From positions 8,866,001 through 8,930,000 of the forward strand of contig NC_134440.1 in the NCBI RefSeq assembly GCF_030867145.1: a stretch of DNA of 64,000 nt, given 5' to 3'. A program made the position numbers and the translations under genes. The stretch comes from Opisthocomus hoazin. Lineage: Eukaryota > Chordata > Aves > Opisthocomiformes > Opisthocomidae. Under the pieces are notes generated by a model that did no database searches, was not told where the DNA came from, and saw only the letters and a program-made list of their open reading frames with translations. This document shows positions 1-64,000 of this stretch, in pieces. The number at the start of each line of letters is the position of its first letter. Positions within the stretch are counted from its first letter, which is position 1.

Positions 1-2880
1 CGGGCGTAATGCGCTGCTGCTGACTGCAGAAATGACCTAGTTTTGGCTCGGTCCCGTGGGCGGGCGAGCCTCTGGCTGGGAGAGTGCTCCAGGAGGCCTC
101 GAGCTGAGGGTCTGCCTGTGTTGCCCATTCCTGCGAGGACCCTGGTCTCCCCGAGTTGTGGGTCTGCAGCTCTCGTTAGTGAGAGTTACCTTTAGCAAAG
201 CCCCAGTGATAGCGCTGTGTGCAGCAGATGAGATTAGAAGATATTTAAAGGAGAAAAACATACTCAAAATACCAGCTGCCTGCACAGACAGGCACTGCAA
301 GAAGTGTACGGACTTCAGATTTGTTTGCCCTTTGGCGATTGTTTAGCTGCTTGTGTTTTCTGCGGCGTTTCAAATGATGGCTTTGTTTCTAATTAGCCCT
401 AGGATTAGCATGTAACTGATTTAATTTCTAGTATTTCCCCTTCCACAAGAGCAAGGGCCCTTCAGAAATACTCTGTTAGAAGTATCTTCTGCATTCTTAC
501 CCAAATTTCTGTTAAAATCCAAATAATCACTGTTCAAGTGTCATGAGTGAGCTTTCTAATTTTTAATATCATAGACTTGTCTCTCTTCTAACAGTTAATT
601 ATTTTTCAGAATGAGCTAACCAAATGTCACATACACTATATGAACAAATCAGGTAAAAGACAGTGACCCGACAGAGGAGGAAGAGCTTCCCCTTCAAAAC
701 CTGGAGAGTTCCACTAGAAGGCATGGCGGCAGCCAACTCACGGGGCTTCGGATCTACAGAAACCAAAAAGCGCCTTCAGCTCCTGGTTAACGATGCAGCT
801 TTCAAACCACCTCTGAGGGAAGGAAAGCTTGTATTGCTGCCTGCCTCTTCGGAGGGTTTGTCCGTGCTGGTACCTCCACTTCACTTTCGTCATGAGGTGT
901 GAGTGTAGATGGGACCGGGAGTCGTTTCTGCAGCCACCTCTGCACCGTCAGTCTGCTACGTTCAGCCCTTGCTGTCCGGTCGTCTCCTGGGTCCTGCCCT
1001 GTGATGGGGGCTGGTAGGTTGGGTGCTCGGTGGCAGTTCCTCGGTTTGCTCTGGGGTATTTGGCTGCAGAGCAGAAAGCTTCCACCTCGAGTTATCTGCA
1101 GGGCTAAATGGAAGAGGTTTTTCTGCCAGGATGTTCTGCTGCTTGATTCCATGGCTGGCAACAATTGATTTTGGTGATTTTTTGGGATTATTTTGGTGCT
1201 TTTTTTTTATTTGGATTATCTGCTAGTCCTGGAACAACACGCGCTCTCTGGCAGCTGAATACACTTTCAGCCGGTGGCAATGTCTGCACATACCTGATCC
1301 TCTGTACCTTGGCAGCGTTCCTGAAGGAACACTGGAATATTTTCCTGGGGGCTCGAGAGGGTGTTTCTACCCCAATGTTTTATGCAGTCCTAGGAGAGAA
1401 AAGGTCTTCCCTCCTGCAAGCTCTTGCTGCGCCAGTTGTCAGTGCAAGCTGGTTTTCTAACATCCATTGCCCCAAGCTTGAGGTTCAGTGGACGTTTAAG
1501 AGGTCACCTTCTCCATCTCCACCCTACAGCAGGATCCACTCCCCAGCTTTTGCAGTTTGTTCTTAAAAAATGCCATTGAGGGGGGATTTCACAGGCCCTC
1601 TACACGGTCTGCTTCTGTGCTTAACTTCTCAGTTTACATGTTTGGAAAAAAATCCTCTCCCCTTCTGCAACACAAGCCCAGTAATTCTGTCCCTGTTACA
1701 TATCTGAAGGCTATTATGAGATCTCAGCTGTTTTCTGGAGACTGAACAACGCTGGTTCTTTCCTCTGTCCTCGCAGATCATTTTGTAGACAGCTGGGGAT
1801 TTTTGTTGTTCTCCCCTTGGCTTGCTTCCAGTCGCTCCGTGTCTCTCTCCAAACGCGGCATCCGAATGTGGAAGGTGCGTGTTGCACCCTCTCGTTTCTT
1901 CGTGAAAGGATCGCTGCTTCCCATGGCTTCGACTTTCGTCGGTGGAAGAGGAAACACGGAAGCGGTTGGTGCGGAAGAGAGGGCTGCTGGGCCTCCACCC
2001 CTGGTGCTGGGGGTCTCTGTGCTTTGGAGCAGGGGGGTTGGCACGGGCAGGGCTCTGCGCCGGCGCCTGTGGGCGACCTCGCAGCGCGCGGGGTTTGGGC
2101 TCTGTCGCAAGCTCGCCCTCGCCGAGTGCTGCTCCCGGTTCCCCCGTTTGCTGTGCTAAACGAGAGGAAACCGCATTGCTCCGTTTCCCTTTGCACACTT
2201 ATTTCGTTTTTACTCAGGAAGCTGTACTGCAGCGTAAGTTTTTGGTTAGAGTGGTGTGACCTTGGCTGGGCTGTGAGGTTTTGGGGTTTTTTTTACAAAA
2301 AAAAAAAAAAGGAGAAAGTGCATTTATGAACAATAAGGTGGGTTTGACCAGTCCTGGCAATTAGAACTTTTCTGATCTGTGTGTTCAAGGTTGGAGGGAA
2401 TAACAGCGAGAGCGGAGCAAGGTGTTTGAGAAGTGTGAGCCCAGCAGGCGACGACGTGAAACACAAACCAGCACAACCAAAACCGGTCCCTGGAGAGCCG
2501 GAATGCCGTCGGGCAGCAGGAGGCTCCGTCCCGATTAAATGAAAGGGCAAATCCCCACGGGCACGTGTCTTAAATACAAAAATCTTCCTGCACAAAGCAA
2601 ACGCAACCCAGCGCCTCCAGGCACACCCCGCGCTTTGAAGGCGTCGGTTTCTACCCCCGGCTCTGGACGCCTCGCACCCCGCGCACGGGGCTTCCTCCCG
2701 CCCGCGACACGCGTCCCGCGTCCTCCCTCGCGCTCCCTGCTGCCTTCCAGATAAGGGGGTCTGCATCAAGTGAGCGAGCCCTGTTTTGAAAGAAAAACAG
2801 TAATAGGTAAAACTACTGCCAGCTTGTTGCTGAAGGAAGGGCTGGGAGTTCGAACAGATGAAGTTCGGCATCAGAAGGAT
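1..2880. other. Upstream flank, no gene recognised
   Basis: No open frame here resembles a known protein and no exon with convincing splice sites was recognised. The sequence is mixed in composition, with T-rich stretches near 1200 and 2290 and rising GC after 2400 towards the MBD3 CpG island. By human synteny (MEX3D, MBD3, UQCR11, TCF3 in one orientation) the neighbour on this side should be UQCR11, but I could not find its short coding exons. Part of its 3'UTR could lie here unseen. Confidence 0.5.
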
Positions 2881-3070
2881 CACAGAATGGTCAGGGTTGG
2901 CAGGGCCCTCTGTGGGTCACCCAGCCCAACCCCCTGCCCAAGCAGAGTCACCCAGAGCAGCTGCACAGCACCGCGGCCAGGCGGGGCTGGAATATCTCCA
3001 GAGAAGGAGACTCCACAGCCTCCCTGGGCAGCCTGGGCCAGGGCTCCGTCACCCTCAGAGGGAAGAAGAA
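2881..3070 (-). repeat. CR1 LINE 3'-end fragment
   Basis: This is the reverse complement of the CR1 3' end seen repeatedly in the window. It opens with the reversed terminal octamer region (CACAGAATGG), runs through the reversed terminal UTR, and breaks off near GGAAGAAGAA. It lies about 1.1 kb upstream of the MBD3 start, at the edge of the CpG island. Confidence 0.9.
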
Positions 3071-3299
3071 CCGCGCGGTGGCTGGAGCTGCGCTCGCCTG
3101 CACAGCCGGGGGAGCGGCCGGCCCTGCCGATGGCGGCAGGACCCGGGCGCGTTCCTGTGGGTGCTGCTTCTTCCAGGTCCGATGGGGATGGCTTCGGGAT
3201 GCTGCTCCCTGCAGGATTCCTGACAAAAACCTCGTGTCATTCATTCGTCGAAGGAAAATGAATTCCTCTGAGCTGCTCTGGAAGGCAGGCGGCCTCGTG

Positions 3300-4480
3300 C
3301 TGCTCAGCATGTGGGTACGGCAGCGACGAGGAGCCGGCTGCCGAAACACCGGTGCTCGGCGGCTCGCCGTCGGGTGCGGGCCTGAGGTTCGCGGGGCGTG
3401 GGAGGCGGATGCCTCTCCCCGGGGGTGCTGCGGTGGGGGCTTCGGTCCCCTCGGCTGGCGTGGGGGTGATGCTTCGTCCTCGAAAAGCTTCTCGTGGCCT
3501 TGCCCTCGCGTCGTCCCCTGCAGAGCACGCTGCCCTCCTGCTAACTGGGGGGGGGGGGGGTTTAGTGTTTCTCTTTTCGGACGTGGCCCCGGGAGAAGGG
3601 GGGTGGGCTCCAGGCAGAGGGGTGCTGCCCAGGGTGCTACATGAACCCCGAAATCGCCTCGGGGGGGGGGGGGGGGGGGGAGCCGAGCCGGGGGTCTCAA
3701 GCCGACCCTTGGAGCAGGGCCTGGGTGCCGCGCATGGCCCCTCCGCGCCCCGACCCCCGCTCCCGGGTGTGCAGGCCCGGTGCGGGGGGGGAGGATGCCC
3801 AAAGCGGGGTGCCGGGACACCGTGGGGGAGGGGGGTTAGGGACCGGCTTCCCGCCCAGCGGGGCGGCGGGGCGGGACTACACGGCGCGAGCGGCGGGATC
3901 CGGCGGGGGGCGGGGCCGGCGGCGGGGGGCGGGAGCGGAACCGTGGGGGCGGGCGGAACGGAACGGCCGCCTTCGGCGTGCAGGAGGCGGGAGGGCCGCG
4001 GCGGAGCGCGGAGCGGCGCCGGGGCCCGGCGGGGGGAGCGGGACGAGCGGCGGCCTCAGCGCCGCCTCCCCGGGGGGGGGGGGGGGGTGTCGGGGGCCGG
4101 CACCGGCGCGGCGGGGGGCGGCGGCAGCGGGGAACAGCCGGCGGCGGGAGGAGAGCGCGGCGGCCGGGAAGAGCCGGCGGGAGCCCTGAGGGAGCGGCCG
4201 CGGGCCGGGCCGCGCCGCCATGGAGCGGAAGAGGTGGGAGCGCTCGGCCGGGCCGCGACGCCTCCGCCCCGGGCCCGGGGGGTGGGGGGCTCGGGCCGCG
4301 CTTCCTCACGGCAGGGGGCCGGGGGGAGAGGCGGGGCCGGGGCACCGGGGGAGGCGCCAGCCCCGTCCGTCTGTCGCCAGGGGTGGCCGCGCCGTGGGGG
4401 CTGCTGTGCCCCCCCCCGCCGTGAGGGGCCGAGGAGTGGGGGGGGGCTGAGGCCCTGCTGGGGGGCTGAGGCCCGTCAGA
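3300..4480 (+). promoter_or_regulatory. MBD3: CpG island and probable promoter of MBD3
   Basis: The stretch is very GC- and CpG-rich, with several GC boxes (GGGCGGGGC-type) at about 3900-3930. It surrounds the MBD3 ATG at 4220, which sits in a strong Kozak context (GCCGCCATGG). No TATA box is apparent, as expected for a housekeeping CpG-island promoter. Three long G homopolymers interrupt it: 3547-3560, 3661-3680 and 4072-4087. The transcription start cannot be placed from sequence alone. Confidence 0.7.
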
Positions 4481-7400
4481 TGCAGCTGGGGTTTTGTTCA
4501 GTGTCCGATAAAGGAGGCGGTTGCGAAGTGGCCCGGGTGGGGGTGAGGGCGGCTGCCGCTGGCTTGGGGCTCCGGCTGCTGCTTTTTCCGTAGATGAAAG
4601 GATTTAGGGTGAGGAAAGGAGCGTTGTCCAGAGGAGCTGTGGCTGCCCCCTCCCTGGCAGTGCTCAAGGCCAGGTCGGACGGGGCTGGGAGCACCCTGGG
4701 CTGGTGAAAGGGGGCCCTGCCCATGGGAGGGGGCTTGGAATGGGATGATCTTTAAGGTCCCTTTCAGCCCAAACCGTTCTGTGATTCCATGATTCCATGG
4801 CTGTGGCCGTAGCTGAGAGTCCAGGAGCAGAGCTCGGGACCCGTTACCCTCTGAGCATCGCCGTTGGGGGAAGAGTGCGGCCCGGGAGCTGCTGCCTCTG
4901 CCCGAAGGATTTCTATTAATATCCACGTATGCCTCATACGGCTGTGGGTGGGCCATATGGATCCTTCCTGCCCCCGTAAGAGGCACCCTCGGTGCGCCCG
5001 CCAGCCGCTGTGCGAAACTCGGCTCCCGGGGAGGTGGCAGGAGCTGCCCAGGTGCCCTTATCTGGCCTTTGTAGTCGGCAAAATGTACGCGATCAGCTTC
5101 TGCACGTGTTAGGTTTCATTTTTTGGGTCAGATTTTAGCTGTGAGAAAAGCGTGTCGTGCTGGCCGGCGAGCGAACCGGCAAAGATCGTCCTCGAGAGCG
5201 TAAAGGTGGCCGTGCCGGCTCCACTGCCGCGGCTCGGAGTCTGCGGGGGGAAGACAAGACCGAGACCACCGGCAGCGGCTACGGGAGGGGCAGCTGAAAG
5301 CTGCAGTGATCCCTGTTTCTCCAAGAACTTATTTTATTTGTAAAGTTGCGGTCTCAGAGCTGAATTTAAAAAACAGGGTGAGAGAGGATAAGCAGCATAT
5401 TTTTATTCCCAAGTTGTAGTGGATTTTCCGTTTATATCAATTTGGACAGAGATCAAAGGTGTAATAGGGCCCTGCTGCACTAATTTTTGGTTACTGTTTC
5501 ATTTTGCATTACCTCAGAGTGGAAAACACCTGTGTGGCAATTTATTAATACCTCTGCTGTTTCTGCCTGTTGCTTACCTGGATGTTGTTTGTTTGGTTTT
5601 TTTTTTTGTCCAGCTACCCTGAATGTCCTGATGCTTTTAAGTGTTCGTGGAAAATTGCACGCAGGGTTTGGAAATGAGCGCTCCTGTGCGCGGTCGCCAG
5701 CCTTAACACCGAGCCGAGGCGATCGGCGGCGGGCTGGCGGTTGCTGTTTTTTCGAACTGTTTTTTAGGGTTACGGCGCTTTCTGTTTAGAGGTTTCCTTT
5801 TGTGACCCCAAGCACACGCAGCGCTTGCTTTCTGCGTGGAGGTTTCGTTCGAATACGAGTTCTGCTCCGGGCGACTGGGCGAATGGGTTGTGCCAAGTAT
5901 GTTCAGCCCGTCGGATGTGAGCCTGTGCGAGCCGGTGGCTGGCTGGAAGTGAAACCCTGCGCAAGGTGTAAGTCCCTGGGCAGACTTTGAGAAACAGTCC
6001 TAGAACCTCGCGCTGACCAGCTGTTGATTGTGCAGAAATTTTTTTAACTGGAGTGCGTTCTCTCACCTGCCTGTGGCCTGTGAGTTTGGAAACCCCAGAG
6101 GGTGTCTGGCTGATGTGCTGGGGCTCGCGGGCCAAATTCGGAGCGAGCGGGAGAGGTGCAGGGATGCAGGGTTTCGGGAAGGGAAGAGTATTGGGGCTTT
6201 TGTGAAAGGGGTGGGTTGTCTTTGAGAGAGTTTTGGCTACGAAGGCTCTCTCCAAACTCAGTGTTCTCACCTAGGGGAAGGAGAATTTAGGGCTGCTTTG
6301 TGTGACTTTTCTTCATAGTGTTTTTTTGCTGAAGGTTTGAGGACCAAGTGTCTGAGAAGTCTGGGATCCCTGCTTATCCCTGCTTCAAGGAGTTGTTGAC
6401 ATCACTGTTCTGGAAAACTTAACAAATCTCTTGGGTGAAACTTATCTTGTAGTGAATTTCTTACCTATGCAGCACGGATGCAAGAAGTTGAGAAAACGTT
6501 TTTAACATCCCCACTCCCCCAAGTATCTTTTGGCCTATATACTTTTTTCCCCCAGAAAAAGTTGTGGAGGAGAATGCTTTTACTGAGGCCGTACTCTGCT
6601 CCTTCTCAGTTGTTCTGTTGTACCCACAGCTCCCCGGGGAAGCTCTCGTGATGCTCGAGACGAGCCTTATGAAACGGCTGGTTATATTCGGGCTCATTCC
6701 TGTGTGCTATGGGGCTGCTGCTTGGGTTCTTGTTTAGCAGTGGGGGGCTTCTGGAAATCTGAGAGATTTTGTGTGTATTGTGTGCATCAAAGTTGGGGTT
6801 TGGTTTTGTTTTTTTAATTTGGTGGCTTTTGTTGCTTTTTTTTTTTTGTGGTCAGAGCCCAAGTTACTGAACAAAGACCAGCCCATTGCCCTGCGGGGCA
6901 GGGAGCGTCCCTCACGCCGTTGCTGGCAGCGATGCGGGGCCTCCACGGGCGCTTAAATATTGCTTGGGACAGCAGCGGTGGCGAGGGACAGCTCGATTCC
7001 CCGAGGCTGCTCCGTGCAGAGCCGAGGGCACCCATTCACGGAGGGACGGGGAGATGCCGCTGCGTGGGTGTGTGAGGACGTGGGGTGGGTTGTGGCAGCT
7101 GGAGGAGTCGCCCGGTCTGCTTGTTCACACCGGTGCGGTTTATGTGCGCTGGTGAAAGCTGTGAGTAGGTGTCTGCTGGCCCATGCCGGAGTGAGTGGTT
7201 GGAGTGTGGGACCACCGAGGTAGGACTTGGTGCAGATGCTGCAGCCAGGGATAACGCAGAGCTGCAGTGGGAGAGGGGGGCTGGGGCTGGCAGTGTGTGG
7301 GGTGTCCCAGGGTGCCCGTCTCTCCCTGGGAAGCCATGTCGGGGGGCATAGAGCACCCAGAGGGCCCCCGGCACCGGGCTTTGCCTGGAGCGGAGCTGGG

Positions 7401-10400
7401 GAGAGAAGCTGGGGTGGGCCGGGGTTGAAATGGAGAAGGATTGAGCACGATTGAAACAGAGAAGGAAAAACATTTTGCATTATACCCGTCACCCCTCCAC
7501 CAAGGAAACGAGGCTTTGGGCATATGCTGTTGATCACCCTTTACCTAGGTTATTCCTGTCTCCATTTCTTAATAAAAGGCAGGCGACATCTGGGTTTGTT
7601 CGGGGTTTTTTTTTTCCCCAGTCTTTTGTCCCTTGCTTTCCAAGTTGTGCAGATCCTGTGTAGGCTAGATGGGGAGAGCGGAGGGGAGGAGACTTGGGTA
7701 ATGAGGGAGGAGGGGAGAGGGCCTGGGCTTGCACTGGGTCTCTCTTTAAGAATATAAGGCTGGAAACAAAGGGTTGAGCTCCACATGGAGAGCAGCAGGC
7801 ACCTGGCAGCGCCTGGCCCTGCAACAGGCTGCCACGCATTCAGCTTAATCCGTGCCCGGAAAGTCTGTGAATGGGGGGTGAGGGCTTGGGTTTGGTCCTG
7901 CCACCCCTCGCTCCTCTTCGGGTTCGTTTTGTTAGGGCCAAGGCAGGCTGCGCAAGCGGAGAATGCGTTGGAGCTTTTGATGGACGAGCATGTAAAATCG
8001 TTTGCAACTTTGCCGTTGCCTTGCTTTTCGTAACGTGGTGAAGTGTGGAAGCCCTGAATTCAGCGCGCTCGCAGAGCAGCGCCGGCGGTGTTGGTTAGGA
8101 GAGGTTGGTTTTTGCAGCTTCGTACTGAGATGTCTCGCTTCTGGGTCTCTTCAAAGTCTTTGTATCAAAAACAGGAGTGCAGAGCAAAGCTTTCGCTCTG
8201 GAGTGGAAGGAGATGAATTTCATGTTTTGTGACATTTAAAGGGCACGCAAGCATTTTAATGGCATTCAGAATTCATAAATGCTGGTGTGTACTGTTTCTG
8301 TGCCTTGTGATGTGCAGCAAGCCATCCTGCTGCTCGAGTTTTGTGGGTTTTTTGGCTGCCCTTTGTCTTCCCCCCCCCTTGCTTTAACCCTCTCAGGTGT
8401 CCTACCAAGCGTGCTCCTGCCGAGGGACCCCGGGAGCCCCAGCACACACCGGCTGCTTCCTTTCTGTTTGTGCTGACTGAGCAAGTTTACTGTCAGCTTG
8501 GAGTTGTAGCTGTGTTCCCCGCTCTGTTATTGCTCCGGAGAGGCTTGGTACGGTATTGCCTTTTTCAAGACATAATCAGAATAAAAGTTTTTCTTCTGAA
8601 CATTTCAGTGCTTTTCCTTTGGGCCAAGCTTCCCCAGGAAGAGACAGGACTCTGAGTCATTTCAGGTGGGTTTTTTTAGACGTATGTGGACTTTTAACAG
8701 CTTTTCAGATCCATTGCAAAATTACTAGAACATGTACTAAACAAAAAAGCTGAAGGACTGTGTTCATTTAAAATACTGTCTCTGCGTGTATCTGGCTCTG
8801 TTGTTCTGCAAGTTACACTGTGCTGCTAAGTGCACAATTCGTGGTAATGTGTAGTTTTTAAAATTACTAAGACACTAAACTCAACTGTAAATTGGAGCTG
8901 CATCTCTTGGAAGAGGAACCAGCATCATATTCTTCGTATAGCGGGAGTTTCTCTTCTTGGCTTCGCTGAAGGCACCGATGGCTCTGGCCTAAAAGCTGCT
9001 GGAGTTGGTTATTCCCTTTTCTGGATTGAGGCGTGTAACCCCCTTTATATTTGTAAAAACTGGTTTCAAACTTCAGTCTGGACCCAGTCTCTGTGCCTGT
9101 CTGCTTATTCCTACGGTCTGTGTCATCTCCTGGCCCAAGTGTTTGTGCAGCTCCGTAGTGAATCGGTCCAGCTGGGGAATAACCAGTGATAAAGTGTTTT
9201 CTCCTCTCCTCCCTACCCTCTAAAGATGGATTATTTTCCCCATCTGGTTAACTGCATTTGCATGAATGCTTTTGTGCCTGAGCAGTGGTGGTGGTGGGGA
9301 GTGGATACGGGGCAGGATAAGCAGCTCGGGAGCAATTGGGGCCAGGAGCTTCCTAAGCAGATGCTGGGGCGGGGGGGGGGGGTGGCCACAGCCTTTCAGT
9401 CAGAAGTCCTCTGAGAGACTTTTTCAGATTTCAGTCTTAGTATCATTCATATTAACCTTGTCTCTCAGTTCTTGGAGAGTTTTAATACTTTGGTTCTTTC
9501 TGGATTTTTTAATCTATTTTTTTGCATACACAGTCTGACTTGAACTAATGGGTTTGCCACTGTCCCATACTAGCAATTCTATGCTTGCTCTTTTTTCAGA
9601 CCTTTCCCCTAGTAAAGGCTTCAAGGAAGCAGATAATGTGTTGAAAAGAGGCTTTTTCCTTGAAGCTTTTTTTTTCCCTCTGAGAAGACCCTGGGGAGGT
9701 TGTTGGTACCTTACCAGTGTGAACACCACCACTGTGGTCAAGCAGGGTCTATGCTGCTGAGATGGTAACACTTCTTTCCTCTCATCCTATGGCAACTCTA
9801 TTATTTCAAGTTATTCTTGGCCTTCAAGTAGAAACCTTGCATAAGTAGCCTGCGTTTCTGGCTTCAGGAATAACAGAAGGTAACCTGAATCACAGAGCTC
9901 CAACTGTCCTCAGAAAGCATTTGAACCTCATTGGCATTGGTTTGTCTCTGGCAGGTATAAGTTGCATTAATACCACCTCTCTCCTCGGTAGAAAAAAAAA
10001 ATAGACACTAATATGTAGGTGCTGCTTCGAGGCATCTCAAGTTCAGTGCTTGGATATTGTGAAGTTGCTTTGAATTGAGCTGTGGAAGCCAGGGGTGCCA
10101 CCGCTGCGTACCACGGGCACCCAGCTAGCGAGGTCTCACCGGGGTGTGACCTTACGTCTTCAGAATGAGACACTTGGCGCACAGAGAGCGGACAATGTTT
10201 GTAGGCTAGGGAGGAGATCACCCCGCTCCCATGCAGCATGGCTGAAAACAACGTTCTGGCACTACTGACCGCTCTTTAAAAGAAGAAAATGGATAAATAG
10301 GGCTGGGATGGTAACTGGCATTTTTGGTCTTAAAATGCCTTTCGCCCAGCTAACCTGTGTTTAGTGTGGTAGATGTATGTGGAGTGAGCTTCTGCCACAT

Positions 10401-13400
10401 GGGTGCTAAGATTAATATGCAAATTTCAAGATGCAGAAAACCAGAAATGAGAGAAATTGAGGGGATAGAGGGGCATCGTTAGGATGCTAAGTGAGAACGT
10501 GAAGAATACTTTGTGCTTATTGTCTGTATATTTCTACACTGCAGTCATAACATATGCATAAAGCAAAGATAAGTCAATAAAAAATAAAAGAGCTTACATA
10601 GCAGTGCTTCTTGTAGTAGTGCAAAAGGTTATAATATTCAAAACAAAACAAAAGCAAAAACCAACAAGGAGAAGTTGGAGTAATTTGTGCCTGCTTGCCA
10701 GGTTGTAGTCTTTCATGTCAAACCATGTGTTTAAAAATAATGTCTCTTCTGTTTTACCATTAATGAGAGGTTTTCCAAGGTTTTTACCTTTATTTTTGCA
10801 TCACTTAAGCTTTGTAATTCTTTGCTTTGCAGCTTGTCTGCAGTTAACTTCTGTTCTTTCTCCTTGCTGCTGTGTAATCCTGAAGTTAAGTGTTCAGAAT
10901 GTCATGTAATGTCATCAGACCTGAATGTGCTATTCAAGGGGGGGGAAAGGGCATCTGAGGAGAGGGTTGTGGTGCTGGTCAAATATAACGCTCATGGGAG
11001 AAGAAATTGTGCTTGAAAATGGGCATTTATTGTTTGAGACAACGGAGAATAAGTACATCTGTGCTGGTATCTCCCATGTCAGTTATTCTGTGAATTATGC
11101 TATGTTCATTTATACCTGGTCTAAATCTTGCTTTTCATGTGTAAAAACATTTAAACATGGTCTGCACCTAATTTGGCTCTTCCACAGAATCAGGAGAAGG
11201 AGTTAAGATGAAAGCAATAATACCCATTTAGAGTTTAATGTGAGCTTCGTTCTTGGAAGTTCAGCACACGTTGTTTTTCATGAAGGAAATAAAACTTGCC
11301 TCTCTTGAGTTGCAGCGAGCGCTGGTATTGAAGTCCAGAGGGTTTTAATTTCCCTCCTTGTTTCTTTTCTGTCTGTTATTTTTTTTGCAGCCCAAGTGGT
11401 AAAAAGTTCCGAAGCAAGCCGCAGCTGGCACGCTACCTGGGGAGCTCGATGGACCTGAGCACTTTTGACTTCCGCACAGGAAAAATGTTGATGAATAAAA
11501 TGAACAAGAACAGACAGAGGATGCGCTACGACTGTTCCAACCAAGCCAAAGTAAGACTGAGATGCAGCAGCAGCTTTCACCTTTGCATCTGCTATCGTAC
11601 TGGCCAGACTGGAACAATGTCTGTGACAGTAGGAAAACTAAACTTTTTGTAATTAATGTGCGAAACTGGAGTTGTAGGAGATAACATCTCTGTTATGGGG
11701 TGTTGTACAAATACTGCAGTTCGCTGATTCTTCCAGGGTACTGATACCATGGGAGAACATTGTGGTACCGCTAAATCTTCTGTACAGAAGGGCTGGAGAG
11801 AGGGCTGGCATCTTTCTTGCTTCCCCTCCCTGGAGTGCGAGATCGTCTTCTCCAGCAGGATCTCCTCCAGAGCCCCAGATCTGCAGCTGTCTGTGCAGCA
11901 GCCCCACTCTGCTCTGGTGCGTACTGCTTGCCTGGATAGGTTGGCTCAAGTCATTCTTAAGTATCTTCATCGGATGCTAAGAGCTTTTTCAGAACCCGAA
12001 AGCTTATGTCTGTGGACCTAAACGTGAAATGTGGAAAATAGTACGATGCTTATTTTCTAAATATGTCAACCAGTCAAGAATCATCATCACTGGAGTGATT
12101 AAAACATCTACTTACAGCGCTAGGTGCTGTAGTGATTACTTTAAAAGAAACGTGCCTTGCTGCAGACACCAGCAGCTGACACACATCTCAATGGCTAAAA
12201 CTTCTGCCCAAACTACGTACAAATAGCAGTCATTGGCTTATAAATGGATTAGCACACAGATGATTCAGAATGATATTTGTCCTGAATGCATCTGTTCTAC
12301 ATCTCATGAATAAATATGTTAAGCAGACATGATGTCTGCATCCTCGAGAGCAAAGTATGTCCTACAGCCATTTCAAGACTTGCGTGTTAGATCTCAGGGA
12401 CGAGGAACGGGCTTCCTGTGTTTCCACTAACAGAAAATGCAGTCCTGTCGTGAGAACGTGATTGTTATGAGCTCCGCTTAAAAAATGAGTCTTATTAAGA
12501 GCTGAAGGTAAAAAAAGTGATCAAGGTTTCAGCTGTACTCATTTGTTTATTGGCGTCCACAACTGGATTTAAACAGAATGGTTTAGAATGGTTTCTGGAT
12601 TCACAAACTGGTCTCTAAATCCCACACTATAATTTTTCTAATTATTGCAAAAATTGTATCCGAAACTTCTGTTTTGGTGATCTACAGGTGGCTTGTCAAA
12701 GCCCAAACTCTGTGTTTGGGCTCAATTCTGTCAAAATTGAGATAAAACCGATGTGTGTAAACTAGAATGAGAGGAGGCTAGTAGGTTAAGTAGAATGTAA
12801 AAGAGTGGAAAACTTAGGTTAATTTTGATAGGTCTAAGGCAAGATTTGAAGATAGTTATGCATTTTTAGCAGTCTAACTCATAGAGCTTGAGATCAGACA
12901 AGTCTTCAAGTCCATGAACTCTTCCCTGCTGTATGTCTCTATGGGTGTAGTAGCATTTTAGGAAATTGAAAATATTTTTGTGGCTTTTTCCCCCTCATTT
13001 TGTTTAAAATTTTTAGGGCAAGCCTGATTTGAACACAGCGCTCCCTGTCAGACAGACAGCCTCCATATTCAAGCAACCTGTCACAAAGATCACAAACCAT
13101 CCCAGCAACAAGGTGAAGAGTGATCCTCAGAAAGCTGTGGACCAGCCCCGGCAGGTAAGCCTTGCAGCTTAGGACCTCCTTCTCCAGAACGAAGAAAGTC
13201 CTGGTTTTGCTGCTGGGAGGGTCTCGGAATAAACCGCTTTAATTTTGCGATGCTGAACAAATAGTCTGTGGCAGTTTGGAGTCTCTGATAGTTCAGAAAC
13301 AGTAACTTACAGTGCTCCCAGCTTCTAAAATCGGAACAAACCCCTTTTCTATATATATAGAATATATATATATATATAGTATGTAGTTAATAATCTGTCT

Positions 13401-14738
13401 GCGCTGTGTTTTATAACTAGACTCCAACCATTGTTTAGATTACAGTCCTGTTGTAGTTAAGCCTTCATTTCCTTAATGCTAAATTGAAGTATTGCCTACA
13501 AATTTAGACAGGCCACCTTAGGGGACATTTGCATTGTAATTAAAGTCACTGTCGAGTGTTCCAAGTGTATAAGAATTCTGTGTTTCAGGAAATCCCTGCT
13601 TCTGTCCAGGCCACATGCAACATGGTGTCTGTGATGCCGTGCGAGGGATTGTAACCCCTGCGTGGGCCTTCTTTTCAGATGCGGATGTCATTAGTAGTTA
13701 ACTCCGCCTGTGTGGATAAGGTCATAAATTCATTTGAAATATTATTAATACAAAATCAAAGTGTTTTTCTAATCATATTGTGTTTGCAAACAAGCAAATA
13801 CACCAAAATGAAAGGAAATCTTTCAGCTGAATTTCATCGAGTGACAGGATGCAAAGAGTGTGCTTAGCACAAGCGTGGCTTTGAAGCGGGGCGCTGGTAG
13901 GGTGAGATGGACCTGTTCAAAGCAGCCTTTGGAAGGCACTCGCATTTCGGTAGCGTTACCTGGAGCTGGCAGCCTGCTGCCTCCGCAGAGCTCGCACCAG
14001 GGATTCGCAGAGTCCTCTCCTGCAGTGAGTCCCTCTTTGTACTTTTGGAAACTAGATGTTCAGCTTCATTAGTCTGTTCGGATGCTGTCATCGTTTTCAG
14101 TTATCAGTATATTTTAAACTCTTGGGAGTCTGGTGGAATTAAAATACATCATTCCAAGAGGGAAAGTGATTTCAATATAATTTTAAAAAACCCTGTAAAC
14201 TACTCGCTTCTCACACTGAAAACCTTTTCTGCAAACTTCAAAACTTGCCTTTCTGAAGGGTGAGGTGGGCTCTGTTTGAAATGGAGTTGGGTCGTTTGTT
14301 TTGGTGGTTGTTTTTTTTTTGTTATTTTTTGTTTTGTTTTTAAAACAAGCTGGTAGGGTTTTAACATGGTTTCCTAACGAAGCAGATCATGTGTGTTCAT
14401 AGTGTTGTTATTCCTGTAAACCCCTTGGCTAGTAAAGACAATAAAAGAAGACACTAAAGATATGACATTGATATGCAAACCCCTGAGCTGGCTGGAGGTT
14501 TGTATCCCTGTTGGGAAGGAGTTTGATGTGCGACTGCAGTCAAGCAGCAGAGATCAGCCCCGCTACACAAAGGTGTTGTGATCAGACCTGTGTAGTTTCG
14601 CTGCTCACATTACTGCTTGTAGTAATGCAGCTTCCTAGACTCTGTTGTGCTTCGCTTATGTAGTCCTCTTGCTTTCGGATGACAACGTTGGAATCTCTTT
14701 TCTGAGAAGGTCCCTTAGAGGGTTTTGTGTGTGTGTGC

Positions 14739-14769
<31 letters not shown>

Positions 14770-17700
14770 CTGTGTGTCTAGTATATATACACATACTGGT
14801 TTATATATTTAATTTTCTATTATATCACATAGAATATGGCAAAATTGCTCTTTCTTGTGTCTTTCTCTGCATTATACATCTAAGAGTCTGTTAAATTGCA
14901 GCTTTAGAATATTTTACCGGACTGCAGTGTATTTTAACCTCTGGTCGGCAGACTCAGATATTTCTTCAAAATTGGAAAACAGTGCAAAGTCCCATCATTA
15001 GAATTCCTATTTTATTTATATTCCTGTATTTATTATATTATTCCTATTCCTAGTGTTCCTAAAATGACTTGCTTGATAGTCGTAGGCTAGAGAACACCCA
15101 GGCGATGTGTTTTGACTGTGCCTGTCCTTATTCCCCGGGTTGGGAGCTAGTAACTGGAAAAGCAATGTGAGTTCAGCTGCACTCAGATTTTGACAGGCTT
15201 GAAAAGGGGACATGTGGATTTTTTAGGGTAAATTTTTAGTTTCTCAAAATCCAGATAAAACTGCTTTCTTGCAAGACAAATGGTACTCCAGGTATTCACT
15301 GATCGTCCTTACACGTGTAAATTGGGGGTTGAAGGTGTGTCTGGGTATAGTTTCTGCCTTTCCACCAAACCATGCGTTCACCTGCTCTTTAGCTTGAGGA
15401 GAACTTGTGATTCAAAGTATGGTGAAGGACTAGACATGGTGATTCTCATGAGAAACAGAGAGCGCAATAAAATGATGCTTCACCTTGGGAAGAGCTTGGA
15501 TACAATTCTTGCGTTCCTTGACTTCTGTGGTGTGTGTGAGACAGCAGGAGAGGAACAGGAGTGTAAAATAAGGCTGTCCCACACTGTGTGTGCTTAGACG
15601 AGAGCCAGCAAGCCTTGCCTTGCTGTTCCAGTACAGAAGCAGTGAAAGTACCAGTCCCTGGAAGGAAAGAAAGTCTTTTTCAAGGCAGCAAATCAGGAGA
15701 GAGTTGTGGGCCTGACTGGCAGTGAGGGTTGTTCCCTGCTGTCAGACATGGCAGACCCCTGCTCGAGTAAATCCAACATAAAATTGTCCGCAGCAGTTTT
15801 CTTCCCTCTTTCAACAGTAAGCAGGTGCTTTGTGTAGTTGTCAATTCCATTTCTGTTTTGTGCCAATAAACACTTTCTTTGATGTCAGCTCTTCTGGGAG
15901 AAGAAATTAAGTGGACTGAATGCTTTTGACATTGCAGAGGAGCTGGTGAAAACGATGGACCTCCCAAAAGGTTTACAAGGTAATCGGAGTCTGCCCTTCA
16001 CTCCCGGGGTGACATTGTGATACCGGGCAGTGGTGATCTGGAGGTGTTGTGGTTGACCTCCTCGTTCTCCAGTGCTCCTTTGGGCTGCAGAGCATTCCTG
16101 CTGCAGCAGGAGCTGTTAGCACGCTGGCTGGGAGGCTGCGTGCCCTTCGTCCTCAGGGAATACTGAAGCAGAGCTGCTTGACTGGTTTTTTTGTTAATTT
16201 TCCAGAAGCAGAATGGAAGCAGCTTCCATTCCCAATGTGGGGGGTTTTTTGTGTAACAGAATGAGGAATTGATCGAGGTTTAAGTAACCTTGGAGGGAGT
16301 TGTACAGATGCTGTTAGAAGCGTTTAGGACTGAGATTTATGTTTTGTTGGCTTTCTAAATGACGTTAAAATTTAAATAATGCCTGTTGTCCTGATTTGCT
16401 GTTCTGTCTTGCACAAAGTTGATGATCGCTTTTCCTCCCGCTTGCAGGGGTTGGACCTGGCTGCACCGATGAAACCCTTCTCTCTGCTATAGCTAGTGCT
16501 CTGCACACCAGCACGATGCCCATCACTGGGCAGCTCTCTGCGGCTGTGGAGAAGAATCCCGGAGTTTGGCTAAACACCTCGCAGCCGCTTTGCAAAGCGT
16601 TTATGGTGACAGATGAAGATATTAGGTATTAACTGGAAATATCACTTACTGTCTTGGCACAAGGTCGCTTATGGTAAAATAGTACGCCCTTTTTCTTTTT
16701 TTCAGTGGCAAGTTTAAATGTCTGGTGGAGCACTGTGGCCTGCTGAGTTAACTTGAATGGCTCTTTGTAAGTGGAGTAGAAAAAATTATTACGCGAAGCT
16801 GCTCTCATACAGACGTGTACTTAAAGCCCGCTCGTTATTTTTTTATTTTGACCGTGCTCAGTTACTCTTGAGGTTTCAAGTTCACATTTGTTTTTCATAT
16901 CAGAGTGCTTCACCTTTTATTGAAAAAGGTCTCTGAGTTTGCCTAACCTTGATTAAGAGACCTCTAAAGCAAAGAAGGGATTGGAGACATCCTGAGCAGT
17001 GCAATTCGTTTCTGTGCGCCTTACTCTGTGTCAGCACAGGACCAAACCAGAGCACTAACTGCTGCGGAGGCAGCGAACAAAGATGCAGTTTATTTAGGTA
17101 TAGCTTGCTTTCAGTAAGGAATTATATTGCTGAATCAAGACCAGTCAAATTCAGCTTCAAGCACTTGATAGAGAATTGAATATACCAAAGAGACTAACCT
17201 GAAAGCACGCTGCGCTGCATTCATTAACAATGTCTAAAGGTAGTACTTGTCTTGAGTGTTTGACTGATAAATCTTTTTGAATTACAGGATGGCTTTTTTG
17301 ATGCTTGATTTATAGGTGAATGACCAGGAAAAATGATCTGTTTATAACTTTATGATTTCCTGTGGCTGAGGTGAAATAGGAGTCCCATGAGCCACGGATT
17401 GTTGACCACTTCTTTATTTTACTATGACTTTGACAGCAAAGGAGCTGTAAAATTTAAGGCTGTGACTCAAAAGGAAAAAGAGTAAAAAGATTGAAATGGT
17501 CAGAAATTTAATTTTGTCCAGTCTCGTTTTTGGAAATCTGAGCAGGGTAGGCTGACTTTTTCTTGTTTAATATTAGTACTGGGAATTGAAAAAAACAACC
17601 AAGTCTGGAGTCAGGCGCTAGATTAGGCAACTTTCTGCCAGAATTAAAAATGGTACAATCAATGCTAAGGACTCACAACAGAAAATCTTGGATGACTTTT

Positions 17701-19247
17701 TAACGGTCTCCCATAACATCCTCCTAGGGAAGCTCAGGCAGTGTGGGCTGGACGAGTGGTCGGTGAGGTGGATTGAGAACTGGCTGAATGGCAGAGCTCA
17801 GGGGGTTGTCATCAGCGGCGCTGAGTCTGGTTGGAGGCCGGTAACCAGTGGTGTGCCCCAGGGGTCAGTACTGGGCCCAGCCTTGTTTAACTTCTTCATC
17901 AACGACCTGGATGAAGAGTTAGAGTGTACCCTCAGCCAGTTTGCTGATGACACCAAACTGGGAGGTGTGGTAGATACACTAGAAGGCTGTGCTGCCATTC
18001 AGAGTGACCTGGACAGGCTGGAGAGTTGGGCAGAGAGGAACCTGATGAGGTTCAACAAGGACAAGTGCAGGGTCCTGCACCTGGGGAGGAACAACCCCAG
18101 GCACCAGTACAGGCTGGGGCGGCCCTGCTGAAGAGCAGCTCTGCGGAGAGGGACTGGGAGTGCTGGGGGACGACAGGGTGACCATGAGCCAGCAGCGTGC
18201 CCTGGGTGCCAAGAAGGCCAATGGCATCCTGGGGTGCATTAGGAGGAGTGTGGCCAGCAGGTCAGGGAGGTTCTCCTTCTCCTCTACACTGTCCTGGTGA
18301 GGCCTCATCTGGAGTGCTGTGTCCAGTGCTGGGCTCCCCACTTCAAGAAAGATGAGGAGCTACTGGAGAGAGTGCAGCGGAGGGCTACGAGGATGAGGAG
18401 GGGACTGGAGCATCTCTCCTATGAGGAAAGGCTGAGGGAGCTGGGCTTGTTCAGCCTGGAGAAGAGAAGGCTGAGAGGGGACCTTAGAAATGCCTACAAA
18501 TATCTGCAGGGTGGGGGTCAGGAGGACGGGGCCAGACTCTGTTCAGTGGTGCCCAGCGACAGGACAAGGGGCAATGGGCACAAACTGAAGCAGAGGAAGC
18601 TCCAGCTGAACCCGAGGAAGAACTTCTTCCCTCTGAGGGTGACGGAGCCCTGGCCCAGGCTGCCCAGGGAGGCTGTGGAGTCTCCTTCTCTGGAGATATT
18701 CCAGCCCCGCCTGGCCGCGGTGCTGTGCAGCTGCTCTGGGTGACCCTGCTTGGGCAGGGGGTTGGGCTGGGTGACCCACAGAGGGCCCTTCCAACCCCCA
18801 ACATTCTGTGCTTCTGTATGATGCCAGGTAATTTTTTTACAATGCAGTTCTTACTGAGGTCGCTTTCGAAGCCATGCTTCTCTGTGCAGCCTCGTGTGTG
18901 AGGGATTTGAGATTCCTTTATGGAATCACAGAATGGTAGGGGTTGGAAGGGACCTCTGTGAGTCATCTAGTCCAACCCTCTGCCAAAGCAAGATCACCTC
19001 CCTTGAGAGAGGCAGCTTTGAGGACTGATGTCGGTGTTCGTTGGTTTGGGGCAGGAAGCAAGAGGAGCTGGTGCAGCAGGTGCGAAAGAGGCTGGAGGAA
19101 GCCCTGATGGCCGACATGCTTGCCCACGTAGAGGAGATAGCAAGAGATGGGGAAGCTCCTTCAGAGAAAGAAGGAGGCGAGGAAGAAGGAGAAGAGGAAG
19201 AGGAGGAGGAGGAGCAGGACCATGACCAGGAGATGGAGAATGTATAG
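4220..19247 (+). CDS. MBD3: MBD3, methyl-CpG-binding domain protein 3 (short-MBD form), NuRD subunit
   Basis: Coding exons are 4220-4233, 11391-11550, 13017-13154, 15889-15979, 16448-16625 and 19055-19247. All join in phase with GT-AG introns and give 257 aa. MBD3 is a core scaffold subunit of the nuclear Mi-2/NuRD deacetylase-remodelling complex. Visible parts are the C-terminal half of the MBD ([18 protein letters not shown], residues 5 onward), the RbAp-binding linker with [19 protein letters not shown] (about 59-104), the [20 protein letters not shown] block, and a coiled coil that in the family binds GATAD2 (about 195-221). The protein ends in an acidic Glu-rich tail closing with QEMENV. 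Oddity: after MERK the gene splices straight to SPSGKK. The residues that fill human positions 5-36 are not found, so the product matches the MBD3b-type isoform. The family assignment is certain; the N-terminus is uncertain. Confidence 0.93.
4625..4799 (+). repeat. CR1 LINE 3'-end fragment (second subfamily)
   Basis: This carries the CR1 3' terminal sequence ending GATGATCTTTAAGGTCCC, followed by CTGTGATTCCATGATTCCATG, i.e. the short tandem octamer tail of CR1. It is the same subfamily as the copy at 30312 and differs from the majority copies, which end in CATTCTGTGATTCTGTG. It sits in MBD3 intron 1. Confidence 0.88.
9369..9381 (+). repeat. Poly-G run
   Basis: A G homopolymer of about 13 bases lies within MBD3 intron 1, in a G-rich patch beginning near 9280. 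No function is visible. Confidence 0.6.
11391..11550 (+). other. MBD3: MBD3 exon 2: C-terminal half of the MBD
   Basis: The exon starts one base into a Ser codon (phase 2 carried from exon 1), then reads [17 protein letters not shown], continues through [15 protein letters not shown] and ends QAK before GTAAGA. It encodes the helix and hairpin half of the MBD fold, which is very well conserved with mammals. Bird-type differences seen are [10 protein letters not shown] and DCSNQAK where human has SKMNKSRQRV and DSSNQVK. Confidence 0.95.
13353..13378 (+). repeat. (TA)n microsatellite
   Basis: An imperfect TA dinucleotide tract is interrupted by one GA step. It lies in MBD3 intron 3 and is a likely polymorphic locus. 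Confidence 0.8.
14727..14768 (+). repeat. Compound (GT)n(TA)n microsatellite
   Basis: A GT tract with one CG interruption runs directly into a TA tract, in MBD3 intron 3. Compound GT/TA arrays are commonly length-variable. Confidence 0.85.
17690..18825 (+). repeat. CR1 LINE, 5'-truncated, with reverse-transcriptase remnant
   Basis: The first about 440 bases keep an open frame (17688-18131) with the hallmark order of a non-LTR reverse transcriptase: [32 protein letters not shown], and the catalytic FADDTKL with its ADD triad. The thumb follows. The frame then stops at about 18131 and the rest is the CR1 3' region, ending at AACATTCTGTGCTTCTGTATG, the degenerate octamer tail. No 5' UTR, endonuclease or complete RT is present, so the copy is inactive. 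It is inserted sense in MBD3 intron 5. Confidence 0.95.
18922..18998 (-). repeat. CR1 LINE 3'-end fragment, antisense
   Basis: This short reverse-complement CR1 terminus (GAATCACAGAATGG, then GGGTTGGAAGGGACC) lies about 97 bases after the sense CR1. It can pair with that copy's terminus. It ends 56 bases before MBD3 exon 6. Confidence 0.9.
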
Positions 19248-19252
19248 TCCAG

Positions 19253-22200
19253 GTAATGTGACAGCATGCTTCCTCACCTTAAGCTGCACTTCACTGGATG
19301 CAGAAACGTTTTGAGAAGGAATCTTAGTATATATAGATGAATCTTTGCTTTTCAGCGTGCGCTTTTAAAGGTGTAGTAGCCATGCTTTCAGGAAAAAATC
19401 GACTATTTTCCTGGGTGTGGTGTCTGGTGAGTGCTTGCATTGTCACAGAGTGTTGTGGGCTGGCTGTCTGTGTCAGGTGGGCTAAATGTGCCACCAGAAG
19501 CTGTATGTAAGCGTTTGAAGGATTCTGTCTTGAAAGTGGATCAGTTCTTAAAAATTTATTTGTCTTGTGAGGGTCAGGCTTTTTTCCCCCATATTTATTC
19601 ATCACTTCCTATGATAGGCAAGAGGACACTGTGGGCAGAAAGGGCAGCTGCCATTTTACGGACTGAGCTTCTGCCCCTGCCTGCTTGTTTCTCTCACTTT
19701 TGCATTTTCAGCACGTGTTTTCTTGCAGGGTGTATTAGAGGGCACGCTTGTGGAATTTTTTAAATACTATTTATAGAAAGTTAGAAAAAGGCAACTTGAC
19801 CATCAAAAGACAAAAGGTGCTAAAACACTTTATGTGTGGCGGGAGTTTAAGGGCTGAAAGTAACAGGAGAACATATATATGAAAAATCTGGAAACATCTG
19901 AAAAGTTGAAGAAAGTGTAACAGTAGTAACTACGGGATTCACAGAAATGTGCCTTTACATTGTCCATCCCATAAAAGTATCGCAGAGGGCTAGCTGCTGC
20001 TTCTCACCTGTGTGTCTGGCTTTCATTGGTGCGGTGGAACTTCTGAAAGGTGCAACTGGAATTTTTTTTTATTGTCTTGTAAACCAAAATAGCTCCGAGT
20101 AATGCATTGTTACTGTGTAGCAATGCAGCAAAAAGCAGATCTGTGAGGCCACGTCAAGACACACCAGCAGGAGTCCCCTGGAACGTTTGATGTTGCACGA
20201 GATAGGGACAGGGCACCATGCTACGAAGCGAGAGTTTCTCCTTGCTGTGTTCCTTTGATGTAACCCTAGCCAGGAGCACTGTCTGTACGGTGAGGGGAGC
20301 TCATGCAGGGAGATGAAAACAGGACTCGCTGATTTTAATTTTTGATCATCTGAAGTTTTAGCCTAGGAAAAGCAATTAGTGTTCTGTCACTGAAGTAGGA
20401 TAGCCAATACCCTGGGTGCTTCATTATGTAGGCTCCAGAGGCTGTGAGGCAAGGATCAAGAATGTGGAGGGGGAAAAAAATGAATTTTAGGATGAATAGC
20501 AGAAGAAAAGACGAGCTCCTTTGGAGGGAGTGGCAGCTGTATTTCAGGTAGAAGGAAGGATGATGTGTGTTAAGCAGTCCTTCAGGCGGGAAGGTTGATT
20601 AGAACAGGAAATCTGTTTGGCCTGGGGGAGATACCATCTTATGTCTGGGCTTTCTGTATTTTCCTGTTTTACCACATCACTAACGGTAGCTTTATTTGGA
20701 CAGTGAATATCTTGCATTCCTTCCTACTGCAAAGGTCTGGCAATAGTAAAGAACTGGAACAAACTGTCTGCTGAAGGTGAAAAATGGGAGATAAAGAAAT
20801 GGATATGTTATGGCAATGGTGCTTTATTCTTTTAAGGGCTCACTTGTCATAAAGACATAAAAAGTTCTTACTGACTGACAAGGTCTTTTTTTCCTCTTTC
20901 TTCTAGGGAGTTCCATCTAAGAATTCCCAGTATAAACCTGATCAGCAGGGTCAGCACAACTATTTACAAAGCCAGGAGTGTCTGTGAAGTAAATTGCGCC
21001 AACAATCCAACCGTACCTACGAGCATTTTGATGTACAGTTCAGAAAACGTCGAGCAGCTGATGGTTCATTAATTGCTGGGTAGTTTTGAAGATGGAACTT
21101 GACTAAACTCCACTCCCCATGCTTTTTATAAAGGGGTAGGGTAATGAGGAAAGCAAAAGTGGGAGGGAATAAAGGAATATAAAAAGGTGGGAGGGAAAAT
21201 ACTAGGAATCAAATTTCCTGACCTTTTTTTGTTGTTGTTGTTGTGGGTCAGTGATAAGGTGATACATTTTTAAGCTTTTCTATCAAAGTACCTTTAACAA
21301 TGACCCACAGAAACATTTTTCTCTCTAACACAAGGGAGAGAGATGCTGTTTCACTCCTTGGCTACTCTGCTGTAGGCTAGCTGTTTGTACCAGACTCTGG
21401 AGAGGTCATTTTATGTTGTGGATTGTCATTCCATGTGCCAACTGGGGTCACTGAATTTCCTTTTCCTCGCAAGACCACATTGGTCTTGGAAGTGTAGTCT
21501 CAGAGATGAACCGCTAGTGCCTCTTTCACCTGAGGTTTTTTTTAGTGGGGGAAGTTACACTTGAGGAATTGGTCTTACATCAACGGCAGTCGGTTTTTTA
21601 GTTAGTTCCAGCACCACACTCCATGCACCACGGTGCACGTTTTTGGTACGGAGTTGTGTGTATGTCTGAGCATAGCCAAATAGAGTTTGGAAGATGAATA
21701 TACCCACTCTGTGGTATATTTGCTTTGGTTTAAGTCCAGTCAGAAGGACCTGCTCAACTGGGAATGGAAGGATGACTCATTTCTGACTGACAATGAGGAA
21801 AACTTCCTCCTTTCTCTTCTGGTGCCAAGAACCCTGACCTCTGTTTCTGTGTCTGTGGAGGGAAGGGGATCCATTCCAATAGGTGTGTCTACACATCTGC
21901 TTTCGTGTGCAGTAATGTTCTGACCTCTTTTAAAACAAGAAAGGAAAAAGGTTGATTTTTCTATAATTGATATCTAAAAACGAATTTAAAGCTTTTTATG
22001 GAGTATTAAATCTTTCTTATTTGCATGTGCAGTGAAGTGACCAGCATTTTGTGTCCAAAAATGAAAAGATGTGAAACCTGCCTTAATGTGTTTATAAGTA
22101 TTTGGCTTCACCATGGGTACCTTGATTGATTCCTCAGTCTCTTCTAGTACGTCTGTGAGCATATCGGGGTAACTTGTGGCTAAAAATGGATTTATCTGGG

Positions 22201-22798
22201 GAGGGAGGGGAGGGAGAGGGGAGGAAGATGACGGTTTATAGCTTGGAGAATGTGTCAACTAATTTGCAAAAGTTATTTTAGTCTTAGGGTATCCATTGCA
22301 TAATTCATGCATGGACGTCTCAGCTGAGAATACAGTATGAAGTGGTGGATTAAATATTGTGCCACTAACCAATTGTACAGGTTGTTGGTATCCCAAAACT
22401 TGGGGAAGAAAGTAGCTCCCAGAGCCTTTATCGTGTAAGACTGATTAGCAGTGACAGCGAGGGACCAGGGGAATGGCCTGGAAAGTGATAGCCTTTGGGA
22501 GTAGTTCAGCTTAGTGATCCGAATAGGTTTAAGCTCCTTGAAAAATAGCCCATGCCAAAGTGATTGATACTATGTTAACTCTTTTCTTAAAGATTTGAAA
22601 ATACAAAATTCTTTGATATTGCTCATTTGGAGTACTGCAAGAAGACTGAATGGTATTTTGCTGCTGCTCTGCCAGGTATTGCTTTGGGGAACCTTGCCTG
22701 GTACTGCAGCCAGTGAAAATTCTTTTCCTTTTTGAACAGTCTGTTACGGTTATTATTCTGTAAATCTGTCCTCTTGTAACTCATTGTGTTGAATTAAA
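19253..22798 (+). other. MBD3: MBD3 3'UTR with a probable terminal intron
   Basis: Five bases after the stop codon is a good donor (TCCAG|GTAATG, intron from 19253). A very strong pyrimidine tract and acceptor (TTTCCTCTTTCTTCTAG) ends at 20906. I infer a 3'UTR intron 19253-20906 and a non-coding last exon from 20907. I recall mammalian MBD3 also ending in a non-coding exon, but could not check. Poly(A) candidates are AATAAA at 21168-21173 and ATTAAA at 22793-22798. The latter is followed by GT-rich sequence and would give a 1.9-kb last exon. Confidence 0.5.
22793..22798 (+). terminator. MBD3: Candidate MBD3 poly(A) signal (ATTAAA)
   Basis: The common ATTAAA variant occurs in TTGAATTAAATG. 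The alternative is AATAAA at 21168-21173, closer to the stop. Which is used cannot be told without transcript data. Confidence 0.4.
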
Positions 22799-25700
22799 TG
22801 TTTCTCACAAAGTAGAGATTCTTCTAGTCTGCGTCAAGCCCCTACGTGGAGTTTTTCTGTTATGCCCCTTCCAGTTGTTTCAGCGGAGATGCTCCTGCGT
22901 TTCTGTGGCAGGCTCCATTCTGAGATTTGGATCTTGATATTTGGGACCCAGCAGAGGGGAATACGAAATGAAACACATGGAAAGCCAGTTCGTTCTTGCT
23001 GCGGAGTCCTCCTGTGTCCTCACCGAGCAGGAGGCTGCCAGGGTGTCCCGTCTAACAGGCAGGTTGCTGGTATGGTGCTTTCAATCTCAGCTCTAGCAGT
23101 TTATAACCCACACTAGAGGTGTTTTATCGACCATGGCAATCTTGTTCTGACACTGTTTCTTTTTTTGAAACTTGTTTAGTATCTGGTGATGTCCTTATTT
23201 ACTTTTATTTGAATCTAAATACATTGTAAGCATTTGTAGCACCAGAACTTAGATGATTGAGATGTTGATACTAATATTTTGATACATTGAATACCAGGTT
23301 TAAATCACTGCCAACTTGTCTGCCAACTCTTTTGTTTTCACCACTCTACTTTCCCTGTCCAGCTCTCTCTCTTTCCTTCAGCCCTTTAAAAAGTTTATTA
23401 ATGTTTTCGTTTGTATGGAGGAGTTGATTCTTCAAAGGTCCGAAAAGGGGCCCAGGACTCCTATCACATCCAAAGAAACTTAAATATCTTTACCTGCTTA
23501 TCAAGACAGGTAAGTAGATATTCCTTTTAAATGAGCCTGATGTCTTTCTCGTGGTGTTGCAGTGAGAACTGGATTAGTTTGTCTGATCACAGCCTACTGC
23601 CACGGACATGACTGATGAGCATATGGTGGTCTGCCAGCACTGAGTAGATCCCCAACATGGAGAAAGCAGTTGTTACGGGAGGTGTATCTTGTTAAGCAGG
23701 TGATTAGTGAAGAAGGTAGTTAAGAAAACTAGTTGAGTGGAATTGGAGCAAAACTTACCCTTTATTAATATACAGCAGCTGTTACCTGCGAACGTACTGA
23801 CGGTGGTGGTGTCCGTTGTTCCGTCTGAGATGAAGTTCGTCTGCTTGGAGAAGGGCTTAGTGAGGGGATGCTTTGGAAACTGGTAATTCTTTCTGTCAGT
23901 GGTAGTGGCACCTTCCTGTCGCCCTCAAATATTATAAATGTGTGTAATATGGAGCTGCGATGGGAAGTAGCCTTACGTTTGCCCTACACACTGTTTGCAC
24001 TGGGAAATTATTTTGATTACTTTCTACTGAAACAATAGTACCAAGCTCTGAGGACAGACAGTTATATTGATGGAGACAGCGTATAAGCATATTTTAATGG
24101 TCCTTGTACAGCTTCAGTGAGGGCTAGGATCTTGTCCAGTACAGCTAAGGTTTTGCATCTTTTTCTGTAGACAGTGTAATTTTGGACACATACCACCTGA
24201 GTTCACGAAAGCTCCATTTCTTACGTTGTTTCACACTTGGTCAGGTTTTCTTGTTTTATCTGGAAGCAGCAGCCTGCATAATTCTAGAGGGCACTGGCTG
24301 GGGGAGATGGGGGGATGGACGGGTTTGGTTGACGTCGGTAGGTAGGGTGAAAACCCCCAAATTGCTGTTTTACTTTGCAAAGGTAGCTTTGTAAAAAGAG
24401 ACCCCTGGTTATTTAGAACTTCTGATTTCATCTGGTGCAGAGTGTGGTGGGGCTGTTCCATTAAGATGGCTCAATTTTTTTTTTCTTTGCTTTGCAAAAC
24501 TAACAGAGTTAAAGGGAATGTAATTATCTCCCTGTTTGTACGACCAGTGTTATTTTTACTGAACTCTGGTTGGGTGAAGTTTTAGTGCAATCAAGAAAAA
24601 TACCGAATTTGCATGGCTGTTGGTCCAGTCTGGATGTGACCTGCAGAGCTTCTGTAGGTGGTTCTGCCCAGGAGAAGTTAGCTTGATTCACATCTGAAAA
24701 TGAACTTGCTGAACTGGCTGTTGAGCAAGGGAAGGGAGGAGTGTCCTTGCCCGTAAACCGAGCACATCGGGAAGGGAAAGCGGCCATGGATGACACGGCT
24801 GGACTCGGGGAACGTGGGCTTGTTCAGCCCCCCGGATGGAGGCTTTGGTGTCACGGCTGTGCCTTGTTTCCTAGGGATTGTTTTACATGAAAAACATCTT
24901 TGAAGTTAGAATTCGTGGATAAATGTACATTCTTGTTCTGCTTTCCAAATCAGAAATGTATTTTCATCAGTAAAACCTGTTTTAGTTACTGTGGGGCTGA
25001 AAGCACATGCTGTGTATGAGGCAGACTCTGCTGAGTGGAAGCTTCACGTCCGTGCTAGTTTGTCAGCTGCTGGGTGAGGTGATTTTGCTTCTTTGTAACT
25101 CTAAGAGACTGTCCTGCTCTTTTCTATAAAGAATGTTGAATGTGAGTATGAGTGAAGGTTTAAAAAAATTATTACACATATTTTGCAGCTGTCATGCTGA
25201 AAACTAATCTTGTACAAGCTGGCTGTGGTACTGTGAGGAGCAGAGGGGAGGGGCAGTTAGTTAAAAGTTTTCGTTGCGTTAAATTAGTATTTGTGGCAGC
25301 CCCATGAAAGGCGCCCGGTTGCACAGCTCAAGGCTGCATCCATATATTTTTGAAAGACTTTAAATTCCCTGGTGCTCCTGTACCCTCCGCAGAGCTGCGG
25401 GGTCATGCTGTCTCTGCGGTGTGGGTTGTGTAGCCGTAGCAGTCTCCCTGCTTGAAGACTTCATCCTTCAAAGCAGGCAAGCTGTTCATCTGGAGCTTTT
25501 TTCCCAGGCCTGTTTCTGTTGTTGGATATTACTTCTAATCTTCTATCGTTACATTTCCTGGCCTAATACTTACTCATCCCTGTCTAACTTTGTCTTGGCT
25601 CCTGCTTATCAACTTCAGATTGTTCTTCTGAGATCGTTATGAAGCACATTCTTGCTTTTCTTCTCTCCAGTTTGCAATTGAATGTTACCTCTGTGGCAGT

Positions 25701-28700
25701 TGTAATGCTTCTGGATGTGGGAATGTATTTTAGCACCTAACCCCCCCTTGGTAGCCCTTTCTGATGAGCCAACAGAACACCCAACCCCAAAGCTCCCTCC
25801 AGGCTCCCCAGCCGTGCTTGGGGTTTGGAGCAGCCATTGCAAATGGCAAGAGGCCCTGGGACCTCAAATGCAAAGTCTTGCACTTAAAGGAACCGTGGCC
25901 ATGTTGTCTCCACCCAGATTCCTCGCTGCCTTCCGTTCGGATCTGTTCCTGGGGTCTGATGAGCTACCTACACGCTCAGCTCTTCCTGCTGAGACTATAC
26001 CTGGATGCTTGGTGGTTTGGGTTCTTTTTTTCTTTCCCACTCCTACTCGTTACTGCTGTGCCGGAGGTAGATACAGTGGAACATCTGAAAGGATAACTAG
26101 TCTTGCAGCACTTCTGAGTCATGTCCTTTTTGTCTTGCTTTAAAGAGAGCCCGTTCTATCTAGACTGACTCTCCTGGCCCTAGAAAGGAAGGTGGGATGA
26201 CATGTTTAAAGGCCAAGGGGGCGGGAGAATGTTCAGTGAAGAAAAAGGAAGTTTTTCAGGATTAACTCTCCAGTCAGACAATCCTATTTATTTAGGATTA
26301 CGTCCATAAGAACAATCTCCAAGACTCCAGATGCCCGTGCACATCTTTGGGTGATGCCATTTATTCCCTGTCAGATAAAATGCATATTCGTAGCTGTTGT
26401 CACTCTGAGCAGGAGTCTCTGCATGCGCTGGAACTGCTTCATGACAGACATTTCCTTCGTGGCTGGTCGAGGTTCACAGTGTTGCGTATTTTAGCTCCCT
26501 GCTTTAAATAAGTGAACAGCTAGCCGTGAGAAGGTGGTGTGCTAGTTCTGCAGCACAGAAAATAACGTCCTGTATGGGATGGAGCGAGCTAAAAACTTGG
26601 ATTTGTTCTCAGATTAGCAGGGATCAACTCTGTTCCCTTGAGCTAATGAGGGAAACCACCACCCTGCAGTCTGACCCCATTACTAGCTGGAGTATATGAG
26701 AAAACAGCATTTGCTAAATGCTGTTTACAGTGATAGAGCATTTATGCGAGTGAGGAGGAAATAACATTTTGAGCTTCAGAACAACCCACCAAATTGCACT
26801 TGAAATTGTCAGGGTGATTGGTTAGCAACCTATTTCAGTATTGATGAGTACTGATACAACGCTAACTGCTAGTAATAAATAATATTTACTGAGTATGGTA
26901 AATTAACATTTATTTAATTCATTCAGTAAATCTCTTAACATTTAGTGCATTTTTCTTGCCTTGCAGAGTCACAAATGGAAATAGTTTGGGATCACACAGA
27001 ACTGGAATAGTGGGGCACTGAGTGAGCTCTGAAATGGTTTGTCTCTAGTGCAAGGTTCAGGAACTGCCTAGCTGTAGGAATCTGGTTTCATTTGCATATA
27101 CAAAATATTCTGGTAAATAGACGCCCAAGGTCGAGGTTTTGGAAGGAGACGAATGCTAAAAAGCTATTACTTGGGTTTGTTTGTAGTTTGAGTCCAGTTC
27201 TGTGTCCCAGGTTAGCCCGTCAAGCACATTTTATGGGGTTTAGTGATCTGAAGGGCTGTAACACTTCAAAGCTTGGTCTACTATCTTTTGGGTTTCGTGC
27301 TTTTGTCTGATCTGCAATTAATTCTTAATTTTCCATCAAGTGGCTGCTCCACAACTGCTTGGAAGTCGTTACCTGAAGGCTAGATTCTTCATTTTTCTAA
27401 CGTGTGGAAAAAAGAGAGGTTTGCTAATGGCTCCCCCCAAAGTGCCTTTGTTAGGTGCTGCTGCAGCAGGGAAATCTCTTCGGATAACCTTGTGGTGATG
27501 CTACGAGGAGGTAACAGAAGAAAGCCGGCTTGGCCTGTGGGTGCCGAGAGGATCACAGTTGGCCGCGTTTCGAGTTGTGCAACAGCTGGTCAGTGGTAGC
27601 GTGTCCCTCTGGTAGAGTTTCTGCGTGTCATGTTGACGTTGAGCCTCATCACCCTGAGCTGTCTCCCTGTGTTGTCCCCTCAGTCAGCTACTTTGGGAGA
27701 TGATTGATCTCAGGCTTAGGTCACTTTTCAAGTTGCAGATCTTGTCAATCTGTCTGGCTCCACCTACATGCAGTGATTCAGCTCCTGATGTGCTGAAATA
27801 TTCCCTGAAGCCTTCCCACACACAATAAGGCCTTTTTTTATAATTCTTCCCCAAGCTGCACCACCTTTTCTGCGCGGTGCTCAAAGCCTGTATTTTTTGC
27901 ATGATGTTTGCTTGTGCTTGAAGAAGAGTGCGGAAAGCAGAGTTTGATCTGGAGAGTGACGGGAGCAACTACAATAAGTCTCTAAAAGTATTTTTTTACC
28001 CCTAAACTTTGGATCCCATTTATAGCGTTTAGCTGATGTGCTATGATTTAGGCAAAAGGGTAACTGGGGGGTTTTTTGGTTGGGGTCGGGGTTGGGGTGG
28101 GGTGTTCCCCTGCGTTCAGTAATCCCCTCTTTAGGGGTTGGTCTGCAAAAGGGTGGTCTTTGTAGCAGAACAGATATTCTAGCTAGGGCGCTGTAACTTC
28201 TGCCTCTGCACGCTTGACCTGTTGCTGAACTGTGTTTGGGGCTGGGCTTGCGTAGCTGTGGTGGTACTGGTGGCTCTGCTGTAGTTCTGTTGCTCTGTTT
28301 CTCCGTACAGAAAGCAGCTGAACGGGCTGTTACAGCTCTGCTGTGCTTCAGCAAAGTGGTCTTTCATTCCCTGTACACATACAGGGGGTTGTGTTGGTGA
28401 CTCTGGGAGACAGCTTTGTCCTGTGGCTGAGCCGAGACGGAGGGATTACAGGGGCAGCACGCAGAGGCAGCAGAAGCGGTTGTGAATGAGCCCGGAGAGG
28501 AAATGGGGGAACCGCCTGGAGGGGTGGGCTTGGAAGCAGCAAGCAAGCGCTTTCTCCCGTGTGTTCGGGGAGGTTGGGTCTTCTGTGTGGTTGTGTTTTG
28601 GTAAAGAAACTGAGTTGCGCTAAAGAACTTCTCTGAATTGTATGATTCATTTTCTCTATTAATGGGAGACACAAGTGTCTTAAAGACCTGCTAATTACTC

Positions 28701-30311
28701 AGGTTAAAAAGTACAAAGGCAACTTGGTGTCACGAGTGAGAGAATCTAAGAAGAAAGTGTGAGCTAGTTCTGCTGAAAATGGAACAGATCAGAGGCATCT
28801 ACAAACCGGGTTTGCCAAAAGCACTTAAAATAACAGCTGGCAGTTTCTCTAGGAGTCGTTGGGCTTGACGTAGCATTTCCCAAAAGGACTCTCTCGAGCT
28901 CAGAGCAGGCAAAACTGGCAGCGTTAGGAGCCAGCGCTGCAGTTCCTGAGGTGAGTTTGAAAGCCCACGTACAATGCTTCTCACGGGGCTTGAGAGATGG
29001 TGACGCGGTGGCCAGGAGTGAGGTCGGTGTTGGAGGTGCAGCAAGGCCATCCATCGGGAGCCGTTCAGACAGGTCCGGGTACAGGGTGTAGTCGTCTGCG
29101 TTGGTGCGGGTTGCCCGGAGAATTTAGCAGTGTTGGTTGTTAATGAGAGTCCTCTACATTTTCTGGAAATGGGAGAAGCTCAGAAGGGAGGGGTTGCACA
29201 GTTCAAGTGGTGGAAGACCCACTATTTTTAGTAGTTTAGTGGGGTGTTTCGACTTACTGGGCTAAATATTTTGGGAAGTGAGAGGGAGAGATGTCTCGCA
29301 GCCGGCTTGCGTGGCTCAAGTCTGCTGGTTTTGCCGCATCTGTCCCTAGAGGAGAAGCCCCGGTCCGCAGCAGGGGTGAGCACTCTGGAACACGCCTGGA
29401 GCCTGCCAGCTCGCTGAACAGCTCGCAGGAAGACGAGACTGAAGTGGGAGGATTCCCAGAGCTGCGCTGATGCCAGTGCATCCGTGTAAGCACCGAGGAG
29501 TCTGGATGGATACGAACAGATCGCCGTGAAGTTGAGCTGTGAATGCTTTGGGGGCAAACAGGAGTTGCTACCGTCTTGCTCTGCAGGTAAAACAGGAGGA
29601 GAGGAAGCTTGTTGCCTGTTTTCATGGAACTTTTCAGCAGCTGGGGTTTAGTTGGCAGGTGAGAGAAATGGAAAGAAGTAAGGAGGCAGTGCCTGGTGGC
29701 TGTTATCTCGCTGGAAAGTTCCTGCAGAAGTTTGAGGTGACCTGTTCAGAGTGTCAGAAGGTGAAAGTCCTGCTCCACAGGAGAGTCACTGGCTGAAGGG
29801 CAAAGCTGGAAGCACAAGGACGGGCTGCGTTGCTCGTGCGTTGGGGCCACTGACCGGCAGGAGTTAATGTTTCCCAGGATCTGTGAAACGTGGACAGAGA
29901 GTGGGCATTTTGAATTGGGAGTTCCTAGACCAGACACTGATGATTCGTGCAATTAGAAATAATCCCAAGCTGAATGGTTTAATTAGTCCCGAAGACAGCA
30001 ACTAGGAAAGACAAGTTATGCGAAAATGGAGAAAATGAAGCTCGAGAATGGGACCTGTGGAATTGGAGCGCCTGGGCATTTGAGGCGGTGGCTGAGCTGA
30101 GAGCTGGTCGCTGTCGTTCGGTGAATGAGTGTGCTGTGCTGTCGCTGCCGGGAAGGGTTTCCGAGAGCTCTGGCTGTGGAAGGGCCCGGTAAAGCAGTGG
30201 TCTGGGTGGAATGAGTGATGTTGGAGGCGGTTGTTTTGCAGTGAGCCAGCTGCCTTTGTGGGGGGAGAAACCGTCAGAGCAGTGACTTGCCGTGGTGCCT
30301 CTCTGGCGAGG
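22799..30311. other. Intergenic region between MBD3 and MEX3D
   Basis: I see no exon, RNA gene or recognisable repeat in most of these 7.5 kb. Open frames are short and have no family resemblance. Noted features are a strong G-quadruplex motif at 28081-28103 and a purine-rich tract near 22198. The MBD3 transcript may extend into the first part. Confidence 0.5.
28081..28103 (+). other. G-quadruplex motif
   Basis: Four runs of four G are separated by loops of two, two and one bases (TC, TT, T), a canonical intramolecular quadruplex pattern. It lies in intergenic DNA, not beside a recognised promoter. Confidence 0.7.
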
Positions 30312-30546
30312 GAAGGATGTTGAGATTGGACGTAGGGAAGAAATTCTTCACCCTGAGGGTGGTGAGGCCCTGGCCCAGGCTGCCCAGAGGAGCTGTGGCT
30401 GCCCCCTCCCTGGCAGTGCTCAAGGCCAGGTTGAACGGGGCTGGGAGCACCCTGGGCTGGTGGAAGGGGGCCCTGCCCATGGCAGGGGGGTTGGAACAAG
30501 ATGATCTTTAAGGTCCCTTCCCACCTAAACCGTTCTATGATCTCCA
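30312..30546 (+). repeat. CR1 LINE 3'-end fragment (second subfamily)
   Basis: It contains CTGAGGGTGGTGAGGCCCTG, then the same 3' terminus as the 4625 copy (GATGATCTTTAAGGTCCC, CGTTCTATGAT). It lies 1.2 kb upstream of MEX3D. Confidence 0.9.
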
Positions 30547-30862
30547 TGAGCTTGGGGCATCCAAGCTGTTGTTGAAGCAGGAGCGGGTGCCTGCTTTGCT
30601 GCTGAGCTGGGTGAACGGCCATTAACCCTTGCAAAACAGGAGCTGAAAAACCAAGGGAAAAAAGGTGGGAGAAAGGAAAAGATTTCACGTTTTCTGAACT
30701 TTTTGTAACTTGGGAAGATGTCCTTTGGTGCACCAGGCGCGGCTGGGGTGCAGCTCTGTGCCCTGGAGCAGGGAATCGCCCTCGATGGAGCGCTGCTCCG
30801 GCTCCGCTCCTGGCCAGGCACCCGGCTCTGCGGGCGGCAGGAGGGCTCTGCGGAGCAGCTCC

Positions 30863-31199
30863 CACAGAATCCCAGCATGGCAGGGCTTGGCAGGGCCCTC
30901 TGGGGGTCCCCCAGCCCAACCCCCTGCCCAAGCAGGGTCACCCAGAGCAGCTGCACAGCACCGCGTCCAGGCGGGGCTGGAATATCTCCAGAGAAGGAGA
31001 CTCCCCAGCCTCCCTGGGCAGCCTGGGCCAGGGCTCCGTCACCCTCAGAGGGAAGAAGTTCTTCCTCGGGTTCAGCTGGAGCTTCCTCTGCTCCAGTTTG
31101 TGCCCGTTGCCCCTTGTCCTGTCGCTGGGCACCACTGAACAGAGTCTGGCCCCGTCCTCCTGACCCCCACCCTGCAGATATTTATCGGCATTTCTAAGA
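30863..31199 (-). repeat. CR1 LINE 3' portion, antisense, abutting the MEX3D CpG island
   Basis: This reverse-complement CR1 terminus of about 335 bases begins CCACAGAATCCCAGCATGG and ends in ATATTTATCGGCATTTCTAAGATC. The sequence changes abruptly to CpG-dense DNA right after it. The ATG of MEX3D is 302 bases further on. Confidence 0.95.
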
Positions 31200-31501
31200 T
31201 CCCGGCTCCCCGGCCCGAGCCCCGCTCCCCCCTTGTCCCCTGCCCGGGCCCGGCGGCGCCGGCGGGAGCGGGACACGCGTGTGCGGGGCGGGGCCGGGCG
31301 GGGCCGGGCGCCGCCCCCTTCCTGCGGCGGGGCGGGGCCTCGCGGCGTGCGCATGCGCGCCATGGCGGGGCGCGGCCCATTGTCGGGGCGGGCTGACGTC
31401 GGGGCGGGGCGCGGGCGGCGCGGCGGGGGGCGCGCAGTGAGGCGGCGGGCGGCGGGCACCGGCACCGCCCCGCTCCGCTCCCCTCCCGGCCAGCCGCCGC
31501 C
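31200..31501 (+). promoter_or_regulatory. MEX3D: MEX3D CpG-island promoter with NRF1-type site
   Basis: A dense CpG island contains several GGGCGGGGC boxes. A perfect match to the NRF1 consensus (TGCGCATGCGCG) lies at 31348-31359, a TGACGTC CRE-like core at 31394-31400, and no TATA box is seen. The island continues through exon 1 into the first intron (to about 32650). The transcription start is not determinable, but it should lie within this stretch. The basis is motif matching only. Confidence 0.65.
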
Positions 31502-31989
31502 ATGCCCGGCTCCATCTACCAGCCCGAGGGCGGACAGCCCGCCCGCGGCCCCCCCCGCTGCCTGGCCCTGCTCAGCCCGCCGCCGCCCGCCGGGCAGGAC
31601 CCGCCGCCGGAGCCCGAGCCCGGCCGGGAGCGGGAGGGGCCGGCGCCGGGGCAGGACGAAGCCGCCGCCCTGAGGTTCGCCCTGGATCAGCTCTCGCTGC
31701 TGGGGCTGGAGGAGGCGGCGGGCGCGGGGCCGGAGGAGCCGGCGGCGGGCGGTGCGGGGCCGGGCGGCCTGCGGGAGCGCGGCGGCTGCTCCCCGCCTCC
31801 CCCCCCCCCCTCCCGCGCCGGTCCCCGCCGCCGCCTCCCCCCCCGCCGCCTTCGGGAACTTCGCCCCGCACCCGGGGCCGCCGGCCGAGCCGCTGGGCGC
31901 TGCGGGGAGCAGGAAGAAGAGCGTCAACATGACCGAGTGCGTGCCCGTGCCCAGCTCCGAGCACGTCGCCGAGATCGTGGGCCGGCAAG
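31502..31989 (+). other. MEX3D: MEX3D exon 1 with internal frame discrepancy
   Basis: From ATG 31502 ([11 protein letters not shown]) the frame is good through [14 protein letters not shown]. The conserved block [25 protein letters not shown] near 31914-31988 lies in another frame, so the sequence carries one extra base or lacks two. Two C homopolymers lie between them: 31799-31810 (12 C) and 31837-31844 (8 C). The first is the likelier site, because the second-frame reading downstream (PAAFGNFAP) looks MEX3D-like. A sequencing or assembly length error is more probable than a real mutation, since exon 2 is intact. The donor is CAAG|GTAACC at 31990. Confidence 0.85.
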
Positions 31990-34900
31990 GTAACCCCCGC
32001 CGCGCGTGGGGCGGGGGGCGGCACGCCGGGACACCCCCCCCCACCCCGCACCCCCCCTTTGTCCGGGGCTGCGGGGCGCCCCGGCCCGGCCCCCCCCGGA
32101 TTTGGGTCTGTTTGGGGGGGGTTTTGTCTCCGCGCCGAGGCGGAAACTTAACGGGGCCGAACCCCGCGCCTCCCCCCGCGACCGCGCCTTCCCCGCGGGG
32201 CCCGGCGGGGCCCGCTCCGCCCCGCGCCTCCCCCCTCCGGGAGCGGTGATTGAACCCCGCAGGGCAGCGAAACGGGCACGGGGCGGGGGGGGCCGGCGCC
32301 TTGCCCTCCCCCCCCCCCCCCCCGGGGAATGCCCGGGTGCCACGCGTGTCCGTGGGAGCGGGCAGGACACGCAGCGCTGTGGGTTCATTGCAGTTCGCTC
32401 CACACCCCCCACCCCGCACCCCCCCCTCAGCTCGGTGTGTCGGGGTGGGCGTGCGGGCCACCCCGCGCAGCTCGGAGCTGCGGTAATTAATCCGCAGGGT
32501 GATCAGGCGAGGGAGGGTCTGGGGGCTGCGGGGGGGTCGCGAAGCCCCGCACCCCCCGGGCTGTCACAAAAGGGCGCCCGGGCACGCCTCGGCCCCAGCC
32601 CCAGCCCGGGTGGGTGTGCCGGCCCGCGGCTTTGTCTCCAGCGCATCCCCAGGAGCCCTTCGCCAAAGTTTCACCTGCTTATTTTTTTTTAATTTAAAAA
32701 AAAAAAAAAAGGAAAGAAACCCCCAGAGATGAAGGTTTTGTTCAAATAAAATAAAATAAAAAGGCAGGGAGCTGGTGCCTGCAGGGATCCCAGCGGCGAG
32801 GGGCAGCTCGGCTCGCCGGGAGCCGGACCACCGCCGTGTTTTTGGCCCCGCGGGGCTCTGGCCCTCGCTCCCGTCCCTCCCCGGCTGGGGGGCTGCGGGC
32901 CGAGGGGCCCGGGGGTCGTGTTTTTCGTGGGGGGAAGCGGGGAGCTGGGCAGCCTCATTGTTCTCTTTGTTAGCCAGAGCCACGCTGCGATGAGCGCGGT
33001 GACATCATGCTCTGCGCTTCCCATTGGCCTGCGCCGCCTCCCAGCCGGCCCCGCTTCCCGGCCTCCCAACTTTCCACGCACCCCTCGCCGGTCCCACCGC
33101 CCCGGCCGTGGGCACCCACCGGGCCGCCGAGCCCACGCGGGGCCACCGAGCCCACCCGGGGCCACCGAGCGGCGCGGCAAAGCCCGCTGCCGCACCCTCC
33201 TCCGGACGATCCTGCTTCTCCCTGCGCTGGATGGGGACCTGGGTTCGGTGACCTCGCCGGCCGGCTCCGCGGACCCCCGGCGTCCGGTAACTCGGAAACA
33301 AACCTGGAGCGGGGTCCGGCCTCTGCTGGGAAATGCGTCGGCTGTGCCGGTTCGAGAGGTCGGAGGAACGGCGGCGAGCGGTCGGTTGGCACCCGCTCGC
33401 ACAGCCGCTGGCGTTTCGGCTGCGGGGGGGCTCCAAGCTGCGCCTCCGGCACCCCGAGGAGTTGGACGCGCGCCCCGGTACCTGCCCCAAACACCTCGCG
33501 CGGAGTTTGGTGCTCGCCGAGCTCTGCGGGTTCCTGGAAAAGAGCTGCGACAGAGATCATTGGATCAGCTTGAGGAGGGGTGCTGGGGGCACCGTGTCCC
33601 GCCGGTGGGCTCGGGGGCACCCGGGGCCAGCGATGGGCTGGAGCCACCTGCCCGTCGCGGGAGCAGCTCTCCCGGCGTTTTCCTGCCCCTCTCCTGCTCT
33701 TGGCTTTCCGGCAGCTCCCGGCCTGTTCCGACACGGTGCCGCCGCCCCGTCGTGCTGGGTTTTTGGCGTGAAGGGGGGGCTCGGCGTTTGGCAGCCCCGG
33801 TTCTCGCTGGAGGGGGTGCGGACGGGCAGCATCAGCTCTCCGGTGCCACCGGCAGCCGCTTTAAACCAGCGATGTGCGAGGCCGGTGCAGCCCGAGCAGG
33901 GGGGACGCCGCAGCTGCCCACCTCTCTGGGTCCCTCCACGCGTCTCGCCTGGGTCTGGAGTTGGGGCGAGGCCGGGTTTCTCTCCCCAGACCCCATGTGC
34001 TGAGCAGCAGCTCTCGGGGTGTTGGGGACCAGTCCTGCTGTCCCCAGCACCCGGCAGCCCCTCGCAGGGGCCGAGGAGGGACGCAGCTGGGGGTCGTGGC
34101 AGCCAGGGCAGCTCTTTGCCCATCAGGCTGATCTGCTTACAAATATCTGCAGGGTGGGGGTCAGGAGGACGGGGCCAGACTCTGTTCAGTGGTGCCCAGC
34201 GACAGGACAAGGGGCAACGGGCACAAACTGGAGCCGAGGAAGCTCCAGCTGAACCCGAGGAAGAACTTCTTCCCTCTGAGGGTGACGGAGCCCTGGCCCA
34301 GGCTGCCCAGGGAGGCTGTGGAGTCTCCTTCTCTGGAGATATTCCAGCCCCGCCTGGCCGCGGTGCTGTGCAGCTGCTCTGGGTGACCCTGCTTGGGCAG
34401 GGGGTTGGGCTGGGGGACCCACAGAGGGCCCTGTCGACCCCCACCAGTCTGTGATTCTGAGGTGGGATGCAGCCGGTCAGACACGGTTTCTGCTACTTTT
34501 TCTTCAGTTTTTCTCCTCCAGATCCACTAATTTAACCCTTTCCCGAAGGGAGCAGCCGCAGCTCAGCGGGTGAATCTTCGTTGCGCAGAGCAGACCTGTG
34601 TTTCCTTGCCTGAGCTGGAGAGGTGGTTGCCACGACCTCGCGCCCGGGGATGGCGCGGAGCGGCGTCTGCCAGCCAGGATCCGCTGCTTGGCTTCTCCCT
34701 GCCCGCACGGCCGCCGAAAGGCAGCGTGGCCTGGCGGGGTTACGTGGCCGTGCCGTACAAGCCCGTTCATGACTCCGGCCGTGGGAGGGACCGTCTCCAA
34801 AAAGTGCTGTGGGCTTGGGTTGCCGTGGTGTGGGCTGACCTTGCTAACCAGCAGAAAGAGCGGTGGTGGTGATGGGAATCGCTGGGGAGAAGGGAGATGG

Positions 34901-37900
34901 GGAGCACGGGGCGGGCTGGGCGCTGCCCGGGCTCTCGCCTGTCGGTGCCGTGCTGGCGTTGCTCCCTGGTGTCGCGGCTTCGGAGGTTTCCAGCAGCTTT
35001 TGCCCCAGCGAGGCCAAGAGGGTGACGGGGGACCGGTGATGTCGAGAGCCCCGGGCTCCGCGCTCCCCTCCTCCGCTTCGTGCCTCTCGTGGGACGGAGC
35101 CAGCCACGGCTCCTCTTCCCCGTCTGCGGCGCGCGGGGACCGTTCGCAGCTTTGCGAAGGGTTTGGGACAGTTGCCGTTTATAGAAGGCTCTGGGATGCT
35201 GGAAGGGGAGATCCAGGGAAGGATGAAACACGGCAGCTCTCCACCCTGCCGGAGCGCGACGGGCGGTTCGGTGCTCGGAGGACACGCAGGGAGACCGCAG
35301 GCCTTGATTTCTGCACCAGCCTGAGCGTCTGGGTGGATTCCTGGGGCTGTGCTGGATCCCCACGTGTTTCTGAGCCCTGGGCTGCTGCTCTCTGCTGTCC
35401 TCTGCCCGCCGTGCCACGGCCTTCGAGGCTGGCCTGGCTGCCTCCTCCCACCTCGGGGTCGTAGCAGAGCCCGAAACTCCTCGAGTCGGCTGCATGGATT
35501 GATCCGATCGCTGGGGCGTCTGCCTGCGCGTCTCGGCTCCGGCACCGGCTCCCTCCTCTCTGGCCCGAGGCGAGGAGCCCGGCCGCCCTGCCTCGCCTTT
35601 CCCAGTGTCCGGAGAAGAAACAAAGGCGTGATGTGCCGGCTTCCCGCGGCGTGGCTCCGAGGAGGAGGGAATCACTGTTTGCGGGGAGGTGGGAAGAAGC
35701 GCTCAGCAAGAGGGGAGATGCGATGCGACGGAGGTGCGGCGGGTTCTCCTCCACGGCTGCCCCCAGTCCCGGTGCGTCCGGTGACGAAGGGGACCAGGAG
35801 TGCTGTCACGCTGGATCTGAGGCCAGGAGATGCTGCAGAGCTGGGGAAGGAGGAAGGCAGCGTCTTTCTGCAGTGGGTAGCGTGCTCCAGAGCGCTGGGT
35901 GCAAGGCGTTGGCCATAAAGAACACAGTCCTCCTGGCTGGTGCCATCAAAAGCTCCTCCAGAAGAGCTCTGTTGGCTCTTTCTTGGCTCTTTTTCGGAGC
36001 TGGGCACTGCAGGCGTGAAGCTCCTCGTGCAAACAGGGATGTGGCCTGGCCAAGGGGATCAGCAGACTTAGTCCTGCTACGTGGATGAGGCCACCTTATG
36101 TGGAGGCAGGTGCTGGCCGGGCCGTGCTGGGGATCGGTGAGCGGAGGAGCTGCACGGGGTCTCATCTCGCCTGGGAAACCTGGGAAACCGCCGGAGCACA
36201 GAGGGTGGAGAGGCACCTCCCAGCCCACACCGTACTGGTTTTCATGGGCGTGTGTGATGGTCGCAGCCCTGATCCAACCTGGGCTCCTGGCAGAGGACGA
36301 AGTCCTCAGCGGTGGTGCACGAGAGGACGTCGAGGGAGAGCAGCCTTTGCTGGGGTGCCACCTCCATCACTGCATCATCCCGGGGAGAATCCCCTGGGAT
36401 TCGATTTCTTGTCTGACAGTGGTGATTTCTCAGCCCTGGGGCAGGTGGGACGGGTCCAGCCGGGGCCCCGCGCGCAGCCGGGCCGGGTGGGCAGAGCGGC
36501 CCGGAGCTGGCAGCAGCAGGAGGAAGAGAAGGGTGTGGAGTCTGGAGACGGGAGGGTTGGAGAGGAGCGTCCAGCTCACGCCCTTCCGCCGTCGCTGCGG
36601 GCAGAGCTGCACGGTGGCCTGGGGGGCTGTGCCTCAGAATCACAGAATCACAGAATAGTAGGGGTTGGCAGGGACCTCTGTGGGTCATCTAGTCCAACCC
36701 TCCTGCCGAAGCAGGGTCACCTACAGCAGGCTGCACAGGACCTTGTCCAGGCGGGTCTTGAATATCTCCAGAGAAGGAGACTCCACAGCCTCCCTGGGCA
36801 GCCTGGGCCAGGGCTCCGTCACCCTCAGAGGGAAGAAGTTCTTCCTCGGGTTCAGACGGAACTTCCTGTGCCTCAGTTTGTGCCCATTGCCCCTTGTCCT
36901 GTCACTGGGCACCACTGGAAAGAGCTTGGCTCAGTGGGCTCGCCAGCAGCACCGGGCGGTCCCTGGTCCTCTCCCCGGCCGCCATCCGGAACGGACCTGC
37001 TCCGAGGGGGCTGAGCTGCGCCGACCGCGGGGGGGATGCAGCCGTCCGGGACGGCGTTTTCACGGCGTGCTTGGGTGGGGGCTTGTGCAGACTCATCCCA
37101 AACATCTCGTACTGGTGCGGGTCAGTCGCCCAGCTGCAGGTTGTTGGTTAAACCACCCGTGTGGTGCGGCTTGAGTAGGGCTGGCTCTGAGGGGGAGGCT
37201 CTGGGGGGCTCGGCCGTAGGGTGTCAGCATCTCCCTGAGGGTGGGCAGGAGCAGCCTCAGCTCGGCCCCTCTCCAGGGCGCGGATGTGGTGGAGGGCAGG
37301 GGCTGTGAGGTTGTGTCTCTGCGCCAGTTCCTGGTGATGCAGACCAGGAGAGAGTCCAGCGCAGGGCTACGAGGATGAGGAGGGGACTGGAGCATCTCTC
37401 CTAGGAGGAGAGGCTGAGGGAGCTGGGCTTGTTCAGCCTGGAGAAGAGAAGGCTGAGAGAGGACCTTAGAAATGCGTCTAAATATCTGCAGGGTGGGGGT
37501 CAGGAGGACGGGGCCAGACTCTGTTCAGTGGTGCCCAGCGACAGGACAAGGGGCAACGGGCACAAACTGGAGCAGAGGAAGCTCCAGCTGAACCCGAGGA
37601 AGAACTTCTTCCCTCTGAGGGTGACGGAGCCCTGGCCCAGGCTGCCCAGGGAGGCTGTGGAGTCTCCTTCTCTGGAGATATTCCAGCCCCGCCTGGCCGC
37701 GGTGCTGTGCAGCTGCTCTGGGTGACCCTGCTTGGGCAGGGGGTTGGGCTGGGGGACCCCCAGAGGGCCCTGCCAACCCCCAACATTCTGGGATTCTGTG
37801 TGAGTGACTTCCCTGGCTGATGCCTCCTTTACGCCAGGATTGGAAACACCGGCTCGGACCCGTGCTGCGGTTTGCTGTGCCCCGGCACCACGGGGTCCTG

Positions 37901-40900
37901 TGTGTTGTTCGTGCCCTGTTTGAGGAGGATGGAGCTGGCCAAGCCGGGCACCCCTTTAATATTTAACCCAGGTTTCTGGCTTTGCCTCTAGGAAGGGCTT
38001 GCAAGGAGCAGCCGGATAAACTCTTCCTCCGTTTTGCGCTGCCGTAGCATCAGTTCGGTCCCGCCGGTGCAGCCAGCACGGCAGAGCGGGGCGAGGAAGA
38101 GCCGCGCTGGGCTGCGTGCCCCATGGGACGCAGCTCCTGAGCAGCTCCTGTTACCTTTGGATCGTGAAATTGCTCCTTCCTGCGTCGAAGGGCAAATTTT
38201 GGAGCGTGGGTGTGAGGCTGGCGTCCGCAGGAGCCAGCGGCAGAGCCCTGCGGTGGCTCCCAGCCCTTGCCGCCGCGCTCATCCCAGTTTGCAAAGCTGG
38301 GGAAAGCTCATAGCAGGCACCAGAGTGGGTCGGGGAGGGCGAGGTGGGAGCTGCAGGCACCTCGCTCTGCACGGCCTCGCAGCAGCTGGCACGTGCTTAG
38401 AACGAGTTCACTTTTGACGGCTGCTGGTTCTGCCCTGCCCCGGTGACCGTCGCTTTCCCCACCACGTGCCCCCGGCCATAAACACACCTTCCAGTTGTTG
38501 TCCTAAACTGGGAGAAGCCTGGAAGAACCCTTCTCCACCCACATTCCTCCTCCACGCGTCCCGGCGGCTTCCCCGGCTCCGGGGAGTGGGGCAGCTCTGC
38601 ATGGTCCCCAGCGCTGCCACTGCCCGGCCGGTCGTGCCGAGGGGTGGGTTTGGGCTCCTCCGGCTGCCCCAAGCCGGGAGCGAATCCCTGGGGCAACGCC
38701 AGGCAGCTGGGACGTTTCTTTGATCGCAGCAAGTGCTTGGAGGTGGCCTTCGGATGCTTTCAGCCCGGCTTGTGTGAAAGCCAGAGGGTTTCCCCCTGGG
38801 GAGGGGGGGTCTCGGCGGGTCTCCTGCCTCCCCAGCTCCGTCTGCCTGTCCCCCTCGCCCCCGATTCCCTTCCAACCCACCCGTTGCCATACTGGGACCT
38901 TTGCAGGGAGCAGGGTGGGCACCCACAGAGCTGCCAGCCCCCGGTGGCAGCCCGGGGCAAGCAGCTTTCCAGGTTTTTTGGCGGACGTGTCCGGAGAGGC
39001 CGGTGCCGTCGCCCGTCGGCTCCGCGGATGCGGTGATCGGAGGGGTCGGTGCTGCCGCGGAGCCGGGCTGTGGCACCCAGCGCAGCTGCTGCTCCCTTCT
39101 TCTGGCAGTTTTTTTTTACTTCTTGTCGTTCGTGATGCTGAACGCCCTGGTGACCGCCCCGCGCCGGGTCTGCAGCGTCGGCCGCGTTGGGGCTCTGCTC
39201 TGCGGCTGCTGGCGAGCGCCCGTCGCTGTGCCTGGCCGGGACCGACCCGCCCGAACGTCCTGAGCCGCCCCAGCCCCGGCCGAGTCCCCCCAACCTTCCG
39301 GGGCTCTCCCGTCTGGACTGGCAGCGCTGCCCTTCCTCAGGGAGGAGGAGGAGGAGTGCCGGGCGCGAGCCCTTTGCCGCGCAGCCAGCCGGGCGCTTGT
39401 TTGGCTGCGCCTGCCAGGAGTCGAGCTCTCCCCGCCGGCGTGCGGCTCCTCGGCGACGTTTGCGGCGGGCAGGGACGGCGTCGGGGCTCTGACGGAGCAG
39501 CCTCCGTCCCGGCGGGCTCCCGGCCTTGCTCCGGGCGCCCAGCAGAGCTCGGGGAGCGCGTGGGACGTGGGAGATGGGGTCACTCGCCCTCGTGTGCCGG
39601 GAGCGGACGGCGGCCAAGCTCACGTGGGTTTGATGAAGCGCGTGCGCTGGAGCGGGGGCAATCAGCAGGGCTGGGGATGCGGGGAGCGATGCTGCGCTCG
39701 CGGCCGGAGGCGGCTTGGCGAGAGCTGCGGCGACCGTTCCCGGGGGGGAGCAGGAGCCTTGTGCTGGAGCCCAGCTTGCGCGGGGCCGGGAAGGGGCAGG
39801 GGCTCGCCCCGGGGTTGTGCGAGGCGAGGGCAGAGCTGGTGGCAAAGCCCCAGTCTCCTGCGTCCCAGCCTGCTGGATCGCAGCCCTCGGGTCGGGGCAG
39901 CGGGTGTTTGGGGAGCGGGGAGAGCGGGTGCCCCGCGAGCACCCCTGCCCCGGCTGGCGAGGGCTCAGCCTCCCTGCCCTGGGGTCTCCTCTAACGGGAT
40001 CCTGGGGTGCATTCAGAGGAGTGTGGCCAGCAGGTCAGGGAGGGTCTCCTGCCCCTCTGCTCTGCCCTGGGGAGGCCCCATCTGCAGTGCTGTGTCCAGT
40101 GCTGGGCTCCCCAGTTCCAGAAAGATGAGGAGCTACTGGAGAGAGTCCAGTGGAGGGCTACGAGGATGAAGAGGGGACTGGAGCATCTTTCCTACGAGGA
40201 GAGGCTGAGGGAGCTGGGCTTGTTCAGCCTGGAGAAGAGAAGGCTGAGAGAGGACCTTAGAAATACCTCTAAATATCTGCAGGGTGGGGGTCAGGAGGAC
40301 GGGGCCAGACTCTGTTCAGTGGTGCCCAGCGACAGGACAAGGGGCAACGGGCACAAACTGGAGCAGAGGAAGCTCCAGCTGAACCCGAGGAAGAACTTCT
40401 TCCCTCTGAGGGTGACGGAGCCCTGGCCCAGGCTGCCCAGGGAGGCTGTGGAGTCTCCTTCTCTGGAGATATTCCAGCCCCGCCTGGCCGCGGTGCTGTG
40501 CAGCCTGCTCTGGGTGACCCTGCTTGGGCAGGGGGTTGGGCTGGGTGACCCCAGAGGTCCCTGTCGACCCCCAGCATTCTGTGATTCTGTGGGAGGCGGG
40601 GGGTGCCCGTGCCACCCAGCTCCCCTGTGACCCGGGGCCATCGCTGCCGTTGTTGGGGTGCAGCCGGGGCTGTTTCTCGGGTTTAGAGAATCACGAAGGT
40701 TGGAAAGGAGCTCTCGGACCAACAAGTCCCGCGTTGAGCTGCTGCCTGCGAGGTGTCGACAAACCTGCCGGGTCCAGACGCGCCTTTTCCTCCCCTTCCA
40801 TCTCCAGTGTCCTTTTTTTTCCTTGCCACCTCCTTAAGCACCTTTCGTTTAAACCCGGCTTCCCTTCCCCTCGTCGCCCCGGAAGGTGCCCCCGTGGGTG

Positions 40901-42515
40901 CTCGCCCAGCCCCTCTGCCTTGTCCCAGCGCTGGGGAGCCGGGCTGCAGGCTGCGTCCCGCGGGTCCTCGCGCCGGCGCTGGGACCCTGACGTGTCTGCG
41001 ACGAGCGGGTGCAGCCCCCCAGCACCCGACTGGGAGCCCCTGGCTGCCTCTGGGGCGGGAGGGACCCCTCTCCCCACGGGTCTTTGTGCTGCAGACGCGG
41101 AACCAAAGGGACCTGCTGGTTCCTGCTGGTTCCTGCTGCTTCCTGCTGGTTCCTGCTGGTCCTGTATCTCCCCGTGCTGGGTGGGCAGAGGGTCCCCGCG
41201 AGGTCTCAGCTCTGACGTGTCATTTTATTCCTCTTCTCCTCACTCTGCAGGTTGCAAAATCAAAGCCCTACGCGCCAAGACCAACACGTACATCAAGACG
41301 CCGGTCCGGGGCGAGGAGCCCGTTTTCATCGTGACCGGGAGGAAGGAGGACGTGGAGATGGCGAAAAGGGAGATCCTCTCAGCCGCTGAGCACTTCTCCA
41401 TGATCCGGGCGACGCGCAACAAAGTGAACGGGCTGACGGGAGCGATGCAGGGACCCCCCAACCTGCCAGGACAGACCACCATCCAGGTGAGGGTCCCGTA
41501 CCGGGTGGTGGGGCTGGTGGTGGGGCCCAAGGGAGCAACCATCAAGCGGATCCAGCAGCAGACGCACACCTACATCGTGACGCCCAGCCGGGACAAGGAG
41601 CCCGTCTTCGAGGTGACGGGCATGCCCGAGAACGTCGACCGGGCGAGGGAGGAGATCGAGGCGCACATCACCATGCGGACAGGCTCCTTCGTCGACGTCA
41701 ACGCCGACAACGACTTCCACTCCAACGGCACCGACGTCTGCCTCGACCTGCAGGGCAGCACGACCGGCCTGTGGGCCAAGGCCCCCCACCCCGCCCGCCG
41801 CCCCTCTGCCGCCCTCCGCAACGACAGCCTCAGCTCCCTGGGCAGCGCCTCCACCGAGTCCTACTACAGCGGGCGGGTGGCGGACGCCAGCCCCACCAGT
41901 CCCTACAGCACCAGCAGCGGCTTCACCTTCAGCGAGCCCCCGGCCCCGCTGGGCTCGGAGGAGTGCGACTTCGGCTTCGACTTCTTGGCCCTCGACCTCA
42001 CGACGCCCACCACCATCTGGTCGCCCTTCGAGCGCTCGGGCAACCCCTTGCAGGCCTTCAGCAGCTGCTCCTCCGTCAACGGCTCGCAGAGACGCAACAG
42101 CGGCGCGGCCACGCCGCGCCACTCGCCCACCCTCCCCGAGAGCGGCGGCGCGGTGCTGGACCACCCCTTGGCACGCCGCATCCAGAGCGACCCCGTCAGC
42201 ACCTTGTCCTGGTTGCCCACCCAAGGCTCACTCTCCTCCTTTTCCAACAGCACCGGCTACTCCTCCTCCTCCTCCCTGCCCGGCAGCATCTCGGCCGCCT
42301 CGGGCTCGCCCACCGACTCCAGCAGCTCCGACGGGCACCGCAAGAGCTCCCGCGAGTGCATGGTGTGCTTCGAGAGCGAGGTGATCGCCGCCTTGGTGCC
42401 CTGCGGCCACAACCTCTTCTGCATGGAGTGCGCCATGCGCATCTGCGGCACAGCCGAGCCCGAGTGCCCCGCCTGCCACGCGCCCGCCACGCAAGCCATC
42501 CACATCTTCTCCTAG
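31502..42515 (+). CDS. MEX3D: MEX3D, KH-domain and RING-finger RNA-binding protein
   Basis: There are two coding exons, 31502-31989 and 41251-42515, separated by a 9.26-kb GT-AG intron. The intron falls between GRQ and G of the first KH motif. MEX3 proteins bind mRNA 3'UTRs through two KH domains and act as RING E3 ubiquitin ligases, shuttling between cytoplasm and nucleus. Exon 1 has a low-complexity start and the family signature LDQLSLLGL, then [20 protein letters not shown]. Exon 2 carries the rest of KH1, KH2 with its GPKG loop, Ser-rich linkers, and the C-terminal C3HC4 RING ending QAIHIFS. Coding length is 1753 nt, one base over a whole number of codons. The frame jumps between LDQLSLLGL and KKSVNM (see exon 1). 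Assuming one surplus base, the protein is about 583 aa; human MEX3D is about 650. It is called MEX3D rather than B or C from linkage to MBD3 and the GC-rich N-terminus. Confidence 0.93.
34135..34460 (+). repeat. CR1 LINE 3'-end fragment
   Basis: It starts at the TTACAAATATCTGCAGGGTG block and runs through CTGAGGGTGACGGAGCCC to AGTCTGTGATTCTGA. It is nearly identical to the copies at 37347 and 39996, so the insertion is fairly recent. Confidence 0.95.
36634..36926 (-). repeat. CR1 LINE 3'-end fragment, antisense
   Basis: It opens with a duplicated reversed tail octamer (AGAATCACAGAATCACAGAA) and GGGGTTGGCAGGGACC. It ends near CACTGGGCACCACTGG. Its terminal part reads AAGACCCGCCTGGACAAGG on its own strand, like the copy at 63358, so it is of a slightly different subtype from the majority. 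Confidence 0.95.
37347..37800 (+). repeat. CR1 LINE 3'-end fragment
   Basis: It begins at AGAGAGTCCAGCGCAGGGC within the RT thumb-coding end, and ends CAACATTCTGGGATTCTGTG. It faces the antisense copy at 36634-36926 with a spacer of about 420 bases. Confidence 0.95.
39996..40590 (+). repeat. CR1 LINE 3' fragment, longest in MEX3D intron
   Basis: It begins GGGATCCTGGGGTGCATTCAG and carries the end of the RT reading frame ([20 protein letters not shown]). It finishes at CAGCATTCTGTGATTCTGTG. Confidence 0.95.
40686..40735 (-). repeat. Possible degenerate CR1 terminus
   Basis: GAATCACGAAGGTTGGAAAGG resembles the reversed 3' end of older CR1 subfamilies. Similarity fades within 50 bases, so this is tentative. 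Confidence 0.35.
41111..41164 (+). repeat. 10-bp tandem repeat before MEX3D exon 2
   Basis: About five copies of a CTGCTGGTTC unit, one with a C-for-G change, end 86 bases before the exon 2 acceptor (CTCTGCAG at 41250). Confidence 0.85.
41251..42515 (+). other. MEX3D: MEX3D exon 2: KH1 remainder, KH2, linkers, RING
   Basis: The exon opens with GT completing the last Gly of the KH1 GRQG loop, then [20 protein letters not shown] (41253-41312). KH2 spans about 41478-41675 with the [13 protein letters not shown] loop. A Ser/Thr/Pro-rich linker follows. It contains a mode-1-like 14-3-3 candidate (RIQSDP, about 42179-42196); MEX3B is known to bind 14-3-3 proteins. The RING (about 42355-42480) shows the C3HC4 pattern: [14 protein letters not shown] and CPAC. 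The stop is TAG at 42513. The exon is exceptionally GC-rich but open throughout, and all catalytic cysteines are present. Confidence 0.95.
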
Positions 42516-43515
42516 CCGGGTCCGGCTCACCGCGGCGGCCGGCCCTCCCCTCCCCCCCGACACAGCTTTTTAAGGACTTTAAACTGTTGATATCAATTTT
42601 TTTATTTAATAACGGATCCGATGGGCGCAGGGGGAGGGGGGGGGAAGGAGAGGCTGCTGCTTGCTGGCGGGGCGGGAGGGTGGCGGAGCGCCGGGGGGCG
42701 GGAGGGGTGGGGGAGAAGGGGCTGATGAAGATAAGGAAGGAAAGAGGGGCGTGAAAAACTGCAGAGCGGAGGAGACTCCGATGTTTACAGAATAGCTTTA
42801 ACTCCTCGCCCGGCTGGGGCGGCGGGGGGGCAGCCCCGCTGCAGTCCTGCCCAAGTACCAGTATTCAGTTTGCAAAGTTAAATAAACAGAAAGAAAAGGT
42901 CCGGTTGCACTTTTCGTTTTAGGACACGCAAGGGTTGTCTTTTATTTTTTTAAAATCATTCTATTATTATTATTATAATTTTTTTTGTTGTCATTCTTTT
43001 TGTATGTAGTTGTTTTTTTGGATGATTCTTGACGGTTCTATAAATATATATATATATATATTTTTTTTTTGTAACGCAGGTCTATCTTCTATTTTGCCAA
43101 TGTGAAAATTGCCCAAAAATGTGTGATGGGAGGTTGGGGGTCGTGGCTGGAGGGGCCAGGCCGGGTGGGAGAGCTTTGGGACGGCGGGGGCACGGTTAAC
43201 AGGCCATGTCGCAAAAAACCGACAGATTTCGATCTCCTTTTTATTTTTGTGGTTGGTTGTTTTGGGTTTTTTTTTTTAGTTTTATTTTTTTATTTTTTAC
43301 CTCTTTATGTATATGTAGGGAATTTATAGGAAAATATGTACTTTATTGAATAAATTTTAAAAACTAAAATATATTTTATTTTAAAAAGAAAATAACGGAC
43401 CTTTAACCTTACATGGCTAAAGTACTGATTATATATTTGCTGAGCTGACTTGACGGTTATGAAAATTGTATCAAGAGTTTTATTTTTTGACTTCAAAGCC
43501 TTCTTAATAAAGACT
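42516..43515 (+). other. MEX3D: MEX3D 3'UTR, AU-rich
   Basis: A GC-rich first third is followed from about 42880 by some 640 bases of very AT-rich sequence. This includes (ATT)n near 42962, a TATATA tract at 43040-43062, U-runs and many UAUUUA-like words. Three AATAAA hexamers offer alternative poly(A) sites: 42881-42886, 43349-43354 and 43506-43511. The contrast with the surrounding GC-rich DNA marks it as a functional, post-transcriptionally regulated UTR. Confidence 0.75.
43506..43511 (+). terminator. MEX3D: Distal MEX3D poly(A) signal (AATAAA)
   Basis: This is the last AATAAA before composition returns to GC-rich. It is followed within 20 bases by ACTATATATGAATGGATG and a downstream GT-containing stretch. 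Proximal alternatives are at 42881 and 43349. Confidence 0.6.
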
Positions 43516-45190
43516 TTTTACTATATATGAATGGATGTGCTCCCTACGGCGTCTCCCTGCCCGCAGCCTCCCGGCACCCGTTCCAGCATCCTCGCCACCG
43601 GCCCCCCCTGCTCTGGTTTCGGTCGCTTTTCGGCAGCGTTCACCCACCGCGTCCCCTGCGCCGGGGGCACGGACCCTCCGGGGACCCCCGCGGCCGAGCC
43701 GGGGTGGGGGGCGATGGGGGCCTTGCTGCTTCACCGGGTGCCGGGGCTGCGCCGGGGCTTTCGAGGCGGCTGTCGGACGGTGCCGGCGGGCTCTTCGGGG
43801 AGCGGTGCCCGCGGGCACCGGTTCGCTCCCCGGCCGGAAGCTCGGCTGTGAGTGGAGCTCCAGTCTGTGCCCACGGGCTGCGCGTGGCGCAAACCCACTG
43901 ACGGGGTTCGTTAACGAGCCACCGGCCGCCAGCGGCCCTTGGGCAATTAGGGATTCATTATTTTTCCATCCGAAAATGTCTTCGTGTGTTCCCCGTTGCA
44001 GGATGTGCTGGCTTTTGTTGGGGGCGGGGGGGACGGCCAACGTTTTCGTCGCCCCGCTCGCCGCGTCGCGCCCGTCTGCTGGAGCGTGCCGGGTCGCCGG
44101 AGCTGGCACCTTCTGGGAGGGCTTCGGCACCCCGGGGCTGCGGAGCCAGCTTGGGTGCTGGGGGCAGGAGCAGGAACCCACGGGGACATCTCCCTCCCCC
44201 CATCGGGGGATTCGTCCCTGTCCAGGCTGGGTGACCCTGCTGTGGGTCTGGCCTGCTCGTCCCCACGGGTGCTCCGGCTCCCGGCAAGGCGATGCTGGGC
44301 ATCCCCTTGTCACCCTGTCCCCAGCTGCGCCCACCAGCACCCACCTCCTCACGGCAGCCAGTCGCCCAGGCTGCGTGCTGGCTCTGCGGGGCTGGCCGGG
44401 CCACCACAGGCGTGCAGGGACAGCGGGGACCCACGGGCAGCAGCACCCATGGGTGGTGGGGACCCATGGGTGGTGGGGACCCATGGGCAGCCGGGATCGA
44501 CGGACCCATGGAGGGTGGCACCTACAGACTGTGGGGACCCACGGACAGTGGCACCCGTGGGCAGCGAGGATGCAGAGACGATGGCACCCAAGGACAGCAG
44601 CACCCATGGGCAGTAGGGACCCCCAGAGAGGGGCACCCCCGGGGTCCCAGGGCAGCAGCACCCACAGACAGCTGTCGGCACACCGCCGGTGCCACCGGTT
44701 CCCATCGTTACCGTAACGAGGGGAGCGGGGCCCTGTGCCGTGGGGCTGTGGTCGCATGTGGGTGCTTGGGGGGCCGGGGATGGGGCACCTGGGTGCGCGT
44801 GAGCAGGGCCCCGGGGGGCCCCGGGGATCCGGGGTGAGGAACAGTTTTGGGGTGTCCTAGATGGAAGCCATCTTTGAGTGCCCTCGATGGGCTTTCGGGG
44901 TGTCCCAGGGTGGGGGGGGGAGGGATTTTGGGTGTGTGTGTCCCAAATGAGGCTTCTGTGGATGGGGTGCCCCTCATGGAGATTCTCGGGGTGTCCTGAA
45001 TGGGGGGGCTCGAGGTGCCCTGCACAGGGAGCCCTTGGGGTGTCTGAGCTGGGAAGGATCTTGGGGTGCCGCAGCGGGGGGGGGAGACCCGTCCCAGCAC
45101 CCCCCGGAGCTCCCCTGGCCCGGGGAGGGGCTGCGGGGCGGAACGGGGGGCGGAGTGGGGCGGGACCCCTTACCCCCCCCTCCCCCTCCC
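43516..45190. other. Intergenic spacer between MEX3D and the myosin gene
   Basis: This short GC-rich spacer holds a degenerate minisatellite at about 44430-44670 and looser repeated GGGGTGTC-type words to about 45060. Long open frames exist on both strands (43504-44757 minus, 43535-44716 plus), but they translate the repeats and GC-rich flank. I do not consider them genes. Confidence 0.6.
44430..44670 (+). repeat. Degenerate minisatellite (GGGACCCATGGG words)
   Basis: The core around 44447-44495 repeats a 17-base unit (GGGTGGTGGGGACCCAT) about three times. Outwards, the words GGGACCCA, GGCACCC and GGGCAGC recur at irregular 20-45-base spacing. This creates open frames on both strands rich in HGWW/PWVP-like peptides. 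Confidence 0.75.
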
Positions 45191-45270
45191 CCTCCAATTA
45201 GCGGCAATTAGCTGCCAGAAAGGGGCTGCGGGCAGCGGGGGAGGGAGCGTTGGCAGCAGCGGGGGGCACC
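45191..45270 (+). promoter_or_regulatory. Proximal promoter / 5'UTR of the class V myosin gene
   Basis: A run of C-rich CCCCCTCC words leads to two copies of CAATTAGC spaced 10 bases apart (45195-45202 and 45205-45212). Then comes a G-rich leader ending GGCACCATGG at the start codon, a good Kozak match. CAATTAGC contains the homeodomain core AATTA/TAATT. The transcription start is not determinable. Confidence 0.45.
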
Positions 45271-48200
45271 ATGGCCGCGGGGGACCCGTACGTGCAGGTG
45301 AGGGCGTTGGGGGGGTCCCACCCTTTGGGGGGGGTCACACCTCGGGGTGCTGCAGGGGGAGCTGGAGGGGTCTCTCCCCCCGCAGCTGGGGGCGGGGGGG
45401 AGCAAATATCGGCTGGGGGAGCCCTGCCCGCGGGTCTGGGGTCCTTGTTGTAGACTTGGGGGGGGTGGGGGGTGGTCTTGTGCCTCCCCCGGGGGCTCAG
45501 CACCCCGGGTGGCTGCGGGTGCTGTGGTCTGGGTGTCCCCCTGCGTCCCCTCCCCACTGACCCCCGACTTGGTGGCACCCCGTGGGGTGCAGGGTGCCTG
45601 GTGGGCATCAGCCGTGGGCTGCCCGCCCTGCGTGGGTGCTGCCGTGGGCTCCCCGGCAGGCAGGGACCCACGGCTGGGTGGGCGCAGCTCCTCGCGGTGA
45701 GAGCGAGGGTTTGGCCCTGCCTGGGCACCCCTGTGTCCTGCTGCTTGCCCGGCTGCCCTGGCTGCTTTCCTCCCCCGGCTCCTGGCCCGCATCCTTGTCC
45801 CTCTGCTTTGGTCCAGCTCTGCCTTGCGGTCCTGCAGTTTTATGTTGGTGCCCTTGCTTTGTAGTCGTGCCACCTGCTTCTACAGAGTTGAACTCTTGAT
45901 TTATTACTAAAAACAAAGATCAGTATTATCTATTGTCTTACATAAGGAAAGGTCCAATAGAAGTCTTTAAGAGCAGCAGGTCAGGGAGGTTCTCCTGCCC
46001 CTCTGCTCTGCCCTGGGGAGGCCCCATCTGCAGCGCTGTGTCCAGTGCTGGGCTCCCCAGTTCAAGAAAGATGAGGAGCTACTGGAGAGAGTCCAGCGCA
46101 GGGCTGCGAGGATGAGGAGGGGACTGGAGCATCTCTCCTACGAGGAGAGGCTGAGGGAGCTGGGCTTGTTCAGCCTGGAGAAGAGAAGGCTGAGAGGGGA
46201 CCTTCGAAATGTCTCTAAATATCTGCAGGGTGGGGGTCAGGAGGACGGGGCCAGACTCTTTCCAGTGGTGCCCAGCGACAGGACAAGGGGCAACAGGCAC
46301 AAACTGGAGCAGAGGAAGCTCCAGCTGAACCAGAGGAAGAACTTCTTCCCTCTGAGGGTGACGGAGCCCTGGCCCAGGCTGCCCAGGGAGGCTGTGGAGT
46401 CTCCTTCTCTGGAGATATTCCAGCCCCGCCTGGCCGCGGTGCTGTGCAGCTGCTCTGGGTGACCCTGCTTGGGCAGGGGGTTGGGCTGGGTGACCCACAG
46501 AGGGCCCTGCCAGCCCCTGCCATGCTGGGATTCTCACTTCTGCTGCTGTGTATCAAAAACGATTTCTGCAGCTGTGGGGCAGGCCCTAAGCGTGGCCCTG
46601 TGGGGCTGGAGGGTGCTGACATTGCTGCAGAGGTCCAGAATCCCTCAGCACGGCGTGGCTGAGGTGCCAACCTGGGCAAAGCAAGGAGGGTTTCTGTGCC
46701 TGAGGCGTTGTGGGTTGTCCCGTCCCACGTCAGTGGCCAGGCTGGGACGGCAGCAGCTGCCCGACTGACTTAATCAAGGGAGCCCGGTGGTTAACTGCTG
46801 GCCATTGCAGCTTGTCCCTGCCCGAGTGCCAGCCTGGTGCTCCCTTGGAGAGCTGGGGAGCAGCTCCGGGGTGAGCTGGGTGTACTGGCAGGGATGTTCT
46901 TCTGTCCAGCTGTGATTTCAGACCAAAACCCACTGGTGCCTTGCCGGGAAGCTGTACATCGTGCAATTTTCGCTCCCCCCAGCGGCTACTGCTCAGAAAA
47001 GACGATGGCTTCCATGCCGCTCTCCATGTCGGCTGCAAAGTCCGATCGACGGTCAGTCTGCTGCTGGCTCCCCGGACGTGAACCCAAAGTTCGGCCCCTT
47101 CCTTCCCCCTCCCCAGACTTTCAGCCTATTCAGCGCTTGTTTGATCAACTTCAATGATGCGTGAACACGTGTGCTTTGCACGCTGCAGCGTTTGCCGCAA
47201 GCCAAGTTCCTTGGATTCGCAAAATCGGCGAAACCAGGGTGATTTTTTTTCAGGCTCTGGTTTCTAGCGAGGGGCTGGCCCCAGCCCACTGGGCGTGGGA
47301 GCGTGACGTCTTCGAGCCCCGTCGCTGCTCTGCGATAGCTCCCAGAGTTGGTGGAAACGGATACACGCTCCCCTCTCTGCCTGAGAGCGACGCTGCAGCC
47401 ATTAGATTCCGACCTGTCTGTTTTAAGCTCCAGTGTGGCCTCATCTCTGCCTGCTCGGAGCAGCAGGAGGTACCGGCCTGCTGGAAGCAGCCCATGTTCC
47501 CTGTGGTCCAGCAGAAGCTGCCGGGATGGTGTGGGACAGCTCGGCGCAGAGTGGGGTCCCAGGCACTGTGCCGGCAGCCGGAGCTGCGGTTCCCTGGCCC
47601 AAGAGCACGGCTCGCCCTGTGCCAGCTTGGGGCCGGGCGTTCACCCTCTTGCCAGCTGACGGGGTGCCTGCAGCAGAGTTTTGAGGGTTTTTGGCCCGTT
47701 TTTTACCACTCTACCCCTCTGGTGTGCTGCTTAGCGCTTGCTGAGCGTGGGATCCCGTTCCCTGCGAGGTGGCTCCAAAGAGGTTTTTTCCAGGCGTGAG
47801 GAAGGTGATAACGCTCGGGTCTGGGTGCGGAGGGAAGTCGGGGCTCACCGTGCTGCAGAACTCCCGCTGCATCAGCCTCCGCTGTCTGCAGAGGGGAAAC
47901 TGAGGCTGGCAGCAGCCTCCAGCGGGCAGGGAGCCGGGGGCAGGGAGCACCGGTCCCGTGGGTGCCGACTGGTCCCTTGCACAAGGCTCCCCGTGCAGCT
48001 GCCCTCAGGGAGCTGCAAATGGGGGGGGGGGAATGAGAAGGGTACGGGGTATTTTTTCTTCTCGCTGTCCCTGTGCTCTGGCCTGGGGCTGGGGCTGCGG
48101 AGCTGGCGATGGTGTCTGGCTCAGCAGTTGGCCGGGATCTGTACTGCCCGCATCTGCTTTCGAGCCTGGGGCCTCTGCCCAGCCGAACCACGCGGCGGCA

Positions 48201-51200
48201 TCCCCAGCACGCCGGGGTTTCAGCAACACCCGTGCTCAGCATCTTCTGCGTTTGCAGAAAGCTTCCCCGCAGCAGCAGGCGCGACCGCGTCCTCGGCGCG
48301 GGGCAGAGACAGCCCCCTGTGCCGGGGGCAGGAGAGGTGCTGGCCTTCCTGGGGTGGGTGGTGGAGCTGGGGAGGAGCAGGGCTCCAGTAAAGGCACCTT
48401 CCCACACATCTGGAGAGCAGCTGGGTAGGAGCCAAGGGGCTGTGGGGCACCTCGCAGGGTGCTGGGTCCCATGGCTTGCCCCGCTATGGTGATGCTGAGC
48501 ATGGAGCTGACTGTCCTCAGCGAGAACCATGGGGAGGAATGCGATGTTTGGCTTGGAGGCTGGTAGCCAGATGCTTTCCCTGTCTCTTGGCCATGGCTCT
48601 CTGCAGGGATCCCCTCCCTCCCCTGTCCCTGCAGGGTGCCCGGGTGTGGATCCCCGACTGTGTCGAAGTCTGGAGGGTGGCGGAAATAACCAGAGACTAC
48701 ACGGAAGGAGATGCCCATCTCCATCTCCGCCTGGAAGATGGCTCGGTAAGGCTGGAGCTGTGCGGCTCAGCAGGTCCCTGCGGTGCTTGCCACGTCGTGG
48801 GGCATCCCCAGATGGGAGATGCTTCACCTCTGCACCCCCAAAGCAGCCTGAGCTCCTCAGCAGAGTGTGGAGAGGCTCAGACCTTGCCTGGATGAGTCCC
48901 AGCTGGGGTCTGAGCAGGAGCCCAGACCACTGGGGCTGTGTGTGGCTCACCACGCCCTGTGTCCCCTGCCTGCCCGGTGGGGTGGTCCTTGCTGCCTGCT
49001 CCTGCCTGACTTCCCAAAAGGCCTCCGGCTCAGCTCGGCGTGCTGGCTGGGCTGCGATTCCTGGTGACTAACAGCCCACGCGTGGCCTGCAGACGGCATC
49101 CCTCCTGCTGTGCTGCTCCCCACAGACCCACCTGCCTTTGTGGGGCTGGCTGACCCCACTTGGCACTTGTCCTGCTCCATCTCCATCCCCGCAGGCACTG
49201 GCCTACCCCGTTGAGCTCCAGCTGCCGCCTCTCTGCAACCCCGACTGCCTCTCAGGTGCCGATGACCTGGTGGCCCTGAGCTACCTGCATGAGCCGGCCG
49301 TGCTACACTCGCTCCGCCGGCGCTTCGTGGAGGCCAAGGCCATCTACACCTACTGTGGTGAGCCCCATGTGCCCCCTCCTTCTCCCCATCCCGTGCCCCT
49401 TCTCCGCAGCTCCCTGGGACAGGAGCCCCTCCTGCCCCTGCCCGTTGCACAGCCCTCTTCCTCCAGGTATCATCCTCGTCGCTATCAACCCCTACGAGCC
49501 ATTGCCCATCTATGAGGAAGAGGTGATTTACGCCTACAGCGGCCGCGAGATGGGGGACATGGATCCTCACATCTTTGCTTTGGCAGAGGAGGCGTACAAG
49601 CAGATGGTGAGGTGAGAGCATCCCATGGGAGCATCCCTGGGGCTGCAGTGGGGAAGGGCTGAAGCCCCTTCTGGACTGTGGCTTGTTGGTGGAGAGGGGT
49701 CCTGTTGGGCCACAGGCTGTCCCCAGCTGATGTCCTTCTCCGGCAGGTTTGGGAAGAACCAATCCCTCATCATCAGTGGTGAGTCGGGCGCGGGCAAGAC
49801 TGTGTCGGCCAAGTATGCCATGAGATACTTCACCACGGTCGGGGGCTGCCTAGGTGACTCCAGCATGGAGGAGAAGGTGCTGGCCTCCAGCCCTGTCATG
49901 GAGGTGGGTCCGCCTGGGGCCTCAGGTTCTGCATGGGGGTAGCTGGGGTGTCCCTGCAGCCTCTCCCCATGGGCCATATCCCTGATGTGATGCCGTGTCT
50001 GTTCCCTGCTGTAAAATGGGTGGCAGTGACTGAACTTCTCCAGAGCACCTGGAGATCTGGGGCCAGCTAAAACCTCCTGCTGTTCTTCCCTGTCAGGCCT
50101 TTGGGAATGCAAAGACAACCAGGAATGACAACAGTAGCCGCTTTGGGAAGTACATCGAGATCGGCTTCAGCCAAGCACATGTCACAGGGGCCACCATCAA
50201 AACCTACCTGCTGGAGAAGTCCCGTGTCACCTTCCAGGTGGGTCTCTGGGGTGGCATGGGGACAGGGCTGAGCGGGAGCCCCAATCCTCAGGGCAGGAGG
50301 GTGCTCCTTTTGGCCATCCCCCGGGGAAGCAACCTCAGCGCTACTGAGTTGAGCTGGGAGAGGGGAAGGTGTCCCTTGTCCCCAAATCTGGGGCTGCAGG
50401 GGAGCAGGGTAGCCCAAGGTGACCAGGCTTCTTGGTGTTTTTCTTGCTCCTCCACAGGCGAAAGCGGAGAGGAACTATCACATCTTCTACCAGCTCTGTG
50501 CCTCAGCCACCCTGCCTGAGCTCCAGGGCCTGGGTCTCTGTGAGTGCCCCCACGAGCCCCGCGGCACAGCTCGCTGCCTGCCCGTCCCGCGCTGGGCAGC
50601 ACCAGCCCTTCCCACCCTGCCCGGCCACCAGCTGGGTGCTGGAGGAGGCTCTGCTGCTGCTGGGCACCCCGGGAGGGGGTGAGGGGGGTCGGGAGGCCGG
50701 TGGGGCAGGTTGTGCTGGTTCACAGCCTGCTGCATCTCCCTCGCAGGTGGGGCAGAGTCCTTCCACTACACCTGCCAGGGCCAGCGCGCCGCTGCCCAGA
50801 GCCCCGACGACGCAGCCGACTTCGACAGCACGCGGCACGCCTTCTCGCTCCTCGGTACTGTCCTGGCTGGGCACGGGCTGGAGGGCGGGCAGGGCTAGTC
50901 CTCAGGGCTGGCTGTCCCACCGCCCTCACCCCGACGCTGGTGCAGGAGTGCTGGTGCCACACATCCCAGTGCTGGGGAGCCGGGCTATCTGCTGGCCGTT
51001 CCCATCCCTCCAGCGTGTGGGATGCAGGGGGTCAGAGCAGCACGGGGTGGGGGAGCCAGGAGACCCCCTCATGCCTGTGCTGTGCCCGCAGGCGTCCCCG
51101 AGGCCGACCAGCTGGAGCTGTTCAGCATCCTGGCTGCCATCCTGCACCTGGGCAACGTCGTGGTCAGAGGGAGGGACCGCCGTGGGGACGGCTGCTTCGT

Positions 51201-54200
51201 GGAGGTGGGCAAGAGCTTGCTGCCCGCGTCCCGCATCCCAGAGCGGCCCTTGAGCTGTGCTGGCTGCAGGAGCCGCGTCTCGCCAGCACCGCGATGACAG
51301 GGTCTGTCCCTTTGCAGCCTGCCGATGAGGCCCTGGGGCTGTTCTGCGCGCTGCTGGGTGTCGAGGCATCACAGGTGATGCGCTGGCTCTGCCACCGCAA
51401 GCTGGTCACTGCTGGTGAGACCTACCTGAAGCCCCTTTCCAGGCAGCAGGCACTTGACTCCCGGGATGCCCTGGCCAAACATATGTACGGGCAGGTCTTC
51501 AGGTGGATGGTGAGCAGGGTCAACCGTGCCCTGCGGTCGCTGGAGAGCCACCGTACCTCCATTGGCATCCTGGACATTTATGGGTAAGAGCAGCTCCCCT
51601 CTCCTGGGCTGCCTGGAAGAGCGTGGTCCTGCATCAGCTGTGGCTGGGGGTCTACAGCCACCATCTGCTCCAGCTGGGACACGGGGCAGTACCCATCCCT
51701 GTGCCTGGAGCTCGTGGCTGGGTTGGCTCTGCCTGACAGCTGCCTCAGGCAGGTCTCTGCTGCCCACAGGTTTGAGATGTTTGAGCTCAACAGCTTTGAG
51801 CAGTTCTGTATCAACTATGCCAATGAGAAGCTGCAGCAGCTCTTCAACCTGGTGGGTGTCACACAGATGTGTCTCCTTGCTGGGAGCTAGCGAGGGTGGG
51901 CCCCGCACATCTCCGCTGCGTGGTTGCTTTTGGTGCTCACCGCTTTGATTGCGGCTGGTGCTTCAGTCCCTCCAAACCTGGGGCTCTGGGAGGCTACTGG
52001 AGCTGGGCATGGGTTCCCTCCTTTCTCCCAAAGTGCTCCTGCTCCAGGAGAAGGGCTGCCCAGGCATTTTACAGCTACCAAGCCACTGCCTGCAGCCTGC
52101 CTGGTGGCTGGCCACTTTTGTCACCTCCTGGCTTAGGCCTGCTCTGCTCTCCTTGCCCTCCAGCACGTCTTCAAGCTGGAGCAGGAGGAGTATGTGACCG
52201 AGGATATCCCTTGGGTCTTCATTGACTTCTGTGACAACCAGCCATGCATTGAGCTCATCGAGGGCCGGCTTGGCATCCTGGACCTGCTGAATGAGGAGTG
52301 CAAGGTGGGCAAGAGGTGCCAGGAGCAGGCTGCTGTGGCTACCCGCTGCCCCTTCTGACCCATATGCCTTTCAGATGCCCCAAGGCAACGATGGGAGCTG
52401 GACCCAGAAGCTTTACCAGACTCATCTCAGCAGCTCCCACTTCCAGAAACCCAAGAGGCCCACGGATGCTTTTGTTGTGTGCCACTTTGCTGGCAAGGTA
52501 GGGAAAGCTGCGGCAGTACAGCCCTGGGCAGAGAGGGCTCAGCAGTGGCTCTGCCCCAGTGGGCACCCAGCCTGCCCTGTCTCGAGCTGGTGGCATCTCC
52601 TGGAGCCTCTCATTGTCCCGAGTTCCTGTGGCCGCTGTCTGCACGCTCCAAGGCTGGGAAGTTGATCCTGCTGGCTCTGCTGCTGCTTAGTGCTGGGCTG
52701 CAACTCTAACTGAGAGTAAAAATATGGAAACTCTGGCTGTGATGGTTCCCACCAGCAGCCTTGCAGCAGGGTGGGAGCTAGGTAGTGTGGCCACCAGCAG
52801 CTCTGACCCTGCGAGGCCTTCTTCCAAAAGCCTTGAGCTGTGTCCGAGCAGAGCCCCGCACCAAAGCGATCTGGGAAGCTGCGGGCTGATGCTGGTACTT
52901 GGTCTGTCTTCTGCCAGGTGGAATACCAGTGTGATGGGTTTGTGGAGAAGAACAGGGATGCTGTCCCTGAGGAGCTGGTGGGGCTGCTGCGAGCCAGCAA
53001 GGTGAGAGCCACCCCGAGCAGGGGCTGTGGAGGGCAGAGCTTGGGGCTGGGAAGGGCTGATGGTGTAGGAGGTATAAGCTGCGCAGGGTAAACCCCTGTC
53101 TGCCTGCTGGCACAGCCCCATGCAGTGCTGGCAGTGGTCAGGGTGCCCTGAGATGTGGATGGTCCCCACTCTGTTCCTCTGCCTTGGGCTTCCCCATTCT
53201 GGGGGACACCTTGGCCGTGTCCCTGCTGGGAGGGCTGGAGGGTCCTGCGGCTTCCAGGTCTGTAATGCTGTCACTTCTCCCTTCCACCCTGCCTGGCCCT
53301 AGAAGAAGGTAAGGAATGTCTTGGAGGGCTCTCGAGCACACGTGGGAAGGTGCCTGTGGCTTGCATGTAGTTTTTCCTGGGGGAAGCAGCAGGCGGGGGC
53401 ACAGCTGCATCTGGCACATCTGGGCTGTAGCAGGACAGAGGACCATGCATGGGGCTGGCTTCTGTGGAGCCTGTGGTCTGTTGGGACTTTATCTCCTGGT
53501 GGCGATGGCTCTCTGGGTACTGGGTGAGGCTCGCTGCAAGGTCTGCCTGGCGCTCACAGCTCTACTCCGTGCAGTCTGCCCTGCTCGCTGAGCTCTTCCT
53601 GGAGGAAGGGGATGGCCCCATCTCCCTGCAGTCCCGCAGGTCCGGCGGGCCCAGGATGGCTGGTCACCCCAGCCGCCGATCGCTGCCCAGCAGCCAAAAG
53701 AGCAAGAAGTCCATCTCCAGCCAGGTATGGGGCTGGGGGAGAAGAACCACGTCCTGGCCTCGGACAAGCGGGGCTGGGGTACTCCACAAGCCCTAGGATG
53801 CTCCTGCTGGCCCTGACCACGCTTGCCTTGTCCTCTGCAGTTCAAAGCCTCCCTGAAGCGACTGATGGAGATGCTGGGCAGCACCACACCGCACTATGTC
53901 CGCTGCCTCAAACCCAACGATAGCAAGCAGCCCTTTGTGTGAGTGCCTGGCTAGGGAGTCTGGCGGGGATGGGGCTGGGGACATTGGGACCACTGCTGTC
54001 CCTCTGATCCGTGTCCCTCTTGCCCTGGCCCTGCATAGCTTGGATCTCGCCAAGCTGGCTGGGAGCCATTCTAGATCAGCCCCTCTTTGCCCCAGGTTTG
54101 ACTCCCGGCGAGCAGTGGAGCAGCTACGAGCCTGCGGAGTCCTGGAGACCATCCGGATCAGCGCCGCAGGCTACCCCTCCAGGTACCCCCTGCTTCAGCA

Positions 54201-57200
54201 GCACCCTGGGTGCTCCTCCCCACCTCCGGCCACAGCACCTCTGACCCCCTCTGTCCCCCACAGGTGGACATACCAGGAGTTCTTAGAGAGGTACAGGGCT
54301 CTGGTGAGCAGAGAGGAGCTGAGGGGCACCAGTGAGAAGCAAATCTGCAGCCTTGCCCTTGAGAGGCTGCTCCAGGTAAGGGTCTTGCTTAGGACGTGCT
54401 GCTGTGGTATCAGAGTATCCTTTGCAGATGCTTCTCTCCATGTGTGGGTGCTAAGTGGGGTACAGAAATGGATGAAATGGGGAGGAACACGGCCTTCAGG
54501 GAGGTTGGATGGGGAGATCAGTGGCATGAGGAGCATTGCTCGTGGGGGAACCTGGCTGGGGTGTACTTAGTTCCTGGGACTGACTTCCCCCTTGCACTCA
54601 GGACCCCAACAAGTACCAGTGTGGGAAGAGCAAGGTGTTTTTCCGGGCTGGCCAAGTGGCTTACCTGGAGGAGCTGCGGTACCGGCGGCTGAGGGCAGCC
54701 TGCACCCTGCTGCAGAGGCACCTGCGGGGCTGGCTGGCACGGAGGCACTTCGGACGGGCACGAGCCGCAGCAATCTGCCTGCAGCGCTGGGCCCGCGGCA
54801 TGCTGGCCCGGAGGTGAGCGAGGGATGGGGCTCGGAGGGGGCTGCGATGAGCCAAGCCTTGGGAGTTGTCCTGGTTCAGGGCTGGGCTTTGAGCTGGATG
54901 TCCCTGTGGTATGCGCTGGGCTGCAGGCTTTGCCTCTATGGGCTTTGCCCCCCAGCTCTCTGCCCTCCCTGGGGGCTCTGCCCCCCACCTGCCCAGCTCT
55001 CTGCCCTCCCTGCAGACTTGTCAGGATGCTGCGAAGGACCAGGGCTGCTGTGATGCTGCAGAAGACCCTGAGGATGGTTCTGGCCCAGCGCTCCTACCTA
55101 CACACGCGCCAGGCTGTCATCACCATCCAAGCCTTTGCCCGGGGCATGTTTGCCCGGCGTCTTTACCGACAGGTAGGAGCCTGGCAGGGTGGTGGGTGTC
55201 CCAGTCCCACCCAGGAGGGGCTGTGCCACACATGGTGCCCCATCTCTCCCTCCGCAGATGGTGTGGCACCAGAAAGCCGTGGTGATCCAGGCTGCTGTCC
55301 GGGGCTGGTTGGCCCGGACCCACTACGCCCGCCTGCGTGGGACCGTCATCTACCTGCAGTGCTGCTACCGCCGGGTGCGGGCGTGCCGGGAGCTGCGGCG
55401 GCTGCGTGCCGAGGCGCGCTCCGTCGAGCACTACAAGCAGCTGCACAAAGGCATGGAGATCAAGGTGATACAGCTGCAGTGCAGGCTGGATGAGCAGGTG
55501 GGTGCTGGCTTCAGCCCTTTTTGGGGTTCCAGGGTGTGGGGGGCAGCTGCTTATTGCTGACCACTTCTTACTGGTCTCTGTGCAGCCAAAACCATACCTG
55601 CCCTTGTCTCCAGCCATCTCCTGGCCCTGGGGTGGGAGGTGACCCTGCCTGACGTGTCTCCAGGCAAGAGTCATGCATCTGGGTCTTATTCCTGGGTTTT
55701 CAATGCTTCCTATGGATGTGGGGCTGGTGGCCCTGGGGGAGGGCTGGGCACCCTTCTGGGTGCTTGGTTGAGTGCAGCCTTGTAGCACAGTGTTGTGGGC
55801 TGGGAACAGTTCTGACCTGGTGTGTTGTCCCACCACAGATCTGCCATTGCCATCTTGAGTGAGTGTGTCTGCTTCGGCTGCCACCACTCCATTTCTCGGG
55901 GTGCCTGTGGAGGTTGGGGAAAGTAGGGCTGGAAAATCGTGCTGTTGGGGCTGGCCAGGAGATGGGCAATGGGCTGTTAAGCCATGGCAAAGCTCATGTG
56001 TGGCTCAGTGTAGAATGGTGTGTCCTGGAGAGCTGCTCTCCTAGGCCAGAACACTGTTTGATGTGATACCAGAGGCTCAGGGCTCCAAACAAATGGGTGG
56101 GAAACGGGGTATCCAGGCTCACTGCAGAAGGGCAGCCTGAGGCGTGGGCTCTTGTTGATGGGAGATGTGTGGGGACATGCTCCCGGCCACCTGCCTGATG
56201 TGCTCTGCCCGCTGGCCCAAGGCCCAGGAGAAGCAGCAGCTGGTGGAGCAGCTCTCGGGGCTGAACGCTGCCCACACCGAGGAGATGCAACGCCTGCGGG
56301 CTGAGATGCAGCGGCTGCAGGAGGATGTGGCCCGTGATGCCCAGGTCCAGCAGCTGCAGGAGCGGCTGGCCGAGCTGGAGAGGCACAGCATGAAGAGCTG
56401 CCTGGGCCAGGAGGTCGAGGAGCTCAGGCAGGTCAGTCTGTCTATATGGGGGATGCTCTTGCTCTGCTGGGGCTCCACGGGGCTCTCCAGGGACCTGGCA
56501 TCATGCTGTGGTCCTTGGAGGAGACCTCCAGCAGCCGGGGCTGGCCTAGGGCAGGGCTCTGGCTGTACCTGTCCCTCTTCCTGCAGCGCTTGGCAGAGGT
56601 GGAAGCCACGAAGCTGCAGCTGGAGGAGGAGAGGGATGCTCTGATCCAGCGCACGTTGGAGCAGTCACAGGATCTGGATGGTAAAAAGGATCCTCCCATC
56701 CCCTCATCCAATTCCCCTGGTCCTGCAGGCCTGGTGGGTTCCTGCCTGTCCCCTCGCAGTGGGGTCCTGGCTTTGCCTGTCCCCACTCCCTGCTGTGTCT
56801 GTCCCCCCAGAGCAGCACCAGCGTGCGGCGCGGGAGAGCCGGGGGCTGCTGCAGGAGCTGGAGGAGGAGCGGGCACGCTACCAGAGCCTGGTGCAGGAGT
56901 ACGCCCGCCTGGAGCAGGTCTATGAGAACCTGCGGGATGAGGTGGCCTTCCACAGGGTGAGGGGCTGGCAGTGACACAGGGGGGCTCAGGGCAACCCCTC
57001 CCTCGGATCCTCGTGGGGAGCAGGCAGCGCTGGCTGGTCCAGGGCACCCTTCCTGGGGAAGCTCATGTTCTGGGGGATTCCCAAGCCAAGGTATCCTCCT
57101 GAAGCTATCGCTGCTCTGCCCCAGCTGATGTTCAGTGGGCACTTGGGGTGCGGGGCAACGACTTTGTCCTTCTCTCCCCACTCAGCAAAGCACCTTGAGA

Positions 57201-60200
57201 TGGTCCCCTTCGTCAGAGAGCTTCTTGGGCTCTGAGAGCAGCTACCTGTCCTCCATGTCCACAGCTCCTTCACGAGATGGCTCCGACCAGCAGGCTGAGG
57301 CTAGTGGTGAAACTGGTGGGGACTGTGGGGTGGGGGTGACAAATGGCCTGTCCCTTCCGCTGGCTATGGGGACAGCTGTGCCTTGGGGCTCCTGCCAGGG
57401 AGCTGATCTCATCGGGAAGGGGGGTCTGCAGGTGTTCCAGCACTGGTGCCCAGCACCGGCTGCTGTACCAAACCCAGTCTGTGCACCCAGGGGCTGGAGG
57501 AGTGCTGGCAGCCGGTGCCAGAGGGGCTGCAGCCCCAGCCCAGCGGCGAGGTGCTGCAGAATGGCAGTGTGGGCCAGGATCCCTTTGAGAAGGCGTACCT
57601 CCTCCTCCTGGGGCAGCTCAACACCGTCAACGAGGAGCTGGCCCGGACCCGGGAGGAGCTGTGGAGGTCCAAGGCCCCTGTGGAGCCAGAGGACAGGAAA
57701 CTTCTGGACTTCCTTAAGCGCAGGGTGAGCCCCTGCCCAGCTGCCAGGAGTGGGGCCAGAGCTGGGTTGGTGGGGCTGGCCTCACCCTGCTCTCCTCTCC
57801 CTGCAGAACACAGCTGAGATGCTGGGGCTGGGCAGGAGTCCGGAGAAGGCAGCAGCGGATGATGACTTGAAGCACGCGTATGATGCGTTGCAGGTTGAAA
57901 ATAGGTGAGTGTGGTGCCAGGGAGATGGTCCCCAGCTGGGCCGGGCTTCCCCACAATGGGCTGCTGGATCCGTGCTGCTCCTGGGGCTTTGGCTGGTCTT
58001 TTAGCCAGCCATGGCTTGGGCTGCAGCTGCCTGGCCTCTGTAAGGCTGCGGTGCTGGGCAGCTGCATATCCTGAAGCAGCCATCTCCTTACGTGCAGCTG
58101 GGCTGGGAGAGCAAGGGCAGCCTTCCCTTCGCAGCCCAACTGGGTAGGGGGTACCCCTGCCTCTCCTTCCCTCTGCTCCAGAGCACCCAGCTGTGTCTTC
58201 CTGCGTGTCCGGAGCATCCCACCTTGCTCTGAGCAGTGGGTGTGCCTGTGCATGAGCAGACTGGATGTCCTGGGTTCAGCAGCAGCTTCCTAAGAGGGCA
58301 GGGCTGGTGCAGCCTGCTCCTGGGCTGTGCTGTGATGCTCGAGGCGCAGTGCAGCCCGAGGGGAGATGCTCTGTTAGCACAGCTGGGTCTGTACTCTCCC
58401 CAAGGTGCCTGGGCAGGGGGAGAGTTCCCAGCTCTGAGGATTCAGGGTAGAAGTACCTCCCCAGCAGCCTCTCCAGGGGATGCCATGTGGCAGCTGGAGG
58501 AGGTTGGTGCCTCAGTTTCCCCGGGTGCTTGTGTGCAGGCTGTTGGCGAGTCAGCTGCGGGAGGAGAAGCGGCAGCACGAGGAGGAGGTAGAAGGACTGC
58601 ACCTCGACATCTGCTCCCTCAACCAGCTGAGCCAGCAGCAGGCAGCCCTCATCCAGGACCTGCAGCGGCACCAGGGGCAGGAGGGGCTGCAGCACCATGT
58701 CCTGCGGCTCAAGGAGGAGAACTGGGTAAGGGGCAGGAGGGAGGCGGGCAGGACCGGGCTTGGAACTGGCTTTCACCCCCTTGCCACGGGGTGAGCTGCA
58801 GCAGCCCCTTAGGGAGTAATGTGGGGGACCCTGCTGCATCCCCCCAGCTTTGCTCCACTCGGTGGGTGCTGGTGGGGTGTCCAGCTGAGGAAGGCTGGCT
58901 GAGCCCTACCAGAGCTGTCCCTGCCCAGGAGCTGGCCCAGAAGCTGGAGAAACAGGAGAGGACCACACTGAAGCTCCAGAAGAAGCTGAGAGCCTACGCG
59001 AAGCAGATCCAGGAGCTCACAGGCAAGTGCTTGCACGAGAGGGAGGCATGGGCCTGGCTGGAGGGTCACCAGCCTGGTTTGAGGCTGGAGCATCACTCAA
59101 CCTCAACATGAGGTGCAGGGTTCCGTGCAAACAGAGGTGCTGGGGAGCATCTGCTTGGACTGAGCTGAGGGGATCTGGCCTGGGTCCCCAGCCTAGGACA
59201 CAGCAGGATGTGACCTGTGTTCCTCTTCCCCAGTGAACAGAGAGGCTACCAGGCCAGCGCAGGAGTTGGCAGCGTCCTCTGAGGTCCTGTCCCAGTCCCT
59301 TATGGTCCCATCTGTGGCCAGGCTGTCCCAGGCCATGCTAGCGTGGCGGATGGAGGATGAAGGGCGCATTATCAAGGCCATCATCACAGGTAGGGTTTGG
59401 AGAGATGGAGACTACTTACTCTAGCTTGATCCCTTCTAGGGTTTCTTGCCAACCTCTGTGTGAGCTCATCCTTTCAGTGTTGCTGGGGCAGTATCCTGCC
59501 TGGCTCAGGACCAGCTTCCTATAGCTGCCTGGATCCCAACAGTCCTGCTTTCCCCTGCAGACTACAAACCACAGAGCAGCCCTGGGGCTCTCCCAGACCT
59601 GCCAGCCTACGTCCTCTTCCTGTGCATCCGGCATGCGGACCACTGCTGCGACGAGCCGCGGGCCCTCTCGCTGCTGGATGCAGCCATCAATGCCATCAAA
59701 AGGGTCATGAAGGTGCTGGGCTTCGGGGTGTGGGTTGGGCTGAGGAGCAGGAGCTCCACTGGCCAAGGCGAGGTGGCCCTGGGGCAGCAGCCTGGCTCCC
59801 AGGGCACAGCGTGTGCCTGATTGCAGCGTCCAGAGCACCTCCTGGGGTGAGGGGTGCCCCTGAGTGCTGCAGGGTCTAACAGCTCTGTGCCCCTCACCAG
59901 GCTGCAGCTAGCTCCGTGGGGCTCACGGGGTGACCGAGGGGCATGAGGGCTTGCTGCTGTCACCAACCAGAACTCTGCTGACCCCAGGGCTCTCTGTCCC
60001 CACCTGCAGAAACACAGTGATGACTTTGGTGTGGTGGCACTCTGGCTTGCCAACGCCTGCCGGCTCCTGAACTGCCTGCGCCAGTACAGCCAGGACAAGG
60101 TAGGGCTGGGCTGCAGGGGGGCTGCCCCCTCCCTGGGATGGGTGGGAGCTTGGTGGGGACAGGGTTTGTCCCCACCTGGGGCTGCATCCTCTCTGCCCCT

Positions 60201-61937
60201 AGCCCTAGCTAGGGATGTGCTGGGCAGACACCGCTTTGCGCTTGCTTGGGGACCCAGCTGCGTCCCCTGGTACTGCTGGCTCTGACCCAGCCTGTGCCCG
60301 CAGAGCTACTGGCAGTGGAACACGGCGCGGCAGAACGAGCATTGCCTGCAGAATGTGGACCTGCAGAGCTCCTGCCGCAACCTGGATGCCCTGGCTGTCC
60401 AGCTCTACCAGCAGCTCATCCGCACTGCTGAGAAGCACCTCAAACCCATGATTGGTATGGCCTGGGTGTGGGGGCTCGCAGGACGCTCACGGGGCACTGG
60501 TTCAGGGAGGGAACGCTGCTCTTGGCTGTGTGAGCTACCTGCTCTGTCACAGAGGCTGTACCCAGAGTGAGGAAGGTAGGCTCTGAACTGGGGGACCATC
60601 TGCTCCTTGAGCCTCCTGGCTTGGAGGAGGTGGCTGGGGAGCTAAAGTGAGCTCAGCACCATGGGGACCTTGGGCTGCATCCATGGGGAGCTCTATTCCC
60701 CCCTGCCCTGCTTTGCAGCCTCATAGGGCAGGGAGGGCCAGCCCCGGGGCTAGCCTGGGCCAGCTGTCCTGGCGGTGTCATTGGCCCCTGTGTCCCCAAA
60801 TGGGATGCAGAGCAAAGGACCAGTGTGCCGGCTGCTTGAGGCACAACACCATGTCTCTGCGTTGTTATGACGAGCCTTTTCTACCCTTCAGTTCCTGCAA
60901 TGCTGGAGAGCGAGCCCATACAGGGCTTGTCCTCCTCCTGCCCTCCTGGCCACCGCCGGTCCTCGGCAGCCCCTGCCCACACCCTGCCTGAGCTGCTGCA
61001 GCAGCTGGGCTCCTTCCGCGCAGTGCTGGACCACCACGGGCTGGTCCCCAGTGTGGGGCACCAGGCACTGCGCCAGCTCTTCTTCCTCATCAGCGGCACC
61101 ACCCTCAACTACCTGCTGCTGAGAAAGGACACGTGCTCCTGGAGCCGTGGCATCCAGCTCAGGTCAGTCCCTGTGCAGGAGCGGTGCATCTGGGGGGCTG
61201 GGACATGGCCCCTGTGTCCTCTGACCTGGGCTCCCTGGCAGGTACAACATCAGCCAGCTGGAGCAGTGGCTGCGGGCAGAGGGGCTGCAGCAGAGTGGAG
61301 CCCGCGAGGTGCTGGAGCCCCTGGTCCAGGCTGCCCAGCTCTTGCAGGTGAAGAAGGTGACAGAGGAGGATGCTGGAGCTCTCTGCAGCCTGTGCACGGT
61401 GCTGTCACCCCAGCAGGTACTGGGGGGGTTGGAGCTCGCTGCCTGCTGGGCACTCACCCTGTCCTGGGTCTCCTTGGCCTCCCTGGGAGCACTAGGGATG
61501 ACCTGACACTGGGGCGGGGGAGGACCAAGCCATGCCCAGAAGTGTAAGGGCTGGGCACATCCAGACCTGTTCATGGTCCCCATCACCATCTCCTTCAGGT
61601 TGTGAAGATCCTCCGGGCTTACACCCCAGCTGTCGGACTGGAGGAGCGCATCAGCCCCAGCTTCATCAGCAGCGTTGAGGTAAGCAGGACTAGGGATCCA
61701 GTGCTGGGGTGGGGGCTGCTGTTCCACATGGGCCCCCACACTAGGGCAGCGCTGGATGCGAACGCTGTGTCCCCACAGAAACAGTTGCAGGACCAGTTCG
61801 GAGGGGAACCCAGCCAGCTCCTGGTGGACACCAGCCACCTCTTCCCCGTGCACCTGCCCTTCACCGCCTCCCCCCTGCCCTTGGAGGAGCTCCGCATTCC
61901 CGATGCCCTCGGCCTGGCCTTCCTTACCCACCTCTGA
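45271..61937 (+). CDS. Class V unconventional myosin (MYO5B-like heavy chain)
   Basis: I can chain 37 coding exons, listed in the four blocks below, from ATG 45271 to TGA 61935-61937. They total 5241 nt, a whole number of codons, i.e. 1746 aa; human MYO5A/B/C are about 1740-1855. Class V myosins are dimeric, processive actin motors that carry vesicles and organelles. The order is complete: N-terminal SH3-like region, ATPase motor, six IQ motifs, coiled coil and globular cargo-binding tail. Wording in several places is nearer MYO5B than A or C, recalled from family knowledge ([44 protein letters not shown]). The introns are mostly tiny (as short as 81 bases). No disabling mutation was seen, so it looks functional. 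It lies 1.8 kb downstream of MEX3D, co-oriented. A formal symbol is not given because orthology needs a tree. Confidence 0.92.
45298..48634 (+). other. Myosin intron 1
   Basis: At 3.3 kb this is the largest intron of the gene. It holds one CR1 copy (45972-46535). The remainder shows no recognised repeat, exon or RNA gene. Open frames such as 47161-47799 have no family resemblance. Donor is CAG|GTGAGG and acceptor CCTGCAG|GGTGCC. Confidence 0.75.
45972..46535 (+). repeat. CR1 LINE 3' fragment in myosin intron 1
   Basis: It begins AGCAGCAGGTCAGGGAGG and carries the end of the RT frame ([20 protein letters not shown]). It ends GCCATGCTGGGATTCTC. It matches the MEX3D-intron copy at 39996 over its whole length with few differences. 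It is flanked upstream by an AT-rich target-like stretch (about 45895-45970). Confidence 0.95.
54602..55497 (+). other. Myosin V converter end and six-IQ neck, exons 19-21
   Basis: Exons are 54602-54813, 55016-55172 and 55258-55497 (residues about 731-933). After [11 protein letters not shown], six calmodulin/light-chain-binding IQ motifs follow: [65 protein letters not shown] and [13 protein letters not shown]. Six IQs set the long lever arm and roughly 36-nm step known for class V myosins. The third and sixth depart most from the IQxxxRGxxxR consensus. The block ends with [19 protein letters not shown], the conserved junction into the coiled coil. Confidence 0.93.
56222..58725 (+). other. 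Myosin V coiled-coil region, exons 22-28
   Basis: Exons: 56222-56431, 56587-56680, 56811-56956, 57186-57329 (end uncertain), 57491-57724, 57807-57904, 58539-58725 (residues about 934-1304). Heptad-rich Glu/Leu/Gln sequence is interrupted by a Ser-rich spacer ([15 protein letters not shown]). [20 protein letters not shown] aligns with MYO5B by eye. Exon 22 has a second in-frame acceptor six bases downstream (56228). Exon 25 ends in poor donors: only 57330 or 57336 keep the frame with exon 26. The family segment containing FLKLQKRV was not found, so about one exon's worth of coiled coil is missing or unrecognised. This region homodimerises the heavy chain. Confidence 0.75.
58929..61937 (+). other. 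Myosin V globular cargo-binding tail (DIL), exons 29-37
   Basis: Exons: 58929-59022, 59234-59389, 59561-59712, 60010-60099, 60304-60454, 60892-61162, 61242-61416, 61599-61679, 61779-61937 (residues about 1305-1746). Signature stretches are [77 protein letters not shown] and [14 protein letters not shown] at the C-terminus. In the family this dilute-type domain binds Rab GTPases and adaptors such as melanophilin or Rab11-FIP2. The [15 protein letters not shown] wording is close to MYO5B. The intron after exon 29 begins with GC (GCAAGT) rather than GT. The exon 31 donor (GTGCTG) is weak but keeps the expected phase. Confidence 0.92.
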
Positions 61938-62190
61938 GCCCAGGTCTGGCCCTGGGCCACTGCCAGTGCCCCATTGCGGGTGTTTGAACCTCCTGAGGTG
62001 TGGGAAGGCCACGAAGGCTGGGGGTGCAGCACTTCTTATGTGAGCTGTTCTTCTGGGAGGTTGTTTGTTTGTTTATTGGAACTCGGGTACTGTGTTTGTG
62101 GCACAGCCAGGGCCCATGACAGTCCTGCACAGGGGGTTTTGGCCACTTTTTAATCCTTTGAAGTTAATAAAAGTTTTTGCAGAAAACTTC
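61938..62190 (+). other. Myosin V 3'UTR
   Basis: The 3'UTR is short, about 230-250 bases after the TGA. It contains (TTTG)n-like GTTTGTTTGTTTATT near 62062 and ends at a canonical poly(A) signal. Sequence beyond is CR1. Confidence 0.7.
62166..62171 (+). terminator. Myosin V poly(A) signal (AATAAA)
   Basis: GTTAATAAAAG lies 229 bases after the stop. A GT-rich element (GGGGTGGGTGCACTGTGTG) begins about 38 bases downstream, as expected for a cleavage site between. Confidence 0.8.
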
Positions 62191-62295
62191 AGTCTGAGGC
62201 TATCTGGGGTGGGTGCACTGTGTGCAGGGTGGTGTGAGGGAGACCGAGGATCATCCCTGGGCCACTCCTGGGGCTTTTCATGAAGTAAGGAATGT

Positions 62296-62560
62296 TTTGC
62301 GTTGCAGAGGACTTCAAAAGACCATTTAGTTCCAAGCCCCCGTGATGGGAAGGCACATCTTCTGCTAGATAATGTTGCTGAAAGCCCCATCCAACCTGAC
62401 TTTGACTGCTTCCAACGGTGGAAGTCAACAAGTTCTCTGGGCAACCTGTTCCAAGGTTACATACATTGACTGTAAGACGTTTCTTCCTGAAGTCCAATCT
62501 AAACCTATGCTCTTTCAGTTTGCCCCAGGAAAGCAGCTGGGCCCATACAGGGCCTGGGAC
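62296..62560 (-). repeat. Older CR1 LINE 3'-end fragment, antisense
   Basis: Read on the minus strand this is the terminal region of an older CR1 subfamily. On the plus strand it shows CCATTTAGTTCCAAGCCCC, AAAGCCCCATCCAACCTGAC and TTCTCTGGGCAACCTGTTCC. It is much more diverged than the other copies in the window. It starts about 125 bases after the myosin poly(A) signal. Confidence 0.85.
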
Positions 62561-62689
62561 TCTTAGGAGGATCGCAGGGTTGGGCACGGGCTCTGACATA
62601 GCACTGATTAGATGGAGTTGGTGGTAGGAGTCCCACGCCTGGAGTGCTGGGGTGGACGGTCCAGGCTGGTGAGGAGGGCTGGGCTGGGC

Positions 62690-63357
62690 AGGCAAGGTGC
62701 AGGGGTTGCACAGGACGTAAGGCAGAGGTTGGATGGTGCAGCCTTTCCAGTCAGCCATGGTGTGGCTGAGAGCCTGTGGGCGAGGATCAGGGCTGTGGAG
62801 AAGACAGCAGGAGTTGTGGTGGGTGTCTGCTAGGCATGGCCCAGCCGCAATGCCAGCTCTGAGGAGTTCTTCTCTAGGTGACAAGGAGGAATCTCTGGCT
62901 GCGTGGCCCTTGTCCTCAGGGCAGATTTGCACTTGCCAGGCCCCAGCTGGGAATTCCATCCTGCTGTGAGGAGCAGGTCGGGGAAGGGGCTGGAGCTGGT
63001 GGGAGAGGAGTTGATGTGCCAAATACTGAGGGAGCCAGCTAGGAAAGATGCTCTCCTAGACTTGCTCATTGGGAATGGAGTAGGACTGGTGGGAGATGGC
63101 ATGGTCTTGGCCACAGTGCTCATGAAATCATTGACTTTAGGACTGTCAGTGTTGTGTCTGCTGGCAAGAAGGGGTTTTTAAGCATGTTCATAGCAAGTGG
63201 AGGTCTAAAGCAAGCAGTGGAGCAACACTTGTTAACAATGGTGGTGACCTGACAAAGGGAAATGAAGAAAAAGTGAGGGGTTCAATGGTTTTCTTTTTTT
63301 GCCTGAGTCCTTAATAATACCGACAGAGCATGGGCTGCCCGCTGCCCTGAGTCAGAG
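62690..63357 (+). repeat. CR1 LINE endonuclease-region fragment
   Basis: Short broken frames match the C-terminal part of the CR1 apurinic-type endonuclease and the segment before the RT. Seen are VAESLWARIRAVEKTAGVVVGVC near 62750-62830 (positions as read from the frame), DLHLPGPSWEFHPA near 62922-62963, and ILREPARKDALLDLLIGNGVGLVGD near 63020-63095. Stop codons and frame changes make it inactive. It runs into the CR1 3' end at 63358 without the RT core. Confidence 0.75.
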
Positions 63358-63822
63358 GACCCTGGAGAGAGTCCAGCACAGGGCTACAAGGATGATGAGG
63401 GGACTGGAACATCTCTCCTATGAGGAGAGGCTGAGGGAGCTGGGCTTGTTCAGCCTGAAGAAGAGAAGGCTGAGAGGGGACCTAATAAATGCTTATAAAT
63501 ATCTGAAGGGTGGGGGTCAGGAGGATGGGGCCAAGCTCTTTTCAGTGGTGCCCAGCGACAGGACAAGGGGCAATGGGCACAAACTGAAGCAGAGGAAGCT
63601 CCAGCTGAACCCGAGGAAGAACTTCTTCCCTCTGAGGGTGACGGAGCCCTGGCCCAGGCTGCCCAGGGAGGCTGTGGAGTCTCCTTCTCTGGAGATATTC
63701 AAGACCCGCCTGGACAAGGTCCTGTGCAACCTGCTGTAGGTGACCCTGCTTCGGTAGGAGGGTTGGACTGGGTGACCCACAGAGGTCCCTTCCAACCCCT
63801 ACTATTCTGTGATTCTGTGACC
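63358..63822 (+). repeat. CR1 LINE 3'-end fragment
   Basis: It begins ACCCTGGAGAGAGTCCAGC (RT thumb end) and continues with [18 protein letters not shown] coding. It ends CTACTATTCTGTGATTCTGTG, a good two-unit octamer tail. It reads AAGACCCGCCTGGACAAGG, the subtype shared with the antisense copy at 36634. Confidence 0.95.
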
Positions 63823-63837
63823 GTGATGTAGTTCTGC

Positions 63838-64000
63838 ATTTCGTAAGGCTTTGGATACTGTCCCTCTCAGCATCCCTCTGCAGCAGTTGTCCCGCTGGGA
63901 GATGAGCAGGCTGACGGTGCGCAGGGAGACGCAGTGGCTGGACGGCCGGGCTCAAAGGGCTGTAGTGACCGGGGCTGCGTCCGGCTGGCGACCGGTCACT
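63838..64000 (+). repeat. CR1 LINE RT fragment, continues beyond window
   Basis: A frame reading FRKALDTVPLSIPLQQLS, then WLDGRAQRAVVTG and SGWRPVT, corresponds to the RT finger/palm region of CR1. A one-base slip lies around 63901. It begins only about 16 bases after the tail of the preceding CR1 and is cut by the window end. Confidence 0.85.

Follow-up and report, generated by a model that had tools for sequence, protein, structure and literature searches.

Class V myosins of vertebrates have been described as three genes plus teleost duplicates (PMC3621135), and a second report counts three MYO5 paralogs in mammals (PMC3858360). The same report lists Y1721 and Q1755 of human MYO5A as residues needed for Rab11a, and K1708 and K1781 for head-tail autoinhibition (PMC3858360). 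According to another study, MYO5 tails are bound by SPIRE proteins, the Spir site is conserved across MYO5A, B, and C, and Rab11a fails to pull down the MYO5A mutant Q1753R (PMC5021521); we treat Q1753 and Q1755 as one Gln numbered in two ways. According to PMC11231147, birds and reptiles have retained SPIRE3, which mammals and euteleosts have lost. A fourth vertebrate MYO5 is not named among the matches listed in the open-access literature. Whole-word matches to "MYO5D" there concern other subjects, going by titles and the beginnings of abstracts, "myosin Vd" and its variants gave no match in that literature, and the phrase "unconventional myosin-Vb-like" occurs in one salmon paper. A provisional database entry for the gene described below may well exist.

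Here, a 64-kb stretch of the Opisthocomus hoazin genome (contig NC_134440.1; hereafter, the window) was analyzed, in which an intact class V myosin gene lies at 45271-61937 on the plus strand. Our working explanation is that this gene is a fourth class V myosin, the MYO5 of the MEX3D/MBD3 paralogon, and most likely a 2R duplicate with MYO5B that survived in this bird lineage and disappeared toward humans (probability about 0.78).

Structure of the fourth MYO5 gene

The exons were set by homology together with AG/GT sites and then joined, giving a model from genomic sequence alone with 37 coding exons and a CDS of 5112 nt (1703 aa plus stop). No stop codon or frameshift interrupts this CDS, and the window contains no ambiguous base or N. 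All 36 acceptors are AG and 35 of the 36 donors are GT; the remaining one is a GC donor at the provisional junction 25/26 (GCTAGT after 57299, joined to 57491), and the donor at exon 29 (CAA/GTGCTT) is weak. The two other frames of the spliced CDS carry 38 and 49 stops, and none of 200 Markov-1 shuffles was stop-free (mean, 49.3 stops). Pfam matches comprised Myosin_head (838 bits; residues 69-745), DIL (112 bits), and IQ (62 bits). An open frame over 37 exons with head, IQ, and DIL regions bears out the original prediction of a complete, undamaged class V myosin gene. The features of the window are as follows.

11380-11520, 13020-13157, 15886-16014, 16441-16626, and 19053-19136 (+): MBD3 exon pieces (MBD matches and MBD3 peptides)
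41259..42515 (+): last coding exon of MEX3D (KH and RING part), the upstream neighbor
45271..61937 (+): coding span of the fourth MYO5 (37 coding exons, 1703 aa)
45271..45297 (+): first coding exon, which bears the start codon, followed by an intron 1 of 3.3 kb
48635..54813 (+): exons 2-19, encoding the myosin head (P-loop, switch I, switch II, SH1, converter) as well as the first part of the neck (exon model, Pfam, motifs)
54602..55497 (+): exons 19-21, encoding the neck, in which six IQ-like sites occur (exon model, motif patterns, Pfam IQ)
55258..59389 (+): exons 21-30, encoding a stalk that reads as coiled-coil-like and spans about 415 residues from neck to globular tail; junction 25/26 provisional
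59561..61937 (+): exons 31-37, encoding the globular tail for cargo binding, DIL domain included (exon model, Pfam, tail matches)
62166..62171 (+): AATAAA 3' of the stop codon

Open stretches at about 40000-40600, 45970-46550 (within MYO5 intron 1), and 63270-63800 are near-identical and resemble, by eye, the 3' ends of CR1 retrotransposon ORFs.

Intact in the head are the TEDS-site Glu and the P-loop, switch I, switch II, and SH1 motifs. Exon 15, which contains loop 2, has a net charge of +4 over 50 residues. In the neck, six IQ sites were recognized with a loose pattern (protein positions 767, 790, 812, 835, 860, and 883) and four with a strict one; the Pfam IQ cut-off was passed, with two stretches significant independently. 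The coil of the stalk was judged by reading. The globular tail scored 331-409 bits against the sequences of 12 solved MYO5 tails.

MYO5 genes in the same genome

The O. hoazin genome alone was searched (1.48 Gb, 415 contigs) with DIL and myosin searches, and the best candidates were scored. MYO5A (C10:18.917-18.999 Mb) and MYO5C (C10:19.006-19.038 Mb) form a tandem pair, MYO5B has one copy on C41 (88.22-88.35 Mb) and another on C40 (20.31-20.45 Mb), and the fourth MYO5 lies on C27. We regard further DIL matches, on C2 and C15, as other DIL proteins. The head of the hoazin MYO5A scored 1626.8 bits against solved MYO5A (7plt and 1oe9, presumably both chicken MYO5A structures). Against the solved MYO5B tail, those encoded on C41 and C40 show 88.9% and 87.9% identity (280 sites each), so that a separate true MYO5B, anticipated on the contig bearing MEX3C, was indeed found on C41, with a copy on C40. 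These two copies share 96.9% identity over 711 sites, and each contig has MYO5B, MEX3C, MBD2, and ONECUT2-type loci (C41:88.22-90.68 Mb and C40:0.66-20.84 Mb). Such sharing of genes between two contigs, 91 and 50 Mb long, is expected of a Z/W pair; C41 and C40 are probably Z and W, with MYO5B kept on the W.

Gene neighborhood

The predicted order MBD3-MEX3D-MYO5 was recovered entirely on the plus strand (11380-19136, 41259-42515, and 45271-61937). MEX3D does lie upstream of the fourth MYO5, but the distance between its stop codon and the MYO5 start codon is 2755 bp, and the predicted 1.8 kb does not hold unless it was measured from the transcript end. The MBD3 pieces were sought partly with MBD3 peptides, and the first coding exon of MBD3 was not located in the window.

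Genome-wide, MEX3 loci were detected on C27 (the window), C41:88.634 (-), C40:20.844 (-), C10:22.523 (+), and C30:1.439 (+), with a weak match on C22, and MBD matches were detected on C27 (the window), C41:89.77-89.78 (-), and C40:1.56-1.58 (+), with six more on C1, C9, C30, C32, C297, and C369. The minus strand of C41 reads MBD2, MEX3C, MYO5B, agreeing in order and orientation with MBD3, MEX3D, MYO5 on the plus strand of the window; the neighbors of the fourth MYO5 are thus ohnologs of the neighbors of MYO5B (C27 versus C41). On C40, MBD2 lies apart from MEX3C and MYO5B, and on C10, MEX3B is located 3.5 Mb from MYO5A/C. CUT-domain matches, to which we give ONECUT names by inference, were found at C10:18.776 (near MYO5A), C41:90.676, and C40:0.665. 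No CUT-domain match that could represent ONECUT3 was obtained anywhere on C27, and the MEX3D paralogon is therefore incomplete there; likewise, a search for PLK5 as the next neighbor gave no polo-box match on C27. Human 19p13.3 has both ONECUT3 and PLK5 and is not known to have a MYO5.

Collinear MBD-MEX3-MYO5 blocks are the pattern that a block duplication predicts and that a single moved gene would not produce. This collinearity supports the assignment of the gene as the MYO5 member of the MEX3D paralogon.

Phylogenetic position and origin

The IQ-TREE analyses were based on exon-by-exon alignments of eight rows, all from birds or mammals: the fourth MYO5; MYO5A, MYO5C, and the C41 and C40 copies of MYO5B from the same genome; and solved MYO5A, MYO5C, and MYO5B. 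The solved MYO5A and MYO5C rows cover head and tail and that of MYO5B the tail only, so the motor tree is one without mammal MYO5B. The hoazin MYO5B rows are without exons 2, 11, 13, 14, 16-18, 36, and 37, and their exons 3 and 7-9 come from the C41 copy only. The resulting trees split A+C from MYO5B plus the fourth MYO5 and placed the latter outside all bird+mammal A, B, and C clades. Ultrafast bootstrap (UFBoot) support for the A+C split was 86 for the motor (815 columns), 89 for the tail (357 columns), 97 for all columns (1172), and 99 for exons held by all hoazin rows (713 columns); it was 93 under LG+C20+G4 and fell to 61 on 1043 slow sites. Approximately unbiased (AU) tests were run on all columns with Q.plant+G4, on all columns with LG+C20+G4, on the common exons, and on the tail, and P values are given in this order below. 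Placement inside A or inside C was rejected in all four tests (P < 0.001), as was placement inside B (P = 0.0006-0.038). The position outside the three clades, together with these rejections, makes an origin of the fourth lineage before the bird-mammal split well supported. A sister relationship to MYO5B is likely but not firm because support drops on the slow sites and residues held in common with a single clade number 14 for A, 20 for B, and 20 for C. Hence, of the description "nearest MYO5B but distinct," distinctness is confirmed by the AU tests and by the separate MYO5B, and nearness to MYO5B has moderate support from the trees.

The alternative that survives best, although we consider it unlikely, is that the gene is ancient yet not the 2R twin of MYO5B, being instead, for example, paired with MYO5A or MYO5C, or an older or separate duplicate that came to lie beside MEX3D. 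Consistent with this, among the four AU tests of the gene as sister of all A (P = 0.0065, 0.092, 0.0071, and 0.0090) or of all C (P = 0.040, 0.093, 0.016, and 0.107), the one under LG+C20+G4 rejected neither, and the tail alone also left the latter standing; the slow-site support and the single-clade residues, which favor no one clade, point the same way. The tandem arrangement of MYO5A and MYO5C makes a tandem that predates 2R possible. Against it, all three tests with Q.plant+G4 rejected the sister of A, two of them also the sister of C, and the MBD-MEX3-MYO5 blocks of C27 and C41 agree in both order and orientation.

Less probable still is a duplication of MYO5B confined to birds or sauropsids, with the new copy moving to C27 and evolving fast enough to look falsely ancient. 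The highest tail score is indeed that of MYO5B (408.9 bits versus 402.6 for MYO5A and 331.4 for MYO5C), the branch of the fourth MYO5 is long (0.64; from the same node, MYO5B tips measure about 0.17-0.18, MYO5A 0.22, and MYO5C 0.46), and the SH test, which is laxer than AU and rejects few trees, lets those next to or inside MYO5B stand. AU nevertheless rejected the sister of bird MYO5B (P = 0.0006, 0.037, 0.0037, and 0.031) and, in four tests, the sister of the W copy (P at most 0.004), and a moved copy leaves MBD3 and MEX3D in matching order unexplained. A recent origin from the Z or W MYO5B was accordingly rejected.

A decaying copy or expressed pseudogene released from selection is the least probable of the three. 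The gene changes 135 of 629 columns that are invariant in the other rows (21.5%; MYO5B, 18/354; MYO5A, 20/393; MYO5C, 72/454), and two of its donors are atypical, but its frame is open over 5112 nt where shuffles average dozens of stops, its motifs are intact, and under a stricter count its changes fall more on variable columns (residue new to the alignment at 143/349) than on invariant ones (98/449). These counts suggest fast evolution with constraint still visible, and the pseudogene was rejected. A retrocopy was dismissed by the kept introns, and an assembly join by the absence of N in 64 kb and the mirrored block on C41.

Collectively, the 2R reading is preferred: the fourth MYO5 and MYO5B would stem from one large-scale (probably 2R) duplication, after which this bird lineage would have retained the former and the human lineage would have lost it. 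The gene anatomy, the separate lineage, and the mirrored gene blocks are direct observations; the date of the duplication and the loss in mammals are what we infer from them. If the lineage is indeed older than the bird-mammal split, humans would have a reduced MYO5 set, a known paralogon would gain the MYO5 missing from its MEX3D block, and the loss would be a natural experiment on the cargo routes that the motor served and on the paralog that took them over. Bird sequences labeled MYO5B-like may not be MYO5B.

Predicted function

Counting along aligned exons 34-36, all four residues highlighted in the MYO5A reports (the Rab11a Tyr and Gln and the two autoinhibition Lys) are kept in the fourth MYO5. 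At the Rab11 Tyr site so located, the hoazin MYO5B has Phe and MYO5C has Cys. In exon 35 of the hoazin MYO5B, this Phe stands where human MYO5B has a Tyr counted as a Rab11a contact. The intact ATPase head would pull on actin through a six-IQ lever arm, the coiled coil of about 415 residues would form a dimer, and the globular tail would bind cargo. Retention of the four residues makes a Rab11-type, autoinhibited, MYO5B-like actin-based transporter the likeliest mode of action; a dimeric cargo motor of this kind is our best prediction, with motility and cargo read from sequence.

Three KIND-domain loci were found in the genome, on C3, C12, and C1. Since a 70-aa piece of the C1 locus (C1:132864277-132865926) matches solved Spire-1 best (E = 6.5e-9), this locus may be SPIRE3. 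It is a speculative and rather doubtful idea that sauropsids keep a second actin-transport set of fourth MYO5 and SPIRE3 that was lost jointly in mammals.

Comparison with MYO5A, MYO5B, and MYO5C

The fourth MYO5 is a fast-evolving addition to the known class V family, with which it shares its overall layout. With MYO5B (C41/C40; PDB 4lnz, 4j5m, and 4lwz), it further shares the MBD, MEX3, MYO5 neighbor order, the best tail score, and the Rab11 Gln. It differs in being 61.1% identical over 859 sites, compared with 74.9% between hoazin MYO5A and MYO5B, in a shorter loop in tail exon 34, and in having Tyr rather than Phe at the Rab11 site as defined above; its placement inside MYO5B is rejected by AU, and a distinct MYO5B is present. 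MYO5A (C10; chicken/mammal 1oe9, 4zlk, and 4lx1) resembles it in the Rab11 and autoinhibition residues and in exon length, identical in 17 of 26 compared exons, with intron phase imposed when the hoazin exons were sought; identity is 58.9% over 1164 sites, and placement inside MYO5A is rejected. MYO5C (C10; 4zg4 and 4l8t) likewise has a comparatively long branch, whereas its identity to the fourth MYO5 is 54.4% over 1099 sites, placement inside it is rejected most strongly, and it carries Cys at the Rab11 site where the fourth MYO5 has Tyr.
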